Assembly: GCA_016281435.1 (NCBI GenBank) | Contig: JAEEIQ010000030.1 | Coordinates: 1-59,643, forward strand | Reading direction: 5' to 3' | Length of the DNA: 59,643 nucleotides | Source of the DNA: Bacteroidales bacterium | GTDB taxonomy: Bacteria; Bacteroidota; Bacteroidia; Bacteroidales; UBA932 | Shown: piece by piece, positions 1-59,643 of the stretch | Position numbering within the stretch: the first letter of the stretch is position 1 | Layout of the letters: every line of letters begins with the position of its first letter | Program-made: the position numbers and the translations under genes | The notes under the pieces: generated by a model | What the model saw: only the letters and a program-made list of their open reading frames with translations | Databases searched by the model: none | Told to the model about the DNA's origin: nothing

Positions 1-1
1 C

Positions 2-769
2 AGCGAGCAGGCTGTTTATCTCCTTGACACCCACACTCTCGGCTCCGTCACCCTCAGCGCCGGCCTGCGCATGGACCGCCACGAGGCATACGGGATAGAA
101 TGGCTTCCGCAGTTCGGGCTTTCCTGGATGCCGGGCAGTGCGACCACGCTGAAAGCCTCGGTCTCAAAGGGCTTCCGCATGCCCAACATGCGCGAACTCT
201 ACATGTATGCCGTGGCGAATGAGGCTCTCCTTCCCGAGAAGGCATGGAGTTATGACCTGACTGCCGGTCATCATTTCCTTGACGGGGTCCTGAATGTCGA
301 AGCCAGCATCTTCCATACTGTCGGAACCAACATCATCGAGGTCAACATTGTAGACGGCAAGAGGCAGAACCGCAATGTCGGGCAGTTCGCCAATACAGGA
401 GCGGAACTTTCCGCCGACTGGCGCTTGTCCGGAAGTTTGAGCCTGAACGCCAATTACAGTTTCCTGCACATGGAGAAGATTTACACGGGTGCCCCGGTCC
501 ACAAGGCCTGGATGGGAGCGGACTGGAAGGCGGGAAGGTTTTCGCTGAACGGCGGAGCCATGTATATAGGTGACCTCTATTTGACTACCGGAGAGACTCC
601 GAGGGAACAGAGTTATGTGGATGTGAAACTCCGTGCGGCTTATCGCCTGACCGACGGCCTTTCACTGTTCGTGCGCGGAGCGAACCTTCTGAACAGGAAG
701 TTCGAAACCATGGACGGTTTCCCCGAACCCGGGATAACGGTTCTCGGCGGTATCGGCTGGGATATCTGA
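2..769 (+). CDS. TonB-dependent receptor, C-terminal part (truncated by window edge)
   Basis: The frame is open from base 2 to the TGA at 767-769, giving about 255 residues of an outer-membrane TonB-dependent receptor beta-barrel; the plug domain and start lie outside the window. The visible part has the alternating aromatic strands of the barrel, the 'SKGFRMPNMRELYM' stretch typical of the SxGFRxPxxxE motif of siderophore/vitamin/sugar receptors, 'GANLLNRKFETMDGFPEPG' near the end, and a terminal aromatic strand closing in 'GWDI'. Such proteins import large ligands using TonB-ExbBD energy. The ligand cannot be told: no SusD partner follows, which argues mildly against a SusC. No operon partner is visible downstream. 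Confidence 0.88.
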   Translation, partial: SEQAVYLLDTHTLGSVTLSAGLRMDRHEAYGIEWLPQFGLSWMPGSATTLKASVSKGFRMPNMRELYMYAVANEALLPEKAWSYDLTAGHHFLDGVLNVEASIFHTVGTNIIEVNIVDGKRQNRNVGQFANTGAELSADWRLSGSLSLNANYSFLHMEKIYTGAPVHKAWMGADWKAGRFSLNGGAMYIGDLYLTTGETPREQSYVDVKLRAAYRLTDGLSLFVRGANLLNRKFETMDGFPEPGITVLGGIGWDI

Positions 770-927
770 GTGTAAGGTCGGGACCAAGGTGGGTCTGGCA
801 GGGACCAAGGCGGGGACCCGGGTCTCCCAACCGCCGGTTGCCCCGCTGCCAGCCGTCCTGCCCCAGCCGTCCTGCTGCCAGTCGTCCCTGCCCCAGCTGT
901 CCTGCCGCCGGTTACCTTTCTGCTCTG

Positions 928-954
928 GTGAGTAAAACTGCCCTTTTCACTCAC
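928..954. repeat. 27-bp intergenic palindromic repeat, copy 1
   Basis: The element begins GTGAGTAAAA and ends TTTTCACTCAC around a short GC-rich centre. The outer GTGAGT/ACTCAC arms pair perfectly and AAA/TTT extends the stem, so it folds as a hairpin. It matches the copy at 979-1005 in all but about four positions, with the arm difference in copy 2 kept paired. This looks like a REP-like or palindromic intergenic element. Confidence 0.6.
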
Positions 955-978
955 GGGAGCATGATCCCCCGGGTCCCG

Positions 979-1005
979 GTGAGTAAAACCGCCCTTTTTA
1001 CTCGC
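979..1005. repeat. 27-bp intergenic palindromic repeat, copy 2
   Basis: Second copy of the hairpin at 928-954, starting 51 bp after the first. It begins GTGAGTAAAA and ends TTTTTACTCGC. The central mismatch of copy 1 is repaired here, giving a stem of TGAGTAAAA against TTTTTACTCG. The two copies stand in the same orientation. Confidence 0.6.
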
Positions 1006-1304
1006 GGCGGGAGCCCATTCAGCGTGCATGAAAAACAACTGGCACCGGGAGATTGTCCGGTAAGGCCTCTGAACGGCTTCAGGGGCCGATTTGTCATAAG
1101 AGGCCGTGCCAGATATGGGCTCCGGATGGTGGGTGTGGCACGCCCCGTGGGCGTAAGCGATTAAGACATAATATGTTATAAGATTGTTGCGTGCCAGTTG
1201 AATTCCAGAACCATTTGGACAAAAGGCCGCGGTGAAAAACAGCAGGATGTTTCGCCCGCCAGATCCGATGTCGTGTAGACAAATGGCCAGGTCCGGGCAT
1301 AATC

Positions 1305-1332
1305 AAAAAAAAGCTGACCAAATATGGCCAGC
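1305..1332 (-). terminator. Rho-independent terminator of tRNA-Asn
   Basis: Read on the minus strand, arms at 1326-1332 and 1313-1319 form a 7-bp stem (GCTGGCC with GGTCAGC, one G-U pair), followed by eight T. It lies directly downstream of the tRNA-Asn. Confidence 0.75.
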
Positions 1333-1341
1333 CTTTTTTGG

Positions 1342-1415
1342 CTCCCCCTCGGGGACTTGAACCCAGGACCCCCTGATTAACAGTCAGGTGCTCTAACCAA
1401 CTGAGCTAAGGAGGA
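1342..1415 (-). tRNA. tRNA-Asn (anticodon GTT)
   Basis: On the minus strand a full cloverleaf is readable: acceptor TCCTCCT paired with AGGGGGA, discriminator G, anticodon stem CCTGA/TCAGG around the loop CTGTTAA (anticodon GTT), and a T arm with GTTCAAG. The 3' CCA is encoded at 1339-1341. Confidence 0.97.
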
Positions 1416-1445
1416 ATTTACCCTTCCACTTTCGTTTCGGGATTG

Positions 1446-1477
1446 CAAAGGTATTGTTTTGGGATGAAATCTCCAAA
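1446..1477 (-). promoter_or_regulatory. Bacteroidota-type promoter of tRNA-Asn
   Basis: Read on the minus strand, TACCTTTG (1446-1453) fits the TAnnTTTG -7 element and TTTG (1474-1477) the -33 element, with a 20-bp spacer. The -7 box lies 30 bp before the tRNA. Confidence 0.75.
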
Positions 1478-1504
1478 TAATTTTCAAGTTTTTTGAGTTT
1501 TTTG

Positions 1505-1512
1505 TAACTTTG
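1505..1512 (+). promoter_or_regulatory. -7 promoter element of the HU-like gene and murein unit
   Basis: TAACTTTG fits TAnnTTTG. Transcription would begin near 1518, so the in-frame ATG at 1510 cannot be the start and the ATG at 1540 is favoured. This is the first promoter seen for the gene run that follows. Confidence 0.6.
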
Positions 1513-1539
1513 GAAAATCAAAGCAGGAGGCCTTTTCTT

Positions 1540-2463
1540 ATGGATGTGGATCTTTTGGCCAAAATGTTGGGCGAACTAGTGCTCGACCATGACGAAGTCG
1601 GTCTTCCCGGCCTCGGCACTTTCGTGGCTGAAACCGTCCCTGCTTCTTTTTCCGACCGTGGCTATACCATAAATCCTCCGTACAGGCGCCTATCGTTCCA
1701 TCCAGGGCGAGGGGAAGACGACTTGTTGGTCGACTTGTATGCTTCCGGCAACAATGTGGAAAAAGAAGTCTCCCGCTCGATCCTTGCTTCTTTCCTCACG
1801 GAAATGAAGGAGGTGCTGAAGTCGAACAAGACAATCATACTCCCCGGGCTGGGCCGCCTGAGAGCGACGAAAGAGAATAATTTCTTTTTTGTCTGCGACG
1901 AGAACCTGGATATTTACCCTGAAGGTTACGGGCTGAAGCCGATTTCCCTCAAGACTCATTCCGGGGCCCAGATTGGCGGCGCTCCGGTTTCCGCCGGACT
2001 CGCATCCATCGTTACCGCGATGCAGGCGGCAGCCGCGCCTGAAGCGGACCGGGCCCCTGAAACCGGGCCCGTTGCGGTTCAGACGTCCGGAGACGAGCTC
2101 GAAGCGGCCCGGACACCGGAAGCCGGTTCGGCTCCGGCTTCTGAGGTTGTTCCCGGGTCCGAATCGCCTGTGGAGCCCGAGCCTGCAATCATGCCGGCCG
2201 CAGAGCCCGAACCCGAAGCCACCGCAGAGCCGGCAGCAGCGCCCGCAGCTGTAACTGCCGCGGCCCCCGAACCGGCCGCAGAATCCGCCTCCGCGCCCCG
2301 CAGGAAGAGCCGTTTGTGGCGCATCGTCGCCCTGTCCGTACTTTCGGTCGTGGTCCTGGCCGCCGTAGCCCTCGCCGTGTTCCTCATCCTTGCGAAGGTC
2401 GCCCCTGATTTCATTGATTCCTTACTCTATACTCCGGAAGAACTCCGGATCCTGAACTACTGA
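1540..2463 (+). CDS. HU/CCDC81-like domain membrane protein
   Basis: A 307-residue protein with two tandem HU-like repeats (about 1-70 and 75-140), each carrying the 'LPGLG' beta-arm motif, as in the HU-CCDC81-type proteins of Bacteroidales. A long Ala/Pro/Glu-rich linker (about 150-262) leads to one transmembrane helix (about 267-290) and a short tail ending 'YTPEELRILNY'. Relatives often end in a peptidoglycan-binding SPOR domain; none is visible here. The start at 1540 follows AGGAGG (1525-1530) and lies downstream of the promoter, unlike the ATG at 1510. The topology suggests a cytoplasmic HU part anchored in the inner membrane, perhaps linking DNA or a partner to the envelope. It heads a tightly packed run and overlaps the next start by one base. 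Confidence 0.8.
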   Translation: MDVDLLAKMLGELVLDHDEVGLPGLGTFVAETVPASFSDRGYTINPPYRRLSFHPGRGEDDLLVDLYASGNNVEKEVSRSILASFLTEMKEVLKSNKTIILPGLGRLRATKENNFFFVCDENLDIYPEGYGLKPISLKTHSGAQIGGAPVSAGLASIVTAMQAAAAPEADRAPETGPVAVQTSGDELEAARTPEAGSAPASEVVPGSESPVEPEPAIMPAAEPEPEATAEPAAAPAAVTAAAPEPAAESASAPRRKSRLWRIVALSVLSVVVLAAVALAVFLILAKVAPDFIDSLLYTPEELRILNY

Positions 2464-3032
2464 TGACAGAACTTGTTTATCCGCCTGAACCTGCCCCGCT
2501 GCTGAAAGGGGGATATGCGAAAAAAGCATCCGACATGCTCCCCGTAGTGGATCAGAACGGATTCGTCATCGGCCAGGCCGCCCGCGACATCTGCCACGGC
2601 GGCAGCCGTTTCCTGCATCCCGTCGTCCATCTCCACATCATCGACCGTGCCGGCCGTCTCTATATCCAGAGGCGCTCCGAGACCAGGACCCTTTATCCGG
2701 GCCGCTGGGACACGGCCGTCGGCGGACATGTGGGATACGGAGAACTGTTCCTCGAAGCCCTTTTCCGCGAGGCGTCCGAAGAACTCGGGCTCACGCGTTT
2801 CAATCCTATCTGGATTGCTGGATATGAGCATGAGTCCGACACGGAAAATGAACTTGTGAACGTGTATGCCGCGGTCGGCTCCTTCGAGCTGCATCCCGAC
2901 GAGGATGAAGTGTCCGAGGGACGCTGGTGGACTCAGGAAGAGATAGCCTCATCCATGGGAAAGGGGCTTTTCACTCCGAACTTCGAATCCGAATACAAGC
3001 GCCTCAAGGACAAGCTCCTGGCCCTTCTGTAA
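2463..3032 (+). CDS. Nudix hydrolase (YfcD-like)
   Basis: A 189-residue Nudix hydrolase. The Nudix box spans residues 88-110: it starts 'GGHVGYGE' and ends 'REASEELGL', with the REXXEE metal-binding core at 102-107. The preceding 'HPVVHLHIIDRAGRLYIQRRS' matches the YfcD/isopentenyl-diphosphate-isomerase-like branch. Members hydrolyse nucleoside diphosphates linked to a second moiety; the substrate here is unknown. The start ATG shares its A with the upstream TGA (TGATG) and the stop overlaps the next ATG (TAATG), so translation is probably coupled on both sides. Whether it serves the neighbouring murein genes is inference. Confidence 0.88.
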   Translation: MTELVYPPEPAPLLKGGYAKKASDMLPVVDQNGFVIGQAARDICHGGSRFLHPVVHLHIIDRAGRLYIQRRSETRTLYPGRWDTAVGGHVGYGELFLEALFREASEELGLTRFNPIWIAGYEHESDTENELVNVYAAVGSFELHPDEDEVSEGRWWTQEEIASSMGKGLFTPNFESEYKRLKDKLLALL

Positions 3033-5119
3033 TGAACGAGATAGAGAAATTCATCAGCGACCAGTTGTCCGTGTGGCCGGAGGCCGCGGCTAATTTCCGT
3101 GCCCTGAAAAATGTGCGGACAAGGCGTCTGGAGTGCGGAAACCTCGTGATGGAGGTCCAGCACAATCCGTCGAGGATAGCTTCCTCCACGGCCGATATCA
3201 GTCCGGAAGCCATCGCCGCCAGGCGCTGTTTCCTCTGTGTGAAGAACCGGCCGAAGGAGCAGTTCCACATAAAGTTCGACGGCCGCAAGGGTCGCAGGTA
3301 CAATATCCAGGTCAATCCTTTCCCGATCTTCCGCGACCATCTCGTGATTGCCGCGGAAAAGCATGCTCCGCAGACGATCTGGCATCACTTTGTGGACATG
3401 TTGGATTTTGCGCGCAAATATCACGGATACACGGTCTTCTACAACGGCCCGAAGAGCGGGGCTTCCGCACCGGACCATCTTCATTTCCAGGCATGTCCGC
3501 AGGGACAGATGCCCCTCGAGAATGCCGTCAACGCCTTCCTCGACAAGCCGCAGGCAGAGCCGTCAGGCTGCGTCAAGGATGCGCTCCTGTATTATTATGA
3601 AGGGTATGTGCGTGGCGTCTATGCCCTCAAGGCGCAGACTGCAAAGTCGATTGCAAAGCTCCTTTACCGGCTCCTGGATTGCTCGCCGATGGTCGAAGGC
3701 GACGTCGAGCCCCGGTGCAACATCTACACCTGGTTCCGGGGGGGTGAATACCGTACCTGTGTCGTCCTCAGGACTGAAATCCGTTCCCACCACTATTTTG
3801 ACACGGGTTCCGACCACCTGACCATGAGCCCGGGGGCTGCCGACATGGCCGGAGTCCTCATTGCCCCCAGGGAAGAGGATTTTGCAAAACTGGACGGGCG
3901 GCTGGTGCGTGAGATGATGGACGAAGTCACCCTCAGCGCGGAGCAGGATCGGAAGGTCGGCTGGCGCCTGTCCCGCAGGCAGCCCGTAATCGAAGTAGGC
4001 ATCATGTCCGCTCCAGAGATAGAATTCGAGATCATCTCGGATGGCGCAGGGCCGCAGCGGGTGTCCTGGGAAGACGGCCGTATCAATTACAACGGAGTCC
4101 TTTACGACGAGCTTTATTTCGATGCGGTGACGATGTCGACGCTTTTCGCCGAGCCGTCGTTCATATTGAAAGATGTCACCATAGGAATAGACTTCCACTG
4201 GGAAAGGAAGGAAGACCAGCGTTTCGCCGGTTCCCTGAAGTTCATTGTGGAAGGGGACAAGGTCACTGCGGTCAACAGGATAGGCGTCGAGGACTACCTG
4301 CTCAGCGTCATTTCTTCCGAGATGCGCGCTTCGGCCGGTCTGGAACTGCTGAAAGCCCATGCCGTGATCTCAAGGTCCTGGGTGATGAGCAACCTGCATA
4401 CGCACGAGCACTTCGACGTCTGTGCCGACGACCACTGCCAGCGTTACCAGGGTTGCGCCAAGGCTGTGGGGGAGAATGTCCGCAGGGCCATTGACGAGAC
4501 ATGGGGAGAAATCCTGACCTTTGACGGCAAGATTTGCGACGCGCGGTACTCGAAGTGCTGCGGGGGCGTATCCGAGCTTTTCAGTACATGCTGGGAAGAT
4601 GTGGACCTGCCCTACCTGCAATCCGTTCCGGACGTGCCTGAAGGGGGCGGGAAACCGTTCTGCGACTGCGACGATCCGGCTATCCTGGGCCAGGTGCTCA
4701 ACGACTTCGACCTTGAGACCAGGGATTTCTTCCGCTGGGAAGTCAGCTACGGAAGGGACGAACTCGGCAGGCTCCTGCTGCGCCGCACCGGCATCGATTT
4801 CGGCACGGTCAAGGAACTGGAGGCACTGGAAAGGGGTCCTTCGGGCCGGATCAAGCGCCTCAGGATCACCGGAACATCCCGCACTGAGGTCATAGGCAAG
4901 GAACTGGCCATCCGGCGCGCACTTTCTGAAAGCCACCTCAAGAGCTCCGCTTTCGAGGCGGAGTGGGACGGGGATGTGCTGCATCTGCGGGGGCGCGGCT
5001 GGGGCCACGGAGTCGGACTCTGCCAGATAGGAGCCGCCGTGATGGCCGTCAGGGGGTATTCGTACCGCGAAATCCTCCTCCATTATTATCCCGGAACAGA
5101 AATCAGCAATGAAGACTAA
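3032..5119 (+). CDS. DUF4922-SpoIID/LytB fusion protein
   Basis: A 695-residue two-domain protein. The N-terminal part (about 1-300) is a DUF4922 domain of the HIT/GalT superfamily, with 'CFLC' near residue 65 and the nucleotide-binding 'DHLHFQ' histidines near 148-151. The C-terminal part (about 365-695) is SpoIID/LytB: 'EDYLLSVISSEM' near 419 and 'RGWGHGVGLCQIGA' near 655, the active-site region of the lytic transglycosylases that cut peptide-free glycan. No signal peptide is seen at the start, which is odd for a murein-cutting domain. The ATG at 3032 is chosen over earlier in-frame codons because of TAATG coupling to the Nudix gene. It overlaps the AmpG-like gene by 11 bases. The pairing of a sugar-phosphate-type transferase fold with a murein enzyme suggests cell-wall turnover. 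Confidence 0.88.
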   Translation: MNEIEKFISDQLSVWPEAAANFRALKNVRTRRLECGNLVMEVQHNPSRIASSTADISPEAIAARRCFLCVKNRPKEQFHIKFDGRKGRRYNIQVNPFPIFRDHLVIAAEKHAPQTIWHHFVDMLDFARKYHGYTVFYNGPKSGASAPDHLHFQACPQGQMPLENAVNAFLDKPQAEPSGCVKDALLYYYEGYVRGVYALKAQTAKSIAKLLYRLLDCSPMVEGDVEPRCNIYTWFRGGEYRTCVVLRTEIRSHHYFDTGSDHLTMSPGAADMAGVLIAPREEDFAKLDGRLVREMMDEVTLSAEQDRKVGWRLSRRQPVIEVGIMSAPEIEFEIISDGAGPQRVSWEDGRINYNGVLYDELYFDAVTMSTLFAEPSFILKDVTIGIDFHWERKEDQRFAGSLKFIVEGDKVTAVNRIGVEDYLLSVISSEMRASAGLELLKAHAVISRSWVMSNLHTHEHFDVCADDHCQRYQGCAKAVGENVRRAIDETWGEILTFDGKICDARYSKCCGGVSELFSTCWEDVDLPYLQSVPDVPEGGGKPFCDCDDPAILGQVLNDFDLETRDFFRWEVSYGRDELGRLLLRRTGIDFGTVKELEALERGPSGRIKRLRITGTSRTEVIGKELAIRRALSESHLKSSAFEAEWDGDVLHLRGRGWGHGVGLCQIGAAVMAVRGYSYREILLHYYPGTEISNED

Positions 5120-6374
5120 GTCGCCCTGGGCCTGGGTGCCCACCCTGTACCTTGTTGAAGGCATACCGTATTTCCTCGTCAACGTGGTCTCCGTGACCAT
5201 GTTCAAAAGGCTCGGCATGGGCAACGCGGAACTGGCGATGTACACCAGCCTCCTTTACCTGCCCTGGGTCATAAAGCCCCTGTGGAGCCCGCTCGTCGAC
5301 GTCGTGCGGACCAAGCGCTGGTGGATACTAGCCATGCAGGCCCTGATGTGGATAGCGTTCGGAGTGCTTGCGCTGACGGTGCTCTCGTACCGCACGGCGC
5401 ACCCGCTCCTGGCCGTAGTGCTGATCCTTTTCTATCTTGCAGCTTTTGCTTCCGCGACTCACGACATAGCCGCTGACGGATTCTACATGCTCGCCCTGGA
5501 TACCCACCGCCAGTCCGTCTTTGTCGGGATACGCAGCACATTCTACCGCATCGCCTCCGTGTTCGGACAGGGCGGGATAGTGGTCGCCGCCGGCATCATG
5601 GAACAACGCCTTGGAGATATCCCGCTGGCCTGGTCCCTGACCCTCGGGGGCAGCGCCGTCCTGCTGGCCCTCCTTTCCTTGTGGCACCATTTCGCACTCC
5701 CGCGCTGCGAAGTCCCTTCCGTCGGCCCCGAAGCTCCTAAAAAGACTTTCTTCGGTGCTTTCTCGTCATTCTTCAAGAAGAAGGGGGTCTGGCTGGCCAT
5801 GGTTTTCATGCTGCTGTACAGGCTCCCGGAGGCGCTTTCGGTCAAGATGCTGACCCCGTTCATGCTCGACCCCGTCGAGGACGGCGGGCTTGGACTCACC
5901 ACGGCCCAGTCAGGACTGGTATACGGTACCGCCGGAATCATCGCCCTTACCGTCGGGGGTATCCTCGGCGGACTGGCCTCCGCCCGCTGGGGCCTGCGCA
6001 AAGCCCTGTGGCCCATGGCCCTCAGCCTGGCCCTGCCTTGCGCGGTGTACCTGTACATGAGCATCGTGCACCCGCCCCTTCCGGTCGTTTACCTCTGCGT
6101 CATCCTCGACCAGTTCGGTTACGGATTCGGATTCACGGCCTACATGCTCTACATGATGTATTTCTCCGACGGCGAATTCAAGACCGCCCACTATGCAATC
6201 TGCACGGCATTCATGGCCCTCAGCATGATGGTGCCCGGAATGTTCGCCGGAATGCTTCAGGAAGCCGTCGGATACACCGGCTTCTTCGTCGTGGTCATGG
6301 TCTGCTGTCTTGCGACGATTGCCGTCACGGCCGTCCTTCCTTCGCGGATAGATGCAACATACGGCAAAAAATAA
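5109..6374 (+). CDS. AmpG-like MFS permease (muropeptide importer candidate)
   Basis: A 421-residue major facilitator protein with about twelve hydrophobic helices. The start 'WVPTLYLVEGIPYFLVNVVSVTMFKRLGM' and 'SLLYLPWVIKPLWSPLVD' match the AmpG branch, which brings GlcNAc-anhydroMurNAc peptides into the cytoplasm for recycling; 'ATHDIAADGFYM' is the family's second conserved block. The start lies inside the end of the DUF4922-SpoIID gene (11-base overlap), and a NamZ-like gene follows, so the genomic setting supports murein recycling. Transport of another solute cannot be excluded from sequence alone. Confidence 0.86.
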   Translation: MKTKSPWAWVPTLYLVEGIPYFLVNVVSVTMFKRLGMGNAELAMYTSLLYLPWVIKPLWSPLVDVVRTKRWWILAMQALMWIAFGVLALTVLSYRTAHPLLAVVLILFYLAAFASATHDIAADGFYMLALDTHRQSVFVGIRSTFYRIASVFGQGGIVVAAGIMEQRLGDIPLAWSLTLGGSAVLLALLSLWHHFALPRCEVPSVGPEAPKKTFFGAFSSFFKKKGVWLAMVFMLLYRLPEALSVKMLTPFMLDPVEDGGLGLTTAQSGLVYGTAGIIALTVGGILGGLASARWGLRKALWPMALSLALPCAVYLYMSIVHPPLPVVYLCVILDQFGYGFGFTAYMLYMMYFSDGEFKTAHYAICTAFMALSMMVPGMFAGMLQEAVGYTGFFVVVMVCCLATIAVTAVLPSRIDATYGKK

Positions 6375-6375
6375 T

Positions 6376-6383
6376 TATCTTTG
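6376..6383 (+). promoter_or_regulatory. -7 promoter element just before the NamZ-like gene
   Basis: TATCTTTG ends four bases before the ATG at 6388 and starts right after the preceding stop codon (6372-6374). A start of transcription 5-7 bases downstream would fall on or beside the ATG, so an internal promoter giving an almost leaderless mRNA is possible. Confidence 0.55.
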
Positions 6384-6387
6384 AGGT

Positions 6388-7632
6388 ATGAGAAAGCTGT
6401 TGCTGACTTTGTTTGCGCTGATGACTTTCCTTGCCGCGGGCGGGAAGGTCAGGACAGGCATCGAAGTCCTCGCGGAAAGGAATTTCGAAGGGCTGCAGGG
6501 CCGGAGGGTCGGGCTTCTTACCAACCCGAGCGGGGTGGATTCTCAGCTCCGTTCCACGATTGACATCCTCTACGGGGCGCCCGGCGTGAACCTGGTCGCT
6601 CTTTTCGCCCCCGAGCACGGGGTGAGGGGCGACGTCTATGCCGGAGGCCATGTGAACGCCGGAGTGGACGCCCGTACCGGTCTCCCAGTCCATTCCCTTT
6701 ACGGGGCGACCCGTCAGCCGACCCGGGAGATGCTCTCCGGGCTGGATGTGGTAGTATATGACATCCAGGATGTGGGAACCCGCTCTTATACCTTTATCAG
6801 TTCCCTCGGGCTGATGATGCGCTCCTGCGCCGAACTCGGCATCGAGGTGATGGTCCTCGACCGTCCCAATCCACTCGGCGGGAACAAGGTGGAGGGTCCG
6901 TACGCCCGCGACGGCTTCTTCTCCTTCGTCGGCCAGTACCGCATTCCTTATATTTATGGTCTCACGGTCGGGGAACTGGCCATGCTCATCAACGAAGAGG
7001 GGCTCAACCGGGGCCAGAAAGGAAACGAGGCACCCCTGCGCTGCCGTCTTACCGTCGTTCCGATGGAAGGATGGACAAGGGATATGCTCTACTCCGACAC
7101 CGGTCTTCCGTGGGTGCTGCCGTCCCCGAACATCCCTTATCCGGAAACGGCCGTCTGCTATCCCTGCTCCGGACTCGCTGGCGAGTTCGGCGGATATCTC
7201 AACATAGGCATAGGGTATTCGCTTCCTTTTGCCGTGTTCGCCGAAGAGTGGATAGACGCGGACGAACTCAAGGCCCGGCTGGATTCGTACCGCATCCCCG
7301 GGGTCGCTTTCAGGACCATCCATTTCAAGCCGTTCTTCGGAAGGCTGTCCGGACGGCTCATCCACGGGGTTCAGTTCTTCTTTACGGATTACGATGCCGC
7401 GCAGCTCACCCTGGTGCAGTTCCATGTGATGCAGGCCGTGCATGAGCTATACGGAAAGAACCCTTTTTCCATAGCTCCGGACAGGATTTCCATGTTCAAC
7501 AAGATTTGCGGCACGGATTATGTATTCAAAACATTCAGCAGCTCTTTCAAAGTTTCGGACATCGCAGGCTACTGGTCTTCGGACGTCGAAGGTTTCAGGG
7601 AGTTGTCAGAGAAGTATAAACTTTATAAATGA
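6388..7632 (+). CDS. NamZ-like exo-beta-N-acetylmuramidase (DUF1343)
   Basis: A 414-residue DUF1343 protein with an N-terminal signal peptide (about 1-19). Conserved family blocks are visible: 'RRVGLLTNPSGVD', 'LFAPEHGVRGD', 'YDIQDVGTRSYT' and 'DRPNPLGG'. Characterised members (NamZ, GH171) release terminal MurNAc from the non-reducing ends of murein glycans. It follows the AmpG-like permease by 13 bases and shares the run with SpoIID and MurI, which fits a periplasmic role in trimming wall fragments before import. Length is normal for the family. Confidence 0.9.
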   Translation: MRKLLLTLFALMTFLAAGGKVRTGIEVLAERNFEGLQGRRVGLLTNPSGVDSQLRSTIDILYGAPGVNLVALFAPEHGVRGDVYAGGHVNAGVDARTGLPVHSLYGATRQPTREMLSGLDVVVYDIQDVGTRSYTFISSLGLMMRSCAELGIEVMVLDRPNPLGGNKVEGPYARDGFFSFVGQYRIPYIYGLTVGELAMLINEEGLNRGQKGNEAPLRCRLTVVPMEGWTRDMLYSDTGLPWVLPSPNIPYPETAVCYPCSGLAGEFGGYLNIGIGYSLPFAVFAEEWIDADELKARLDSYRIPGVAFRTIHFKPFFGRLSGRLIHGVQFFFTDYDAAQLTLVQFHVMQAVHELYGKNPFSIAPDRISMFNKICGTDYVFKTFSSSFKVSDIAGYWSSDVEGFRELSEKYKLYK

Positions 7633-7639
7633 GAGACTT

Positions 7640-9181
7640 ATGAAAACGATTGGAAGAACATTAATCGCATCGGTGCTCGCAACGGCGGTGTTCCTGACCC
7701 CCGCCATCATGGATGCGCAGACCCGCACTTCAGGCGGATCTTCGAGCAGAACCACTTCCGGGACTACCCGCAGTTCTTCTTCTGGCAGTTCCTCATCTTC
7801 TACAGTAAAGCGTTCGTCCTCCAGTTCTTCCTCTTCGAGCAAGAGCTCGGCGACCAGATCTTCTTCGGCCACGCGCAGCAGCAGCTCGTCTTCTTCCGTA
7901 AGGACATCGTCTCCTTCGAGCCAGACCCGCAGCAGCTCCGCCACGCGCAGCAGCTCCTCGTCCACTTCAACGAAGGCTTCGACTCCTTCGAGCCAGACCC
8001 GCAGCAGCTCCGCCACGCGCAGCAGCTCCTCGTCCACTTCAACGAAGGCTTCGACTCCTTCAAGCCAGACCCGCAGCAGCTCCGCCACGCGCAGCAGCTC
8101 CTCTTCCACCGTCAACAGGACATCGACTCCCGTGACGCGGTCCAGCACCGCGACGCGCAGCAGCTCTTCGTCCTCCACTGGCAGCAGCGAGTCCTCTTCC
8201 CGAGTCGCAACGCCCGTGCGGCAGGCGCCCACCCGTTCTGCTTCTTCGCAGAGCCAGGCCGCTGTTTCCCAGCCGGGTAACGACAGGGTCTCGGGCGTCA
8301 GGACCAACACGGTGACGGCGAAGGGCCTTTCCTCGCCCTCCGTGCGCGAGTCTTCCGCCTCGACCGCATCCAACAGGGCTGCGGCTCCCAATGTCAACAA
8401 TTTCTCCGGAGGCCGCGGGGCAGCCGGCCACATCCGCCTGGATGACGACCGCAATATCCACCGCATACCTCCGCGCGACAGGCCGCACATGGCCTACGAC
8501 AGGCCCATGCACTTCTGCGGCAGAGGTCCCCACTACTTCGGATACAGGGTCAACTACCTGCCTCCTCACCTCTACAGGGAGCGTTACTGGGGATATGACT
8601 ACTACGTCTACAACGGAATCTACTACCGTCACTTCGGCAACCACTACTACGTGTGCCGTCCTCCTTTCGGAGTCTACTTCGACAGGGCACTCTACGAGCT
8701 TGAGCTCAGGGCATGCCGCTTCGCGTACTACAACAGCGTCTGGCGCAGCTACAGCGCCATCGACAACAACTATCGTACGATCCAGGAGCAGAACCGCATC
8801 ATCGCCGAGAACAATGCCCTCATAGCGAGGCAGAACTCCTCGATGGCCCTCAACACGAGCCGTGCTGCAAGTTCTTCCGAAATAGCCGATAAGCTCGGAC
8901 TCATCCAGAGCTACGCCTATGCAGACAAGCAGTACTTCTACGATGACGGAGTGTTCTTCATCCAGGCTTCCAACGGCCGTTACGAGGTGATAGTCCCTCC
9001 CGCCGGGGCACTCGTCTCCGAGCTGCCCGACGACTACGACACGCTCGTCCTCGGAGGAGTGGAGTACTACAAGGTGGATGACACCGTGTACCGCCTGATC
9101 CTGTTCGAGGGATCCCCTTACCTGGAGGTTCTCGGCCAGATGCCGTCCTCGATGGCGGCCAGCTACAACCTCTATAAATAG
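7640..9181 (+). CDS. Secreted Ser/Thr-rich repeat protein with DUF6515-like C-terminus
   Basis: A 513-residue exported protein. The start at 7640 places a signal peptide (about 1-30, 'LATAVFLTPAIMDAQ') at the N-terminus and follows the NamZ-like gene by seven bases. Residues about 30-250 are almost wholly Ser, Thr, Arg and Ala, including near-identical 24-residue repeats. Then comes a Tyr/His/Pro-rich part ('HYFGYRVNYLPPHLYRERYWGYDYY') and a C-terminal module of 'YFYDDGVFF...YEVIVPPAGALVSELP' type, as in DUF6515 proteins. The Ser/Thr tract could be an extended spacer or an O-glycosylation target at the cell surface. Function is unknown; MurI follows after eight bases. Confidence 0.78.
   Translation: MKTIGRTLIASVLATAVFLTPAIMDAQTRTSGGSSSRTTSGTTRSSSSGSSSSSTVKRSSSSSSSSSKSSATRSSSATRSSSSSSSVRTSSPSSQTRSSSATRSSSSSTSTKASTPSSQTRSSSATRSSSSSTSTKASTPSSQTRSSSATRSSSSSTVNRTSTPVTRSSTATRSSSSSSTGSSESSSRVATPVRQAPTRSASSQSQAAVSQPGNDRVSGVRTNTVTAKGLSSPSVRESSASTASNRAAAPNVNNFSGGRGAAGHIRLDDDRNIHRIPPRDRPHMAYDRPMHFCGRGPHYFGYRVNYLPPHLYRERYWGYDYYVYNGIYYRHFGNHYYVCRPPFGVYFDRALYELELRACRFAYYNSVWRSYSAIDNNYRTIQEQNRIIAENNALIARQNSSMALNTSRAASSSEIADKLGLIQSYAYADKQYFYDDGVFFIQASNGRYEVIVPPAGALVSELPDDYDTLVLGGVEYYKVDDTVYRLILFEGSPYLEVLGQMPSSMAASYNLYK
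7911..8108 (+). repeat. 72-bp in-frame tandem repeat in the Ser-rich protein
   Basis: CTCCTTCGAG recurs at 7911, 7983 and (as CTCCTTCAAG) 8055, an exact 72-bp period over about 2.7 copies. Each unit encodes 24 residues of the type TPSSQTRSSSATRSSS. Near identity between copies means recent duplication or slippage; 72 bp is a multiple of three, so copy-number change keeps the frame. Confidence 0.9.
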
Positions 9182-9189
9182 CCTCCGGA

Positions 9190-9951
9190 ATGGCGGTGGT
9201 CGGCTTGGTGGATTCCGGCTCGGGAGGGTTGTCCGTCTATCGTGAGATACGGAAGCTTCTTCCGGAGGAGAGATTCATCTACTACGCCGACAACGCGAAC
9301 TGCCCGTATGGGGAAAAAACGCCGGAATTCATAATCCGGAGAATGCACGAAATCACGGACCTGATGCTCTCGAAAGGGGCTCAGGTCCTTGTCGTTGCCT
9401 GCAATACCGCGACTTCTGCCGCGATTGCCGACCTCCGCGCCTCATACGGCATCCCGTTCATAGGAATGGAGCCTGCGGTCAAGCCGGCCGCGCTCGGCAC
9501 TCTGACCGGGGTCATAGGCGTGCTGGCTACGTCCGGGACCCTTAAGGGCTCGAAGTACCTGAAGATGCGCGATATGTATTCGGATGAGGTGCGTGTCGTC
9601 GAAAGGCCCGGGAAAGGCTTCGTGGAACTCGTGGAGGGCGGAAAACTTTCCGGAGCGGAAACCGAGGCGGTCGTTAGGGACAGCTTGTTGCCTCTTCTGG
9701 AATCCGGCGCGGACACCGTGGTCCTCGGATGTACGCATTATCCATTCCTTCTCCCTGTCCTTCAGAAAGTCGCTGACGCTTATGCCGGAGCGGGGAAGGT
9801 GCGTTTCATAGACCCTGCCCCGGCCGTAGCAAGGCGCCTTGTGCAGGTGATGGACGAATGTGCTATAGGAAAAGGGTCCGGGGAGCCCGGCCTGGAGCTG
9901 ATCTGCTCCGGTTCTGAGGCCTCGGTGCGCAGCCTGCTGCGGAAGCTGTAG
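9190..9951 (+). CDS. murI: Glutamate racemase
   Basis: A 253-residue glutamate racemase, which makes D-glutamate for the murein peptide. Both catalytic cysteines are present: Cys71 in 'ACNTATSA' and Cys181 in 'GCTHYPFL'. The N-terminal 'DSGSGGLSV' and 'YYADNANCPYGEK' are also typical. The length is normal. The gene closes the murein-linked run after an 8-base gap and is followed by a terminator hairpin, so it probably shares transcripts with the upstream genes. Confidence 0.96.
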   Translation: MAVVGLVDSGSGGLSVYREIRKLLPEERFIYYADNANCPYGEKTPEFIIRRMHEITDLMLSKGAQVLVVACNTATSAAIADLRASYGIPFIGMEPAVKPAALGTLTGVIGVLATSGTLKGSKYLKMRDMYSDEVRVVERPGKGFVELVEGGKLSGAETEAVVRDSLLPLLESGADTVVLGCTHYPFLLPVLQKVADAYAGAGKVRFIDPAPAVARRLVQVMDECAIGKGSGEPGLELICSGSEASVRSLLRKL

Positions 9952-9978
9952 GCACTTTCGCGGAAAAGTGCTATTTTT
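9952..9978 (+). terminator. Terminator of the murein unit, overlapping the prfB promoter
   Basis: GCACTTT (9952-9958) pairs with AAAGTGC (9965-9971) in a 7-bp stem, followed by TATTTTT. The T-run is also part of the -7 box of prfB. Confidence 0.6.
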
Positions 9979-9979
9979 G
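9972..9979 (+). promoter_or_regulatory. -7 promoter element of prfB
   Basis: TATTTTTG fits TAnnTTTG and ends six bases before the prfB ATG at 9986, so the mRNA may have almost no leader. The element sits on the T-tract of the upstream terminator. Confidence 0.5.
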
Positions 9980-9985
9980 TAAATC

Positions 9986-11089
9986 ATGATTACACCGGAA
10001 CAGATAAAGGAACTTCACCAGCGTGTTTCCGTGCTGCAGGATTGCCTGGGCATTGAAAAGAAGCGCAGTGAAGTGTCGGAGCGGGAAGCCAGGTCCCAGG
10101 AGAGCGGCTTCTGGGATGATCCCAAGGCTGCGGAAAGTTTCCTCAAGGAGCTCAGTTCCCTCAAGTCGTGGGTGGTTTCGTTCGACGAAGTTGCCACGAT
10201 GGCGGACGATCTGGATGTCCTGTACGAATTCGCCGTCGAGAGCGGCGCCGTGGAAGGGCAGGAGGAGACGGCCGAATCCAGGGAACTGGACGCGCAGTAC
10301 GCGCAGGCCCTCAAGCGCATCGAAGCGTTGGAACTCAAGAACATGCTCGGCGCCGAGGGGGATAACCTCGGAGCGGTGCTGACGATAAATTCCGGAGCCG
10401 GCGGGACAGAGGCGAACGACTGGTCCGCCATGCTGATGCGCATGTACCTCCGCTGGGGCGAGCGCAACGGGTACAAGATGACCGTCACGGAGAACCAGGA
10501 AGGGGACGAGACCGGGATAAAGAGCGCCACGATCGAGTTCGAAGGCGACTATGCCTACGGCTACCTCAAGGCTGAGAGCGGGGTGCACCGGCTGGTCCGC
10601 ATTTCTCCTTTCAATGCGCAGGGCAAGCGCCAGACGACCTTCTCGTCCGTTTTCGTGTATCCGCTTGTCGATGACACCATCAACATCGAAATCAATCCTT
10701 CGGACATAGTCTGGGATACATTCCGCAGCGGCGGCCACGGCGGCCAGAACGTCAACAAGGTCGAAACCGGCGTGCGCGTGAGGCACCTTCCCACGGGTAT
10801 CATGGTCGAGAATACTGAGACCCGCAGCCAGCAGGATAACCGTCAGCGGGCCCTGCTGATCCTGAAATCCCGCCTTTACGACATCGAGCTCAAGAAACGT
10901 CAGGAAAAGCAGGCGGAACTCGAGGGCCAGAAGAAAAAGATCGAATGGGGGTCGCAGATACGTTCCTACGTCCTTCATCCATACAAGATGGTCAAGGACC
11001 TGCGCACCGGATGGGAAACCGCCGATACGCAGGGCGTGCTTGACGGAGACCTGAACGATTTTATGAAAGAATACCTGATGCATAACTGA
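9986..11089 (+). CDS. prfB: Peptide chain release factor 2, no programmed frameshift
   Basis: A 367-residue class I release factor that ends translation at UGA and UAA. The RF2-specific SPF tripeptide is at 207-209 and the catalytic GGQ at 252-254. The usual +1 frameshift control is missing: where many prfB genes read CTT TGA C followed by codons for 'IEKK', this gene reads CTG GGC ATT GAA AAG (codons 21-25, 10046-10060), a continuous frame with the downstream 'IEKK' context still recognisable. The autoregulatory site therefore looks lost by removal of one base plus substitution. It is monocistronic or cotranscribed with the lipoprotein gene seven bases on. Confidence 0.97.
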   Translation: MITPEQIKELHQRVSVLQDCLGIEKKRSEVSEREARSQESGFWDDPKAAESFLKELSSLKSWVVSFDEVATMADDLDVLYEFAVESGAVEGQEETAESRELDAQYAQALKRIEALELKNMLGAEGDNLGAVLTINSGAGGTEANDWSAMLMRMYLRWGERNGYKMTVTENQEGDETGIKSATIEFEGDYAYGYLKAESGVHRLVRISPFNAQGKRQTTFSSVFVYPLVDDTINIEINPSDIVWDTFRSGGHGGQNVNKVETGVRVRHLPTGIMVENTETRSQQDNRQRALLILKSRLYDIELKKRQEKQAELEGQKKKIEWGSQIRSYVLHPYKMVKDLRTGWETADTQGVLDGDLNDFMKEYLMHN

Positions 11090-11095
11090 AACACT

Positions 11096-11773
11096 ATGAA
11101 AAAGATCATTTTTGCGTTCGCGGCCATTGCGCTGCTGTTTGCCTGCAAGGAGAAAGACGAAGTCAATTCGAAAATACCCGAAGGTGCGGTGGATCTCGGC
11201 ATTGTCATGACCCGGGCGGACGGCACCACCTACAAACTCTACTGGGCCAAATCCAATCTCGGTGAAAACGGCCTGTGTGCGAACATCGATGATTACGGCG
11301 ACTACTATGCCTGGGGCGAGACCGAGGACAAGACGAATTACTCCTGGTCGACATACAAGTTCGGCACAAGCGAGTCAGGCCCATTCTCCAAGTACAACGG
11401 CACCGACAATAAGACAGTGTTGGATCTGGAAGACGATGTGGCGCACTTGAAACTCGGCGGCAAATGGCGCATGCCGACATGGGAAGAGTGGGACGAGCTC
11501 AGATTGCAGTGCAAGTTCGGCGTTTATAGTGGCGCAGAGACTGGTTATCTCATCACCGGCCCCAACGGCAATACCCTCCTGCTCCCATTCTCCGGTTCCC
11601 GGGAGGGTTCTGAACTTGAGGGTGAAAAGGACTACTGTTGTTACTGGTCTTCTTCTTTTTATCCTGACTATCCGTCCGGCGCTGCGTCGTTTAACTTTGG
11701 TAGCAATGGGGGCAGCGGAATGTCTACTATCGACCGTTTCTACGGATACTCTATCCGTCCCGTCACAGAATAA
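11096..11773 (+). CDS. Lipoprotein with Fibrobacter-type paralogous domain
   Basis: A 225-residue lipoprotein (lipobox 'LLFAC', Cys17). The mature part, starting 'AVDLGIVMTRADGTTYKLYWAKSNLG', then 'YYAWGE', 'LGGKWRMPTWEEWDEL', 'WSSSF' and the closing 'YGYSIRPVTE', is the pattern of the paralogous domain first defined in Fibrobacter succinogenes and common in Bacteroidales lipoproteins. Function is unknown; surface exposure is likely. It lies seven bases after prfB, probably by chance. A shrunken relative with the same 'SIRPVT' ending occurs at 24295-24549. Confidence 0.82.
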   Translation: MKKIIFAFAAIALLFACKEKDEVNSKIPEGAVDLGIVMTRADGTTYKLYWAKSNLGENGLCANIDDYGDYYAWGETEDKTNYSWSTYKFGTSESGPFSKYNGTDNKTVLDLEDDVAHLKLGGKWRMPTWEEWDELRLQCKFGVYSGAETGYLITGPNGNTLLLPFSGSREGSELEGEKDYCCYWSSSFYPDYPSGAASFNFGSNGGSGMSTIDRFYGYSIRPVTE

Positions 11774-11822
11774 GCGTGCATGCCGAGTGAGATAGTGATT
11801 AGTTTCACCACTAAGGTCCTCA

Positions 11823-12692
11823 TCATTCATGTTTATCCAGGTAACGGTCCCGTAATGTCTGGATATCGGCTTCTGTCAGTCCGATAGGACCTCTCAGATA
11901 GTTTTCCAGAGAACCGTACTTTGCGTCAACGGCATCCAGGGCCTTGACGAAAAGTTCCGTATTGCAGCCCAGAAACGCCTTTACCACGGCGATTTCATCC
12001 TCCTTGCCGCCCCAGAACCGGACGCGTCGGCTGTATTTCCTGACGTCCTTTTCGTAGATCAGGTTGGTGACGTCGAAATCGGCCACGATAGTCTCCCGGT
12101 TGGCGCCCAGGGCTGCCAGCAAGAGGGCCGATGCCACTCCGGTGCGGTCCTTTCCCTGCGAACAATGGTAGAGGACGGCGCCGTTTTCCGTTTCAAGGAC
12201 CCTGCGGAAAAAACGGGCGAACTGCCGCTGGCAATCCGGATTGAAGAACAGGACAGGATACATCTGTCGCGCTATAGCCTGGGCCTTTTCGTTGAAGGCG
12301 GCAAAAACGATCACATTGCGGACATCGAACTTCTTCCCTTTGGTGAACTTCTTTTTCTCTTCTTCCGTTGCGTTTGCCGCAGCGTTGCCGCTGGCGTCGA
12401 TGGGAATACTCGCATACTCTGCTCCCGGTATGGACTTGTCGGACTTGCCCTTCAGGTCCACTTCTGTCCGGAAATCTACCACCAGAGCGGTGGGGAGGCT
12501 CTCAAGATAAGCGATGTCTGCATCCGTTGCATCGGCCAGATGGGCGGCCCGGATGAGTTTGCCGGTCTTGACGCTCCGCTCTCCCGTCACTTGGTATCCA
12601 CCCAGGTCGCGTGCGTTCACAATCCCTTTTACCGGGAGGAACTGCTGCGCAAAAACGGTAGATGATACAAGGACGGTCATGAAAAGATGCAT
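11823..12692 (-). CDS. Secreted tyrosine phosphatase-like protein
   Basis: A 289-residue protein with a signal peptide (about 1-16) and the cysteine phosphatase loop 'HCSQGKDRTG' at 176-185 (Cys177 nucleophile, Arg183). The early 'NARDLGGY' block and 'LIRAAHLADAT' match the Tyr_phosphatase 3 family (PF13350), whose members act on phosphotyrosine, phosphoserine/threonine or phosphoinositides. Export is unusual enough to suggest a periplasmic or outer substrate. The gene follows the kinase-like gene by five bases, so a kinase/phosphatase pair in one transcript is possible. Confidence 0.88.
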   Translation of the reverse strand: MHLFMTVLVSSTVFAQQFLPVKGIVNARDLGGYQVTGERSVKTGKLIRAAHLADATDADIAYLESLPTALVVDFRTEVDLKGKSDKSIPGAEYASIPIDASGNAAANATEEEKKKFTKGKKFDVRNVIVFAAFNEKAQAIARQMYPVLFFNPDCQRQFARFFRRVLETENGAVLYHCSQGKDRTGVASALLLAALGANRETIVADFDVTNLIYEKDVRKYSRRVRFWGGKEDEIAVVKAFLGCNTELFVKALDAVDAKYGSLENYLRGPIGLTEADIQTLRDRYLDKHE

Positions 12693-12697
12693 GACGC

Positions 12698-13561
12698 TTA
12701 GTAGTAAAGCTTGACAAGTTTTCTGACTTGGAAGCCGAAGAAGAGTTTCTCGGCAAAGCTCGGCTTCTGGAATACGGTCCTTAGAATCACGTCAATGGCG
12801 GCAAATTTGCCGGCCAGGGCATCGAACCCGCTGTGGTCTTCCTTCCCGGTGTACTCTCTGGCAAATGCGTCCCAGAACCGCCGGAACTGCTCCAGGGTCA
12901 TATGGAAGATGTCCTGCACCCGCTTCATGGGGGCGTACAGCTGGCATATCAGGAACAGATGGCCGATGTCGAACATGGGGTCACCGTAAGCGAAGCGGTC
13001 CAGATCTATCCAATAATAGTCCTCGCCTGCCTGGATGATGTTGCCGGTTTGGAAATCTCCGTGGGAACATCCCGTGCTTTCGGGAATGCTTTCAATAAAA
13101 GCCTGGATGGCCTTTTTATCCTTGTTGCTCACATAAGATGCCTTCCCAATGGCCAGGAGCGCCTGCCCTTTCCGGCTGGGGAAGAAATCCGTTTTGCAGG
13201 GCGTGGCAAAAAGTTCCTTGCCTTTTTGGCACAGCAGGCGGGCCATTTCTTCCGTTCGCTCCGGCTCCTCCTGGCAGATGCGGGAGAGAGATTTCTTGCC
13301 TTTGATGAGCTGGGAGATGGTACCATAGGCGTCACCTATGCGCACGATGCGATACATCTCGGGCACTGAGATCCCCAAATTTGCTACTGCCTTGGAAATG
13401 TTGTATTCGTGCTCAACCGCCTCCAAGGTGCTCAGGCGGGCATTGTTCACCTTGAGGATTTCGCCGGGAGCTGCGGCATTAACGTAAGTCTTTCCGTTGC
13501 CGCCTTCGCCGACCTGGCGCCAGTCTTCCAGGTTTATCTGTGGATAATGGTTTTGTGACAT
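12698..13561 (-). CDS. Aminoglycoside phosphotransferase-family kinase
   Basis: A 287-residue small-molecule kinase of the APH/choline-kinase fold. Visible are a Gly-rich loop (18-23, 'GEGGNG'), a lysine in 'EILKVNN', the catalytic 'HGDFQTGNI' (167-175) and metal-binding Asp in 'WIDLDRF' (184-190). It resembles the family seen beside Fibrobacter/Bacteroidales paralogous-domain genes, not a known resistance enzyme. The ATG at 13561 is preferred; an upstream one at 13591 would add ten residues. The phosphatase gene follows after five bases. The substrate is unknown. Confidence 0.8.
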   Translation of the reverse strand: MSQNHYPQINLEDWRQVGEGGNGKTYVNAAAPGEILKVNNARLSTLEAVEHEYNISKAVANLGISVPEMYRIVRIGDAYGTISQLIKGKKSLSRICQEEPERTEEMARLLCQKGKELFATPCKTDFFPSRKGQALLAIGKASYVSNKDKKAIQAFIESIPESTGCSHGDFQTGNIIQAGEDYYWIDLDRFAYGDPMFDIGHLFLICQLYAPMKRVQDIFHMTLEQFRRFWDAFAREYTGKEDHSGFDALAGKFAAIDVILRTVFQKPSFAEKLFFGFQVRKLVKLYY

Positions 13562-13689
13562 GGTCTTGAAAATGTTTGGTCCGATTCTCAAGCGATAAAT
13601 TTAGCCACTATTCTGTTAACAAACAACATGGGACGGGTCTATTATCGAAATCATTGTTTATTCAGGGACTTTAATATCATTCCAAAAGA

Positions 13690-13721
13690 TTTGCGAAGGT
13701 CCGCGGGATTGGTTAAATTTG
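13690..13721 (+). promoter_or_regulatory. Promoter of the fumarase gene
   Basis: TTTG (13690-13693) and TAAATTTG (13714-13721) are separated by 20 bp, a full Bacteroidota -33/-7 pair, 27 bp before the ATG at 13749. Confidence 0.75.
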
Positions 13722-13748
13722 TAAGATTGGAAACAAAGCATCGCAATA

Positions 13749-15377
13749 ATGGCACAAGATTTCAAATACGCTCCGATGTTCCAGCTGGGACCGGATACAA
13801 CTGAGTATTACAAGATTCCGGGATCGGAGAAACTGGTTTCGGTCGGTGACTTCGAAGGAAAACCAGTCCTCAAGGTGACGCCGGAGGCCCTGACCCTGCT
13901 TTCGAATACGGCGTTCAGGGACGTCAGCTTCCTCCTGCGCCGCTCGCACAACCAGCAGGTCGCGAAGATCCTTTCGGACCCGGAGGCTTCGGAAAATGAC
14001 AAATACGTGGCCCTGACCTTCCTCCGCAATGCCGAGGTTTCCGCCAAGGGCAAGCTCCCTCTCTGTCAGGACACCGGTACCGCCATCGTCCACGCCGAAA
14101 AGGGCCAGCAGGTCTGGACCGGCTTCTGCGATGAAGAGGCCATCTCGAAGGGTGTTTTCAAGACCTATACCGAGGAGAACCTGCGCTATTCGCAGAATGC
14201 CCCGCTGGACATGTACAAGGAGATTAATACGAAGTGCAACCTGCCCGCCCAGATCGACATCGAGGCGACTGAGGGCATGGAATACCGTTTCCTGTGCGTG
14301 ACCAAGGGCGGCGGCAGCGCCAACAAGACCTATCTCTACCAGGAGACCAAGGCCCGTATCCAGAACCCGGGTACCCTGGTGCCTTTCCTCGTTGAGAAAA
14401 TGCGTTCACTAGGCACGGCGGCATGCCCCCCTTACCATATCGCTTTTGTGATCGGCGGCACTTCCGCCGAGAAGAACCTCCTGACCGTCAAGCTGGCGAG
14501 CACGCACTACTACGACGGCCTTCCGACCTCCGGAGACGAGACCGGCCGCGCGTTCCGCGACGTCGAACTCGAAAAGCAGTTGCTTGAAGAGGCCTGCAAG
14601 ATAGGTCTTGGCGCCCAGTTCGGAGGCAAGTACATGGCCCATGACGTGCGCGTCGTGCGTCTTCCCCGCCACGGTGCCTCCTGCCCGATAGGCCTGGGTG
14701 TCAGCTGCTCTGCGGACCGCAACATAAAGGCGAAGATCGACAGGGAAGGGGTCTGGATCGAAAAGATGGACGACAAACCCTATGAACTCATCCCCGAGGA
14801 ACTCCGCCGCGCAGGTGAAGGCGAGGCCGTCAGGATCGATCTGAACCAGCCCATGAAGGATGTCTGCAAGATACTCTCGAAGTATCCCGTCAGCACCCGC
14901 CTGAGCCTCAACGGGACCATCATCGTGGGCCGAGACATCGCCCACGCCAAACTGAAGGCCCGTCTCGATGCCGGCGAAGACCTGCCCCAATACATGAAGG
15001 ACCATCCCATCTATTACGCCGGTCCGGCGAAGACCCCGGAGGGGATGCCCTGCGGCTCGATGGGCCCGACGACTGCGAACAGGATGGACCCTTACGTGGA
15101 CGAGTTCCAGGACCATGGCGGCTCGCTAATCATGCTGGCGAAGGGCAACCGCACCCAGCAGGTCACTGACGCTTGCCGCAAGCACGGAGGATTCTACCTC
15201 GGCTCGATCGGCGGCCCGGCAGCCATCCTGGCCCAGGAGAACATCAAGTCCATCGAGTGCGTGGAGTACCCCGAACTCGGCATGGAAGCCATCTGGAAGA
15301 TCGAGGTCAAGGACTTCCCGGCTTTCATCCTCGTGGACGACAAGGGCAACGATTTCTTCAAGACAATAGGACTCTAG
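13749..15377 (+). CDS. fumA: Fumarate hydratase, class I (iron-sulfur)
   Basis: A 542-residue class I fumarase, converting fumarate and malate with a [4Fe-4S] cluster. Alpha and beta domains are fused, as in FumA/FumB (about 548 residues). Family marks include 'PLCQDTGTA' near residue 106 (cluster cysteine), '[14 protein letters not shown]', '[19 protein letters not shown]' and '[24 protein letters not shown]'. In anaerobic Bacteroidales the enzyme serves the reductive branch to succinate. It has its own promoter; the AsmA-like gene begins six bases after its stop and is likely cotranscribed. Confidence 0.96.
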
Positions 15378-15383
15378 AGAGAC

Positions 15384-18300
15384 ATGCGGTCGCGTTTTCC
15401 GAAAGCACTGGGCAAGGCAGCGCTCATCGTCCTGGCCGTCGTGGCCGGGATAATGGTGCTGCTGCAGGTCCTGCTGAACACGCCCCTGACCCGGAAGATA
15501 ATCGGCAGGGCCGTGGCGGAGAATGTGGATGCCGACCTCAATTACAGCAAGCTCCGCTTTTCTTTCTTCAAGGCCTTCCCGCGCATGCGGGTGACCCTGC
15601 GGGATCTCAGCCTGACCTATCCGCACGACCGTTTCGCTGCATACGATAGCGCTGCGATAAGGAGCCGCCTTCTGGATGCCGGAAGGGGAGAGGATGTCGA
15701 CACGTTGCTGCGTTTCAAGGAGTTTTCCGCAGCGGTGAACGTATGGCGCATCTTCGGCGGACGCCTTAGGCTCGCAGAGGCCCATCTGGATGGCCTCGGA
15801 GTGTTCGCCCACGCCTACGATACTACGGCCAACTGGGACGTGTTCGGCCCTTCGAAGCCGAAGGATACGCTCGACAAGAAGCCTTTGCGGCTCCCCTGGA
15901 TATCAGTGGGCAAGGTCTCGATAGGGGACAGACCACGGGTGGTATATACGGACCAGGCCGATACGGTCCTGGCCGCGGTGCGTTTCGACGACTTCTTCCT
16001 CGGCGGTGACGTGAAGTTGGGCAAGACCCTTGAACTGCGCAAGATACGTCTGGGACTCGATTCCCTCCGGGTGCACGGGCGCCTGCCTTCCGATACCCTT
16101 GCCTTCGCGCTTGACAGCCTCGGGGTAGGGCAGGAGGACCGCTTCTTCGACCTTGCCCTGAAGGCCCGCGCACTGCTTCGCAGCCGCGCTCTCGGCAGGA
16201 TGAGGGTCCCCGTGGACATCAGTTCGCGGGTCGGATTCGACCAGGATGAGAGTTGCACGCGCATCGACGTGCAGCGGCTTGACGCCGATGTGGCGCATAT
16301 TCCGTTGAGGGCTGAAGGCTTTGCGGAGATGTTCCCGGACAGCACCCGCCTCAAGCTCGACGCCGGGATAAGCGACTGCAGTCTCAGGGATATCCTTCGG
16401 GAGTATCTCGACGGGATAGTCGCCGAGGCCCGTGAGATCGACACCGATGCCCGTCTCAGCCTGGATTTGGCTGCTGACGGATCATTGACAAAGACGCAGA
16501 TTCCGGTGGTGGACGCTGCCCTGAAGGTCCCCTCCTGCCGGCTTTCATACCGTCCCATGGACCTTGCTGGCACTTTCGCCCTTGACTGCAGCGCGCATGC
16601 CGCGGCCGACAAGGTCGTGGACGCCCTTCTGGGGCGCCTTGCCGTGGATGTGCCGGGCCTCGACCTGGACCTGTCCGGAAGGGGAGAGGACCTGCTCGGA
16701 GGCAACCCGTTCATCGCGGCGAAGGGCAAGGCTGACGCCGATCTGGGGAAGGTGATGAAGTACCTGCCCGCCGGTCTGGGCATAGCTGCGACCGGCCGTC
16801 TGCTCCTGGATGTGGACGGGGCGGCGACCATGGCACAGATAAAGGAGTATACCGCCGACCTGAAGGCGCATATGCAGAGCGACACCTTGTCCGTAAGGAT
16901 GGACAACGGCCTTTGCGTAGAGGCGAAGGACTTCCGCGCGAGGGTGGACAATTCCACGACCAGGATAGCCGGCGCATCCGGTTTCCATCCCCTTGAGGGC
17001 CATATCGATTTCGGCCGTTTGCGCATGAAGACCGATTCGATGAGGGTCGGGGTGCGCGACATGAAGAACACCGTCAGGATTGCAAAATCCGAGTACCGCG
17101 GCCGTCCGTCGCCCCGCCTTTCCGTTTCCAGCGAAAACGACCGGATCTTCTTCAGGTCCGGAGCCAACCGCATAGGGGTGAAGGGCGTACATCTGCAGGC
17201 GGCGGCAACCCGCAGGCAGCGTCCTTCCGCTGCCCGGCGCCGCTCCTTCCTCGATTCGCTGCAGAGGGTTTACCCTGGAGTGCCGAGGGATTCCCTTTTC
17301 AGCGTCATGCGCCGGAATCACGGCCGCGGAAGGGATATCCCGTATTATATGCAGGAAAAGTCCTGGGCTTCCCAGGACATAGACATAGCCCTCGATTCGT
17401 CCATGACCCGCTACCTCCGTCAGTGGAGTCCCAGCGGCAGCGTCAAAGTCGAAGAAGGCATCCTCGCCGTGCCGCAGCTCCCCCTGAGGAATATCCTTAC
17501 CGGGCTGGATGCGAGTTTCACGGACAACGAGATACATCTTGACAAGCTGGCCGTGATATCCGGCACATCGGACATTGACGCATCCGGCTCAGTGAGCGGC
17601 CTCAGGAGGGCCCTGATGAGGCACGGCCTGCTGAAAGCGGACCTGAGTCTCGTTTCTTCACGCCTCAATGTTAACGAATTGCTCGCCGCCCTCCAGAAGG
17701 GCAAGGAGCTTTCCGTCTCGGCGGCACCGGATGATGCAGAGGCTGTCGAGTACATGTCCTCGTTCGCGACAGACTCCCTGCAGAACGCCGAGATGGCCGT
17801 CGAAGACATCGGGCTCATAGTAGTCCCCGCCAACGTGGACGCCAATCTGGACCTTACGGTCTGTGAGGTTAATTATTCCGATCTCGATATCTCGAGCTTT
17901 ACGGCCAATGCCGTGATGAAGGAGCGCTGCGTGCAGATCACCAACGCGGAGGTCGTGTCCGACGCCGGCAACATCCATCTGGATGCATTCTATTCGACAA
18001 AGACGAAGCAGGATATTTCCGCCGGGTTCAACGTAGGCTTGAGCGAGGTTTCCGCGGACAAGGTGATAAGCCTCCTGCCGACGGTGGACGACTTGATGCC
18101 GGCCCTGAAGAGTTTCAAGGGCAATCTGGACTGCACCCTGACCGCGACTTCCCAGCTGGATACGAACATGAACGTGATCATCCCGTCGCTCGACGGAGTG
18201 ATCAAGATTTCAGGCAAGGACCTCAAGGTCGAGGATGCCGGCGACCTGAGGCGGATCACGCGGCTCCTGATGTTCAAGAACAAGAACATCGGGCGCATCG

Positions 18301-18974
18301 AGGACCTCGACGTCAACGGTTTCATCCATGACGGCCGGGTCGAAGTGTTCCCCTTCATCATAGGGGTGGACCGCTACCGCCTGGCGCTCTGCGGGATGCA
18401 GGGCTTCGACAAGCAGCTGAACTACCACGTCTCCATCCTGAAGACCCCGCTTCCCATACGTTTCGGCATCAACATGTTCGGAACCCTCGACAAGTGGCGT
18501 TTCACTCTCGGAAGGGCGAAATACCGTGACGGAAAGGTCCCCGTGTTCACGGAGCAGATCGATACGATGCAGATCAACATCGTGGAGTCCATACGCCAGA
18601 TTTACCGCAAGGGTGTCAAGGCGGCGCTGCGTGAGAACGGACAGTCCGTGGGCCATGTGGAGAAGTACAAGAAGTCCATCGGGTACAAGACTCCCGACGG
18701 AAACGAGGACCTGCTGACGACGGCTGAGTACTGCCAGATAGACTCCCTGCAATTCGAGATGGAGATTGCCGAGATGGACGAGGAGATCATGGCGGAGGTC
18801 GAAAAGATACTCGACGAGACCTTTGTCTCGGCCGAGACCCTAAGGCGCGAATTCGACAAGATGTTTTTCGACAAGCGCCTGCTCCGCCAGCAGGAAAGGG
18901 CGGCGAAGCGCGATGCCCGCGCTGCGGAAAGGGCCGCGAAGAAAGCGGCCAAAGCTGAAAAGAAGAACAGTTAA
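15384..18974 (+). CDS. AsmA-family protein, very large
   Basis: A 1196-residue protein with one N-terminal membrane helix (about 10-30) and an AsmA/TamB-like beta-rich body: 'LNTPLTRKIIGRAVAENVDADLNYSKLRFSFFKAFPRMRV' is the classic AsmA start. Repeated units of 'SLDLAADG', 'KLDAGISD' and 'GKADADLGK' type run to about 1100, and the tail (about 1110-1196) is charged and helical, ending in Ala/Lys repeats. AsmA proteins are thought to bridge the periplasm and move lipids or assist outer-membrane assembly. Most of its body lies on the periplasmic side. It follows fumarase by six bases and precedes a lipoprotein gene by 19. Confidence 0.88.
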   Translation: MRSRFPKALGKAALIVLAVVAGIMVLLQVLLNTPLTRKIIGRAVAENVDADLNYSKLRFSFFKAFPRMRVTLRDLSLTYPHDRFAAYDSAAIRSRLLDAGRGEDVDTLLRFKEFSAAVNVWRIFGGRLRLAEAHLDGLGVFAHAYDTTANWDVFGPSKPKDTLDKKPLRLPWISVGKVSIGDRPRVVYTDQADTVLAAVRFDDFFLGGDVKLGKTLELRKIRLGLDSLRVHGRLPSDTLAFALDSLGVGQEDRFFDLALKARALLRSRALGRMRVPVDISSRVGFDQDESCTRIDVQRLDADVAHIPLRAEGFAEMFPDSTRLKLDAGISDCSLRDILREYLDGIVAEAREIDTDARLSLDLAADGSLTKTQIPVVDAALKVPSCRLSYRPMDLAGTFALDCSAHAAADKVVDALLGRLAVDVPGLDLDLSGRGEDLLGGNPFIAAKGKADADLGKVMKYLPAGLGIAATGRLLLDVDGAATMAQIKEYTADLKAHMQSDTLSVRMDNGLCVEAKDFRARVDNSTTRIAGASGFHPLEGHIDFGRLRMKTDSMRVGVRDMKNTVRIAKSEYRGRPSPRLSVSSENDRIFFRSGANRIGVKGVHLQAAATRRQRPSAARRRSFLDSLQRVYPGVPRDSLFSVMRRNHGRGRDIPYYMQEKSWASQDIDIALDSSMTRYLRQWSPSGSVKVEEGILAVPQLPLRNILTGLDASFTDNEIHLDKLAVISGTSDIDASGSVSGLRRALMRHGLLKADLSLVSSRLNVNELLAALQKGKELSVSAAPDDAEAVEYMSSFATDSLQNAEMAVEDIGLIVVPANVDANLDLTVCEVNYSDLDISSFTANAVMKERCVQITNAEVVSDAGNIHLDAFYSTKTKQDISAGFNVGLSEVSADKVISLLPTVDDLMPALKSFKGNLDCTLTATSQLDTNMNVIIPSLDGVIKISGKDLKVEDAGDLRRITRLLMFKNKNIGRIEDLDVNGFIHDGRVEVFPFIIGVDRYRLALCGMQGFDKQLNYHVSILKTPLPIRFGINMFGTLDKWRFTLGRAKYRDGKVPVFTEQIDTMQINIVESIRQIYRKGVKAALRENGQSVGHVEKYKKSIGYKTPDGNEDLLTTAEYCQIDSLQFEMEIAEMDEEIMAEVEKILDETFVSAETLRREFDKMFFDKRLLRQQERAAKRDARAAERAAKKAAKAEKKNS

Positions 18975-18993
18975 TTTTTTAATATCAAGCATT

Positions 18994-19530
18994 ATGAGAT
19001 TCATTACCCACATCCTTGCAGCGTGCGCGGCATTCGTGCTGCTGTCCTCCTGCTCCCTCCTTGGCGGAGCCGGCTCCAGCCAGAACGGAACGACTACCGG
19101 CAATACGACCGGACAGTCCCTCTACAACCTCTACAACGTGGTCAAGGCCACCGGAGCGGTCGATGTCTCCAAGATCGACAACCTCGTCAACATCGCCGCC
19201 GTCCTTACGGGCGCCACAACCCTCCAGAATGCTACCCAGAACTATCTCAACCAGTTCTCCACGGGCCTGATCAGCGGATCCTCCAACCTCGTGAACACGA
19301 ACAACGTCTCGAACGTGCTCACCGGTCTTTCCGCCCTCAACAACCTCGATACTTCGGCCATTACGCAGGCTGCCGCCATCGCCGCTGCAAATGCTGCCGC
19401 GAAGTCTGCCGCCACCCAGGCTACGACCGTTCCTGCCGCTTCCCAGCAGCAGCTCAACGCATCCAAGCAGAATGTTGCCAGCACTGTCAGCGCCATTACC
19501 GGCCTGCTCGGGCTCCTCGGCGGAAAATAG
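18994..19530 (+). CDS. Small Ala/Asn/Thr-rich lipoprotein
   Basis: A 178-residue lipoprotein (lipobox 'LLSSC', Cys20). The mature chain is rich in Asn, Ala, Thr and Gln, with 'TTLQNATQNYLNQFSTGLISGSSN' and a long Ala-rich helix (about 125-155), ending in a hydrophobic 'GLLGLLGGK'. I do not recognise the family. The start at 18994 is set by the lipoprotein signal; longer in-frame starts run into the AsmA gene. It sits 19 bases after AsmA and ends in a strong terminator, so it is probably the last gene of the fumarase-AsmA transcript and may help envelope assembly. Confidence 0.8.
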   Translation: MRFITHILAACAAFVLLSSCSLLGGAGSSQNGTTTGNTTGQSLYNLYNVVKATGAVDVSKIDNLVNIAAVLTGATTLQNATQNYLNQFSTGLISGSSNLVNTNNVSNVLTGLSALNNLDTSAITQAAAIAAANAAAKSAATQATTVPAASQQQLNASKQNVASTVSAITGLLGLLGGK

Positions 19531-19554
19531 CCTCGATTGAAACAGGCATGACCG

Positions 19555-19587
19555 GGCGGCATCCTTTCAAGGGGTGCCGCCTTTTTT
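19555..19587 (+). terminator. Terminator of the fumarase-AsmA-lipoprotein transcript
   Basis: GGCGGCA (19555-19561) pairs with TGCCGCC (19575-19581), followed by six T. The last T and following G double as the -33 TTTG of tRNA-Leu. Confidence 0.85.
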
Positions 19588-19615
19588 GCCTTTCGGCGGA
19601 ATTATGCTATCTTTG
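19585..19615 (+). promoter_or_regulatory. Promoter of tRNA-Leu
   Basis: TTTG (19585-19588) and TATCTTTG (19608-19615) with a 19-bp spacer, ten bases before the tRNA. Confidence 0.75.
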
Positions 19616-19625
19616 TGTCCTGTTT

Positions 19626-19706
19626 GCGGGTGTGTTGAAATGGTAGACAAGCCAGACTTAGGATCTGGTGCCTCACGGCGTGAGAGTTCGAGTCTCTCCA
19701 CCCGCA
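19626..19706 (+). tRNA. tRNA-Leu (anticodon TAG)
   Basis: Acceptor GCGGGTG pairs with CACCCGC; anticodon stem CCAGA/TCTGG encloses CTTAGGA (anticodon TAG); a long variable arm and the T loop GTTCGAG follow; discriminator A. The 3' CCA is not encoded as such. Confidence 0.96.
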
Positions 19707-19707
19707 C

Positions 19708-19743
19708 AAGGAGACATCTTCGAAAGAGGGTGTCTCCTTTTTT
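19708..19743 (+). terminator. Terminator of tRNA-Leu
   Basis: AAGGAGACA pairs with TGTCTCCTT around a 14-base loop, followed by a run of T. The T-run touches the stop of the minus-strand xylanase gene. Confidence 0.85.
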
Positions 19744-20572
19744 AATCGTGACTCAACTTGAAATAGGTTAGATCGGCACTCCCCGAAGTGGTTGTGGCCG
19801 CATTTCCCCCACAAAACTGGAACTTCAATACTGCAGGCTTTCCTACTTCAAGAATATAGGGTTTGTCATATAACGACACTGTCTGGCCATGGAACATCTC
19901 ATTCCACTTCTTGAAATGTTCTGAAATATGTATGGTGCCGAAAGTCCTTTCGGTTTTCCGGACGGCGAAAAACTGAAGGAACCACTGATTGCCCAGATCT
20001 CCAGGCTCATTCTGATAGTATGGCGCAGGCCCTAGCCTCGGATTCACGACAACCGTATAGGTATCCCCGTCAAGCGTATACTCTCCAGCATTATAAGGTC
20101 CTAACCAACTGCCGGGACGTTCTTTGGTCAACCAGCTGTCCATGATGTAGAATTCTGCATGGACATAAGGGTCGGCAATCCACCCATGTACACCTACGTA
20201 TCCATACGAGAGCTCCTTTAATCCGGACTTTGTAAACTTATAATCCAGGACATAATTCTTGGAAGCCACATCTACACCATCGCCTTTGATGCCATAATCC
20301 AAGCCCTGCTCCGCCATAAAATCCTTTGTGTCCTTCCAGTTTACTATGAATGTGCCGTTGGAATAAAAAGAAGCGGTGGCGCCAATTCCGTTTTCAGTCA
20401 ACAATTCATATGACCAATCGCCGATTGAACCTGACTTGTCGCCTGATACCTGAACAAATTCTCCCTGATGTCCCATGGAGTCCCAGTCGATTTCTTCCGG
20501 GCCTTCGTTTTTCTCGGGCTTACAGGCAAACGCCAACACAAGCGCCGCAAACACGAATAATACTTTTTTCAT
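19742..20572 (-). CDS. GH11 endo-1,4-beta-xylanase-like lipoprotein (copy A)
   Basis: A 276-residue lipoprotein (lipobox 'LAFAC', Cys17) with a glycoside hydrolase family 11 fold: 'SNGTFIVNWKDTKDFMAEQGLDYG' (71-94), 'GYVGVHGWIADPYVHAEFYIMDSW' (124-147) and 'FFAVRKTERTFGTIHISEHFKKW' (201-223). The two catalytic glutamates seem kept: Glu140 (nucleophile) and Glu242 in 'PYILEVG' (acid/base). Compared with copy B it has two extra residues before the nucleophile and lacks the Ig-like domain, so activity should be tested. The start at 20572 gives the lipoprotein signal. Xylan backbone cleavage at the cell surface is the likely role. A related gene lies 570 bases upstream in the same direction. Confidence 0.82.
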   Translation of the reverse strand: MKKVLFVFAALVLAFACKPEKNEGPEEIDWDSMGHQGEFVQVSGDKSGSIGDWSYELLTENGIGATASFYSNGTFIVNWKDTKDFMAEQGLDYGIKGDGVDVASKNYVLDYKFTKSGLKELSYGYVGVHGWIADPYVHAEFYIMDSWLTKERPGSWLGPYNAGEYTLDGDTYTVVVNPRLGPAPYYQNEPGDLGNQWFLQFFAVRKTERTFGTIHISEHFKKWNEMFHGQTVSLYDKPYILEVGKPAVLKFQFCGGNAATTTSGSADLTYFKLSHD

Positions 20573-20603
20573 AGAATAATGATCGTTTTCTTTCAGTATA
20601 GTG

Positions 20604-20611
20604 CAAAGATA
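20604..20611 (-). promoter_or_regulatory. -7 promoter element of GH11 copy A
   Basis: Read on the minus strand this is TATCTTTG, 31 bp before the start at 20572. No good -33 element is seen. Confidence 0.55.
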
Positions 20612-20665
20612 CATATTTTCTTGATTCGCCAGCTACGGTTCAAATATTCCTCCCCTTCGGGAGCA

Positions 20666-20697
20666 AGTCCGGCAGCCGAAAGGTTGCCGGACTTTTT
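20666..20697 (+). terminator. Plus-strand terminator-like hairpin
   Basis: AGTCCGGCA (20666-20674) pairs with TGCCGGACT (20685-20693), followed by T to 20697. No plus-strand gene lies upstream that would need it. Confidence 0.6.
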
Positions 20698-20900
20698 GGT
20701 TGAGAGGCTTGTCAAAGTGGGCGTACAAACGCCTAATGGCAGAATAGAGAGAGTCAAGAGCCACTACAGACTCTTGCCGCAAGGCGGCTCTATTCTATCC
20801 CCTCGGGTTTTTTAGTATTCGTCAAGCTTCCGGCAGAAGGTCGCAACCTTCCAGAAGTCCTCGACAAAAGTTCGATATTCTTCAAGGATACCGCACAGGG

Positions 20901-20930
20901 GGACTGCTTCGGAAGGAGGCAGTCCTTTTT
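20901..20930 (+). terminator. Second plus-strand terminator-like hairpin
   Basis: GGACTGC (20901-20907) pairs with GCAGTCC (20919-20925), followed by five T. Confidence 0.6.
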
Positions 20931-21143
20931 CGTTTCCGTAAGTGGCTGATATTCGGCCCAATAGCTTGGAGACAGCTCACTCACCGGCCTTTCTCACTTG
21001 AGAGGGAATGATATGAAAAGTATTTGACTTTTATTATGGGACGGGACGGGCTGAGAGGCCCTTGTAACGGGTTGCATTATCCTTTTTGGGTGTTGCCAGA
21101 ACCTATATGAATTCAACGGTCAAAGCTATGACCGGGTATTCCA

Positions 21144-22169
21144 TCAGATTTTTCCGTCGCTCAGGTATAAATAATCGCAGTCCAGCGAGCCGGATCCGCC
21201 GCCGACTTCAATATAGTACATAAGTTGGCGCATATCAACACCCATTTTCATTCCAAGACTTTCCCATTTTCTAAAATGAGCGGAGACGTCGATATGGCCG
21301 CTTCGGCGCGCAAAACTGCGGACCGAATAATACTGAGGGAACGTTTGCATGTCACCTAAGACGGATGGCGCATTAAACCTCTTATTCTCGTATATGGTGT
21401 AAGTATCGCCGTCAACAACAAATTCGCCTTTTTTCTGACCGAGCAAAGCGGTCCCTGGTTTGCTAAACCAGTCGTCGACAATAAAGAATTCGACGAGAGG
21501 ATTCAGCGTCCATCCGTGAATGCCAAGGAAACTATAACCGCCGGCGGAGCCTGTCTTACTGTGCCTGAAATAGAAGTCGTACTGCATATCCTGATATTTC
21601 ACGGGATTGCCATAATCATATCCGACGCTGGCCACTAAATCATTAGTCCCGCTCCAGACGGCTTTGAAGGTGCCGTTGTCGTAATGTGTCATAGAGTTAT
21701 CCCCGCCTTGATAAAAGAGGTAACCCTTCCAGGCACTTCCAACCTTGAAGAAAACTTCACCATTATTCTGCCCTTGGACTGTTTTGCCGTTGCCGACGTG
21801 CCCCATCTCGTCCTTGGCGGGGTCGCGGTCGTTCACGCTGACTGCGACCTTGTCGGAGACCCTGCCCGCCGTTGCCGAGATCTCGCACTTTCCACTTCCG
21901 GTTGCAAGAACGTAACCATCGGCATTCACCTTTGCGACTGCGAGGTCCGATGAACTCCATACGACAGTCCCTGCATCGGCATCATCAGGTGTAATCTCGA
22001 CATTGAGCGTAAATTTTTCTCCAACCAACACCGCCGATTTGGGCGCACCCTTGATGGCAATGCTTTTTACCGCAGACTCAGGCTCGCCTGCGGGTTGATC
22101 TTTCTTATTGCAGCTCGTCGCAACCAATGTCATGGCCGCCATGACAATCAATACAATTCTTCTGTTCAT
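21144..22169 (-). CDS. GH11 endo-1,4-beta-xylanase lipoprotein with Ig-like domain (copy B)
   Basis: A 341-residue lipoprotein (lipobox 'VATSC', Cys20). Residues about 36-113 form a bacterial Ig-like (Big_2) domain ('VEITPDDADAGTVVWSSSDLAVAKV'); the rest is a GH11 xylanase: 'DNGTFKAVWSGTNDLVASVGYDYG' (164-187), 'GIHGWTLNPLVEFFIVDDW' (216-234, nucleophile Glu227), 'FPQYYSVRSFARRSGHIDVSAHFRKW' (277-302) and 'YYIEVGGGSGS' (acid/base Glu321). The motif 'NPLVEFFIVD' is close to the textbook 'NPLVEYYIV', so activity is likely. The enzyme would cut xylan at the cell surface. Two GH11 genes side by side is unusual for Bacteroidales. Confidence 0.9.
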   Translation of the reverse strand: MNRRIVLIVMAAMTLVATSCNKKDQPAGEPESAVKSIAIKGAPKSAVLVGEKFTLNVEITPDDADAGTVVWSSSDLAVAKVNADGYVLATGSGKCEISATAGRVSDKVAVSVNDRDPAKDEMGHVGNGKTVQGQNNGEVFFKVGSAWKGYLFYQGGDNSMTHYDNGTFKAVWSGTNDLVASVGYDYGNPVKYQDMQYDFYFRHSKTGSAGGYSFLGIHGWTLNPLVEFFIVDDWFSKPGTALLGQKKGEFVVDGDTYTIYENKRFNAPSVLGDMQTFPQYYSVRSFARRSGHIDVSAHFRKWESLGMKMGVDMRQLMYYIEVGGGSGSLDCDYLYLSDGKI

Positions 22170-22189
22170 AATTTCTGTTTCTTACCCTG

Positions 22190-22197
22190 CAAAGGTA
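22190..22197 (-). promoter_or_regulatory. -7 promoter element of GH11 copy B
   Basis: Read on the minus strand this is TACCTTTG, 20 bp before the start at 22169. Confidence 0.6.
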
Positions 22198-22290
22198 GCA
22201 CTTTTCGCGTACATTTCGTATTAGCCGGGAAATGCTTTTCTACTCACTCAATTCGATTACCCTTGAGGGCGTTTTTTCCATGGGAATTGA

Positions 22291-22927
22291 CGGAAGGAGG
22301 GCCTCAAAAGATGCGTTATGCTAATATGCAGGGGATGTTCCGCATCCTTCAATCCATCCCTCCAAAAAGGCCGAGCCTATCAAGGTTTGGATGGCCCAGG
22401 TCGCAGCGAAGCGCATCAACCAGGCAATCGACCCGGAGCGCAGCATTGACCAGGCCATAGCAGATTATCGCCGATTGGGATACTCGGAGGCTTGGATAAA
22501 CCAACGAATCAAAACCATCGAAATCCGCAAAGGACTCACGGAAGAGTGGAAACGTGGCGGCGTCACAAAAGAAGTAGATTTCGCTTTTCTGACCGATTTG
22601 ATGTCCAAAACCTGGAGCGGAATGACTACCCGCGAGTATAAGAGATACAAGGGACTGACCAAGGAACACCTCCGGGACAATATGACCAATATGGAGTTGC
22701 TGCTCAATGCTCTGGCGGAGGAAACCGCCACAGAAATCAGCAAACAGCGTGATCCCGAAGGACTGGCCGAAAATGTCGGCATCGCCAAAGAAGGTGCCGA
22801 GGTGGCTAAATCGGCCCACAAAGAGGTAGAGAAACGGCTTGGTCGGAGTGTAGTTTCACCAGAGAAAGCTATCGACCATATTCAGTCCCCAGAAGAACTT
22901 CCATTTTCCAAACCAGACGGACAATAG
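22291..22927 (+). pseudogene. Broken BRO-family (antirepressor-like) gene
   Basis: The open part from 22391 encodes 178 residues homologous to the C-terminal two thirds of the intact gene at 23028-23876 ('RLGYSEAWINQRIKTIEIRKGLTEEWKRGG', 'REYKRYKGLTKEHLRDNMTNMELLLNALAE'). Just upstream, another frame continues the homology ('KMRYANMQGMFRILQSIP' from about 22309 to 22371), so one base has been lost near 22371, where CCT TCC AAA AAG is expected. The N-terminal Bro-N half is missing altogether. A shortened protein from 22391 cannot be excluded. It points towards the intact copy. Confidence 0.82.
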
Positions 22928-23027
22928 TGCTGTAAACCAAACAGATACACCTCATTCAAATCCTCGAAATCGGTTCGATAATTGTCCCATTGCCCGCACT
23001 GAATAAATGCGCTCTAAAGCGCCTTTA

Positions 23028-23876
23028 TTATTGGATATCAGGGGCATCCGTGCCGGTTTCTAATAAGGGCTTGTTCTTCGCGTTGAGGGAGGTGACAATA
23101 CTTGCTCCAACGCGTTTCTCGATATTCTCGCGAGCGTCGCCGGCTATGTGGCCGCCCTCTTTCGCTATTTGCTTGCTTTCGGCGAATGTGTCTGGTTGTC
23201 GGGCCTGGGATATGGCTTTGGTGGAGACCTCAGCCAGCATGTTCAGAACCAGTTCAATGTCGGTCATATTGTCCCTGAGGTTCTCCTTTTTCAACCCCTT
23301 TAGGTCTTTGTATTCCCTGACAGTAAGGCCACTCCAGGCTACGGTCATTTCGTTCGTGAGAATGGCATACTCTTTTTCTTTCTGGATGCCACGAGACTTC
23401 CATTCATCCGTCAGTTCTTTTCGCATCCGGATGGACTGAAGACGCTGGTTAATCCATCCCTCAGAATAGCCTTTAGCTCTATAATAATCGGCACCGCGAA
23501 GTATGGCTAACTCCGGATCCTGAATCTCATCGATACGCTCACTCGCAACCTTTGCGATCCACTGTTTGAAAGGCTCCGCCTTTGGCGATGGGACTGACTG
23601 AATAAGGCGGAAAAGTTGTTGCTGGTCAGCAACATCCGTTTGGCGCATTTTACCGTCGGCGGCCATCATTTTGAAAGCGTGACAATTTGTCACGGTTTCG
23701 TTTCCCTCCTTACGCAACCGTTCTTTTAGTTTCCGCCAATAGGCAGCAGCATCAACACTGTCTGTCAGAGCAGCACATACATCCACAATCGAGAAATACC
23801 ATTTTTCCTCCTCCTGATTCCAGGCTGTTCTGATTCTCTTTTCTCCGAATAACTGGAGCGCTTCTTTATTCCCCAT
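23028..23876 (-). CDS. BRO-family / phage antirepressor-like protein
   Basis: A 282-residue protein with an N-terminal Bro-N domain (about 8-100, 'RTAWNQEEEKWYFSIVDVCAALTDSVDAAAYWRKLKERLRKEG'), then 'KMRQTDVADQQQLFRLIQSVPSPKAEPFKQWIAKVA' and a C-terminal region 'GYSEGWINQRLQSIRMRKELTDEW' found in chromosomal Bro-N proteins of gut Bacteria. Bro-N domains bind DNA and are typical of phage antirepressors; the role of these chromosomal forms is not settled. No other phage genes are nearby. It faces a broken relative 100 bases away, tail to tail. Confidence 0.83.
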   Translation of the reverse strand: MGNKEALQLFGEKRIRTAWNQEEEKWYFSIVDVCAALTDSVDAAAYWRKLKERLRKEGNETVTNCHAFKMMAADGKMRQTDVADQQQLFRLIQSVPSPKAEPFKQWIAKVASERIDEIQDPELAILRGADYYRAKGYSEGWINQRLQSIRMRKELTDEWKSRGIQKEKEYAILTNEMTVAWSGLTVREYKDLKGLKKENLRDNMTDIELVLNMLAEVSTKAISQARQPDTFAESKQIAKEGGHIAGDARENIEKRVGASIVTSLNAKNKPLLETGTDAPDIQ

Positions 23877-24044
23877 AACTCAAATCCATTTCTACGAAGA
23901 TAGTCATTCTAATCCGACTGAACAAGAGAGAGATGAAGCTATTCGCATTAAAAAGACCAGATAATATTAAATATTTGCAAACCAAATAGATTGCCTTTTT
24001 CTTCATGACCTTTGAGAAGGCAGGAATGCCAGTCGGAACGCTGC

Positions 24045-24189
24045 TGCAATTCGTTTTGTGAAGGAGTAGGCATCTGAAGCTACTCAGGGCATGGTGACTG
24101 CCCAAAACCAGGCCCCTCGGGGTGGGTTTTGGGAGTCATGCAGCCACTGAACGCACTGTGCCGAGGGTCAACGCCCAAAACGAATTGCA
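24045..24189. repeat. Nested inverted-repeat element
   Basis: TGCAATTCGTTTTG (24045-24058) and its exact reverse complement (24176-24189) bracket 117 bases. Inside, GACTGCCCAAAACC (24096-24109) pairs with GGTTTTGGGAGTC (about 24125-24137) in a long hairpin with a CCCC/GGGG top. The region 23877-24294 holds no other gene. It could be a small non-autonomous mobile element or a structured RNA. Confidence 0.65.
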
Positions 24190-24294
24190 CGAAAGGACCT
24201 GACGGCATAAGTTGGTAACAAATTTATCTGTCTTGCTCCCACTTGCATTTTTGCAGGAGAATGACGAAATTTGTTCAAGAAACAAAGACTTATT

Positions 24295-24549
24295 ATGAAT
24301 CAGAAGCTATCTAAATTCCTGTGGGTCCTGGTCGTGGCTGCTGCGGTAGCTTTTTCTTTTGCCGGCAGCAAGGGTGACGAACCGGAGACTCCCGGTAGCG
24401 ACATTGAAAACGAGGGCGGAGATGTAACCAACGCCTATATGTTCAACAAGGGCAAGGATGAGCCTTTCCGCTTCCCCGCGGGGTGGGACCCCTACCTGAA
24501 TCTCCGGGAGAAGGAAATCTTCCAGTCCATTCGTCCCGTCACGAAGTAA
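24295..24549 (+). CDS. Short exported protein, likely remnant of a paralogous-domain lipoprotein
   Basis: An 84-residue product. Residues 1-24 form a signal peptide whose end 'FSFAGSKGDEPE' looks like a lipobox region in which the cysteine has been lost. The rest ends 'QSIRPVTK', the same ending as the paralogous-domain lipoprotein at 11096-11773 ('YSIRPVTE'), while the body of that domain is missing. This suggests a gene collapsed by internal deletion, though the frame is open and it may be made. A resemblance of 'GWDPYLNLREK' to SusD C-termini was also noted but is weaker. The A2M gene starts 13 bases later. Confidence 0.55.
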   Translation: MNQKLSKFLWVLVVAAAVAFSFAGSKGDEPETPGSDIENEGGDVTNAYMFNKGKDEPFRFPAGWDPYLNLREKEIFQSIRPVTK

Positions 24550-24562
24550 AGACTATAACTAT

Positions 24563-27500
24563 ATGAGCGTCAGAATATTTGTCATCCGTTTTGCCGTCGT
24601 GATGGCGGCGCTTGCCGCTGCGGTCTCCTGCGGCCGGACTTCGACTGCGGAGCCTTCCGCAAGCGATTATTCCGATTATATATCCGCTTTCACGGGCGGG
24701 GTGGTGGCGCCGGGGACGTCCTTGCGCATCGACCTTGCGCGGCCGGCATCCGCGATGCCTGCCGACGGGCTGTTCTCCATGACGCCGCAGCTGAAGGGCG
24801 AAGTCAAGTGGCTGAACGACAGCCAGGTCTGTTTCGTTCCGGATTCGGCTTCCGTCAAGCCGGGCCAGACCTACAAGGTCGTGTTCGCGCTCTCGAAGGT
24901 AATCGACGGGGCCCCCGCGAAATTCAGGTACGACGTCGCTGTCAAGGCTCCTGCAAAGGTGTTCAGGCTGGCAGCGGCCGAAAACGGCAGCCGGTCCTTC
25001 CGTGTCCTCAGGGCCTTCCTGAAGGATGAGTCCTGCATCGAGGTCCAGTTCACCGAAGCTCCCGTGAATGCATCGGAAAAGGGGCTGGTGGAACTTCAGG
25101 GCGCTTCGCGCAGTTATGTGCGCATGGACGGCAAGACCATGTACGTCCATTTCGAAGGACGCCGTTCCGACCTCACCCTGACGCTTGACAAGGGCGTGAA
25201 GGACAAGGACGGATCCTCCCTCGGTGAGGATTATGTCCGCGTGTTCGGGGAGACGGAAGAACCTCCGGCAGTCACGATTCCCTTCAAGGGCAATATCCTT
25301 CCCGACAAGCAGTCCCTGATACTGCCGTTCAAGGCGGTCAACCTGTCTGCAGTTGAAGTCCGGGTGGTGAAGATTTACGCGAGCAACATGCTGATGTTCC
25401 TGCAGGACAATGACCTCGGAGAAGACCGCTACCTCAGGCGCAACGGCAGGCTGGTCTACAAGGGGGACGTCCCTCTCGATTCTTCGCTTGACCTGCACAA
25501 GTGGAACACGCACAGCATCGACCTGAGCGGCCTGTTCCGCCAGGAGCCTGGGGCGGTCTACCGTATCCGGCTGAGCTTCCGGCAGGACCAGAGCCTTTAC
25601 GGCCTTGACAAGCCGGTCAGTACCCTTCTCACCCCCATCTCCGCTCCTTCCGGCCGGGATGCAGCGGAGTGGGATGAGCCAGAGACATACTATTGGGACA
25701 ATTATTACAGCTCCGACGATTATAATTGGAGGGAATCCGACGATCCTTCCAAGCCCTCCTACTATATGGACTCGAGCCGCTTCCCGTCCGTGCAGCTGCT
25801 CGCAAGCGACCTGGGCCTGATGGCGGATTACTCCGGTCAGGACAGGCTCTGGGTGACCGTCACCGACCTTATCTCAGCCGGAACTGTCCCCGGAGCCAGC
25901 GTGGAAGCTTTCGACTTCCAGCTCCAGAGCCTGGCAAAGGGCAAGACGGATTCGAAGGGATTCGTGACGCTCAAGGTCGCCCGCAAGCCTTTCGCTCTCG
26001 TCGCGAAAGCGGGCGGAAGCGTTTCGTACCTTAAGCTTACGGACGGCAGCGAACGTTCCATGAGCCGCTTCGATATCGAAGGGGAAGTGCTCAAGGAAGG
26101 CCTGAAAGCATATATCTACGGCGAAAGGGGAGTGTGGCGTCCCGCCGACACCCTCCATGTCACCGCCATCGTCTCCGACCGAGGCAAGAGTCTTCCTGAC
26201 GGCCATCCCGCAACCCTCGAGGTCTACACCCCGTCCGGCCAGTTCTACAGCAAGTTGACCAGGTCCGGCAAGGACGGTTTCTACAGTTTCGACATTCCGA
26301 CCCGTCCCGACGATCCGACAGGCTACTGGAATGCCTATCTCAAAGTCGGGGGCAGCAGCTTCCACAAGGTGCTCCACGTAGAGACGATCAAGCCCAACCG
26401 CCTCAAGATCAACACATCTTATCCCCAGATCCTGGAAGCCGGCGTGACTTCTGCCGTGCAGGTCGAGGCTTCGTGGCTTACCGGCGGGGTGGCAGGCAAC
26501 CTTCCCGTGCGTTCGTCACTGACTCTCCGGCAGGCGGGCGGCGCACCGTTCAAGGGCTTCGAGAAATACAGTTTCTCCATACCTTCCGGCAATTATGGAT
26601 CGAAGGAACTCACCCTGTTCAAGTCCCGTCTTGCCGCCGACGGCCGGGCGAACGTTTCCCTTACCATGCCGCCTGCGGAAAATGCACCCGGCATGCTCAG
26701 GGCCTTTATCGTCACTTCGGTCGAGGAACCCGGGGGAGACGAGAGCTTTACCACGGAGACCCTGCCTTATTCCCCTTATTCTTCCTATGTCGGCATACGC
26801 GTGCCTGAGGGCGATTTCCTCGAGACGGACAAGAACCACAGTTTCAGCGTCGCGGTCCTGGGTCCGGAAGGCAAGCGGGTCAAGGGCCATAAGGTCGAGT
26901 ATGCCGTCTTCCAGACCGGCTGGAACTGGTGGTGGGACAACGGAGGCGGCGACCTGGATGCATACGTCCACGGATCATCCGTCGAGAAGGTCCAGGGAGG
27001 GTATCTTACTCCCGGTTCGTCTGACGCCAGCTTCACTTTCAAGGTGGATTATCCTCTCTGGGGCCGCTATCTCGTGCTGGCGCGCGATGTAGTGTCCGGC
27101 CATGTGAGCGGAGCCACCTTCTTTGTGGATTGGCCCGACTACAGGGGACGGGCAGACCGCCGCGATCCCGAGTCTCTGACCATGCTGACCTTCTCCACCG
27201 ACAAGCCCGCCTACAGGGCCGGGGAGAAAGCCACCGTCTACATCCCGGCCGCAGAAGGCGGACGCGCCCTTGTGACGCTTTCAAACGCATCGGGCATAAT
27301 ATCCCGCGAATGGGTATCCACGCGCGGCACCGATACTCCATGGACCTTCACGGTCACGCCGGAGATGGCTCCGAACATCTATGCCCATGTGACCCTTCTC
27401 CAGCCGTACGGGGCCGTGAAGAACGACCTTCCCATACGCCTGTACGGTGTCCGGAAGATAAAGGTCGAAAATCCGGCCTCCCATCTGGAACCTGTCGTGA

Positions 27501-29668
27501 ATATGCCCGACGTCCTGCATCCGGAAGAACCCTTCGTCGTGAAGGTCTCCGAGAAGAATGGCCGCCCCATGACCTACACCCTGGCAATCGTGGACGAGGG
27601 TCTTCTGGACCTTACGTCGTTCAAGACGCCTGACCCTTGGAAGCATATGTACAAGGACGAAGCCATGACCATGGGTACATGGGACCTGTACGACAGCGTC
27701 ATAGGTTCGTTCGGCGCTAAACTCTCGCCCATGGCTTCCATCGGCGGAGACGAGGATGCGATCCGCAACGCCCGCAAGGACAACCGCTTCAACCCCGTGG
27801 TGCTTTGCCTGCCTCCGAGGACCGTCACGAAAGGGACTGACCAGGTCCGGCTCTCTCTTCCCATGTACGTCGGCAGTGTCCGCGTCATGGTCGTCTGCGC
27901 CCGTGACGGAGCGTTCGGAAGCACTGACAAGACAGTCCCGGTCAGGAATCCCCTGATGGTGGTGACCACCCTTCCCAGGGTCATGGGATGCGGGGAGAAG
28001 ACTTACGCGGCAGTCAACGTGTTCGCCATGGAAGACGGCATCGGTGAAGCGACGGTAAGTCTCAAGGCCGAAGGCCCTCTTTCCGGCGGCGGCGTGATGA
28101 CGGCCCGCTTCTCCGGCAAGGGAGACCGTATGCTTTCCTTCCCCCTGGAGGCTTCGGCCGTGGAGGGCACTGCACGGATAAGCGTCACTGCGACAGGCAA
28201 CGGCCACACAGCTTCCGAGACCATCTCCCTCGAGGTGCGGAATCCAAACCCGGAGGTGACGAGGATCGATCGTTTCACCCTCGAAAAGGGCGGGAAACGG
28301 CAGGTCGAGGCGAGTTCCCTGCAACTGGCAGGCTTCCCGGCCGTCGACGTGAAGGAGCTTTACCTCGGTATGAAGAACTATCCCTACAACTGCGCTGAAC
28401 AGTTGAGCGCCAAGGGAATGACATATCTCTATCTGCTTCCTCTCCTGGATGGGGACAGCGCCTCCGAGGCCCGCAGTCTCATACCGGGAGTCATCGGCAG
28501 CCTGTATTCCCGCCAGCAGCAGGACGGAGGCTTTGCGTACTGGCCTGGCGGGAAATCCGACACATGGGTTTCCTCCATGGCCGGGCAGTTCCTGACCGCG
28601 GCCTCGAAGGAAGGTTTCAACGTGGATTCAGGCGTGCTCAAGCGCTGGAAATCATATCAGCAGAAGATGTCCCAGGTCTACCGCCTGTCGTCCAACAATT
28701 TCCTCTCCAACCTTGACGAGGCGTACAGGCTTTACACCATGGCCCTGTCCGGGAATGCCAACCTTGCTGGTATGAACAGGATGAAGGAGGCGGCGGAGAT
28801 CGGCTCCGCGGCCCGCTGGATGCTTGCTTCGGCCTACGCCGTCAGCGGCAAGGTTTCGCTTGCGGAGGGCATCATCGACGGCACCGGACGCGAATTCCCC
28901 GAATATGAATCCTCCAACATGACTTATGGTACTTCCGAGAGGGATCTCTTCCTTGCAATCGACGCCCTTGCCCTTTGCGGCCGGGTCGAGGAAGCCCTGA
29001 GGCTGTCCGGGAACCTGCCTACGCGTGGCCTGTCCACCCAGGAGAGCGCCTTTGCGGCGGCGGCCCTCAATCATCTGCGTTCCAGGACCGGCGATTCCGG
29101 CATATCGGCCAAGGTCGGCGGCAGGGACGTACTGGCGTCATCGTCGCTGGTCCAGATGCCTCTCGACGGCCCTGTTGCGGTCGAAAATCTCTCCGACGGC
29201 AAGCTCTACTGCACGGCGGTGACCGTTTCACGGGAGCCGTCACGCAGGGCTGTCTCCAACGGTATGGACCTGGACGTGAGTTTCTTCAACGAGGACGGAG
29301 CGCCCATGAATCCCGCGTCCGTTTTCCAGGGAGCGAGGTTCAGCGCGAAGATAAAGGTCACCGGCAATGCTATGCGCCCGCTCGACAACCTGGCGCTCAG
29401 CTTCGCCATACCGTCCGGCTGGGAGATAGTGAACGAGCGTATGAGGGCATCGGCTCCCGGCGGAGATTCTTATGACTATAAGGACATACGGGACGACAGG
29501 GTGAACTGGTTCTTCTCCCTTCCGGCCGGCCGGTCCAGGACCTTCACTGTCCAGCTCCGCGCGGCGTACGAGGGCAGGTTCGTCTTGCCGGCGACCGTGT
29601 GCGGAGCGATGTACGACCCTTCGGTCAGCGCTTCGACGGCGAGCGGTTCTGTCGAAGTGGTCCGCTGA
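24563..29668 (+). CDS. Alpha-2-macroglobulin family lipoprotein
   Basis: A 1701-residue bacterial alpha-2-macroglobulin (YfhM/ECAM-like) with a lipoprotein signal (Cys23 in 'AVSC'). It has many beta-sandwich macroglobulin domains, a bait-like middle region with 'YGERGVWRPADTLHVTAIVSD' (MG domain mark), and the thioester motif 'YNCAEQ' with Cys1277 and Gln1280, followed by the alpha/alpha toroid ('GGFAYWPGGKSDTWVSS'). Such proteins trap proteases that reach the periplasm. Its stop overlaps the pbpC start by one base (TGATG). The A2M-PBP1C pairing is widespread and is read as wall repair coupled to defence. Confidence 0.94.
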   Translation: MSVRIFVIRFAVVMAALAAAVSCGRTSTAEPSASDYSDYISAFTGGVVAPGTSLRIDLARPASAMPADGLFSMTPQLKGEVKWLNDSQVCFVPDSASVKPGQTYKVVFALSKVIDGAPAKFRYDVAVKAPAKVFRLAAAENGSRSFRVLRAFLKDESCIEVQFTEAPVNASEKGLVELQGASRSYVRMDGKTMYVHFEGRRSDLTLTLDKGVKDKDGSSLGEDYVRVFGETEEPPAVTIPFKGNILPDKQSLILPFKAVNLSAVEVRVVKIYASNMLMFLQDNDLGEDRYLRRNGRLVYKGDVPLDSSLDLHKWNTHSIDLSGLFRQEPGAVYRIRLSFRQDQSLYGLDKPVSTLLTPISAPSGRDAAEWDEPETYYWDNYYSSDDYNWRESDDPSKPSYYMDSSRFPSVQLLASDLGLMADYSGQDRLWVTVTDLISAGTVPGASVEAFDFQLQSLAKGKTDSKGFVTLKVARKPFALVAKAGGSVSYLKLTDGSERSMSRFDIEGEVLKEGLKAYIYGERGVWRPADTLHVTAIVSDRGKSLPDGHPATLEVYTPSGQFYSKLTRSGKDGFYSFDIPTRPDDPTGYWNAYLKVGGSSFHKVLHVETIKPNRLKINTSYPQILEAGVTSAVQVEASWLTGGVAGNLPVRSSLTLRQAGGAPFKGFEKYSFSIPSGNYGSKELTLFKSRLAADGRANVSLTMPPAENAPGMLRAFIVTSVEEPGGDESFTTETLPYSPYSSYVGIRVPEGDFLETDKNHSFSVAVLGPEGKRVKGHKVEYAVFQTGWNWWWDNGGGDLDAYVHGSSVEKVQGGYLTPGSSDASFTFKVDYPLWGRYLVLARDVVSGHVSGATFFVDWPDYRGRADRRDPESLTMLTFSTDKPAYRAGEKATVYIPAAEGGRALVTLSNASGIISREWVSTRGTDTPWTFTVTPEMAPNIYAHVTLLQPYGAVKNDLPIRLYGVRKIKVENPASHLEPVVNMPDVLHPEEPFVVKVSEKNGRPMTYTLAIVDEGLLDLTSFKTPDPWKHMYKDEAMTMGTWDLYDSVIGSFGAKLSPMASIGGDEDAIRNARKDNRFNPVVLCLPPRTVTKGTDQVRLSLPMYVGSVRVMVVCARDGAFGSTDKTVPVRNPLMVVTTLPRVMGCGEKTYAAVNVFAMEDGIGEATVSLKAEGPLSGGGVMTARFSGKGDRMLSFPLEASAVEGTARISVTATGNGHTASETISLEVRNPNPEVTRIDRFTLEKGGKRQVEASSLQLAGFPAVDVKELYLGMKNYPYNCAEQLSAKGMTYLYLLPLLDGDSASEARSLIPGVIGSLYSRQQQDGGFAYWPGGKSDTWVSSMAGQFLTAASKEGFNVDSGVLKRWKSYQQKMSQVYRLSSNNFLSNLDEAYRLYTMALSGNANLAGMNRMKEAAEIGSAARWMLASAYAVSGKVSLAEGIIDGTGREFPEYESSNMTYGTSERDLFLAIDALALCGRVEEALRLSGNLPTRGLSTQESAFAAAALNHLRSRTGDSGISAKVGGRDVLASSSLVQMPLDGPVAVENLSDGKLYCTAVTVSREPSRRAVSNGMDLDVSFFNEDGAPMNPASVFQGARFSAKIKVTGNAMRPLDNLALSFAIPSGWEIVNERMRASAPGGDSYDYKDIRDDRVNWFFSLPAGRSRTFTVQLRAAYEGRFVLPATVCGAMYDPSVSASTASGSVEVVR

Positions 29669-31815
29669 TGAAGCTCCGGGGCGGGAAGACGGTCTTGCTG
29701 GCGGCAGGCGCTGCTTTGCTGCTTCTCTGGCTGTTCTGCCTGCCCCGCAGGTTATTCAGGGATGCCTGTTACTCCACGGTTGTCGAGAGCGCCGAAGGAG
29801 ACCTCCTCGGGGCGAGGATCGCCGCTGACGGGCAGTGGCGTTTCCCGCCGTGCGATATGGTCCCGGAGCGCTTCGCCGCAGCCCTCGTGCAGTTCGAGGA
29901 CCGTCATTTCTACCACCATCCCGGGGTCAATCCGGTGTCGATAGTCCGTGCTGCTGCGGACAATATCAGGAACCGGCGCGTTGTCAGCGGGGGAAGCACC
30001 ATCACCATGCAGGTGATACGCCTGTCCCGCCGCAAGCCCCGCAACCTGATCCAGAAGGCCGTTGAGGCCTTCATGGCGACGCGGCTGGAACTTCGCTTCA
30101 GCAAGCGGAAGATACTTGCCCTCTATGCATCCCACGCCCCTTTCGGAGGTAACGTCGTGGGGCTCGAGGCTGCGTCATGGCGCTATTTCGGCCGGCCTCC
30201 TTCGGAACTCTCCTGGGGGGAAGCAGCCACCCTCGCCGTACTGCCCAACGCGCCCGCGAGCGTCCATATGTCCAGGGGCAGGGAAGAACTGCTGGAAAAG
30301 CGCAACCGTCTTCTCAGGCGGCTGATGGAGCACGGGGACATTACGGAGGAAACTTATGAAGCTTCCTGCGAAGAGCCGCTTCCGGGCGCGCCCATGCCGC
30401 TTCCTTCGCTGGCCTCGCATTTCGTTTCCCGCTGCCCTGCCGGCAAAAGGACGCGCAGCACCATTTCGTTCCCGGTTCAAAGGAGCGTCGAAGCGGTCGT
30501 GGACAGGCGCTCCGACGACCTGGCCAGGGAAGGGATTGCGGACATGGCTGCCATCGTCCTGGATAACGCCTCAGGAGAAGTCCTGGCTTATGTGGGCAAT
30601 TCCTCGGCGTACAGGACAAGGCCGGGCTCGCAGGTGGACATCGCCTCGTCCCCCCGTTCGACCGGAAGCATCCTGAAACCCTTCCTTTATGCCGCTTCCC
30701 TGCAGGACGGGACCATCCTTCCGCGCACGCTGCTGCCGGATATCCCCGTGAATCTCAGCGGCTTCGCCCCTCAGAATTTCGACCGTAACTTCTACGGGGC
30801 AGTGCCTGCGGACGAGGCACTCAGCCGGTCGCTCAACGTCCCGATGGTCTTCCTCCTCAGGCAATACGGCATAGCGAAATTCCATGCGATCCTCAAAAGC
30901 GCCGGCCTGACCACCCTGACCGAGGCCCCGGACCATTACGGGCTGTCCCTGATTCTCGGCGGAGCCGAGGCCAGGCTGGACGAAGTCGCCGCCGCTTATT
31001 CTGCCTTTGCCGTGGGAAGGGACACGCCCTTCACCGACGCAGTAGCGCGGTGGTATACTTTCGAAGCCCTGGGGGAGGTGAACCGTCCGGACCAGCTTGA
31101 CTGGCGTCTTCTTTCCTCAGTGCGCAAGGCGGCCTGGAAGACCGGCACCAGTTACGGCTTCAGGGATGCATGGGCTGTAGGAATGACCCCGGAATACACC
31201 ATCGCCGTCTGGGCTGGAAATGCCGGCGGGCAGGGCATGCCGGGACTTACGGGAGCGCGTGCCGCTGGCCCTGTAATGTTCGAGATACTGAACCTTCTTC
31301 CATCTTCGGGCGTGTGGTTCGAGGAGCCTTCGGAAGGAGGGAAATGGGCGGACGTGTGTCCGGAATCCGGCTATCTTGCCGGAGCGGACTGCCCGCGGGA
31401 GCAGATGCTTATCCCGGAAGCCGGCCTCGACAGCGACCCCTGCCGCTACCATCCGAAGGGAGAGTTCGTGCTCCCTCCGGCCATGGAATGGTACTACAGG
31501 CCGTTCCATCCTGAGTACGCTTCCGCAAAAAAGGGCGCTTCCGAGATCCGGATGCAGTTTATCTATCCCCAGGAAGGAGCTGTCCTAAAGCTGCCGCGCC
31601 AGCTTTCAGGCGAAGTTGAGGGGGTGGTCTTCAGGGTCGCCCATCACGATTCGGATGCCGTCCTGTGGTGGCATCTGGACAATGAATACGTCGGGGAGAC
31701 CCGTTTCCGGCACGAGATGCGCCTGTCGCCCGTGACGGGAGAGCACGTATTGACTGTCGTGGATGCCGACGGCAACACTTCTTTCGTGCGCTTCACCGTC
31801 GTCCGGCCGGATTGA
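29668..31815 (+). CDS. pbpC: Penicillin-binding protein 1C
   Basis: A 715-residue bifunctional murein synthase with an N-terminal membrane anchor (about 8-25). The GT51 glycosyltransferase domain shows 'QFEDRHFYHHPG' (Glu77 catalytic) and 'GGSTITMQ' (108-115). The transpeptidase domain shows Ser334-x-x-Lys337 in 'STGSILKPF', 'SLN', and KTG at 491-493 ('KTGTSYGFRDAW'). The C-terminal about 90 residues match the BiPBP_C beta domain of PBP1C. The ATG at 29668 is coupled to the A2M stop. It converges on the GH3-type gene, with a small TGACCC/GGGTCA hairpin in the 10-base gap. Confidence 0.95.
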   Translation: MKLRGGKTVLLAAGAALLLLWLFCLPRRLFRDACYSTVVESAEGDLLGARIAADGQWRFPPCDMVPERFAAALVQFEDRHFYHHPGVNPVSIVRAAADNIRNRRVVSGGSTITMQVIRLSRRKPRNLIQKAVEAFMATRLELRFSKRKILALYASHAPFGGNVVGLEAASWRYFGRPPSELSWGEAATLAVLPNAPASVHMSRGREELLEKRNRLLRRLMEHGDITEETYEASCEEPLPGAPMPLPSLASHFVSRCPAGKRTRSTISFPVQRSVEAVVDRRSDDLAREGIADMAAIVLDNASGEVLAYVGNSSAYRTRPGSQVDIASSPRSTGSILKPFLYAASLQDGTILPRTLLPDIPVNLSGFAPQNFDRNFYGAVPADEALSRSLNVPMVFLLRQYGIAKFHAILKSAGLTTLTEAPDHYGLSLILGGAEARLDEVAAAYSAFAVGRDTPFTDAVARWYTFEALGEVNRPDQLDWRLLSSVRKAAWKTGTSYGFRDAWAVGMTPEYTIAVWAGNAGGQGMPGLTGARAAGPVMFEILNLLPSSGVWFEEPSEGGKWADVCPESGYLAGADCPREQMLIPEAGLDSDPCRYHPKGEFVLPPAMEWYYRPFHPEYASAKKGASEIRMQFIYPQEGAVLKLPRQLSGEVEGVVFRVAHHDSDAVLWWHLDNEYVGETRFRHEMRLSPVTGEHVLTVVDADGNTSFVRFTVVRPD

Positions 31816-31825
31816 CCCTGCCGGG

Positions 31826-33343
31826 TCAGTTCCCGCAGTTCATCGCGAGAAGTTCTTCGATATATTCCCTTGTGTTGTTGAGGCGGGGGACTTTATGCTG
31901 TCCTCCCAGTTTTCCCTTGGAAGCCAGCCATCCGTCGAAGAGACCCTTTCGGGCGGGTATGACTTCCAGGTGCTGCAGGGTGATGTCCTTGTAGCGCTTG
32001 GCGTCGTAGTCCGAGTTAACCGAACGCAGCGCATTATCCAGCGCGGTTTCGAAATCCGGGATGGACGAGGGCGCCTTCTCGAATTCGACCAGCCACTGGT
32101 GCCTGCACTGCCCCTTGCTGTCCATATAGACTGGAGCAGCGGTGTACTCGAGAACTTCGGCGTTGCAGGCCTTGCAGGCAGCTGAGATTGCCTTTTCAGC
32201 GTTGTCCACTATGACTTCTTCGCCGAAGGCGTTGATGAACTGCTTCGTGCGTCCGGTGAGGATGAACTTGTACGGATTCTTCTGAGTGAAGCGCACCGTG
32301 TCTCCTATCATGTAGCGCCACAGCCCGCATGAGGTCGTGATGCACATGGCGTAATTAACCCCGGGCTCGACTTTCCAGACCGGGACGGGGTCCTTCCCGT
32401 ATGCGGGATCGGTGGGTATGAATTCGTAGAAGATGTCGTAGTCGACCATCAGCAGTAGTGCCTGGTCGGACGGGTCGTCCTGTATGCCGAAGAACCCTTC
32501 AGAAGCGTTGTACGTCTCCATGTAGTGCATCTTTTCCGACGGGATGAGCTGCCTGTATATCTCCCTGTACGGGGCGAAGCCGACTCCGCCGTGGACGAAG
32601 AGTTCCAGGTTGGGCCAGACCTCGCTGAGATTGGCCTTTCCGGACAGTTCCATCACCTTTGTCAGCACGGACAACATCCATGACGGAACGCCGCTGATGC
32701 TGGTTATGTCCTTGTCGACGCACCAGCGGGCGAGCGCGTCGCGTTTCTGCTCGAAATCCCGTATCCTGGCAATCTTGAGAGGCGGCTGGATGTGCATCAG
32801 GTCCCTTATGACATCGGGGATGGCTTCGGTCATGATTGCGCTGACGTCGCCGGCTTCCGAGTCTGCCGTTGCGCAGTCGGGGTCCAGGCTTCCGGAAAGG
32901 ATGATGGAATGCCCGCTTCCCAGCCTTGATTCCGGATGCGCTCTGAGGTAGATGGCGGTCGCGTCGTGCCCGCCCATCAGATGAAGCCTGCGGAGGCCCT
33001 CCCTGCTGACAGGTATGAATTTGCTGCGGTCCGAGGTCGTACCTGAAGACTTGGCGAAATGTTTTATCTGTCCTCTCCAGAGGACGTCTTTTTCGCCCTG
33101 GCGCATTCTTTCGATGTAGCCCTTGAGGTCGTCGTAATTGCATACAGGGACCCTGGCTGCGAAGTCTTCATAGCTGTGGATGTCCTTGAAATCGTGCTTG
33201 ATGCCCCATTCCGTCTGTGATGCGCGGCGGATCAGGCTTCCCAGTCTCTTTCTCTGGAAGTGTTCGGCGTCGGCCGCATAGCGGCTGAGGGCCAGCCTGC
33301 GGGGGGCAAGGTAAGCAAAAGCGGTTTTCGTTGCTAGGTCCAT
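31826..33343 (-). CDS. GH3 auxin-responsive-promoter family protein (acyl-adenylating)
   Basis: A 505-residue member of the GH3/JAR1 family, part of the ANL adenylating superfamily; plant members join amino acids to hormones, while the bacterial substrates are unknown. Visible are the ATP loop 'AKSSGTTSDRSKFIPVS' near 95-112, 'ETYNASEGFFGIQDD' (motif 2, near 275) and 'IGDTVRFTQKNPYKFILTGRTKQFINAFGEEV' (motif 3, near 345-375). Full length and intact. It is a single gene facing pbpC, with its own promoter. Amide bond formation on an acyl acid is the likely chemistry. Confidence 0.9.
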   Translation of the reverse strand: MDLATKTAFAYLAPRRLALSRYAADAEHFQRKRLGSLIRRASQTEWGIKHDFKDIHSYEDFAARVPVCNYDDLKGYIERMRQGEKDVLWRGQIKHFAKSSGTTSDRSKFIPVSREGLRRLHLMGGHDATAIYLRAHPESRLGSGHSIILSGSLDPDCATADSEAGDVSAIMTEAIPDVIRDLMHIQPPLKIARIRDFEQKRDALARWCVDKDITSISGVPSWMLSVLTKVMELSGKANLSEVWPNLELFVHGGVGFAPYREIYRQLIPSEKMHYMETYNASEGFFGIQDDPSDQALLLMVDYDIFYEFIPTDPAYGKDPVPVWKVEPGVNYAMCITTSCGLWRYMIGDTVRFTQKNPYKFILTGRTKQFINAFGEEVIVDNAEKAISAACKACNAEVLEYTAAPVYMDSKGQCRHQWLVEFEKAPSSIPDFETALDNALRSVNSDYDAKRYKDITLQHLEVIPARKGLFDGWLASKGKLGGQHKVPRLNNTREYIEELLAMNCGN

Positions 33344-33365
33344 TGGTGTTTACCGTAAAAGTCTG

Positions 33366-33373
33366 CAAATTTA
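33366..33373 (-). promoter_or_regulatory. -7 promoter element of the GH3-type gene
   Basis: Read on the minus strand this is TAAATTTG, 22 bp before the start at 33343. Confidence 0.55.
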
Positions 33374-33407
33374 GTGTGAAATCTTTAACATTTGAAGGAA
33401 AAATGCG

Positions 33408-33415
33408 TATATTTG
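33408..33415 (+). promoter_or_regulatory. -7 promoter element of tRNA-Val
   Basis: TATATTTG, 29 bp before the tRNA. No TTTG at the usual spacing; CTTTA near 33383 is the best -33 candidate. Confidence 0.5.
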
Positions 33416-33444
33416 CAGTCCTTTTCGGGTAAAAATGTAGAGAA

Positions 33445-33519
33445 GGGACCTTAGCTCAGTCGGTTTAGAGCGCTTGCTTCACACGCAAGAGGTCGGCAGT
33501 TCGAATCTGCCAGGTCCCA
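33445..33519 (+). tRNA. tRNA-Val (anticodon CAC)
   Basis: Acceptor GGGACCT pairs with AGGTCCC; the anticodon stem CTTGC... /GCAAG encloses TTCACAC (anticodon CAC); T loop GTTCGAA; discriminator A. The CCA end is encoded at 33520-33522. Confidence 0.95.
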
Positions 33520-33522
33520 CCA

Positions 33523-33559
33523 AAAGCGGAACCGGGATTATTCCAGTTCCGCTTTTTTT
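33523..33559 (+). terminator. Terminator of tRNA-Val
   Basis: AAAGCGGAAC (33523-33532) pairs with GTTCCGC plus T, followed by seven T (33553-33559). Confidence 0.85.
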
Positions 33560-33586
33560 CGTATCTTGCAAAACAATTTGAAGGGT

Positions 33587-34771
33587 ATGAAAGAAATCAA
33601 TTCAAGAGTGCGCTATATCGGCGCCGACGACACGGATCTCGATCTGTTTGAAAGCCAGTATGCCGTCCCGGAAGGGATGGCCTATAATTCATATTTGATT
33701 CTGGGCGACAAGGTCGCCGTCATGGACACCATCGACGCCCGCAGGGGCGGGGAGTGGAAAAAGAACCTGGAGGAGGCCCTTCAGGGCCGGACTCCTGATT
33801 ATCTTGTCATCCAGCATCTCGAGCCAGACCACTCGGCCCTGATCGCGTGGGCCGCCGACCGCTTTCCAAGGATGACCCTGGTTGCGAGCGCGAAGGCCGT
33901 CTCGATGCTCCCCCAGTTCTTCGACGGGAGGACTTTCGAAGGACGCGTCCTGGCCGTGAAGGATGGGGACATGCTCGATCTTGGCGGCTGTTCGCTAAGG
34001 TTCATGCTTGCTCCAATGGTCCACTGGCCCGAAGTGATGGTCAGCTACCTTCCGGAAGACGGAATCCTGTTTTCCGCCGACGCTTTCGGCAAGTTCGGAG
34101 CTCTCGGCAAATGCGGCTTCTGGGGCGATGAGGATGACGACTGGGCATGCGAAGGAAGGCGGTACTATTTCAATATCTGCGGGAAGTACGGAGGTCCCGT
34201 CCAGACTCTGCTGAAGAAGGCTTCCGCGCTGGATATCAAAACCATCTGCCCCCTGCACGGACCCGTGCTCCGAAAAGATCTCGGACAGTATCTGGACCTT
34301 TACGGGACATGGAGCAGCTACGGCGTCGAGACGGAAGGCGTATTCGTCGCGTGCGCTTCCATACACGGCGGCACGAAGGCGGCTGCCGAACGTTTCGTTG
34401 ACATACTTAAAGCCAAGGACTGCCCCAAAGTCGCGTTCAGCGACCTCACGAGGGACGACCAGGCCGAAGCCGTCGAGGATGCTTTCCGTTACGGCAAGCT
34501 CGTCGTGGCCGCCGCTTCTTATGATGCAGGGCTTTTCCCGCCTGCATTCGAATTCATACATCACCTGCAGGACAAGGCATGGCAGAAACGCCGCGTCGGC
34601 CTTATCGAGAACGGCTCGTGGGCCCCTTCCGCCGGAAGGGTGATGCGTGAGATGTTCTCTTCGATGAAAGACGTTGAAATAGTGGAACCTGCAGTCACCA
34701 TCCGCAGCCGTATGAAGGAAACCGACGTGGCTGCGCTGGAAAATCTTGCAGATTCCATCCTGGGCGATTAA
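33587..34771 (+). CDS. Flavodiiron protein (FprA-type)
   Basis: A 394-residue A-type flavoprotein that reduces O2 or NO to protect an anaerobe. The N-terminal metallo-beta-lactamase-like domain carries the diiron ligands 'HLEPDH' (His77, Glu79, Asp81, His82), then 'MVHWPEVMVSY' and 'CPLHGPVLR'. The C-terminal flavodoxin domain starts near residue 250 ('FVACASIHGGTKAAAERF'), with an FMN loop 'HGGT'. No extra rubredoxin domain follows. The start at 33587 is preferred over a start seven codons earlier that lies in the tRNA-Val terminator region. Confidence 0.93.
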   Translation: MKEINSRVRYIGADDTDLDLFESQYAVPEGMAYNSYLILGDKVAVMDTIDARRGGEWKKNLEEALQGRTPDYLVIQHLEPDHSALIAWAADRFPRMTLVASAKAVSMLPQFFDGRTFEGRVLAVKDGDMLDLGGCSLRFMLAPMVHWPEVMVSYLPEDGILFSADAFGKFGALGKCGFWGDEDDDWACEGRRYYFNICGKYGGPVQTLLKKASALDIKTICPLHGPVLRKDLGQYLDLYGTWSSYGVETEGVFVACASIHGGTKAAAERFVDILKAKDCPKVAFSDLTRDDQAEAVEDAFRYGKLVVAAASYDAGLFPPAFEFIHHLQDKAWQKRRVGLIENGSWAPSAGRVMREMFSSMKDVEIVEPAVTIRSRMKETDVAALENLADSILGD

Positions 34772-34802
34772 ACCTTTGCCGTCATAGGACGTCAAACTTA
34801 AA

Positions 34803-35909
34803 GTGAACCGGTTCAAAAGTTTCCTTGACAGGAAGGACATAAGGCCGACCCTTCAGCGTTACGGGGTCGATGCGATGGGCGCGATGGCGCAGGGACTGTT
34901 CTGTACCCTGCTCGTCGGGACCATCCTGGATACGTTGGGTATCCAGCTTGGAATCGGCTTCCTGACGCGTACGGTCGTCACTGTCGCCGGGAAATGTTTC
35001 ACGATTGGCGGCCTGGCTTCCGCCATGGCAGGTCCCGCGATGGCAGTGGCCATAGGATATGCCCTGAAAGCCCCGGCGCTGGTGCTGTTCACGCTTGTCC
35101 CGGTCGGTTACGCTACCAATGCATTGGGCGGCGCGGGCGGTCCTTTCGCGGTGTATGTCGTGACCCTGCTCGCCGCCGAACTGGGGAAGGCCGTCAGCAA
35201 GGAGACAAAAATCGACATTCTCGTCACTCCTGCCGTGACTTTGCTCGCCGGAGTCGGGATCTCCCTTCTGATAGCGTCGCCTATAGGCCGCGCCGCGAGC
35301 GCCCTGGGACGCCTTGTAATGTGGGCTACCGAACTTCATCCTTTCGTGATGGGCATACTCGTTTCCGTGCTTGTCGGAATGGCCCTTACATTGCCGATAT
35401 CCTCCGCGGCAATCTGCGCGGGGCTTGGACTGACCGGGCTTGCGGGAGGGGCGGCCGTTGCCGGATGCTGTGCGCAGATGGTAGGCTTCGCCGTGATGAG
35501 TTTCCGTGAAAACCGCTGGGGCGGGCTTGTCAGCCAGGGGATAGGCACCAGCATGCTTCAGATGGGCAATATCATAAGGAATCCGCGTATCTGGATTCCT
35601 CCTGTCGCGGCTTCAGCCGTGACAGGGCCTCTTGCGACCTGCGTGTTCCGGCTCCAGATGAACGGCGCCGCGGTCAATTCCGGAATGGGCACATGCGGCC
35701 TCTGCGGGCCTATAGGCGTGTGGACGGGATGGGTCGCCCCTTCGGAGGCGGCAGTGGCGGGAGGTGCTGTTCCGATGACTCCTTCTTTAATGGACTGGGC
35801 TGGTCTTGCGCTTGTTTGCATCGTCCTCCCGGCCCTTATCTGCGCCCTTCTCGGCGCTCTTTTCCGCCGGACAGGATGGATACGGCCCGGCGACCTCAAA
35901 CTGCAATAA
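34803..35909 (+). CDS. PTS EIIC-like integral membrane protein (PF13303 type)
   Basis: A 368-residue, very hydrophobic protein with about ten membrane segments and many Gly/Ala pairs. 'TNALGGAGGPFAVYVVTLLAAELGKAVSKETKIDILVTPAVTLLAGVG' and 'MNGAAVNSGMGTCGLCGPIGVWTGW' fit the PTS_EIIC_2 family, which occurs without EIIA or EIIB partners. None of these PTS components is seen in the window, so transport may not be phosphotransferase-driven. The start is GTG at 34803. It stands 31 bases after the flavodiiron gene and ten before the DUF1549/DUF1553 gene, so cotranscription with the latter is plausible. Confidence 0.78.
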   Translation: MNRFKSFLDRKDIRPTLQRYGVDAMGAMAQGLFCTLLVGTILDTLGIQLGIGFLTRTVVTVAGKCFTIGGLASAMAGPAMAVAIGYALKAPALVLFTLVPVGYATNALGGAGGPFAVYVVTLLAAELGKAVSKETKIDILVTPAVTLLAGVGISLLIASPIGRAASALGRLVMWATELHPFVMGILVSVLVGMALTLPISSAAICAGLGLTGLAGGAAVAGCCAQMVGFAVMSFRENRWGGLVSQGIGTSMLQMGNIIRNPRIWIPPVAASAVTGPLATCVFRLQMNGAAVNSGMGTCGLCGPIGVWTGWVAPSEAAVAGGAVPMTPSLMDWAGLALVCIVLPALICALLGALFRRTGWIRPGDLKLQ

Positions 35910-35919
35910 TTCCATTCAT

Positions 35920-37404
35920 ATGAAACGCTTGATACCTCTTGCTTTTCTCCTGCTGAGTCAAATCGCCTTGGCGGGAGGCATTGACCGGTACATAGCAATC
36001 GGGCTGGCCCGCCAGGGAGTTACCGCTTCCGCGCGTGCCGACGACGCCCTGCTCGTACGGCGGTACTATCTCGTCGTGACCGACCGCATCCCCACGGAGG
36101 CCCAGACCCGCGCCTTCCTTGCAAACCCTGACTGCGAGGCCCTCGTCGACAGTCTTCTGGCGAGCGACGGCTTCGCCGGAAAACTGGTCCTGAAGTGGGG
36201 GGACCTCCTCCGCATCAAGTCGGAATTCCCAAGCTGCATGTGGCCCAATGCCGTACAGGCGTATAACAAGTGGCTTCTGGAAGAATTCAGGGCGAATACT
36301 CCGTACGACCTTTTCGTCCGCAGGCTGATGACCGGGACAGGCAGCAATTTCCGTTATCCGCAGACCAATTTCTACCGGGCCGGTTCCGACCGCAGTCCGC
36401 GGAAGTTCGCCTCCGATGCAGCGCTCCTTTTCCTCGGCCGCAGGGATGCTCCCAAGGAATGGGATCCCTTCTTCAGCCAGATCAGATTCAAAAGCACCAA
36501 GGAATGGAAGGAGGAAATTCTGTGCCTTGATGCTGACGTGCTGCCGCCTGCAGCCCCGATAAAACTCGGAGACAGGACCGTGACCCTGGAAGAAGGGACT
36601 GATTTCCGGATTCCCTTCGTTGAATGGCTTACTTCAGCCGGCAACAGGGATTTCGCCCTCGCCTTCGCCAACCGCCTGTGGTACTGGCTTATGGGCCGGG
36701 GAATAATCGATCCCGTGGACGATCTCGGCAGCGGGGCCGCATCCTCGAATCCAGCCCTTCTCAACTATCTTACCGACCGCTTTATAGAGTCAGGTTTCAA
36801 TGTGCGTGCCCTTGCGAGGGAAATACTCCTTTCCGACGCGTTCGCGCGCAGTACTCTTTATAGTCCGGACCAGGCATGCGACGATGCCCTTTTCGCGCAT
36901 TTCCCGCAGGGCAGGCTTACCGCCGAGCAGATCTGCGATGCCATCTGCGACATCACCGGAGTGCCGGACAGGTATTCCAGCCGGGCTCCGGAACCATTCA
37001 CCAATTTTCCGGCCGGGACACGCGCCGTGGAGGTCTGCGACGGCACGATCACCACGCCCCAGCTTGATATCTTCGGTCGCCCCTCGCGTGATTCCGCCCT
37101 CGAAAGCGGAAGGGATAATTCCGTGAATGCCAAACAGATGTTGTATCTTCTCAATTCTACCGACATCCAGTCGAAGCTGAAAGCCAGCCCGTGGCTCGGT
37201 TTGGCGCAGTGGAAGGGAAACGTCCGGGCAATGACGGATGACGTCTATATGCGTGTCCTCTCGCGCCATGCCACTCCGGAGGAAATCAAGGCCGTATCGG
37301 CTTGGTATTCCGGGATGAAAGAGCAGGGCATGAAGTTCCGTACCGCCGCCGAATCCCTTGTCTGGGCCCTTATGAACACCGATGAATTCTTATTCCTTAA
37401 TTGA
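35920..37404 (+). CDS. Secreted DUF1549/DUF1553 protein
   Basis: A 494-residue protein with a signal peptide (about 1-19, 'LIPLAFLLLSQIALAGG'). The first half resembles DUF1549 ('RIPTEAQTRAFLANPDCEALVDSLLASDGFAGKL', 'LLEEFRANTPYDLFVRRLM') and the second DUF1553 ('FANRLWYWLMGRGIIDPVDDLG', then 'NPALLNYLTDRFIESGFNVRALAREILLSDAF'). These domains abound in Planctomycetes and Verrucomicrobia, usually with a cytochrome-c-type CxxCH domain in front; no CxxCH is present here and the protein is about half the usual size. Function of the family is unknown. The DUF1501 gene begins one base after its stop. Confidence 0.82.
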   Translation: MKRLIPLAFLLLSQIALAGGIDRYIAIGLARQGVTASARADDALLVRRYYLVVTDRIPTEAQTRAFLANPDCEALVDSLLASDGFAGKLVLKWGDLLRIKSEFPSCMWPNAVQAYNKWLLEEFRANTPYDLFVRRLMTGTGSNFRYPQTNFYRAGSDRSPRKFASDAALLFLGRRDAPKEWDPFFSQIRFKSTKEWKEEILCLDADVLPPAAPIKLGDRTVTLEEGTDFRIPFVEWLTSAGNRDFALAFANRLWYWLMGRGIIDPVDDLGSGAASSNPALLNYLTDRFIESGFNVRALAREILLSDAFARSTLYSPDQACDDALFAHFPQGRLTAEQICDAICDITGVPDRYSSRAPEPFTNFPAGTRAVEVCDGTITTPQLDIFGRPSRDSALESGRDNSVNAKQMLYLLNSTDIQSKLKASPWLGLAQWKGNVRAMTDDVYMRVLSRHATPEEIKAVSAWYSGMKEQGMKFRTAAESLVWALMNTDEFLFLN

Positions 37405-37405
37405 G

Positions 37406-38677
37406 ATGAAACGCCTTTTTACCATACTGTCGCTCTGTCTGTCCGCATTGACGACGGTCCATGCGCAGAATGCACGTGCTCTCGTGTACATCTACCTTGA
37501 CGGAGGCTCATCGCAGACGGATACTTTCGATCCCAAGCCTGAAGCCGGCTACAATTACACCGGCAAGTACAAGACTCCCGTGGAAACTGCGGTTCCGGGC
37601 GTTTTTTTCGGAGAGAGGCTCGTAAAACTTGCCTCCATCGCCGACCGGCTGGCTGTGCTCCGGGGAATGTGCGACGGCACCAATGCCCATGAGACGGGCC
37701 ACTACCGCATGCTTACCGGGGACATGACGGGCCAGGACATCGTCTATCCTTCATACGGTGCCATGATCGCCTACAAGAAGCAGGCTGAATACGACAATCC
37801 GCTTTTCCCTTATATCTGCATCACCGAGGCTTCGACGCGCTTCAACGAGGCCGGCTTCCTGAATGTCATGTTCAAGCCCTACGACACCGGAGGCAAGCCC
37901 GCCGACAAGTGGTTCGACGTGAGCGGTATAGTGGACCACAACATCCCGGACGCCCTGCTCGAGGCCCGGAGGGACCTGCTCGGAAGGCTGGTCCCCCTGG
38001 GAAAGAAGGTCCAGCAGACGGAAGAAGTCCGGAAGGCGGCCGCTTTCCGCAGCCAGGGTTTTGAAATCATGCTCGGTCAGGCGCGCAAATGTTTCGACCT
38101 TGCTTCCGAACCCGATTCGTTGCGTCAGGCCTACGGCATGAACAATTTCGGCCAGTCCTGCCTGGCGGCGCGCAAGCTTGTCGAGCAGGGAGTGCTGGTC
38201 ACCATGGTCCGTTTCCGTGGCTGGGATACCCACAAGGAGCATTTCAAGCGTATGGACCAGAGGCTAGACGAACTTGACGCCGGCGTATCCTCGCTGATCC
38301 TGGACCTCGAGGCAAGAGGTCTTCTCGAAAGTACCATCGTCGTCGTTGGAGGCGAGTTCGGCCGTACGCCGCTGATTGCCTTCGGACCGCCATGGAACGG
38401 TGGCAGGGGCCACTACGGGGCCGCTTTTTCCTACCTCGTGGCCGGAGGAGGATTCAAGGGCGGTACCGTCGTAGGCAAGACTGACGCAAAGGGGGAGACC
38501 GTCGTGGAGCGAAAGATCTATCCGGCCGATCTCTGGGCCAGCGTATATACCCTCATGGGAATCGATCCTCTCGGCACCGTCGAACACCCCGTGTACGGGC
38601 GTATACCAATGCTCCCGTCTTATGGCAAGGAGGGGCAGAGCAACGGAATGTTGACCGAAATAATGGAACTGCGGTGA
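37406..38677 (+). CDS. Secreted DUF1501 protein (sulfatase/alkaline-phosphatase-like fold)
   Basis: A 423-residue protein with a signal peptide (about 1-20). Typical DUF1501 blocks are seen: 'VYIYLDGGSSQTDTFDPKPEAG', 'VPGVFFGERLVKLASIADRLAVLRGM', 'AHETGHYRMLTG', 'GGEFGRTPLIAF', 'GRGHYGAAFSYLVAGGGFKGGTVVGKTD' and 'YPADLWASVYTLMGIDP'. The family belongs near the alkaline phosphatase/sulfatase superfamily, but a clear catalytic Ser/Cys metal site is not certain here. In planctomycetes it is regularly paired with DUF1549/DUF1553, as it is here. It overlaps the next gene at TGATG. The substrate is unknown; a periplasmic or surface role is likely. Confidence 0.87.
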   Translation: MKRLFTILSLCLSALTTVHAQNARALVYIYLDGGSSQTDTFDPKPEAGYNYTGKYKTPVETAVPGVFFGERLVKLASIADRLAVLRGMCDGTNAHETGHYRMLTGDMTGQDIVYPSYGAMIAYKKQAEYDNPLFPYICITEASTRFNEAGFLNVMFKPYDTGGKPADKWFDVSGIVDHNIPDALLEARRDLLGRLVPLGKKVQQTEEVRKAAAFRSQGFEIMLGQARKCFDLASEPDSLRQAYGMNNFGQSCLAARKLVEQGVLVTMVRFRGWDTHKEHFKRMDQRLDELDAGVSSLILDLEARGLLESTIVVVGGEFGRTPLIAFGPPWNGGRGHYGAAFSYLVAGGGFKGGTVVGKTDAKGETVVERKIYPADLWASVYTLMGIDPLGTVEHPVYGRIPMLPSYGKEGQSNGMLTEIMELR

Positions 38678-40770
38678 TGAAAAAGACAATGTTTATTGCT
38701 GCGGCGCTGCTTGTCGGCTTTTCCGCAGCCGCCCAGAAGGGCAATATAGGATATGTGTACCCGGCCGGAGCGTGCCGCGGAACCACGGTCGAAGTGACCG
38801 TCGGCGGCCAGAATCTCTCGAAGGCTACCGGGATTGTCATCAGCGGGAAGGGCGTCAAAGGCGAACTCATTCCCGCGGCACAGGGCCCGAAGAAGAAGGG
38901 CCGGAAGAACCGTGATATCGGCGAGGAGGACAATCTCCAGCTTGCCGACAAGGTGACTTTCCGCCTGACGGTCGACAAGGATGCCGCCCTCGGGATGAGG
39001 GACGTGCGGCTTATGACCCCCGGCGGTATGACGAACCGCCTGTATTTCGAAGTGGGCGAACTGCCTGATGTCGCAGAGGACCCCTCCGGAGAGCTTTCGG
39101 CGGCTGCGACGCTCCTGCCGGTGACATTCAACGGGCAGGTGATGCGCAGTGACGTGGACCGTTTCCGTTTTCCCGCCAGGAAGGGCCAGCAGCTGGTCCT
39201 GAAGGTCAGGGGGCGTGTGTTCGTTCCATACATGGCGGATGCCGTTCCAGGATGGTTCCAGCCCATTATACGCCTGTTCGGACCTGACGGGAAGGAAGTC
39301 GCCTTCAATGACGATTACCGCCATGAAGTGGATCCAGTGCTGTTCTTCGAGGTCCCTTCAGACGGGGATTATGTGGTCATGATCAACGACGCCCTCTACC
39401 GCGGGCGGGAGGATTTCGTGTACCGGATAGACGTGGGAGAACTTCCGTTCATTACTTCTGTCTCGCCGCTGGGCGGTCCTGCCGGGGTCCGCAACAAGGT
39501 GACGCTGACCGGATACAACCTCAAGTCGGATAAGCTCAGGCTGCCGGCTTCCGGTCCCGGACGTATGCCGGTAACCACCGTCGGCAAGAACGGGCTGCAC
39601 TCCAATACGATGTGGTTCTGCTCGGACGACAGGCCGGCACTTGACACCCGCAAGCTGGCGCCGGACACCGCCGAGTCTTCCGCATGGAACCTTCCCGCGG
39701 AAACGGTATGCGGGAACTGTTTTACCGCTCCGATGCAGATGCATTGGTATCAGGTCGAGGTCGCAGACCGCAAGCCCGTGCATTTCAGTGTGCAGGCCCG
39801 TCGGCTGGGGTCGCCGGCGGATGTGCGTATTACGCTGTTTGACGCATACATGAACAAGGTCCAGGACGTGGATGACACGGAGGACCCGGCCGAGTTCATG
39901 TCCACTCATTTCGCGGATCCCGAGATGACCCTCCCGCTCAAGCCGGGCCGCTATCTTCTCCGCGTTTCCGAGTCGCAGTCCCACTTCGGGCCGGAGTTTG
40001 CATACCGGCTCAGCTGGGGCCCGGCCGAGCCGGATTTTGCCCTGAACATAGAACCTGCGACAATATCCGTTCCTGAGGGAGGCAGCGCGGTTTTTACCGT
40101 CCAGATGACACCCCGGCAGAATTATCATGGCGGAGTGGATATCAGCGTCAAGGGGCTCCCTGCCGGATTCTCGCTTTCCGGAAACCGGATAGAACCGGGC
40201 AGAAAGAAGACCCTTGTGTCCATTACGGCTCCTTCTGGGGCTGAAAAAGGAACGCTCAACCCGAAAGTGAGCGGCACTTCCGACGGCAACGGGCCTGCCG
40301 TCACGCGGGAAGCCGTCCCGGCGGAATCCATGATGCAGGCGTTTTATTATACCCACCTCATGCCTATGGAAGATTTCCGTGTCGAAGTGGGAGAGAAGAC
40401 TCCGTTCCGCGTCAAGGTCGTCAGGGACAGCAAGGGGCCGCTGCGCCTGAGCCGGGGCGGGACAACGGCGCTCCGGGTGCATCTGGACAGGGATCCGGGC
40501 TTTGACTCGCCTGTGACACTGATGCTGAAATCTTCGGAACAGTTCGTGAAGGCGGAAGCCGTCGTGATCCCGGAAGGGGAGTCGGACGGCGTGCTCGAGG
40601 TGGTAGTCAGGGACGTCAAGGCCAAGAGGACCGCATACCCCCGGCTTTCCGTATACGGCGTCGTAAAGGGGTCTTCATCCCGCATTGCAGGCAAGGGCCG
40701 CAATGCCTTTGTCGCATCCGTGACCGCTTATGCTCCCGTCGTGATAGCGGAGGTCCCTGCAAGGAAATAG
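38677..40770 (+). CDS. Secreted multi-domain beta protein (pre-peptidase-like domains)
   Basis: A 697-residue protein with a signal peptide (about 1-19, 'FIAAALLVGFSAAAQ'). It begins with an IPT/TIG-like domain ('YVYPAGACRGTTVEVTVGGQNLSKATGIVISGKGV'), has a pre-peptidase-like unit ('VDRFRFPARKGQQLVLKVRG', 'FFEVPSDGDYVVMINDALYRGREDFVYRIDVGELPFITSVSP'), a second one around residue 350-450, then Ig-like units to the end. Family pairs in planctomycetes include proteins of this build. The ATG at 38677 is preferred to the GTG one codon earlier, and overlaps the DUF1501 stop. It may be the binding or scaffold partner of the two upstream products. Confidence 0.8.
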   Translation: MKKTMFIAAALLVGFSAAAQKGNIGYVYPAGACRGTTVEVTVGGQNLSKATGIVISGKGVKGELIPAAQGPKKKGRKNRDIGEEDNLQLADKVTFRLTVDKDAALGMRDVRLMTPGGMTNRLYFEVGELPDVAEDPSGELSAAATLLPVTFNGQVMRSDVDRFRFPARKGQQLVLKVRGRVFVPYMADAVPGWFQPIIRLFGPDGKEVAFNDDYRHEVDPVLFFEVPSDGDYVVMINDALYRGREDFVYRIDVGELPFITSVSPLGGPAGVRNKVTLTGYNLKSDKLRLPASGPGRMPVTTVGKNGLHSNTMWFCSDDRPALDTRKLAPDTAESSAWNLPAETVCGNCFTAPMQMHWYQVEVADRKPVHFSVQARRLGSPADVRITLFDAYMNKVQDVDDTEDPAEFMSTHFADPEMTLPLKPGRYLLRVSESQSHFGPEFAYRLSWGPAEPDFALNIEPATISVPEGGSAVFTVQMTPRQNYHGGVDISVKGLPAGFSLSGNRIEPGRKKTLVSITAPSGAEKGTLNPKVSGTSDGNGPAVTREAVPAESMMQAFYYTHLMPMEDFRVEVGEKTPFRVKVVRDSKGPLRLSRGGTTALRVHLDRDPGFDSPVTLMLKSSEQFVKAEAVVIPEGESDGVLEVVVRDVKAKRTAYPRLSVYGVVKGSSSRIAGKGRNAFVASVTAYAPVVIAEVPARK

Positions 40771-40782
40771 GCCCGGAGGCGT

Positions 40783-41652
40783 TCAGCCGAAGATAATGGT
40801 CCTGTTCTTATAGGTCAGGATCTTGCGCTCGATGTGCTTTGTGACGGCGCGGCTGAGTACTATCTTTTCCAGGTCCTTGCCCTTCTTTGCAAGGCTTTCC
40901 GGAGTGTCCTTGTGGCTGATGCGTACTACGTCCTGCTCGATGATGGGACCCGCGTCCAGTTCGCTTGTGACGTAGTGGCTGGTCGCGCCGATGATCTTGA
41001 CCCCTCTCTCGTAGGCCTGGTGGTAAGGCTTCGCCCCGACGAAGGCCGGGAGGAACGAGTGGTGGATGTTGATGATATGGTGCGGGTATGCCGCGATCAT
41101 GTTCCCTCCTATTATCTGCATGTAGCGCGCGAGGACGATGAAGGAAACCTTTTCTTCCTTCATGAGTTCCATCTGGGCCCTTTCAACTTCTGCGAAATTC
41201 GATTTGTCGGCCGCCACGGGGAAGCAGTGGAAGGGGATGCCGAACTGGTCGGCCACGAAATGCAGGTCCTCGTGGTTGCTGACTATGCAGGGTATGTCGA
41301 CATCCCATTCACCGGCCTGCCAGCGTGCCAGCAGGTCGTACAGGCAGTGGCTCATCTTGCTGACGAAGATGGCCATACGGGGGCGCTCCTCGCCAATGAA
41401 CACGCTCGTGTACATGTCGTAGCGCGCCCTGAACTCGGCATCGAGGGTTTCCTTGATCCTGCCGGACGGGATGTCGAATCCGTCGAGTTCCCATTCTATC
41501 CTCATGAACAGGTGCCCTTCAATCGTATCCACGTACTGGTCCAGATAGACGATATTGCCGTGGTGGGCGGTGAGAAAGCCCGTCACTTCAGTTATTATAC
41601 CCTGCCTGTCGGGGCAGTGCAGGAGGAGTACTGCCTTGGAACTTGAATTCAT
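40783..41652 (-). CDS. purU: Formyltetrahydrofolate deformylase
   Basis: A 289-residue PurU, which hydrolyses 10-formyl-THF to formate and THF and so balances one-carbon units. Residues about 5-85 form the ACT domain ('AVLLLHCPDRQGIITEVTGFL'); the rest is the formyltransferase-like domain with the catalytic Asn in 'IVSNHEDL', His in 'NIHHSFLPAF' and Asp in 'SELDAGPIIEQD'. The start at 41652 fits the normal N-terminus; a start eight codons earlier is possible. It converges on the beta-domain gene and stands alone. Confidence 0.95.
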   Translation of the reverse strand: MNSSSKAVLLLHCPDRQGIITEVTGFLTAHHGNIVYLDQYVDTIEGHLFMRIEWELDGFDIPSGRIKETLDAEFRARYDMYTSVFIGEERPRMAIFVSKMSHCLYDLLARWQAGEWDVDIPCIVSNHEDLHFVADQFGIPFHCFPVAADKSNFAEVERAQMELMKEEKVSFIVLARYMQIIGGNMIAAYPHHIINIHHSFLPAFVGAKPYHQAYERGVKIIGATSHYVTSELDAGPIIEQDVVRISHKDTPESLAKKGKDLEKIVLSRAVTKHIERKILTYKNRTIIFG

Positions 41653-41733
41653 GATAAGCCGACTAACGGGCCGCAAGTTACGAAATAATTGCCAAAAATC
41701 TTACTTCCCGCTTTCTTCCGCCCTGCGCCGGGA

Positions 41734-42819
41734 CTATTCCCCAAGGACGCACCATCTTATCAGCGGGATGCGGCGTATAAGCTCGAAGAGCAGGGGGGAA
41801 AGGGTGAATACGGCTATTGTGAGGATGACGTACATCGCTACTGGAGGCAGTGCGGTGTACGTTTTCATCATGTACCCCAGGCTCGCAATCACGAGGTAAT
41901 GGACTATGTAGATTCCGAAACTTGAGCGGGTCATGTAGCCCGCGAACGTGCCGGTGCGGTCGAATTCCGCGTTGAACAGCCCCATCATGGCAAGGCACAT
42001 GAGCCAGCCGTACAGGCAGTTCAGAGGGCTGCCCAGATACTGCGGCGAGGTGTTGTCCTGCCCGAAGGTGGTTATTATCAGGACGGCTCCGGATATGGCG
42101 GCGCAGCACGTCAGGGGTATCCAGGCCTTTCCCAACTTCTCGTGGATTGCGTCGTTGGAAAAGACGAAGTAGCCCATGAGGAAGGGAATAAGGTAGAAAA
42201 GGGGTTTGTACAGGTTCAAGAGCCCGTCCGGAGTTTCCGGCCGGGGATTTTTGATGAGTGTCTGTTCTCCCGCCCAGAAAAGGACTCCGAGAAGGATGAT
42301 CCAGACCATGCCGGACTTGCCGCACCAGTCGTGGAAACGGTCATCCGGGTCGAGCTTGCGTATCAGCAGCAACAGCAGCGAGAAGAGCCACAGGTCCTGG
42401 ATGAACCAGAGGGGCCCCGTGCCGCTGAACGCATAGATGAACAGCTTCGCCGCCGCCGGCACCCCGTCGAAGGCGTCTGACTGAGCCGCTACCGCCGTGT
42501 TGAAGTATCCCGTCATCCAATGGAATACGAGCAGGCCTATGGTCGAAGGGACCAGGAGCTTCCGGGTGCGGGCGCCGAACCATTGCTTCGCCGGGTACTT
42601 CTGGAGGGCGTACCTGGCGCTGATTCCGGCAAGGATGAACAGCAATGGCATGAACCATGGATACAGGATGTACATCACCACGTCCTGGTACTGGGGTCCG
42701 TCGCCGAAACCGCCTATACCGCCGAAGACTCCTTTGTTGTTGTAGAAGTATATGACGTGGTAGAACAGCACCAGAAGAACCGTGAACCAGCGAAGATTGT
42801 CGATCCAGTGTTTTCTCAT
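41734..42819 (-). CDS. Acyltransferase-3 family membrane protein
   Basis: A 361-residue integral membrane protein with about ten helices. 'RKHWIDNLRWFTVLLVLFYHVIYFYNN' carries the Asp-Asn-Leu-Arg and His of acyltransferase family 3, followed by 'PWFMPLLFILAGISARYAL' and 'RTRKLLVPSTIGLL'. Members move acyl groups onto envelope sugars; OpgC succinylates glucans. The target here is unknown. Its start overlaps the AbrB-like gene by four bases (ATGA), so the two form an operon with the regulator first. Confidence 0.88.
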   Translation of the reverse strand: MRKHWIDNLRWFTVLLVLFYHVIYFYNNKGVFGGIGGFGDGPQYQDVVMYILYPWFMPLLFILAGISARYALQKYPAKQWFGARTRKLLVPSTIGLLVFHWMTGYFNTAVAAQSDAFDGVPAAAKLFIYAFSGTGPLWFIQDLWLFSLLLLLIRKLDPDDRFHDWCGKSGMVWIILLGVLFWAGEQTLIKNPRPETPDGLLNLYKPLFYLIPFLMGYFVFSNDAIHEKLGKAWIPLTCCAAISGAVLIITTFGQDNTSPQYLGSPLNCLYGWLMCLAMMGLFNAEFDRTGTFAGYMTRSSFGIYIVHYLVIASLGYMMKTYTALPPVAMYVILTIAVFTLSPLLFELIRRIPLIRWCVLGE

Positions 42820-43025
42820 TTCGAAAGGCCCTCCATCGCCTTGTCTATCGCGCTCTGGAATATTTCGGTCTTGAGGAGTGCCATGCCCCTCTGGTCGCCC
42901 AGTACTATGAGGGCGTCGCCTGTGTTGATGCCGTAAGTCGTCCGGGCTTCTTTCGGGATGACGATCTGGCCTTTGTCTCCCACCTTCACTACTCCGAAGA
43001 TGTATTTGCCGTCTTGTTCTTGCAT
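42816..43025 (-). CDS. AbrB/SpoVT-type DNA-binding protein
   Basis: A 69-residue protein with a SpoVT/AbrB swapped-hairpin domain over about 8-50: 'GVVKVGDKGQIVIPKEARTTYGINTGDALIVLGD'. This is a small dimeric transcription regulator of the AbrB or MazE kind. The C-terminal tail (about 51-69) is helical. No toxin gene is next to it; it is coupled to the acyltransferase gene, which it may regulate along with itself. A clear promoter lies 28 bases upstream. Confidence 0.9.
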   Translation of the reverse strand: MQEQDGKYIFGVVKVGDKGQIVIPKEARTTYGINTGDALIVLGDQRGMALLKTEIFQSAIDKAMEGLSK

Positions 43026-43053
43026 ATTTGTGGTACTAGTTAGAATTTTCCCA

Positions 43054-43083
43054 CAAATATAACTATTTCCCCGGAAAATGCAA
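43054..43083 (-). promoter_or_regulatory. Promoter of the AbrB-acyltransferase operon
   Basis: On the minus strand, TATATTTG (43054-43061) and TTG (43081-43083) with a 19-bp spacer. Confidence 0.7.
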
Positions 43084-43100
43084 GTTGCCTCCCGCTGCCG

Positions 43101-43760
43101 TCACTTCTTTTTCATTATGGAGTCGACCATTCCGTAGGCGAGGGCCTCCTCTGCGCTCATCCAGTAGTTGCGGTCACCGTCGGCGAATACCTTCTCGTAA
43201 GGTTGCCCGCTGTGTTCGGCGATTATATGGAAGAGTTCCTCGCGGCACTTCTCGATCTCCCGGGCCTCGATGAGGATGTCCTCCGCCTGGCCGTGGACAC
43301 CGCCGAGGGGCTGGTGGATCATCACGCGGGAGTGGGGGAGCATGGAGCGCTTGCCCTTCGTGCCGGCACAGAGCAGCACGCTTCCCATTGAGGCAGCCAT
43401 GCCGGTGCAGATGGTCGCCACGTCGGGGCTGATGAGCTGCATCGTGTCATAGATGCCGAGGCCCGCAGAGACGCTTCCGCCGGGGGTGTTGATGTATAGG
43501 GAGATGTCCGCCTTCGGATCCACGGACATGAGGAAGAGCAGCTGGGCCTGCACGATGTTCGCCACATCGTCGTCGATGGGGCAGCCGAGCCAGATGATGC
43601 GGTCCATGAGGAGCCTGGAGAAGACATCGATGGAGGTGGCGTTGAGCTTGCGCTCCTCGATGACGGTAGGGTTGATGTATGCTCCGTTCCTGACGTACCT
43701 GTCAAGGGTGTTGGTGCTGATGCCTCTGCCGAGGTTCGCGAATTTTTCGAATTCTGTCAT
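43101..43760 (-). CDS. clpP: ATP-dependent Clp protease proteolytic subunit
   Basis: A 219-residue ClpP, the barrel-shaped serine protease that works with ClpX or ClpA-type unfoldases. The catalytic triad is present: Ser124 ('[11 protein letters not shown]'), His149 ('MIHQPLGG') and Asp near 194 ('[15 protein letters not shown]'). '[18 protein letters not shown]' is also typical. Length is normal. ClpX is not adjacent here, unlike in many genomes. The gene follows the tRNA-Asp terminator. Confidence 0.96.
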
Positions 43761-43775
43761 GTCCTGTTATTTTCA

Positions 43776-43811
43776 AAAACGAGTTCCTACCAAAAGGCAG
43801 GAACTCGTTTT
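43776..43811 (-). terminator. Terminator of tRNA-Asp
   Basis: AAAACGAGTTCCT (43776-43788) and AGGAACTCGTTTT (43799-43811) are perfect 13-bp arms around a 10-base loop. Located between the minus-strand tRNA-Asp and clpP; active on either strand. Confidence 0.85.
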
Positions 43812-43813
43812 AG

Positions 43814-43887
43814 CGGTGCGGAAGGGACTCGAACCCTCGACCTCCGGCGTGACAGGCCGGCATTCTAACCAGCTGAACTACCGCACC
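43814..43887 (-). tRNA. tRNA-Asp (anticodon GTC)
   Basis: On the minus strand acceptor GGTGCGG pairs with CCGCACC, discriminator G; the anticodon stem CCGGC/GCCGG encloses CTGTCAC (anticodon GTC); T loop GTTCGAG. Confidence 0.96.
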
Positions 43888-43916
43888 AGACTGGTCGCTT
43901 TCCCGGAAAGCGGATG

Positions 43917-43946
43917 CAAATATACGCATAATTGCGAAATCTGCAA
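43917..43946 (-). promoter_or_regulatory. Promoter of tRNA-Asp
   Basis: On the minus strand, TATATTTG (43917-43924) and TTG (43944-43946), spacer 19 bp, 29 bases before the tRNA. Confidence 0.7.
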
Positions 43947-43984
43947 GGGTTTCGGAACGAAATTTTTCCGGGAACCTGTATTTT

Positions 43985-45313
43985 TTACAGGCGCTTCAGC
44001 AACTCTTCCGTCTGCTTCTCGTATCCGGGCTTGCGCAGGAGGGCGAACATGTTCTTCTTGTACGCCTCGACACCGGGCTGGTTGAACGGATTGATTCCGA
44101 GCAGGTAGGCGCTTACGCCGCAGGCGAATTCGAAGAAGTAGAAGATGGCGCCGAGGTTGTATGCGTCGATCTTTTCGACATCGATGCCGATCTGGGGCAC
44201 TCCGCCGTCGATATGGGCGAGTTTGGTGCCGAGAAGGGCCATTGCGTTGCAATGCTCGACCCGCTGTCCGGCCAGATAGTTCAGGCCGTCGAGGTTGTCG
44301 GCATCGGTGCCTATGACGACTTCGCGCGAGGCCTTCTTGATGTCGATTACGGTCTCGAACATGACCCTGTCTCCTTCCTGGATGAACTGTCCCATGGAAT
44401 GGAGGTCCGTGGTGAAATTGACCGAGGCGGGGAAGATACCCTTGCCGTCCTTGCCCTCGGACTCTCCGTAAAGCTGTTTCCACCATTCGGCGAGATAGAC
44501 GAATTTGGGATTGAAGCTCACGAGGATTTCAACCTTCTTCCCGAGTTTCGAGTAAAGCAGGTTGCGCATGGCCGCATATTTAACCGCCTCGTTCCCTGCA
44601 TCCCTGACGAGCAGGGACTTCCTTTCGTCGGCGGCGCCGCGGAGCATTTCACGCACGTTGATCCCCGCGAGGACGATGGGAAGAAGTCCGACCGGGGTCA
44701 GCACAGAATAACGCCCGCCGACATTGTCCGGAACTACGAAAGTCTTGTATCCTTCGCTGGTGGCGAGAGTCTTGAGGGCACCTTTTGCGGCATCGGTGAC
44801 GGCAACTATTCTGGAAGCGGCCTCGGAACGGCCGTAACGCCCTTCGAGATAGGCCTTGACGATGCGGAAAGCGACTGCGGGTTCAGTCGTGGTGCCGGAC
44901 TTTGAGATCACGACGCACGCGGTGTTGCGCGTTTGGGCGAGGTCCATCAGCTCGGCCAGGTAGTCTTCGGACAGGTTGTTGCCGGCGAATACCACCTGCG
45001 GCACGCCTTCCTTGCGCACGAAACTGTGGGACAGAGCCTCGATGGCGCAGCGAGCGCCCAAGTAGGAGCCGCCGATACCGATCACGGTCACAAGGTCCAC
45101 TCCCTTGGCGGCCCAGCTGTCACGTACGGCCTCGCATTCAGCTATAAGTTCTTCCGGAGTATCCACGGGAAGGGTCTTCCATCCGAGGAAGTCGTTGCCG
45201 GCGCCTTTTTCGCTTTCAAGCACGTCGAATGCCTCCAGCGCCTTGGCGGTGTATTCTGCGAAATCTGCATCCTTTACGAAGGAGGAACAACCTCCGAGAT
45301 TGACTTTGATCAT
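43985..45313 (-). CDS. pgi: Glucose-6-phosphate isomerase
   Basis: A 442-residue phosphoglucose isomerase of the short (about 450-residue) type, interconverting glucose-6-phosphate and fructose-6-phosphate. Seen are 'VIGIGGSYLGARCAIEAL', 'VISKSGTTTEPAVAFRIVKAYLE' (sugar-phosphate binding), 'VGGRYSVLTPVGLLP' and the late 'LGTKLAHIDGGVPQIGIDVEKID'. It has its own promoter and faces away from the GDPD gene across a 68-base gap. Confidence 0.97.
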   Translation of the reverse strand: MIKVNLGGCSSFVKDADFAEYTAKALEAFDVLESEKGAGNDFLGWKTLPVDTPEELIAECEAVRDSWAAKGVDLVTVIGIGGSYLGARCAIEALSHSFVRKEGVPQVVFAGNNLSEDYLAELMDLAQTRNTACVVISKSGTTTEPAVAFRIVKAYLEGRYGRSEAASRIVAVTDAAKGALKTLATSEGYKTFVVPDNVGGRYSVLTPVGLLPIVLAGINVREMLRGAADERKSLLVRDAGNEAVKYAAMRNLLYSKLGKKVEILVSFNPKFVYLAEWWKQLYGESEGKDGKGIFPASVNFTTDLHSMGQFIQEGDRVMFETVIDIKKASREVVIGTDADNLDGLNYLAGQRVEHCNAMALLGTKLAHIDGGVPQIGIDVEKIDAYNLGAIFYFFEFACGVSAYLLGINPFNQPGVEAYKKNMFALLRKPGYEKQTEELLKRL

Positions 45314-45337
45314 TTCATTATTGTTTTAAAAGCGGGT

Positions 45338-45345
45338 CAAAATTA
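45338..45345 (-). promoter_or_regulatory. -7 promoter element of pgi
   Basis: Read on the minus strand this is TAATTTTG, 24 bases before the pgi start. Confidence 0.55.
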
Positions 45346-45367
45346 CTCAAAATATCCGAATAATTGC

Positions 45368-45375
45368 TAAATTTG
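45368..45375 (+). promoter_or_regulatory. -7 promoter element of the GDPD gene
   Basis: TAAATTTG ends six bases before the ATG at 45382, so the transcript may be nearly leaderless. Confidence 0.5.
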
Positions 45376-45381
45376 GACATT

Positions 45382-46239
45382 ATGAAACGAATCATCCTCA
45401 TGGCTGCCGCGCTGGTCAGCGCCTGCAGTTTCCTTGCGGCCGACCTGACCGCCAAGTCATCCGTCAAGTTCCCCAAGGTCCCGAACAAGGGCCGGACCGC
45501 CATCGTGGCCCATCGCGGTTTCTGGGACTGCGATGAGGCGAAGCACAGCGAGAATTCCATCCAGTCCCTCCGGCTTGCTCAGGAGTACGGCCTCTGGGGG
45601 AGCGAGTGCGACATCCAGCTGACCTCGGACGACGTCCCCATCGTGTTCCATAACAACAATGTCGAAGGAGTCCGCATCTGGGACCACCCCTGGTCTTCTT
45701 TCGAGGCGCACAGGCTGCCCAACGGAGAAAAGATCCCGACACTTGACGAGTACCTGGTACAGGCCCGGAAGAGCAAGACGACCATTCTCGTCATCGAGCT
45801 CAAGAAACAGCTCAATACATCCCGCGAGGACCGTCTTTTGGACCTGACCTTCGAAAAGCTGCATCAGTACGGCCTGTATAACCCGAAAAGGGTGATATTC
45901 ATCACATTCAGCAAGCACATGTGCGAGCGCATCGCCAAGGAGGCACCCAAGTTCGTGAACCAGTATCTCAACGGCGAACTGGCCCCCGCCCAGCTGCGTG
46001 AGCTGGATATCAACGGATTCGATTACGAGACCACGGTGGTCAAGAACAATCCCGGCTGGACCGCCGACGCGCACAAGCTCGGAATGAGCGTCAACGTGTG
46101 GACCGTCAACAAGGCCGACGAAATGCGCTGGTACATAGACAACGGCGTCGATGCGATCACGACGAACGATCCTTTGCTCCTCAGGCGGCTGCTAGGATCG
46201 AACGAATTCCGCAAGGCCCGCAAGTTCCGCCGCGATTAA
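45382..46239 (+). CDS. Secreted glycerophosphodiester phosphodiesterase
   Basis: A 285-residue enzyme with a signal peptide (about 1-22). GDPD marks are 'VAHRGFWDCDEAKHSENSIQSL' (His and Arg, then Glu-Asn), 'SECDIQLTSDDVPIVFHNN' (Glu, Asp, His) and 'VNVWTVNKADEMRWYIDNGVDAITTNDP'. It hydrolyses glycerophosphodiesters to glycerol-3-phosphate and an alcohol, here probably in the periplasm. The start at 45382 is set by the signal peptide. No glycerol-3-phosphate transporter is nearby. Confidence 0.92.
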   Translation: MKRIILMAAALVSACSFLAADLTAKSSVKFPKVPNKGRTAIVAHRGFWDCDEAKHSENSIQSLRLAQEYGLWGSECDIQLTSDDVPIVFHNNNVEGVRIWDHPWSSFEAHRLPNGEKIPTLDEYLVQARKSKTTILVIELKKQLNTSREDRLLDLTFEKLHQYGLYNPKRVIFITFSKHMCERIAKEAPKFVNQYLNGELAPAQLRELDINGFDYETTVVKNNPGWTADAHKLGMSVNVWTVNKADEMRWYIDNGVDAITTNDPLLLRRLLGSNEFRKARKFRRD

Positions 46240-46280
46240 AACTGGACTGCTTCTGCCGGCCCTAAAAAAGTGAAAAAATA

Positions 46281-46312
46281 TTTGGAGTTTTCAAAGCAAA
46301 GCAATACCTTTG
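46281..46312 (+). promoter_or_regulatory. Promoter of the tRNA-Lys pair
   Basis: TTTG (46281-46284) and TACCTTTG (46305-46312) with a 20-bp spacer, 19 bases before the first tRNA. Confidence 0.75.
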
Positions 46313-46331
46313 CAATCCCAATCGGGAGGAA

Positions 46332-46404
46332 GACTCGTTAGCTCAGTTGGTAGAGCACAACACTTTTAATGTTGGGGTCTCGGGTTCGAGCCCCGAACGG
46401 GTCA
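46332..46404 (+). tRNA. tRNA-Lys (anticodon TTT)
   Basis: Acceptor GACTCGT pairs with ACGGGTC (one T-G pair), discriminator A; the anticodon stem CAACA/TGTTG encloses CTTTTAA (anticodon TTT); T loop GTTCGAG. Confidence 0.96.
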
Positions 46405-46419
46405 CAGAATTGAAGTCAT

Positions 46420-46492
46420 GCACCCTTAGCTCAGCTGGTAGAGCAATTGACTCTTAATCAATGGGTCCAGGGTTCGAGCCCCTGAGGGTGTA
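46420..46492 (+). tRNA. tRNA-Lys (anticodon CTT)
   Basis: Acceptor GCACCCT pairs with AGGGTGT (G-T at the first pair), discriminator A; the anticodon stem ATTGA/TCAAT encloses CTCTTAA (anticodon CTT); T loop GTTCGAG. It lies 15 bases after tRNA-Lys(TTT), so the two are cotranscribed. Confidence 0.96.
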
Positions 46493-46497
46493 CATCG

Positions 46498-46526
46498 CAG
46501 CCGGTCTGTTTCAGGCCGGCTGTTTT
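46498..46526. terminator. Terminator shared by the tRNA-Lys pair and the ThrE-type gene
   Basis: CAGCCGG (46498-46504) pairs with CCGGCTG (46516-46522), followed by TTTT on the plus strand. The right arm lies in the last codons of the converging minus-strand gene, so it may serve mainly the tRNAs. Confidence 0.65.
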
Positions 46527-47740
46527 CGTATGCGCTTGAGGTTGGTTGCGAGGATGATGCCCAGTACGATGGCTATCGTGACCTTGACCGCAAGGAAGCC
46601 TGCCCCGGCGGCCGAACGCATCTGCTCGGAAACGATGTAATATGAACTCCAGAACACTCCTGCGCCCGGAATCAGGGGGAATATGCCGCAGATGAGGAAT
46701 ACGGTGCTGGGGCATTTCAGGAGCCGGGCCGACCAGCTCGAAAGCAGCGCGATCAGGGTTGCAGCAACCAGGGTGCCTCCGAAAATCCCCAAGGGGGTAT
46801 AGCGGAGCGAAAGCAAATATGCGGCCCAGCCGAGCATCCCGACCACCCCGCAGGAAAGGTAGTACTTCCTGGGCACTCCGAAAAGCACTGCGAAGGACGA
46901 GGTGCCGACCAGGGCCACAAGCATCTGGATGGGGAGCATTGCGGTCAGGGGATCGGTCACGGTGCCGTTCATGATGATCATCCCGCCGGCTATCCAGCTA
47001 TGCGCGATGAAGGTCAGGCATACTCCGATTGCGATGCACAGGAACACCATTATCGCGTCCATCAGGCGGGTTATGCCGGCCAGGTAGTCCTCATTTGCGA
47101 TGTCCCTCAGTCCGTTCGTGAACGGGACCCCGGGAATCAGCGGAATCAGCGTCCCGACCATCATGTTCCCCAAGGTGTGCCCGAAACCCAGGGAATGGAA
47201 GATGATGCAGGCGGCGGTGCCTACCGCGCCGGCGCAGATGTTTCCGAGTGCCTTGGACATGTAGGGAGAACCGATGAGCACAAGGAACATATAAACGAGC
47301 GTTCCGGCCACGAGCGCTGCTGCGCAGTCCGCCAGGCTGCCTCCGAAAATGGCGCAGAACGCACCGCTTCCTAGCGCCGCTCCGGCAAACTGTTCCCACA
47401 GGGGTTTCGGGGGCTCCCGCTTGATTTCTTCCAGCCGTTCCCGAGCCTGCCCAAGGGTGTGGCGCCCTTCGGCGATGTCCCGTGAGAACTGGTTGATTGC
47501 GACCACCTTGTCGAGCCGGGCCCCCTTTATCGGGATGAATTCGACGTTGGCATATGATTTTCCTGTGGTGAAGATGCCGTTGCTCAGGACGAAGAAGTTT
47601 TCCTTTTCTTCCCCGTAGTGGGTGGCGATCCTTTCCATGGTTTCTTCCACGCGTGAAATCTCCGCCCCGTTCTCAAGCAGGATATGTCCGGCTTCCGAGG
47701 CCAGGGACAGGATTTCAGCGGATCTCTTTTCGTCTTCCAT
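46511..47740 (-). CDS. Threonine/serine exporter family protein, fused form
   Basis: A 409-residue ThrE-family protein. The soluble start (about 1-125) has 'ILLENGAEISRVEETMERIATHYG' and 'VEFIPIKGARLDKVVAINQFSRDIAEG'; then come about ten membrane helices, comprising the ThrE (DUF1212) and the smaller ThrE_2 units fused in one chain ('GGSLADCAAALVAGTLVYMFLVLIG', 'PRKYYLSCGVVGMLGWAAYLLS'). Corynebacterium ThrE exports threonine and serine. It has its own promoter and converges on the tRNA-Lys genes. Confidence 0.9.
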   Translation of the reverse strand: MEDEKRSAEILSLASEAGHILLENGAEISRVEETMERIATHYGEEKENFFVLSNGIFTTGKSYANVEFIPIKGARLDKVVAINQFSRDIAEGRHTLGQARERLEEIKREPPKPLWEQFAGAALGSGAFCAIFGGSLADCAAALVAGTLVYMFLVLIGSPYMSKALGNICAGAVGTAACIIFHSLGFGHTLGNMMVGTLIPLIPGVPFTNGLRDIANEDYLAGITRLMDAIMVFLCIAIGVCLTFIAHSWIAGGMIIMNGTVTDPLTAMLPIQMLVALVGTSSFAVLFGVPRKYYLSCGVVGMLGWAAYLLSLRYTPLGIFGGTLVAATLIALLSSWSARLLKCPSTVFLICGIFPLIPGAGVFWSSYYIVSEQMRSAAGAGFLAVKVTIAIVLGIILATNLKRIRKQPA

Positions 47741-47748
47741 TTCGACTC

Positions 47749-47756
47749 CAAAGTTA
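47749..47756 (-). promoter_or_regulatory. -7 promoter element of the ThrE-type gene
   Basis: Read on the minus strand this is TAACTTTG, eight bases before the start at 47740. Confidence 0.5.
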
Positions 47757-47817
47757 GTTTATTTTTGAATTTGAAGTGCATTTGGCAAAAAAAGAAGTAT
47801 CTTAGAAGAAAAAAACG

Positions 47818-48513
47818 ATGAAAAGAGTAGTTCTGATTTTGATGGCGGTAATCGCTTCCGCTCCGTTTGCTTTCTCACAGCCTGCCAAGTCTGCCGCCGC
47901 GGAAAAGCCCGCTACGCGGACCTGGGCAATGCATGAGCGCTATGCGAAGGCTAATTCTGAATTGACAAAGTCCCCGAAGGCGGTCTTCTTCGGAGATTCC
48001 ATAACCGACGGATGGGCAAAGCGGGATCCTGATTTCTTCACGTCCAACAATTTCGTCGGACGCGGCATCAGCGGCCAGACCACGTCCCAGATGCTTGTCC
48101 GCCTCCAGGCTGATGTGATTGCCCTGAAGCCGAAGTACATGGTGCTCCTGGCGGGAATCAACGACATCGCGCAGAACAACGGCCAGATAGAACTTGAGAA
48201 CGTCATGCAGAACATAGTCTCGATGGTCGAGCTCGTCAAGCTGCACAAGATCAAGCCTGTTCTCTGCCTTGTATTCCCTACGACGAAGATCAAGTGGCGC
48301 ATGGCCCTCGGCGATCCTACGGATAAGATTATCCGTCTCAACGAGATGATCTCATCCTATGCGAAGGCGCACAAGATACAGTGTGTCGAATATTTTGCGG
48401 ACATCGACAAATCCTCCGGGAATCTTCCCGAGAGCCTCTCCGGCGATTCAATCCACCCGAACCTTGACGGTTACAAGATCATGGAGAGCGAGATTCTCAA
48501 GGTCTTGAAATAA
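47818..48513 (+). CDS. Secreted SGNH/GDSL hydrolase
   Basis: A 231-residue esterase of the SGNH fold with a signal peptide (about 1-20). The four blocks are visible: 'VFFGDSITDGW' (Ser61), 'GRGISGQTT' (Gly), 'LLAGINDIA' (Asn) and 'SGDSIHPNLDGY' (Asp-x-x-His near 213-216). Close relatives act as lipases, acetylxylan esterases or platelet-activating-factor acetylhydrolase-like enzymes. With xylanases in the same window, deacetylation of xylan is attractive but unproven. A strong terminator follows. Confidence 0.9.
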   Translation: MKRVVLILMAVIASAPFAFSQPAKSAAAEKPATRTWAMHERYAKANSELTKSPKAVFFGDSITDGWAKRDPDFFTSNNFVGRGISGQTTSQMLVRLQADVIALKPKYMVLLAGINDIAQNNGQIELENVMQNIVSMVELVKLHKIKPVLCLVFPTTKIKWRMALGDPTDKIIRLNEMISSYAKAHKIQCVEYFADIDKSSGNLPESLSGDSIHPNLDGYKIMESEILKVLK

Positions 48514-48516
48514 ACG

Positions 48517-48545
48517 AAAAAAGCCAGCTGACGCTGGTTTTTTTT
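48517..48545 (+). terminator. Terminator of the SGNH hydrolase gene
   Basis: AAAAAAGCCAGC and GCTGGTTTTTTTT form a hairpin with a TGAC loop (48529-48532). It also faces the 3' end of the minus-strand tRNA-Ser and may stop both. Confidence 0.85.
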
Positions 48546-48547
48546 CG

Positions 48548-48634
48548 CGGTGAGTGAGGGATTCGAACCCCCGGTACGGTCACCCGTACACCTGTTTTCG
48601 AGGCAGGCTCCTTCAACCACTCGGACAACTCACC
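48548..48634 (-). tRNA. tRNA-Ser (anticodon CGA)
   Basis: On the minus strand acceptor GGTGAGT pairs with ACTCACC, discriminator G; the anticodon loop is CTCGAAA (anticodon CGA); the long variable arm pairs GTACGGGT/ACCGTAC; T loop GTTCGAA. The innermost anticodon-stem pair is C-A, leaving a four-pair stem. Confidence 0.93.
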
Positions 48635-48684
48635 TTTTATGTCCCGCCCGCATGGACTCAGGTCCTCCGAAGCGAAGCGGACTG

Positions 48685-48692
48685 CAAAAATA
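48685..48692 (-). promoter_or_regulatory. -7 promoter element of tRNA-Ser(CGA)
   Basis: Read on the minus strand this is TATTTTTG, 50 bases before the tRNA, rather far. Confidence 0.4.
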
Positions 48693-48927
48693 CTATCTTT
48701 TTTCGAATTTTACTCCTTTTATTCGGCGAAATAGATTTATTCCGCGTCACGGGTGCGTGCGAACTCGGACCGTCTTAATTTTTGCGTGGCGGATAAAGCT
48801 TTGATTGTTAGTGAAAAGAGCTGATACGCTTCCTCCGATTTCGGGGGAAGCGTGTATGGATTATTGTTTGATAGATAGCTGTTTGGCTGCCATGGCGGCC
48901 CCTGCGACTCCCCGCCTTCAACTTTTT
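48693..48927. other. Non-coding gap between the two tRNA-Ser genes
   Basis: No gene is supported. The one feature is a hairpin, ACGCTTCC paired with GGAAGCGT at about 48826-48852, with no T-run. The short open frames here are shadows and do not look like proteins. Confidence 0.5.
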
Positions 48928-48958
48928 TTTGAAGCCAAGCGAAAGAATAGTATCTTTG
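48928..48958 (+). promoter_or_regulatory. Promoter of tRNA-Ser(TGA)
   Basis: TTTG (48928-48931) and TATCTTTG (48951-48958) with a 19-bp spacer, ten bases before the tRNA. Confidence 0.75.
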
Positions 48959-48968
48959 CAGTCTCAAT

Positions 48969-49053
48969 GGAGGAATGGCCGAGTGGTCGATGGCGGCAGT
49001 CTTGAAAACTGTTGTGCGGCAACGCACCGGGGGTTCGAATCCCTCTTCCTCCG
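48969..49053 (+). tRNA. tRNA-Ser (anticodon TGA)
   Basis: Acceptor GGAGGAA pairs with TTCCTCC, discriminator G; the anticodon loop is CTTGAAA (anticodon TGA) in stem GCAGT/ACTGT (one G-T pair); the long variable arm is TGTGCGGCAACGCAC; T loop GTTCGAA. Confidence 0.95.
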
Positions 49054-49070
49054 CTTTCTTACCGTATTCC

Positions 49071-49817
49071 ATGGAACTTCTAACCGAGGAATATCTGCGG
49101 ACATTCGTTCCGGAGCGCTTCATTCTTGACGAGCGCTATCGTAAAGGACATATAAATATCTTATCCCCGAAAGAAGGCACCCGGATCCTTGGCATGCATA
49201 CGCCTGAGATGAAGGCTGTAGCGAAGCAGCTTTCGCGCAGCGCGGACTGGCGGCGCCAGCTGGACGTATGGAAGGCCCGCAACCCGCTGACCGGCAGGGA
49301 AGGGCTCACGCATGAGGAGAGGATGATCTGGGGCCTTGTCATAGACTATGTGAAAGTCCCGCTTGAAGACCGCCTGGGGATGATCGATGAGTTTATCCCG
49401 GCTGTTGACAACTGGGCCATCTGCGATAATTTCTGCTGCAATGCGAAGTGGGTGGAAAAGGAGGACAAGGAGAAGATCTGGACATTCCTGTGCGGGCTTA
49501 TAGATTCACGTGAAGAGTTCCGTGCCCGTGTGGGATTGATTCTCGCCCTGGCTCATTTTCTCGACGGAAGCCATCTGGAACGGACTCTGGATTATGCCTG
49601 CGGACGCGGCTACCTGGACTCCGACCCGTATTATATCCGGATGGGCGCCGCGTGGCTGTTCGCAGAAGGCCTTTGCCGCCGGTACGAAATGACCCTGCCG
49701 TTTTTCGCCGGGCGCAGGCTGGGCCGCTGGATCCATAACAAGGCCCTGCAGAAGGCTCGCGAGAGCTGGCGCGTTCCGGAAGAGCGGAAACAGGCCCTTC
49801 AGGGAATGAAGTTATAG
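49071..49817 (+). CDS. DNA alkylation repair protein (AlkD-like)
   Basis: A 248-residue helical-repeat protein of the AlkC/AlkD class: 'VKVPLEDRLGMIDEFIPAVDNWAICDNFCCNAKW' carries the Trp-x-x-Cys-Asp active-site block ('NWAICD'), followed by HEAT-like helices. AlkD removes bulky alkyl bases without flipping them. The start at 49071 lies 17 bases after the tRNA-Ser; the longer open frame to 48975 would run through the tRNA and is rejected. The last six bases overlap the end of the converging LysR gene. Cotranscription with the tRNA is possible. Confidence 0.9.
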   Translation: MELLTEEYLRTFVPERFILDERYRKGHINILSPKEGTRILGMHTPEMKAVAKQLSRSADWRRQLDVWKARNPLTGREGLTHEERMIWGLVIDYVKVPLEDRLGMIDEFIPAVDNWAICDNFCCNAKWVEKEDKEKIWTFLCGLIDSREEFRARVGLILALAHFLDGSHLERTLDYACGRGYLDSDPYYIRMGAAWLFAEGLCRRYEMTLPFFAGRRLGRWIHNKALQKARESWRVPEERKQALQGMKL

Positions 49818-50735
49818 CCTGACCGGTCCTCTCCTGATCCCGTTTTCCAGCATATCCCCGGGAATGATGCTCCTGACGGCGCTCACGACTGCATTCAGCT
49901 TGGCCTCGTGGATGTAGTCGTTCCGTATGACAAGTGAAACCGTCCGGCCTGGCACGGGATCGACTATCGGACGGAGGCAGTTCTGCTGGCTGAACAAGAT
50001 GAGGTTCTTATGCGTCTCCGGAATGATGGTGATGCCCCCGTTGTCGTTGACGACTTGAATCAGGGTGCCCACGCGTCCGCCTTCGAAGAACTTTTCGTAA
50101 GTAAACACGCCCTCTTTCAGGTCCGAATCGTCCAGTTTCCTCAGTCCGTCGCGTATGATCCAGACGCCGCCCTCGTACAGGGATCCGGCTTTGATGCATT
50201 CCTGCGCGAAGGCGGGATTCCCCGGTGATACGTAAGCCAGGAACCTTTCATGATATAGTGGAACTTCCAGAAAATCAGCATCGTTCACGGGCCCGGCCAT
50301 GATGCCCATGTCGATTTCCGCTTTCCGGAGTTTGTCCTTGATCGTGTCTGTGAGCATCTCTTCCGTCTGAAGGGATATGGACGGGCAGTCCTTTCCGAGG
50401 TGCTTGAAAAGCCCCGGAATCAGCACCGGCGCGACGGTCGAGATCAGGGCGATCTTGAGTGGTCCGGATGCCATCTCCTTTTCCGACTGGGTGATGTGGG
50501 TTATCTGCTCCATGTTATACACGACCACCTTTGCCTGGTCTATAACTTTGAGGCCGATCTCGGTAGGACGGACCGGATGCGAGTCCCTGTCGAACAGACG
50601 CACATCGAGTTCTTCTTCCAATTTCTTTACCATCAGGCTCAGGGTCGACTGCGTCAGTCCGCAGGCTTCGGCCGCTTTTCCGAAATGTCCGTAATGGTTG
50701 ATGGCTATGATGTACCTCAGTTGCTGGATTGTCAT
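49812..50735 (-). CDS. LysR-family regulator (OxyR-like, without its redox cysteine)
   Basis: A 307-residue LysR-type regulator. The winged helix-turn-helix covers about 1-60 ('MTIQQLRYIIAINHYGHFGKAAEACGLTQSTLSLMVKKLEEELDVRLFDR'); the rest is the effector domain. Similarity is to OxyR of Bacteroidales, but where OxyR has 'GHCLRDQ' this has 'RDGLRKLDD', so the peroxidatic Cys is a Gly, and the remaining cysteines are not in the OxyR positions. It may answer a small ligand rather than peroxide. It is divergent from trkH, with a palindromic site in the shared gap. Confidence 0.83.
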   Translation of the reverse strand: MTIQQLRYIIAINHYGHFGKAAEACGLTQSTLSLMVKKLEEELDVRLFDRDSHPVRPTEIGLKVIDQAKVVVYNMEQITHITQSEKEMASGPLKIALISTVAPVLIPGLFKHLGKDCPSISLQTEEMLTDTIKDKLRKAEIDMGIMAGPVNDADFLEVPLYHERFLAYVSPGNPAFAQECIKAGSLYEGGVWIIRDGLRKLDDSDLKEGVFTYEKFFEGGRVGTLIQVVNDNGGITIIPETHKNLILFSQQNCLRPIVDPVPGRTVSLVIRNDYIHEAKLNAVVSAVRSIIPGDMLENGIRRGPVRL

Positions 50736-50744
50736 TTTCTCATG

Positions 50745-50759
50745 ATTGATTTTATCAAT
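50745..50759. promoter_or_regulatory. Candidate LysR operator
   Basis: ATTGATTTTATCAAT is a perfect 6-3-6 palindrome of the T-N11-A kind, nine bases upstream of the LysR start and next to its -7 box. A looser GTTGATAA lies at 50780-50787. Confidence 0.55.
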
Positions 50760-50760
50760 G

Positions 50761-50768
50761 CAAAGATA
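50761..50768 (-). promoter_or_regulatory. -7 promoter element of the LysR gene
   Basis: Read on the minus strand this is TATCTTTG. The candidate operator overlaps the expected transcript start, fitting autorepression. Confidence 0.6.
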
Positions 50769-50780
50769 AATATTTTTGTG

Positions 50781-50811
50781 TTGATAAATGACGGTCCTGC
50801 AAATATCTTTG
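50781..50811 (+). promoter_or_regulatory. Promoter of trkH
   Basis: TTG (50781-50783) and TATCTTTG (50804-50811) with a 20-bp spacer, 20 bases before the ATG at 50832. Confidence 0.7.
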
Positions 50812-50831
50812 CCCTGTCAAAATCGGAAGAT

Positions 50832-52271
50832 ATGAACTGGAGGATCATCACCTGGTATGTCGGCGTATCGCTTCTGCTTGTGTCCGCGCTCATGACGGTG
50901 TCCGGAATCATCGCTTTCTGCACGCCCGGGGACGATAGCCGGACGGTCCTGCTGCTGTCGGCCATCCTGGCGGGAATGCCAGGCTATTTCCCGCTAATTT
51001 TCGTCAAAAGGAGACATCATAATCTTACCTTCCGGGAAGGGAACTGCATAGTGGTATGTGCGTGGATACTGGCATGTCTTTTCGGTATGCTTCCTTTCCT
51101 GTTCTATGGCCACGAGTTCACTCCCGTCAACGCCCTTTTCGAGAGCGTTTCGGGCTTCACCACGACCGGAGCGTCCATACTGAACGATATAGAGGCCCTT
51201 CCGCGCGGGCTCCAGTTCTGGCGCATATCGACAGCATGGGTCGGAGGCATAGGCATAGTCACGCTTTTCTCCATGATAACTGCCGGCATGGAAAAATCCA
51301 CCCTCTCCGGGGCGGAGATCTCCAGCCTTGCGAAGGACGGTTTCTCGGCGGGGCGCAGAACCAGTTTCGCCAACAGGATGCTGCTGACCTATATCCTTCT
51401 GACGCTCGTCACGTTCTTTTCCCTGAAACTGACCGGGATGGGCTGGTTCGATTCGGCGACAAACGCCATGTCGGCCTGCAGCACCTGCGGTTTCTGCACG
51501 CGGAATGCCAGCATCTCCTTTTATGACAACCCGGCAGCGGAAACCGTCCTTACCGCAGCGATGCTTACCGCCGGCATCCATTTCGGCATCCTGTTCCTGG
51601 CCTTCCTGAAGGGCCGTCCCCGGCTTATCTTCAAGCCCGAAATCATCAGGATATTCCTTTGTCTGGTGCTGGCGGCTACGCTTGTCGTCACCGCTGACCT
51701 GATGGTAAACGGCCATTATGCTTCTTTCGGGGATGCGCTCCGCGACGCGTCTTTCCAGGTGGCATCGATATCTACCACCACGGGATTCGCTACCAGGGAC
51801 ACGACTCTATGGCCCCCGCTCAGCATGGCCATCCTCATCATCTGTTCCCTGATCTGCGGGTGCAGCGGCTCGACGTCCGGCGGCATTAAGATGGACCGCG
51901 CTGTCCTGGCAGCCAAGGGAATACACCGGAAAGTGAAGCTGACGGTCTCTCCCAATGCCGTGTACTGCGTGCGAGTGGACGGAAAGACGAAGACCGTGGA
52001 GCAGGTCAGCGACGCGTACGGCTATATCATCTGTTATCTCTTGATAATGGTTGTTTTCGCTGCGCTGAACATCGCTTCCGGGTTGGACTTCACGACGGGA
52101 GTGACAGCCTCCATTGCCTGCATAGGCAACGTCGGACCGGGTTTCGGGGATGTCGGATCCATGTCCAATTACGCGGCTCTCCCTCCCGTGCTCAAATTGA
52201 GCAGCCTGATAGAGATGCTTATAGGCCGTCTGGAGATATTCCCTGTGCTGTATCTTTTGCGTTCCGCCTGA
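50832..52271 (+). CDS. trkH: Trk-type potassium uptake protein, membrane subunit
   Basis: A 479-residue K+ channel-like transporter subunit. The four selectivity-filter repeats are visible: 'SGFTTTGAS', 'STCGFCT', 'STTTGFAT' with 'GCSGSTSGG' after it, and 'IGNVGPGFGD'. It sits in the inner membrane and normally works with a gating TrkA, which is not next to it. The ATG at 50832 is chosen because it follows the promoter; the longer open frame to 50400 runs antisense through the LysR gene. luxS starts 37 bases after its stop. Confidence 0.93.
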   Translation: MNWRIITWYVGVSLLLVSALMTVSGIIAFCTPGDDSRTVLLLSAILAGMPGYFPLIFVKRRHHNLTFREGNCIVVCAWILACLFGMLPFLFYGHEFTPVNALFESVSGFTTTGASILNDIEALPRGLQFWRISTAWVGGIGIVTLFSMITAGMEKSTLSGAEISSLAKDGFSAGRRTSFANRMLLTYILLTLVTFFSLKLTGMGWFDSATNAMSACSTCGFCTRNASISFYDNPAAETVLTAAMLTAGIHFGILFLAFLKGRPRLIFKPEIIRIFLCLVLAATLVVTADLMVNGHYASFGDALRDASFQVASISTTTGFATRDTTLWPPLSMAILIICSLICGCSGSTSGGIKMDRAVLAAKGIHRKVKLTVSPNAVYCVRVDGKTKTVEQVSDAYGYIICYLLIMVVFAALNIASGLDFTTGVTASIACIGNVGPGFGDVGSMSNYAALPPVLKLSSLIEMLIGRLEIFPVLYLLRSA

Positions 52272-52279
52272 GTTTTTCT

Positions 52280-52287
52280 TACTTTTG
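52280..52287 (+). promoter_or_regulatory. -7 promoter element of luxS
   Basis: TACTTTTG fits TAnnTTTG and lies 21 bases before the ATG at 52309. Confidence 0.6.
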
Positions 52288-52308
52288 CAGAAGAACAGCT
52301 ATTACGAC

Positions 52309-52803
52309 ATGGAGGTAATTCAGAGTTTCACTATCGATCATACCCGTCTCAAGCCTGGAATCTATGTTTCACGCGTAGACAGGGGGTTCACGACCTTCGA
52401 TCTCCGCATCACGGAGCCCAACAAGGAGCCGGCCGTCGCTCCGGCCGCGATTCACAGCCTTGAGCACCTGATGGCGACCTGGTTCCGCAATTCAAGGGTA
52501 AAGGAGGACGTAGTCTACGTAGGGCCCATGGGATGCCTTACCGGCATGTACGTCATCATGACGGGTTCTTACAGCGTGGAAGATATGCGCCGGCTTACCA
52601 TCGAGTGCCTTGAATGGATACTCACGCAGGACGAGGTTCCCGCCACGCGCCCGGAAGCCTGCGGCAATTACCTGCTGCACGACCTTCCGATGTGCAAGTG
52701 GGAATCCGCCCGCTACCTTGACCGGCTCAGGAACGATTTTCACTGCGAATACACGAAGCTCTGCATAACGCTGGAAGACGGCCGCGTTTTTGCAGACGCA
52801 TAA
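52309..52803 (+). CDS. luxS: S-ribosylhomocysteine lyase
   Basis: A 164-residue LuxS, which splits S-ribosylhomocysteine into homocysteine and DPD, the precursor of autoinducer 2. The metal site is present: His49 and His53 in 'HSLEHLMATW' and Cys118 in 'EACGNYLLHDL'; Glu52 and Cys76 ('GPMGCLTGMY') complete the active site. The start at 52309 gives the usual N-terminus; an ATG eight codons earlier overlaps the promoter and is rejected. It has its own promoter downstream of trkH. Confidence 0.97.
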   Translation: MEVIQSFTIDHTRLKPGIYVSRVDRGFTTFDLRITEPNKEPAVAPAAIHSLEHLMATWFRNSRVKEDVVYVGPMGCLTGMYVIMTGSYSVEDMRRLTIECLEWILTQDEVPATRPEACGNYLLHDLPMCKWESARYLDRLRNDFHCEYTKLCITLEDGRVFADA

Positions 52804-52821
52804 GTTTCCGGCCGGCGGAAC

Positions 52822-53112
52822 TTACGGCCTGGGGTAGATGAAGGGACTTTCCTGAAGTTTTGCCAGACCGTCGTTTTCAAATATATCTCTGGACGAATCG
52901 TAATACCTGACCCCTCCGACGACGATGTCCCCGAAGTCAACGCTGCAAGGGATGCCTATACTATAATCTGCATCACTTCCTTTTATTGCGGTGACGTTTC
53001 CGCCTGAGATTGTGATGTTGCCGCAGTGGTCGCTGTGGGTGTATTGATCTCCATACCGTCCGCCAATCCCGGCCCCCTTTCCGTTGCTGCCTGCATTGAG
53101 GACAGAAAGCAT
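52822..53112 (-). pseudogene. Fragment of a beta-helix lipoprotein gene
   Basis: An open frame of 96 residues whose start 'GAGIGG' and 'CGNITISGGNVTA' match the repeat unit of the intact lipoprotein at 53605-55200 ('CGNITISGGEVTATGG'), followed by 'IVVGGVRYYDSS' and an ending 'LQESPFIYPRP'. It has no signal peptide and stands in the opposite direction to its relative, cut off just where a helix-turn-helix fragment begins. It looks like the 3' end of a second gene of the same family, left by rearrangement. Confidence 0.7.
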
Positions 53113-53119
53113 ATATTGA

Positions 53120-53374
53120 AATAGAAAACCTGGTGAACGAGAACGGCCTGATGCGCCTGGCCTTCTTGCGTGTAGCGATGGGTCAGTACGGCATCCAGCG
53201 CAAGACGCTCGCCGAGCAGCTCGGCATCGGCTATACAGGTCTGAACCGTTGGTTCAAGGTCGACGACATCGCCATCTCCTACTATTCAAGATAGCAGATC
53301 TGTACGGCCTCACCGTCAAGGTGAAGGCCACACGAAAAATAGTCCAGACCCAGCAGGATCTGGACCTTGGATAA
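53120..53374 (+). pseudogene. Frameshifted small helix-turn-helix gene
   Basis: One frame gives 'NENGLMRLAFLRVAMGQYGIQ', 'RKTLAEQLGIGYTGLNRWFKVDDIAISY' and then meets a TAG at 53292. The next frame continues at once: 'LFKIADLYGLTVKVKATRKIVQTQQDLDLG', ending at 53374. Together they read as one small Cro/C1-like DNA-binding protein broken by a one-base indel near 53282. No clear upstream start is seen (ATG at 53151 is internal). Confidence 0.72.
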
Positions 53375-53448
53375 AATTATACCTCCGTTGCATTTTTCTA
53401 CCAAAATCAATAAATTTACTCCTTTGAATCCATCATCCATAGCAAGCA

Positions 53449-53592
53449 ATGGGAAAAAACGACAAGTCATTCTATGAGGCCCCTTCGTTCCAGGTCTTCG
53501 AGATCCGGACCGAAGGCATGATCTGCCAGAGCCAGAACACGATGAACGATCGTAACAGCTACGACACCACCGACGATAATCCCTTTGCTTAA
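53449..53592 (+). CDS. 47-residue peptide, leader gene of the beta-helix lipoprotein
   Basis: A short open frame encoding 47 residues, starting 'MGKNDKSFYEAPSFQVFEIR' and going on 'TEGMICQSQNTMNDRNSYD'. It is unlike chance frames: its layout (a 'YEAP' block, then 'EIRTEGMIC', then a polar Asn/Asp tail) recalls small Bacteroidales peptides encoded just before surface lipoproteins. No signal peptide is seen. The lipoprotein gene starts 12 bases after its stop, so the two are very likely cotranscribed. Function is unknown; a modified peptide or a chaperone-like partner are open options. Confidence 0.6.
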   Translation: MGKNDKSFYEAPSFQVFEIRTEGMICQSQNTMNDRNSYDTTDDNPFA

Positions 53593-53604
53593 ACCCCTGC
53601 CGCC

Positions 53605-55200
53605 ATGAAGACAATGAAATTCCAGAAAATGATGGTCCTTGTCCTCGCCGCAGCGGTGTGGGCAGGATGCACGCAGGAGAACCCTGTGGTAACCGAAGAG
53701 CAAGTTACCGAAGAGCAGCATACGACCGTGCAGTTCACGGCGACTCTCGAAGGAAAGGGCGGAGAGGCCACGAAGGCACTGAGCTCCGACGGTACTGCCA
53801 CCTGGGCGGAGAATGAAGAGATAGCGGTTTATTACACCACATCGAGTGGGCATGCCACCGCGACGGCCACCGTCACCTCGGTCACGGACGGCAAGGCTAC
53901 CATCACAGCCACTCTTACTGATGCAATAAGCGGGTCCGCAACGCTTGTATATCCTGCTTCGCTACACGATGGCTCCGGATGGCTGGACGTGAGCCAACTG
54001 TACAACAATCAATATGGAAACTTGACCGATGGGACAAATCCCATCAGTACCTATTTCGATGCAGCTATCGGGACAGGAGCCATTTCAGTGGATGGAGGAA
54101 CAGCGGTCATCGACGGAAGCGTGAGTATGGTGAACCAGCTGGCGATATGCGCCTTTGAACTGGGTTTTGCATCTACAGCCGGCGGCACGGCAGTCGAACG
54201 TACAATGTCTGCCTCCGCTGGACTCACGATTCAATGCGCGGGTGCAACATATCAAATCGCATCGGATAGAGCGAGCAACTCCGTATCTACAGGAGGAGGA
54301 ACGTCATACAGAGGCTTCAAATCTGATGACATTGTCTATGTCGCAATGTTGCCGTACAGCGGTACGGTCACGCTTTATTCCAGTGTATCTGGATATAATA
54401 GCACAACAACCTACACATACACGACCGGCTCGGGGACACTGAATAAGGGAGCGTTCTATAAAAGTATTCCTGTCACCTTGACACCCGGAGATCCATCAAC
54501 CTCATCCGGTACTTTAACGGATTTGCCGGCAGGAATCTATACGGGTTATTATTCATCAACCATCACCTTGGAAGATGGTGCTGATATAAAGTTTTCGGGC
54601 GCAACCATTTCCGTAACCTCCGGCCCCGCCATCCAATGCATTGGCAACGCCACCATCACGCTGGCGGGCAGCAACACCGTATCTACAAGCGCTGATGGCT
54701 ATCCCGCCATCCAGGCCGGACCTTCCGGTAAAACCCTGACCATCCAGGGCTCCGGCAGCCTAACCGCCACTGGAGGAAGCAAGGCCGCCGGAATCGGAAG
54801 CAAAAGAGATGACACCTGCGGAAACATCACCATCTCCGGAGGCACGGTAATCGCCACGGGAGGAGATCTTGGCGCCGGCATCGGAAGCGGATTGAGTGGC
54901 ACCTGCGGAAACATTACCATCTCCGGAGGAGAGGTGACCGCCACGGGAGGAACTTTCGCCGCCGGCATCGGAAGCGGATACTATGGAAAATTCTCCAGCA
55001 TCACCATCACCTCCGGAATCACCTCCGTCAAGGCAATGATGGGCATTGACGCCCTTGCTCCTATCGGAAGAGGCTCTGGAGACACATCTTCCGGCTCCGT
55101 CACCATCGACAATACCACCTCCTGGACTGCCGGTACTGCCACCACGAATCTCAACTGGTCAGTCAAAGGTAACACCTGGACCCTGACGCCGAATAGCTAG
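53605..55200 (+). CDS. Lipoprotein with fimbrillin-like and beta-helix domains
   Basis: A 531-residue lipoprotein (Cys22 in 'VWAGC'). The first part (about 30-300) resembles fimbrillin-like Bacteroidales proteins ('VQFTATLEGKGGEATKALSSDGTATWAENEEIAVYY', 'ATLVYPAS', 'NQLAICAFELGF', 'DDIVYVAMLPYSG'). The second part (about 310-500) is a right-handed beta-helix-like carbohydrate-binding region with repeats of 'CGNITISGGEVTATGG' type and 'AGIGSG' turns. It is likely surface-exposed and adhesive or sugar-binding. It follows the 47-residue peptide gene by 12 bases. A fragment of a relative lies inverted upstream. Confidence 0.82.
   Translation: MKTMKFQKMMVLVLAAAVWAGCTQENPVVTEEQVTEEQHTTVQFTATLEGKGGEATKALSSDGTATWAENEEIAVYYTTSSGHATATATVTSVTDGKATITATLTDAISGSATLVYPASLHDGSGWLDVSQLYNNQYGNLTDGTNPISTYFDAAIGTGAISVDGGTAVIDGSVSMVNQLAICAFELGFASTAGGTAVERTMSASAGLTIQCAGATYQIASDRASNSVSTGGGTSYRGFKSDDIVYVAMLPYSGTVTLYSSVSGYNSTTTYTYTTGSGTLNKGAFYKSIPVTLTPGDPSTSSGTLTDLPAGIYTGYYSSTITLEDGADIKFSGATISVTSGPAIQCIGNATITLAGSNTVSTSADGYPAIQAGPSGKTLTIQGSGSLTATGGSKAAGIGSKRDDTCGNITISGGTVIATGGDLGAGIGSGLSGTCGNITISGGEVTATGGTFAAGIGSGYYGKFSSITITSGITSVKAMMGIDALAPIGRGSGDTSSGSVTIDNTTSWTAGTATTNLNWSVKGNTWTLTPNS
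54727..54985 (+). repeat. 87-bp in-frame repeat in the beta-helix lipoprotein
   Basis: ACCTGCGGAAACAT recurs at 54814 and 54901, a period of 87 bp (29 residues), with weaker copies on either side. Each unit encodes a coil of the predicted beta-helix; near identity points to recent duplication. Confidence 0.75.
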
Positions 55201-55210
55201 AATTAGTCCC

Positions 55211-55333
55211 CTAGCCGAACGCCAGGACGTTCATCAGAAGGAACAGCACCAGGGCAAGGAGAACGCCTCTCCTTGCCTTGGTCTTTTTCTGCCCGGGGGT
55301 GAGCCCCTCGAAGGAGTACCACCTGCGTCTCAT
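55211..55333 (-). CDS. 40-residue single-helix membrane peptide
   Basis: A short minus-strand frame of 40 residues: a basic start 'MRRRWYSFEGLTPGQKKTKARR' and one membrane helix 'GVLLALVLFLLMNVLAFG' reaching the end. The positive-inside charge pattern and clean hydrophobic helix make it look real, but no relative is recognised and no promoter is seen. It lies between the stop of the lipoprotein gene and a GC-rich palindromic stretch that may be the scar of an integrated element. Confidence 0.4.
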   Translation of the reverse strand: MRRRWYSFEGLTPGQKKTKARRGVLLALVLFLLMNVLAFG

Positions 55334-55476
55334 CGGATGCTCCTGAGATACCCCACCGCAAGAAGCGACGGGAGGTAGTTCCTGGTTTCCCGTGGGACCT
55401 TCTCCCATACGGTCCAGGGGTCAAAAAAAGCCCCTCCAGAAAAAATCGGTGGGGCAACGGTGGGGCAACTTGGAAA

Positions 55477-55523
55477 AGAAAAATCGCTAAGTGCTTGTTT
55501 TTCAGTAACTTAGCGATTTTTCT
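55477..55523. repeat. 16-bp perfect inverted repeat, terminator-like
   Basis: AGAAAAATCGCTAAGT (55477-55492) and its exact complement (55508-55523) surround a 15-base centre. It lies just past the 3' end of the DUF4143 ATPase gene (minus strand) and could stop its transcription. The adjoining GGTGACTCCTACAGGATT (from 55525) resembles the 3' part of a tRNA read in reverse. Confidence 0.65.
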
Positions 55524-55539
55524 GGTGACTCCTACAGGA

Positions 55540-56796
55540 TTAACGAGATATGAACCATTTATTAGCTGAATATACTTGAATGTTCTTTCCCTTATAATCC
55601 AGCGTTTCATCACGCTCCCAAGTTAGTAGAACCAGATTGTCACATTTCAATTCATCCGAGGCACGGACAAGGGCATCCAGTTCCCTTTCCTTCGTCTTTG
55701 TCTTGGAAATATCATAAGACACCTGAATCAGGGATGTCACGGTCTTGCCCTTGCGCGTTACGAAGTCAACCTCCTTGTCATTCCTGGTCCTGTAATAGAA
55801 CAGGGATTTCTCCGGATCATAACCTCTTCTCAGCAGCTCGACAAACACAAGGTTCTCCAACTGCCGACCGCTGTTGCCGGACAGTTCGAAGGAACGGGTG
55901 TAGATGAAACCGTTATCTACCACATAGACCTTCCTAGGAGCCTTTTTCATTTCCTTCAGCTTATAATCGTAACGCGGGAGGAAGTAAAACAGGAAAGGCT
56001 CTGCCAGGTATTTGCAGAATTTCTTGACGGTGGTCACGCTGCCCAGAGAGAGCTCATCGGCGATTTCGTTGTAGCTCAGGGGATTTGAATAATTGCTGAT
56101 GAGATAATCCGCCAGGTCGTACAGTTCTGTCGTCTTTCTGATTTTATGGCGCTTCGCAACATCTTTCAAGATGATGGAATCGAACAGAGATCCGAGGTAG
56201 CCCTGCTCTATCTCCCGGTTCTTCAATGTTTCAGGGTAGCCGCCTTTCACCAGATACTCTTCCATCTCCAAAGACAATTTCGCTCTCTCGTCAGGAAGGA
56301 TAGGCAGCATCGGCACGCCCCTGTAGTCCAGCGTCTCATTCATCGAGAAAGGCAGAATCTGTATTTCCACGTATCTTCCCGTAAGCAGAGTAGCCATCTC
56401 ACTGGAAAGCAGGTTGGCATTGGATCCGGTTATGACCAGATTAACGCCGCGACGATACAACTTCGAAACCCATTCATCCCAGGATTCCAAGTTCTGCACT
56501 TCGTCCAACAAAAGGTACTCATAATCCGTATAGACCTCTGCGAGTGCCTGCATCAGCTGGTCTTCGTCAAAACTACTCAGGAGCTGACCGTCATCGAAGT
56601 TCAGATATGCGTAGTTCTTTCCGGAAAGAATCTGCAAGGCATAGACAGACTTGCCGGCTCTGCGGGGGCCGGTTATCAACTTGATGACATTGGATTCCAA
56701 GTAGGGATTGACATCCACAATATTCTGCCTCGGATAGTAAGGCCTGGATACCAGTTCATCTCTTTCTGCACGTTGTTTGAGTACGATGCTTTTCAT
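55540..56796 (-). CDS. AAA ATPase with DUF4143
   Basis: A 418-residue member of the AAA_14/DUF4143 family common in anaerobes. Walker A is 'GPRRAGKS' (43-50), Walker B 'YLLLDEVQ' (94-101), sensor 'VITGSNANLLSSEMATLLTGRYVEI'. The second half (about 210-410) is DUF4143 with a restriction-endonuclease-like stretch 'YYRTRNDKEVDFVTRKGKTVTSLIQVSYD', where the Asp-Glu-Val-Asp and Lys resemble a PD-(D/E)xK site. The role is unknown; the family is scattered by transfer and often lies near toxin-antitoxin genes, as here. Confidence 0.93.
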   Translation of the reverse strand: MKSIVLKQRAERDELVSRPYYPRQNIVDVNPYLESNVIKLITGPRRAGKSVYALQILSGKNYAYLNFDDGQLLSSFDEDQLMQALAEVYTDYEYLLLDEVQNLESWDEWVSKLYRRGVNLVITGSNANLLSSEMATLLTGRYVEIQILPFSMNETLDYRGVPMLPILPDERAKLSLEMEEYLVKGGYPETLKNREIEQGYLGSLFDSIILKDVAKRHKIRKTTELYDLADYLISNYSNPLSYNEIADELSLGSVTTVKKFCKYLAEPFLFYFLPRYDYKLKEMKKAPRKVYVVDNGFIYTRSFELSGNSGRQLENLVFVELLRRGYDPEKSLFYYRTRNDKEVDFVTRKGKTVTSLIQVSYDISKTKTKERELDALVRASDELKCDNLVLLTWERDETLDYKGKNIQVYSANKWFISR

Positions 56797-57015
56797 TCAC
56801 TATATCTTTTGTACTGCACAAAATTAGCGAATTTTATTCATTACGCAAAAGAAAAAGAGTATAATTCCACTTTTCCAACCAATTTTAATGGAGAACTGGC
56901 AACATACACAACGGCAGCATCGAGCTCCTCCGTAGCGATGAGCACCAAACTGTGTTTGAACTCAGGTTTAGATAAATTATCTTATAAATAATTATGTTAT
57001 TAAATTTGTAATTCT

Positions 57016-57023
57016 TATCTTTG
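57016..57023 (+). promoter_or_regulatory. -7 promoter element of higBA
   Basis: TATCTTTG ends four bases before the higB ATG, suggesting a nearly leaderless transcript. The sequence upstream is very AT-rich. Confidence 0.6.
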
Positions 57024-57027
57024 TGCC

Positions 57028-57321
57028 ATGAGGGTGATTGCCATATCCACATTGAGAGAGTTTTGGACCAAGCATCCGGACAGTGAACAGGCCTTGAGAG
57101 AGTGGTATGTAAAGACTGATAGAGCCAATTGGAGTTCTTTGAACGATATTCGGAATGACTCCAACTCAGTAGATTACGTGAAGAACCAGCGATATGTTTT
57201 CAATATCAAAGGGAGCGATTACCGTCTGGTTGCGGCAATAAAGTTCATTCCCAAGCTTGTGTACATCCGTTTTGTCGGGACACACAGCGAATACGACAAG
57301 ATTGACGCATCAACCATATAG
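57028..57321 (+). CDS. higB: HigB-type toxin (mRNA interferase)
   Basis: A 97-residue RelE-superfamily toxin of the HigB branch: 'MRVIAISTLREFWTKHPDSEQALREWYVKTDRANW', 'VDYVKNQRYVFNIKGSDYRLVAAIKF' and 'VYIRFVGTHSEYDKI' (the last two carry the residues of the RNA-cutting site, including Arg and His-x-x-Tyr-Asp). HigB cuts mRNA on ribosomes. The toxin comes first, as usual for higBA; the antitoxin starts 11 bases after its stop. Confidence 0.93.
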   Translation: MRVIAISTLREFWTKHPDSEQALREWYVKTDRANWSSLNDIRNDSNSVDYVKNQRYVFNIKGSDYRLVAAIKFIPKLVYIRFVGTHSEYDKIDASTI

Positions 57322-57332
57322 GAGGATAGATT

Positions 57333-57698
57333 ATGGCACAGATCAAGGATGAAAAACAGTACAAGGCCATGATGGCCCGTATTGACCAGCTTTTCTTTGA
57401 AACGGACGAGAACACGCCCGCTGACGATCCTCGTCTTCAGGAACTGGACGTACTCTCCGCCCTTGTCGAGGAGTACGAGAAAGTGCACTACACAATCGAG
57501 GCTCCCACGCTCTCAGAGACCATGAACGCCCGTCTGGCGGAGAATAAATGGAGCCAGAAGGAACTCGCTGCCATCTTGGGAATCACGGCGCCTCGTCTAA
57601 GCGCCATCCTGAGCGGGAAAGCCAATCCCACCTACGAACAGGCCCGAATCATCTCAACGCGCCTGAATATTGACCCCGCGATTGTTTTGGCGGTGTAG
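57333..57698 (+). CDS. higA: HigA-type antitoxin
   Basis: A 121-residue antitoxin with an XRE helix-turn-helix in its second half (about 66-118): 'RLAENKWSQKELAAILGITAPRLSAILSGKANPTYEQARIISTRLNIDP'. It would bind HigB and repress the shared promoter. The N-terminal part (about 1-60) is polar and helical, possibly the toxin-binding part. Length is typical of the larger HigA proteins of Bacteroidales. Confidence 0.93.
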   Translation: MAQIKDEKQYKAMMARIDQLFFETDENTPADDPRLQELDVLSALVEEYEKVHYTIEAPTLSETMNARLAENKWSQKELAAILGITAPRLSAILSGKANPTYEQARIISTRLNIDPAIVLAV

Positions 57699-57788
57699 CC
57701 AGTTTCAGAAGAACTATTTTGCATCCACTGCAATTTTGGTCAAGAATCCGACCATTTTTGTAAATCTAGATTGTGTTCACCATATCTT

Positions 57789-58910
57789 TTATCTTACATA
57801 GAAACGATATTGCGTCTCGGAGTGATATTTCTCTCCGGGGCGCAAAATTGTACTCGGGAAGCGCTGCTGGTTTGGAGAATCTGCCATGTGGAGGGTTTCG
57901 AGTATCATGCCGTCGAATTTCTCAATCGGGCCGTGTTTCCCTTCAACGGTTCCGTCAAAGGAGCGTCCGGCCTCTGTAATGAAATTGGGTTCCGTGCTCC
58001 ATATCTCCACTCCTCTGCCTCCGTACGGATCATACATGTCTGCAATCTTTCGAAGCGAACCGTCCCAATTCCTGATTATCCACGAGCCGACCATGACTTT
58101 CTGGCCATATTCCTTCTCAAGCATGGAATCCATCCTTCTCGGCACCCGGAAGTCCAGAGGGGTACCCCCGACTGCAAGGATCTGATCGGGAACGAACTGG
58201 CGGCTGTTGAATATGCAGCTGTCTGCATCCACCATGAGGATGTGCTCCATGACATAACCTGCCTTGGAGCCTTTCATGTTAAAATATGTATGGTTGGATA
58301 GATTGACCACGGTGGTGCGGTCGGTCATAGCCTCATAAACGATGTCGCATACATTGTCATCTGTCCACCAATATGTGACAGAGCATTGCAGATTGCCGGG
58401 AAAACCGGCTTCTCCGTCTGGACTGAGACGGGTGAAACGCACTCCGCAACGGGTGTCTTCACTGAGAATCTCGGCATCCCAGATATGGCGGTCAAACCCC
58501 TCTGCTCCGCCATGAAGCTGCACCGGAATCCCCTGCCGGCACTCATTGCATTCCAGAGCATACGGTTCGCCGTCTATCATGATCTGCGGTCCCTTTATCC
58601 TGTTTGCATAACGACCGAGGACACATCCCATGAACCTGTAACATCCCGTTCCGGCTTCAAAGGAAGACAGGTCATCGAAACCTACTATCACATCGTCGGA
58701 AAAGCCGCTGCGGTCGGGGACGCATAGGCTGACCATCCTGGCCCCGTAGTCCGTCACGGCAAGGGTGTTGCCGCAGGAGTTGACCATGGTGAAAAGCCTG
58801 GCTTCAGCACCGGCGGATAAGGTTCCGAAATCCTCTACATCCACATGAGGTTTCCTTGCACATGAGACTGCAAGCAGCAGGCAAAGCAGGAAAGAAAGGG
58901 ATCTTGTCAT
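57789..58910 (-). CDS. galM: Aldose 1-epimerase (mutarotase) lipoprotein
   Basis: A 373-residue galactose-mutarotase family protein that interconverts alpha and beta anomers of aldoses. A lipoprotein signal is seen (Cys17 in 'LAVSC'), so it sits in the envelope. Family marks are 'DYGARMVSLCVPDRSG', 'GRYANRIKG', 'QLHGGAEGFDRHIWDAE', 'VVNLSNHTYFNMKG' (catalytic His) and a late 'STEPNFITEAGRSFDG' with a likely catalytic Glu nearby. An exported mutarotase fits sugar release from polysaccharides outside the cell. It lies beside an IS30 element. Confidence 0.93.
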   Translation of the reverse strand: MTRSLSFLLCLLLAVSCARKPHVDVEDFGTLSAGAEARLFTMVNSCGNTLAVTDYGARMVSLCVPDRSGFSDDVIVGFDDLSSFEAGTGCYRFMGCVLGRYANRIKGPQIMIDGEPYALECNECRQGIPVQLHGGAEGFDRHIWDAEILSEDTRCGVRFTRLSPDGEAGFPGNLQCSVTYWWTDDNVCDIVYEAMTDRTTVVNLSNHTYFNMKGSKAGYVMEHILMVDADSCIFNSRQFVPDQILAVGGTPLDFRVPRRMDSMLEKEYGQKVMVGSWIIRNWDGSLRKIADMYDPYGGRGVEIWSTEPNFITEAGRSFDGTVEGKHGPIEKFDGMILETLHMADSPNQQRFPSTILRPGEKYHSETQYRFYVR

Positions 58911-58930
58911 TTTATTCCGTATTTCTTCAC

Positions 58931-59643
58931 GTGAATTCTAATTAGAAGTGCAACACACTTCAAGAGTCAAAATTAAATAATTGTTTACAATATTCCAAAG
59001 GCGTCCTGTAACCGAGTGACTTACGGGGCCTGTGGTTCAGTTTCCATTCAATCTCAGCAAGCATCTCATCAGTCAGCTTGCTGAAGTCCGTGCCTTTCGG
59101 GATGTACTGGCGTATCAACCCGTTTGTGTTCTCGTTTGCACCCCGCTCCCAGGAGTGGTACGGGCGTGCGAAGTAGAACTCGGCATCAAGCCCCTTCGCA
59201 ATTTCCTTGTGGCGGGCGAATTCCTTTCCGCTGTCAGCCGTTATCGTGTGTATTTTGTCTTTATAGGGTAGCAGCGCTTCGATTGCCGTGCTGGCCAGCT
59301 GGGCGACTTCTTTCCCAGCAAGCCTGCGGATCAGCACCAGATGCGTGCACCTGTCGTTTGTCGTCATGATGGCGCCCTTGCGGTTCTTGCCAATTATCGT
59401 ATCTATTTCAAAGTCACCAAAACGCCTCTTCTCATCTACAACCGCCGGCCTCTGCGATATGTCAACCCTGTCCTGGATGATTCCTCTGGATCTGTACTGG
59501 CTGTCACGTCTTCGCTTCCGTCGCCCGTGATGCCTAAGGTTGCAGGCCATCTCGTCGTTACCTCGGCGCTTCGCCTGCCATATTCAGCGGTAGATTGTCT
59601 CCGCGCAAACCATCTCTTCCCCCTTTAAGCGGAACCGGCCGCA
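58931..59643 (-). mobile_element. IS30-family insertion sequence, truncated by window edge
   Basis: It holds an IS30-type transposase gene running off the window. The 3' end is marked by a palindrome TTCTAATTAGAA (58936-58947) and a hairpin GAAGTG/CACTTC (58945-58961), a likely terminal inverted repeat. The other end is outside the window, so the target site cannot be read. Confidence 0.8.
58960..59643 (-). pseudogene. IS30-family transposase with in-frame stop (partial)
   Basis: The C-terminal 196 residues from 59550 form the DDE core: Asp in 'FGDFEIDTIIG', Asp in 'HTITADSGKEF' and Glu in 'YHSWERGANENTNGLIRQY', with the usual ending 'WKLNHRPRKSLGYRTPLEY'. Upstream in the same frame the homology goes on: 'ETIYR', then a TGA (minus strand, 59584-59586), then 'IWQAKRRGNDEMACNLRHHG'. 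The stop falls where relatives have an aromatic residue, probably TGG to TGA. The N-terminal DNA-binding part is cut off by the window edge. The copy is probably inactive. Confidence 0.8.

Follow-up and report, generated by a model that had tools for sequence, protein, structure and literature searches.

What are genes of two planctomycete-type protein families doing side by side in DNA of Bacteroidales type, and on what might their exported products act? Clusters of PSCyt2–PSD1 genes with DUF1501 that encode exported proteins have been described with no assigned function, as far as the available portions of three papers go (PMC5615132, PMC4452313, PMC2754498), and DUF1549 and DUF1553 each occur 41 times in Rhodopirellula baltica according to the accessible part of the last of these. 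The window (the whole stretch analysed, 59,643 nucleotides, of Bacteroidales type) contains a triad of genes, A, B and C, that is intact, gapless and conserved, located directly after a gene for a membrane protein.

The triad and its genes

34803–35909, + strand: PTS_EIIC_2, a PTS-IIC-like membrane protein (Pfam PF13303, E 1.2e-81)
35920–37404, + strand: A, exported DUF1549 (PSCyt2) + DUF1553 (PSD1) protein of 494 aa (Pfam)
37406–38677, + strand: B, exported DUF1501 protein of 423 aa, sulfatase-like by profile (Pfam and profiles)
38677–40770, + strand: C, exported protein of 697 aa with PPC-like and IPT/TIG-like regions (Pfam, under cut-off)

Ten bases separate the end of the PTS-like gene (35909) from the ATG of A (35920), a single base lies between the end of A (37404) and the ATG of B (37406), and the TGA of B (38675–38677) overlaps the ATG of C (38677), an arrangement that had been read correctly in the original prediction. 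The domain names proposed there were also recovered by Pfam search, those of A and B above the cut-offs and those of C below. A matches PSD1/DUF1553 (PF07587) with E = 4.9e-38 and 131.4 bits (cut-off 28.5) and PSCyt2/DUF1549 (PF07583) with E = 6.9e-23 and 82.1 bits (cut-off 29.8). B matches DUF1501 (PF07394) over positions 1–365 of the 390 of the profile, with E = 6.9e-82 and 276.1 bits (cut-off 27). In C the PPC domain (PF04151) is matched at E = 9.8e-5 and 23.6 bits, under the cut-off of 25.9, and TIG (PF01833) at E = 0.0027 and 18.1 bits, under the cut-off of 20.9; among 120 relatives listed, most carry a precomputed PF04151 annotation. All three proteins have putative Sec-type signal peptides in their first 20–25 residues, as judged by eye.

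Compared with the two nearest relatives (L001 and L002) by the NG86 method, dN/dS is about 0.08 for A, 0.07–0.09 for B and 0.13–0.15 for C, at dS values of 1.3–2.1 that are near saturation. These low ratios indicate genuine genes and not chance frames, and purifying selection acts on A, B and C of the window. The Bacteroidetes-type promoter pattern TTTG-N18-22-TANNTTTG has eight matches in the window, none of them between 33522 and 35920. A sigma-70 scan of the window found 4 candidates, near the level of shuffled sequences (mean 2.6, sd 1.2), while a terminator scan found 5, below the shuffled mean of 7.4. On these promoter and terminator scans, co-transcription of 33566–40770 is possible. 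Rfam finds eight tRNAs in the window and nothing else.

A cassette conserved across phyla

The cassette was followed through the best 80 of 586 confirmed stretches, picked by similarity to C, so that the set favours triads. Phylum labels are taken from record titles, mostly of metagenome-assembled genomes (MAGs), and gene boundaries are those of open frames, making the gaps rough and some of the frames fragments or cut at contig ends; this concerns A in L035 and L076 and, in L042 and L063, D, the chorismatase-like gene described below. B is present in 76 and A in 60 of the 80 loci. All 60 loci with A have the three genes in the order A-B-C and on one strand, and these loci span eight phyla as titled in the records. 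A, B and C thus form one conserved cassette, bearing out the proposal that they are one functional unit. C is also third in records titled Planctomycetota and Verrucomicrobiota, which gives no support to the earlier view of it as an addition to the pair found here. Three loci (L044, L051 and L061) have C without A despite room on the contig, and L061 is without B as well.

In nine genomes to which triad loci led, each of the 15 C matches scoring at least 479 bits adjoins a DUF1501 match of 299–336 bits; nine of these follow from the choice of genomes, while six more, in G573, do not. Below 479 bits, C matches lie beside other DUF1501 types (G568:C19 and G573:C132) or beside no DUF1501 at all (G570:C53).

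The CxxCH haem motif is absent from the A protein of the window and from 57 of 61 triad A frames (a few of them cut by contig ends), and none occurs among 78 B and 84 C frames. A haem role for the window's A was rejected, as the protein has no CxxCH and does not qualify as a planctomycete-specific cytochrome c. The pair had originally been described as reduced. The missing motif is confirmed; a reduction particular to this locus is not, since an A protein without the motif is usual in the triad set in any phylum, and the triad is no Bacteroidales-specific reduction.

Occurrence in Bacteroidales and the PTS-like neighbor

The triad is sporadic in Bacteroidales. DUF1501 at E<1e-80 is found in four of 295 genomes of one order, and in the family of the nearest relative that relative itself is the single positive among 119 genomes. 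Ten Bacteroidota genomes of 1.5–6.4 Mb each have one full-length DUF1501 copy. The triad is therefore not a common, already characterised feature of Bacteroidales, the outcome that would have counted against the original prediction: it is rare there, and DUF1501 is called uncharacterised in the available part of PMC4452313. In a quick tree of 61 concatenated triads (SH-aLRT, no bootstrap) the window groups with L001 and L002 (100), and this group nests in a 20-row set (100) comprising 18 Bacteroidota, one Verrucomicrobiota MAG and the window.

Sporadic presence could point to a cassette recently acquired from Planctomycetes or Verrucomicrobia, and the ten bases before A to one that works together with the PTS-IIC-like protein. 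We consider this pair of explanations very improbable. The position of the window and its two relatives within a Bacteroidota-dominated set disfavors a fresh transfer from PVC bacteria, and a PF13303 gene is found beside none of the best 80 of 586 loci, whose flanks were examined, and in none of 13 genomes of relatives. The PTS-IIC-like protein, which the original prediction had placed in the system, was thus rejected as part of the cassette. Flavodiiron, GH3, PbpC, PurU, acyltransferase and Pgi were likewise rejected as conserved partners by blastp against the 80 loci. Eight neighbors from the window gave three matches in total among the frames of these best 80 of 586 loci, PurU in L032 and ClpP twice in L026.

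Protein B resembles sulfatases

B is strongly conserved, with a mean column identity of 60% (50 rows) against 50% for A (46 rows) and 47% for C (16 rows), and has the invariant motifs W-D-x-H, H-E, G-E-F-G and G-G-R-x-H. By profile comparison DUF1501 is sulfatase-like. The alignment with sulfatases (PF00884) by hhalign has E = 2.8e-5 and a probability of 74 over 102 columns, in the C-terminal half of DUF1501 only; the best of 40 shuffles gives 0.0093 and the reversed profile 0.89. Against PDB sequences the best sulfatase match of the B profile has E = 0.037, which is not significant alone, and single-sequence searches of the PDB with A, B and C of the window give nothing at E ≤0.01.

By profile B is similar to members of the sulfatase/alkaline phosphatase superfamily, while the canonical ligand and nucleophile motifs that were compared differ. 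B reads GEFG where sulfatases read GDHG or SDNG, and neither B of the window nor 48 of the 50 B rows have the sulfatase pattern Cys/Ser-x-Pro-x-Arg. The active site of B is therefore changed, and catalysis is not assured. Nine triad-bearing genomes have from 1 to 32 DUF1501 matches each, and 48 of their 100 matches score 378–547 bits, compared with 299–336 bits for the triad type. No activity, substrate or structure was found for DUF1501 or DUF1549/1553 proteins in the literature and PDB sequences searched.

Protein A and the DUF1800 family

The A family is probably a remote homolog of DUF1800, another partner of DUF1501, as judged from a colinear match between the two profiles. Smaller and fuller sets, paired in four ways, give in hhalign E = 7.7e-4, 3e-4, 3.9e-5 and 2e-6, with probabilities of 25, 40, 70 and 90. 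With the smallest set the best of 40 column shuffles gives 0.064 and the reversed profile 0.33; unrelated profiles give 0.26–0.98. The PSD1 protein of L136 matches Pfam DUF1800 at 3.8e-4. Single sequences give hardly any sign of this relationship: against a DUF1800 HMM, the best A protein (L053) scores 10.4 bits and that of the window −0.2 bits (E = 1), and Pfam DUF1800 gives no match on the window's A at E = 1. Strong DUF1800 matches number 15, spread over 7 of 16 genomes, and each has a DUF1501 match no more than 1.4 kb away. Pairs of DUF1800 and DUF1501 occur, for example, beside bacterial chitin synthases, according to the available part of PMC5122149. In these, DUF1501 likewise has a large, probably homologous partner encoded by the neighboring gene, but the partner is DUF1800 and not DUF1549/1553, and there is no C.

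A chorismatase-like gene beside many triads

Among the best 80 of 586 loci, 44, in eight phyla, have the gene D next to the triad, and in 43 it lies within 300 bp. Where A is present and both flanks are at least 1.3 kb, D is found in 34 of 51 loci of this set. It occurs in several arrangements, and its state changes 10 times across the tree. D matches Hyg5-type chorismatases (PDB 5AG3 and 5A3K) at E = 1.6e-25, and the residues of 3-hydroxybenzoate synthases, as named in the available part of PMC7170507, are almost invariant. D of many triads thus shares both the match and the key residues with Hyg5-type enzymes; these are linked to polyketide clusters, whereas D, a putative enzyme of this type, is linked to exported proteins and is missing from the window. 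No link between chorismatases and the DUF1501 or DUF1549/1553 families was found in the literature searched, which included PMC5122149, PMC4452313, PMC5587647 and PMC5615132 for DUF1501 and, for chorismatases and planctomycetes, PMC11888242, which deals with an unrelated matter.

A profile made from D has no match in the frames of the window, and loss probably explains why D is missing beside its cassette. Nor was D found by the Pfam model PF21168 in the genomes of the two nearest relatives (G001 and G002), an insecure negative since that model detects 10 of 15 genomes that have D by our own profile (one of them below cut-off). For the same reason its genome counts are lower bounds. Among 150 genomes of the Alistipes family, all nine with DUF1501 over the cut-off fall among at least 37 with PF21168 (hypergeometric 1.5e-6, kinship ignored), and 28 of the 37 are without DUF1501 over the cut-off. 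Of 20 regions of this family, greedy gene picking assigned D in 16, all but L117, L119, L121 and L122.

Discussion

The cassette may provide an exported enzyme of sulfatase fold, with a partner and a binding protein, whose substrate lies outside the cytoplasm, and which in the window has no chorismatase linked to it; we hold this reading tentatively. B would be the catalytic subunit, an exported hydrolase or transferase of the alkaline phosphatase superfamily, and A would partner it or serve as its scaffold, a part that DUF1800 proteins seem to play beside other DUF1501 proteins. The role of C would be to bind or present the substrate, which may be ester-bearing, and the three proteins would act on it outside the cytoplasm. 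In most Bacteroidota relatives and many others the neighboring chorismatase-like enzyme probably supplies a hydroxybenzoate for the cassette to use or act on; with no D gene beside the cassette of the window, the exported part would work there without one. The earlier suggestion that a surface or external polymer is handled is compatible with the sulfatase-like profile of DUF1501.

In a more far-reaching form, the system would be a cross-phylum one, a cytoplasmic 3-hydroxybenzoate synthase would feed the exported DUF1501 enzyme, its DUF1549/1553 partner and the binding protein, the small phenolic acid would be placed on the cell surface or used there, the window would hold the exported half without the linked synthase, and DUF1549/1553 and DUF1800 would be one superfamily. 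As a whole this is doubtful. It is unlikely that the specific role of the cassette is to export, attach or remove a chorismate-derived hydroxybenzoate on a surface molecule, with D making the acid, A-B-C placing or cleaving it, and the lineage of the window obtaining it elsewhere or from an unlinked D gene. The recurrence of D beside the triad in varied arrangements and its co-occurrence with DUF1501 in the Alistipes family favor such a role, while the failure to find D in the window or, by PF21168, in G001 and G002, and the many Alistipes-family genomes with PF21168 without DUF1501, speak against it; other recurrent clusters of neighbors reach at most 10 of the best 80 of 586 loci.

That the cassette is a redox or electron-transfer system, in which the DUF1549/1553 protein handles electrons at the cell surface, is suggested by the name 'planctomycete-specific cytochrome', by family members with c-type haem domains and by a proposed redox role (in the available parts of PMC5615132 and PMC2754498, respectively). 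D without a triad in the Alistipes family adjoins a beta-propeller/cytochrome protein with two CxxCH motifs in 17 of 18 regions examined, and a flavodiiron-like gene lies upstream in the window. Against this, CxxCH is missing from nearly all triad frames and no flavodiiron-like gene adjoins any of the best 80 of 586 triads, leaving a redox function distinctly unlikely. A non-catalytic complex that serves structure or adhesion at the surface, with DUF1501 as a pseudo-enzyme, would account for the altered GEFG motif, the missing Cys/Ser-x-Pro-x-Arg pattern and the binding-type regions of which C is composed. The conservation of B and its invariant motifs are as expected of an enzyme, and we regard a purely structural role as quite improbable.

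The triad belongs to the same Pfam families as the PSCyt2–PSD1 and DUF1501 genes of planctomycetes and Verrucomicrobia, and differs from them in having no haem motif, a fixed third partner in C, and a DUF1501 protein of the 299–336 bit type; each of the ten Bacteroidota genomes has one full-length DUF1501 copy. DUF1501 and DUF1549/1553 are abundant and uncharacterised families in planctomycetes, and a haem-less version of three genes is simpler to study in Bacteroidota than in planctomycetes with dozens of paralogues. With the recurrent chorismatase neighbor there is a defined small molecule for which to search, and thus a testable handle on function, and the link to DUF1800 suggests that a solution for one family might hold for several.

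The triad and its setting in the window

The genes for A (an exported DUF1549 + DUF1553 protein), B (an exported DUF1501 protein) and C (an exported PPC/IPT-like protein) follow one another on the forward strand. All three have signal-peptide-like N-termini and are under constraint (dN/dS 0.07–0.15). The surrounding features are as follows.

Features of the triad region (34803–40770 assigned with Pfam)
15384–18974: 1196-residue frame, no Pfam match at 1e-5
24563–31815: bacterial alpha-2-macroglobulin, then a penicillin-binding protein (PbpC-like by eye)
31826–33343, reverse: GH3-family protein
33566–34771: flavodiiron-like protein, with ODP beta-lactamase and flavorubredoxin-type matches
34803–35909, forward: PF13303 PTS_EIIC_2-like membrane protein
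35920–37404, forward: A, DUF1549 + DUF1553
37406–38677, forward: B, DUF1501
38677–40770, forward: C, PPC/IPT-like
40783–41676, reverse: formyltetrahydrofolate deformylase gene, convergent with C (head-on)

The gene boundaries, the ten-base gap before A, the one-base gap after it and the TGATG overlap of B and C are all as originally described. The observation of a planctomycete-type triad in a Bacteroidales genome is sound, but the frame in which it was placed is too narrow. The PTS-like gene in front had been counted as part of the system; it occurs in none of the best 80 of at least 586 loci identified through C (see below), nor in any of 13 relatives' genomes. The flavodiiron-like, GH3 and PbpC proteins were likewise rejected as conserved partners, lying beside none of the triads in these 80 loci. 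The flavodiiron-like gene is in line with the PTS-like gene and the triad, and is possibly cotranscribed with them. Plant GH3 members join small acids, including benzoates, to amino acids.

Reach, gene order and descent

A protein search in which 8000 candidates were scored gave at least 5382 relatives of C at E ≤ 0.001. Screening reference genomes with a 16-sequence alignment of C confirmed at least 586 stretches; the 80 best were retrieved. Using profiles against open frames, B was found in 76 and A in 60 of these 80, and all 60 A-bearing loci have the order A-B-C on a single strand. A WD40 protein is inserted between B and C in two loci (L004 and L007), and a frame with no Pfam match separates them in L039; WD40 genes neighbouring DUF1501 genes in Planctomycetes are described in an excerpt of PMC5587647. 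In 17 of the 20 A-less loci among the 80, a contig end lies about 1.3 kb or closer to B or C. The exceptions, where A is missing without a nearby contig end, are L044, L051 and L061, the last giving no B in the profile search of open frames either. By record title, the complete triads of the best 80 loci belong to Bacteroidota (21), Verrucomicrobiota (17), Planctomycetota (12), Armatimonadota (4), Acidobacteriota (2), Hydrogenedentes (2), Lentisphaerota (1) and Kiritimatiellota (1), with that of the window counted in addition.

The haem motif CxxCH is present in just 4 of 61 A frames (L004, L007, L014 and L039), and is absent from all 78 B frames and all 84 C frames. A haem-less A is therefore the norm within this set, and the form in the window, which had been read as reduced, is not a local reduction, as 57 of 61 A frames share the lack of CxxCH.

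In a quick tree from 61 concatenated triads the window clusters (support 100) with its nearest relatives L001 and L002, whose record titles are Bacteroidales. The surrounding 20-row clade (support 100) comprises the window, 18 Bacteroidota and one Verrucomicrobiota MAG. The nesting of the window in this Bacteroidota-dominated clade makes a fresh transfer from planctomycetes less likely. The single outsider (L006, titled Verrucomicrobiales) may be a transfer or a mis-binned contig.

Within Bacteroidales, DUF1501 exceeds the cut-off in 1 of 119 genomes of the family of G001 (the genome holding L001), namely G001 itself, and in 14 of 295 of its order, where E falls below 1e-80 in only four, G001 included. 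In the family of G004 (holding L017, record title Alistipes) it does so in 9 of 150. Ten genomes reached via Bacteroidota triad loci have one full-length DUF1501 copy apiece. Nine triad-bearing genomes hold 100 DUF1501 matches, 48 at 378–547 bits, 17 at 299–336 and 35 lower. All 15 C matches of at least 479 bits adjoin one of the 17 at 299–336 bits, nine of these pairs by construction because the genomes were picked via triad loci. Among weaker C matches, those of 225 and 180 bits adjoin DUF1501 matches scoring 381 and 378 bits, and another, at 298 bits, has no DUF1501 beside it in these genomes.

A chorismatase-like gene adjoins the triad in other loci

Clustering of neighbouring frames gave one family that adjoins the triad in 37 of the best 80 of at least 586 loci. 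A profile built from 36 members (the L063 fragment was omitted) finds this gene, D, in 44 of the 80, and in 34 of the 51 that have A and at least 1.3 kb of flank on each side. Four members searched with Pfam match FkbO_Hyg5-like_N (PF21168; one below cut-off) and Ribonuc_L-PSP, and one member matches a solved Hyg5 chorismatase at E 1.6e-25. Key residues (those of 3-hydroxybenzoate synthase named in PMC7170507) were placed using a constant offset of nine and the Hyg5 alignment. All 44 triad-linked D have the Cys, the Glu and the second Gly, and 42 also keep the first Gly, which is Ala in one of the others and falls in a gap in the other; all four are present in all 16 D from other Alistipes-family regions, of which L126 is triad-linked.

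D lies upstream on the same strand in 24 loci, upstream and divergent in 8, downstream on the same strand in 10 and downstream on the opposite strand in 2, one of which (L069) has D directly behind a second, inverted triad. In 43 of 44 it is within 300 bp of the triad or overlaps it as an open frame. Its presence and absence require 10 changes on the triad tree. In G004's family PF21168 is found in 37 of 150 genomes, among them all 9 with DUF1501 (p 1.5e-6, uncorrected for kinship); the other 28 have no DUF1501 over the cut-off, a point against the link. PF21168 detects D in 10 of the 13 genomes with DUF1501 below 1e-80 (G001–G010, G332, G338 and G469), and the D profile detects it in G009. 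In L003 D directly follows C, and this C shares 53% identity with that of the window.

The D profile finds no D among the window frames. Neither G001 nor G002 gives a PF21168 match, a result insecure beyond the fetched flanks since this Pfam model misses 5 of 15 genomes in which the D profile places D at the triad locus. We infer that D was lost in the window's lineage.

D also occurs apart from the triad. Of 20 regions fetched from the Alistipes family 18 are triad-less, and 17 of these contain a beta-propeller/cytochrome protein with two CxxCH. A second cluster of frames, with two CxxCH each, is present in 7 regions; HZS_alpha was found in three (L107, L109 and L110) of four scanned, that of L109 being fused to an FGE-sulfatase domain. 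In these three, the triad-less chorismatase gene lies beside both protein types, a second exported-protein context. In L118, D is within a longer conserved run with Dak1, Dak2, a DeoC/LacD-type aldolase and Mala_s_1-like (by Pfam) and two proteins without assignment. Similar runs occur in L112, L113, L115, L120 and L123–L125; this may be a catabolic pathway.

Relationships of A and B

Profiles of A aligned with DUF1800 using hhalign gave E values of 7.7e-4 (46 versus 7 sequences), 3e-4 (61 versus 7), 3.9e-5 (46 versus 13) and 2e-6 (61 versus 13; 343 columns, probability 89.5). The best of 40 column shuffles, made for the smallest pairing only, reached 0.064, and the B, C and D profiles gave 0.26–0.98 against the fuller DUF1800 set. 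A PSD1 protein (L136) matches Pfam DUF1800 at 3.8e-4; support from individual sequences is weak, with the window's A scoring −0.2 bits. Strong DUF1800 genes number 15, spread over 7 of 16 genomes, and each has a DUF1501 match within 1.4 kb, in agreement with the pairing reported in an excerpt of PMC5122149. Given the profile matches and this adjacency, DUF1549/1553 and DUF1800 seem to form a single superfamily whose members partner DUF1501.

We take DUF1501 to be a member of the Pfam alkaline-phosphatase clan. Aligned with sulfatases, the B profile gives E 2.8e-5 over 102 columns, in the stretch leading up to the GDHG/SDNG of sulfatases, for which B has GEFG; its top match among PDB sequences is a sulfatase, but only at E 0.037. 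The Cys/Ser-x-Pro-x-Arg pattern does not occur in the window's B, and 48 of 50 B rows lack it.

Discussion

The trio is conserved, constrained and fixed in order. B would be the catalyst, A its partner and C a binder, acting on a substrate outside the cytoplasm. From domain names and context, a redox role was put forward earlier (PMC2754498, in excerpt), as was a carbohydrate role (PMC5615132, in excerpt). The link to D suggests a phenolic acid in the relatives, with this part missing in the window. The triad is a variant of known but uncharacterised families, and its value lies in the links to chorismatase and DUF1800, rather than in its occurrence in a Bacteroidales genome.
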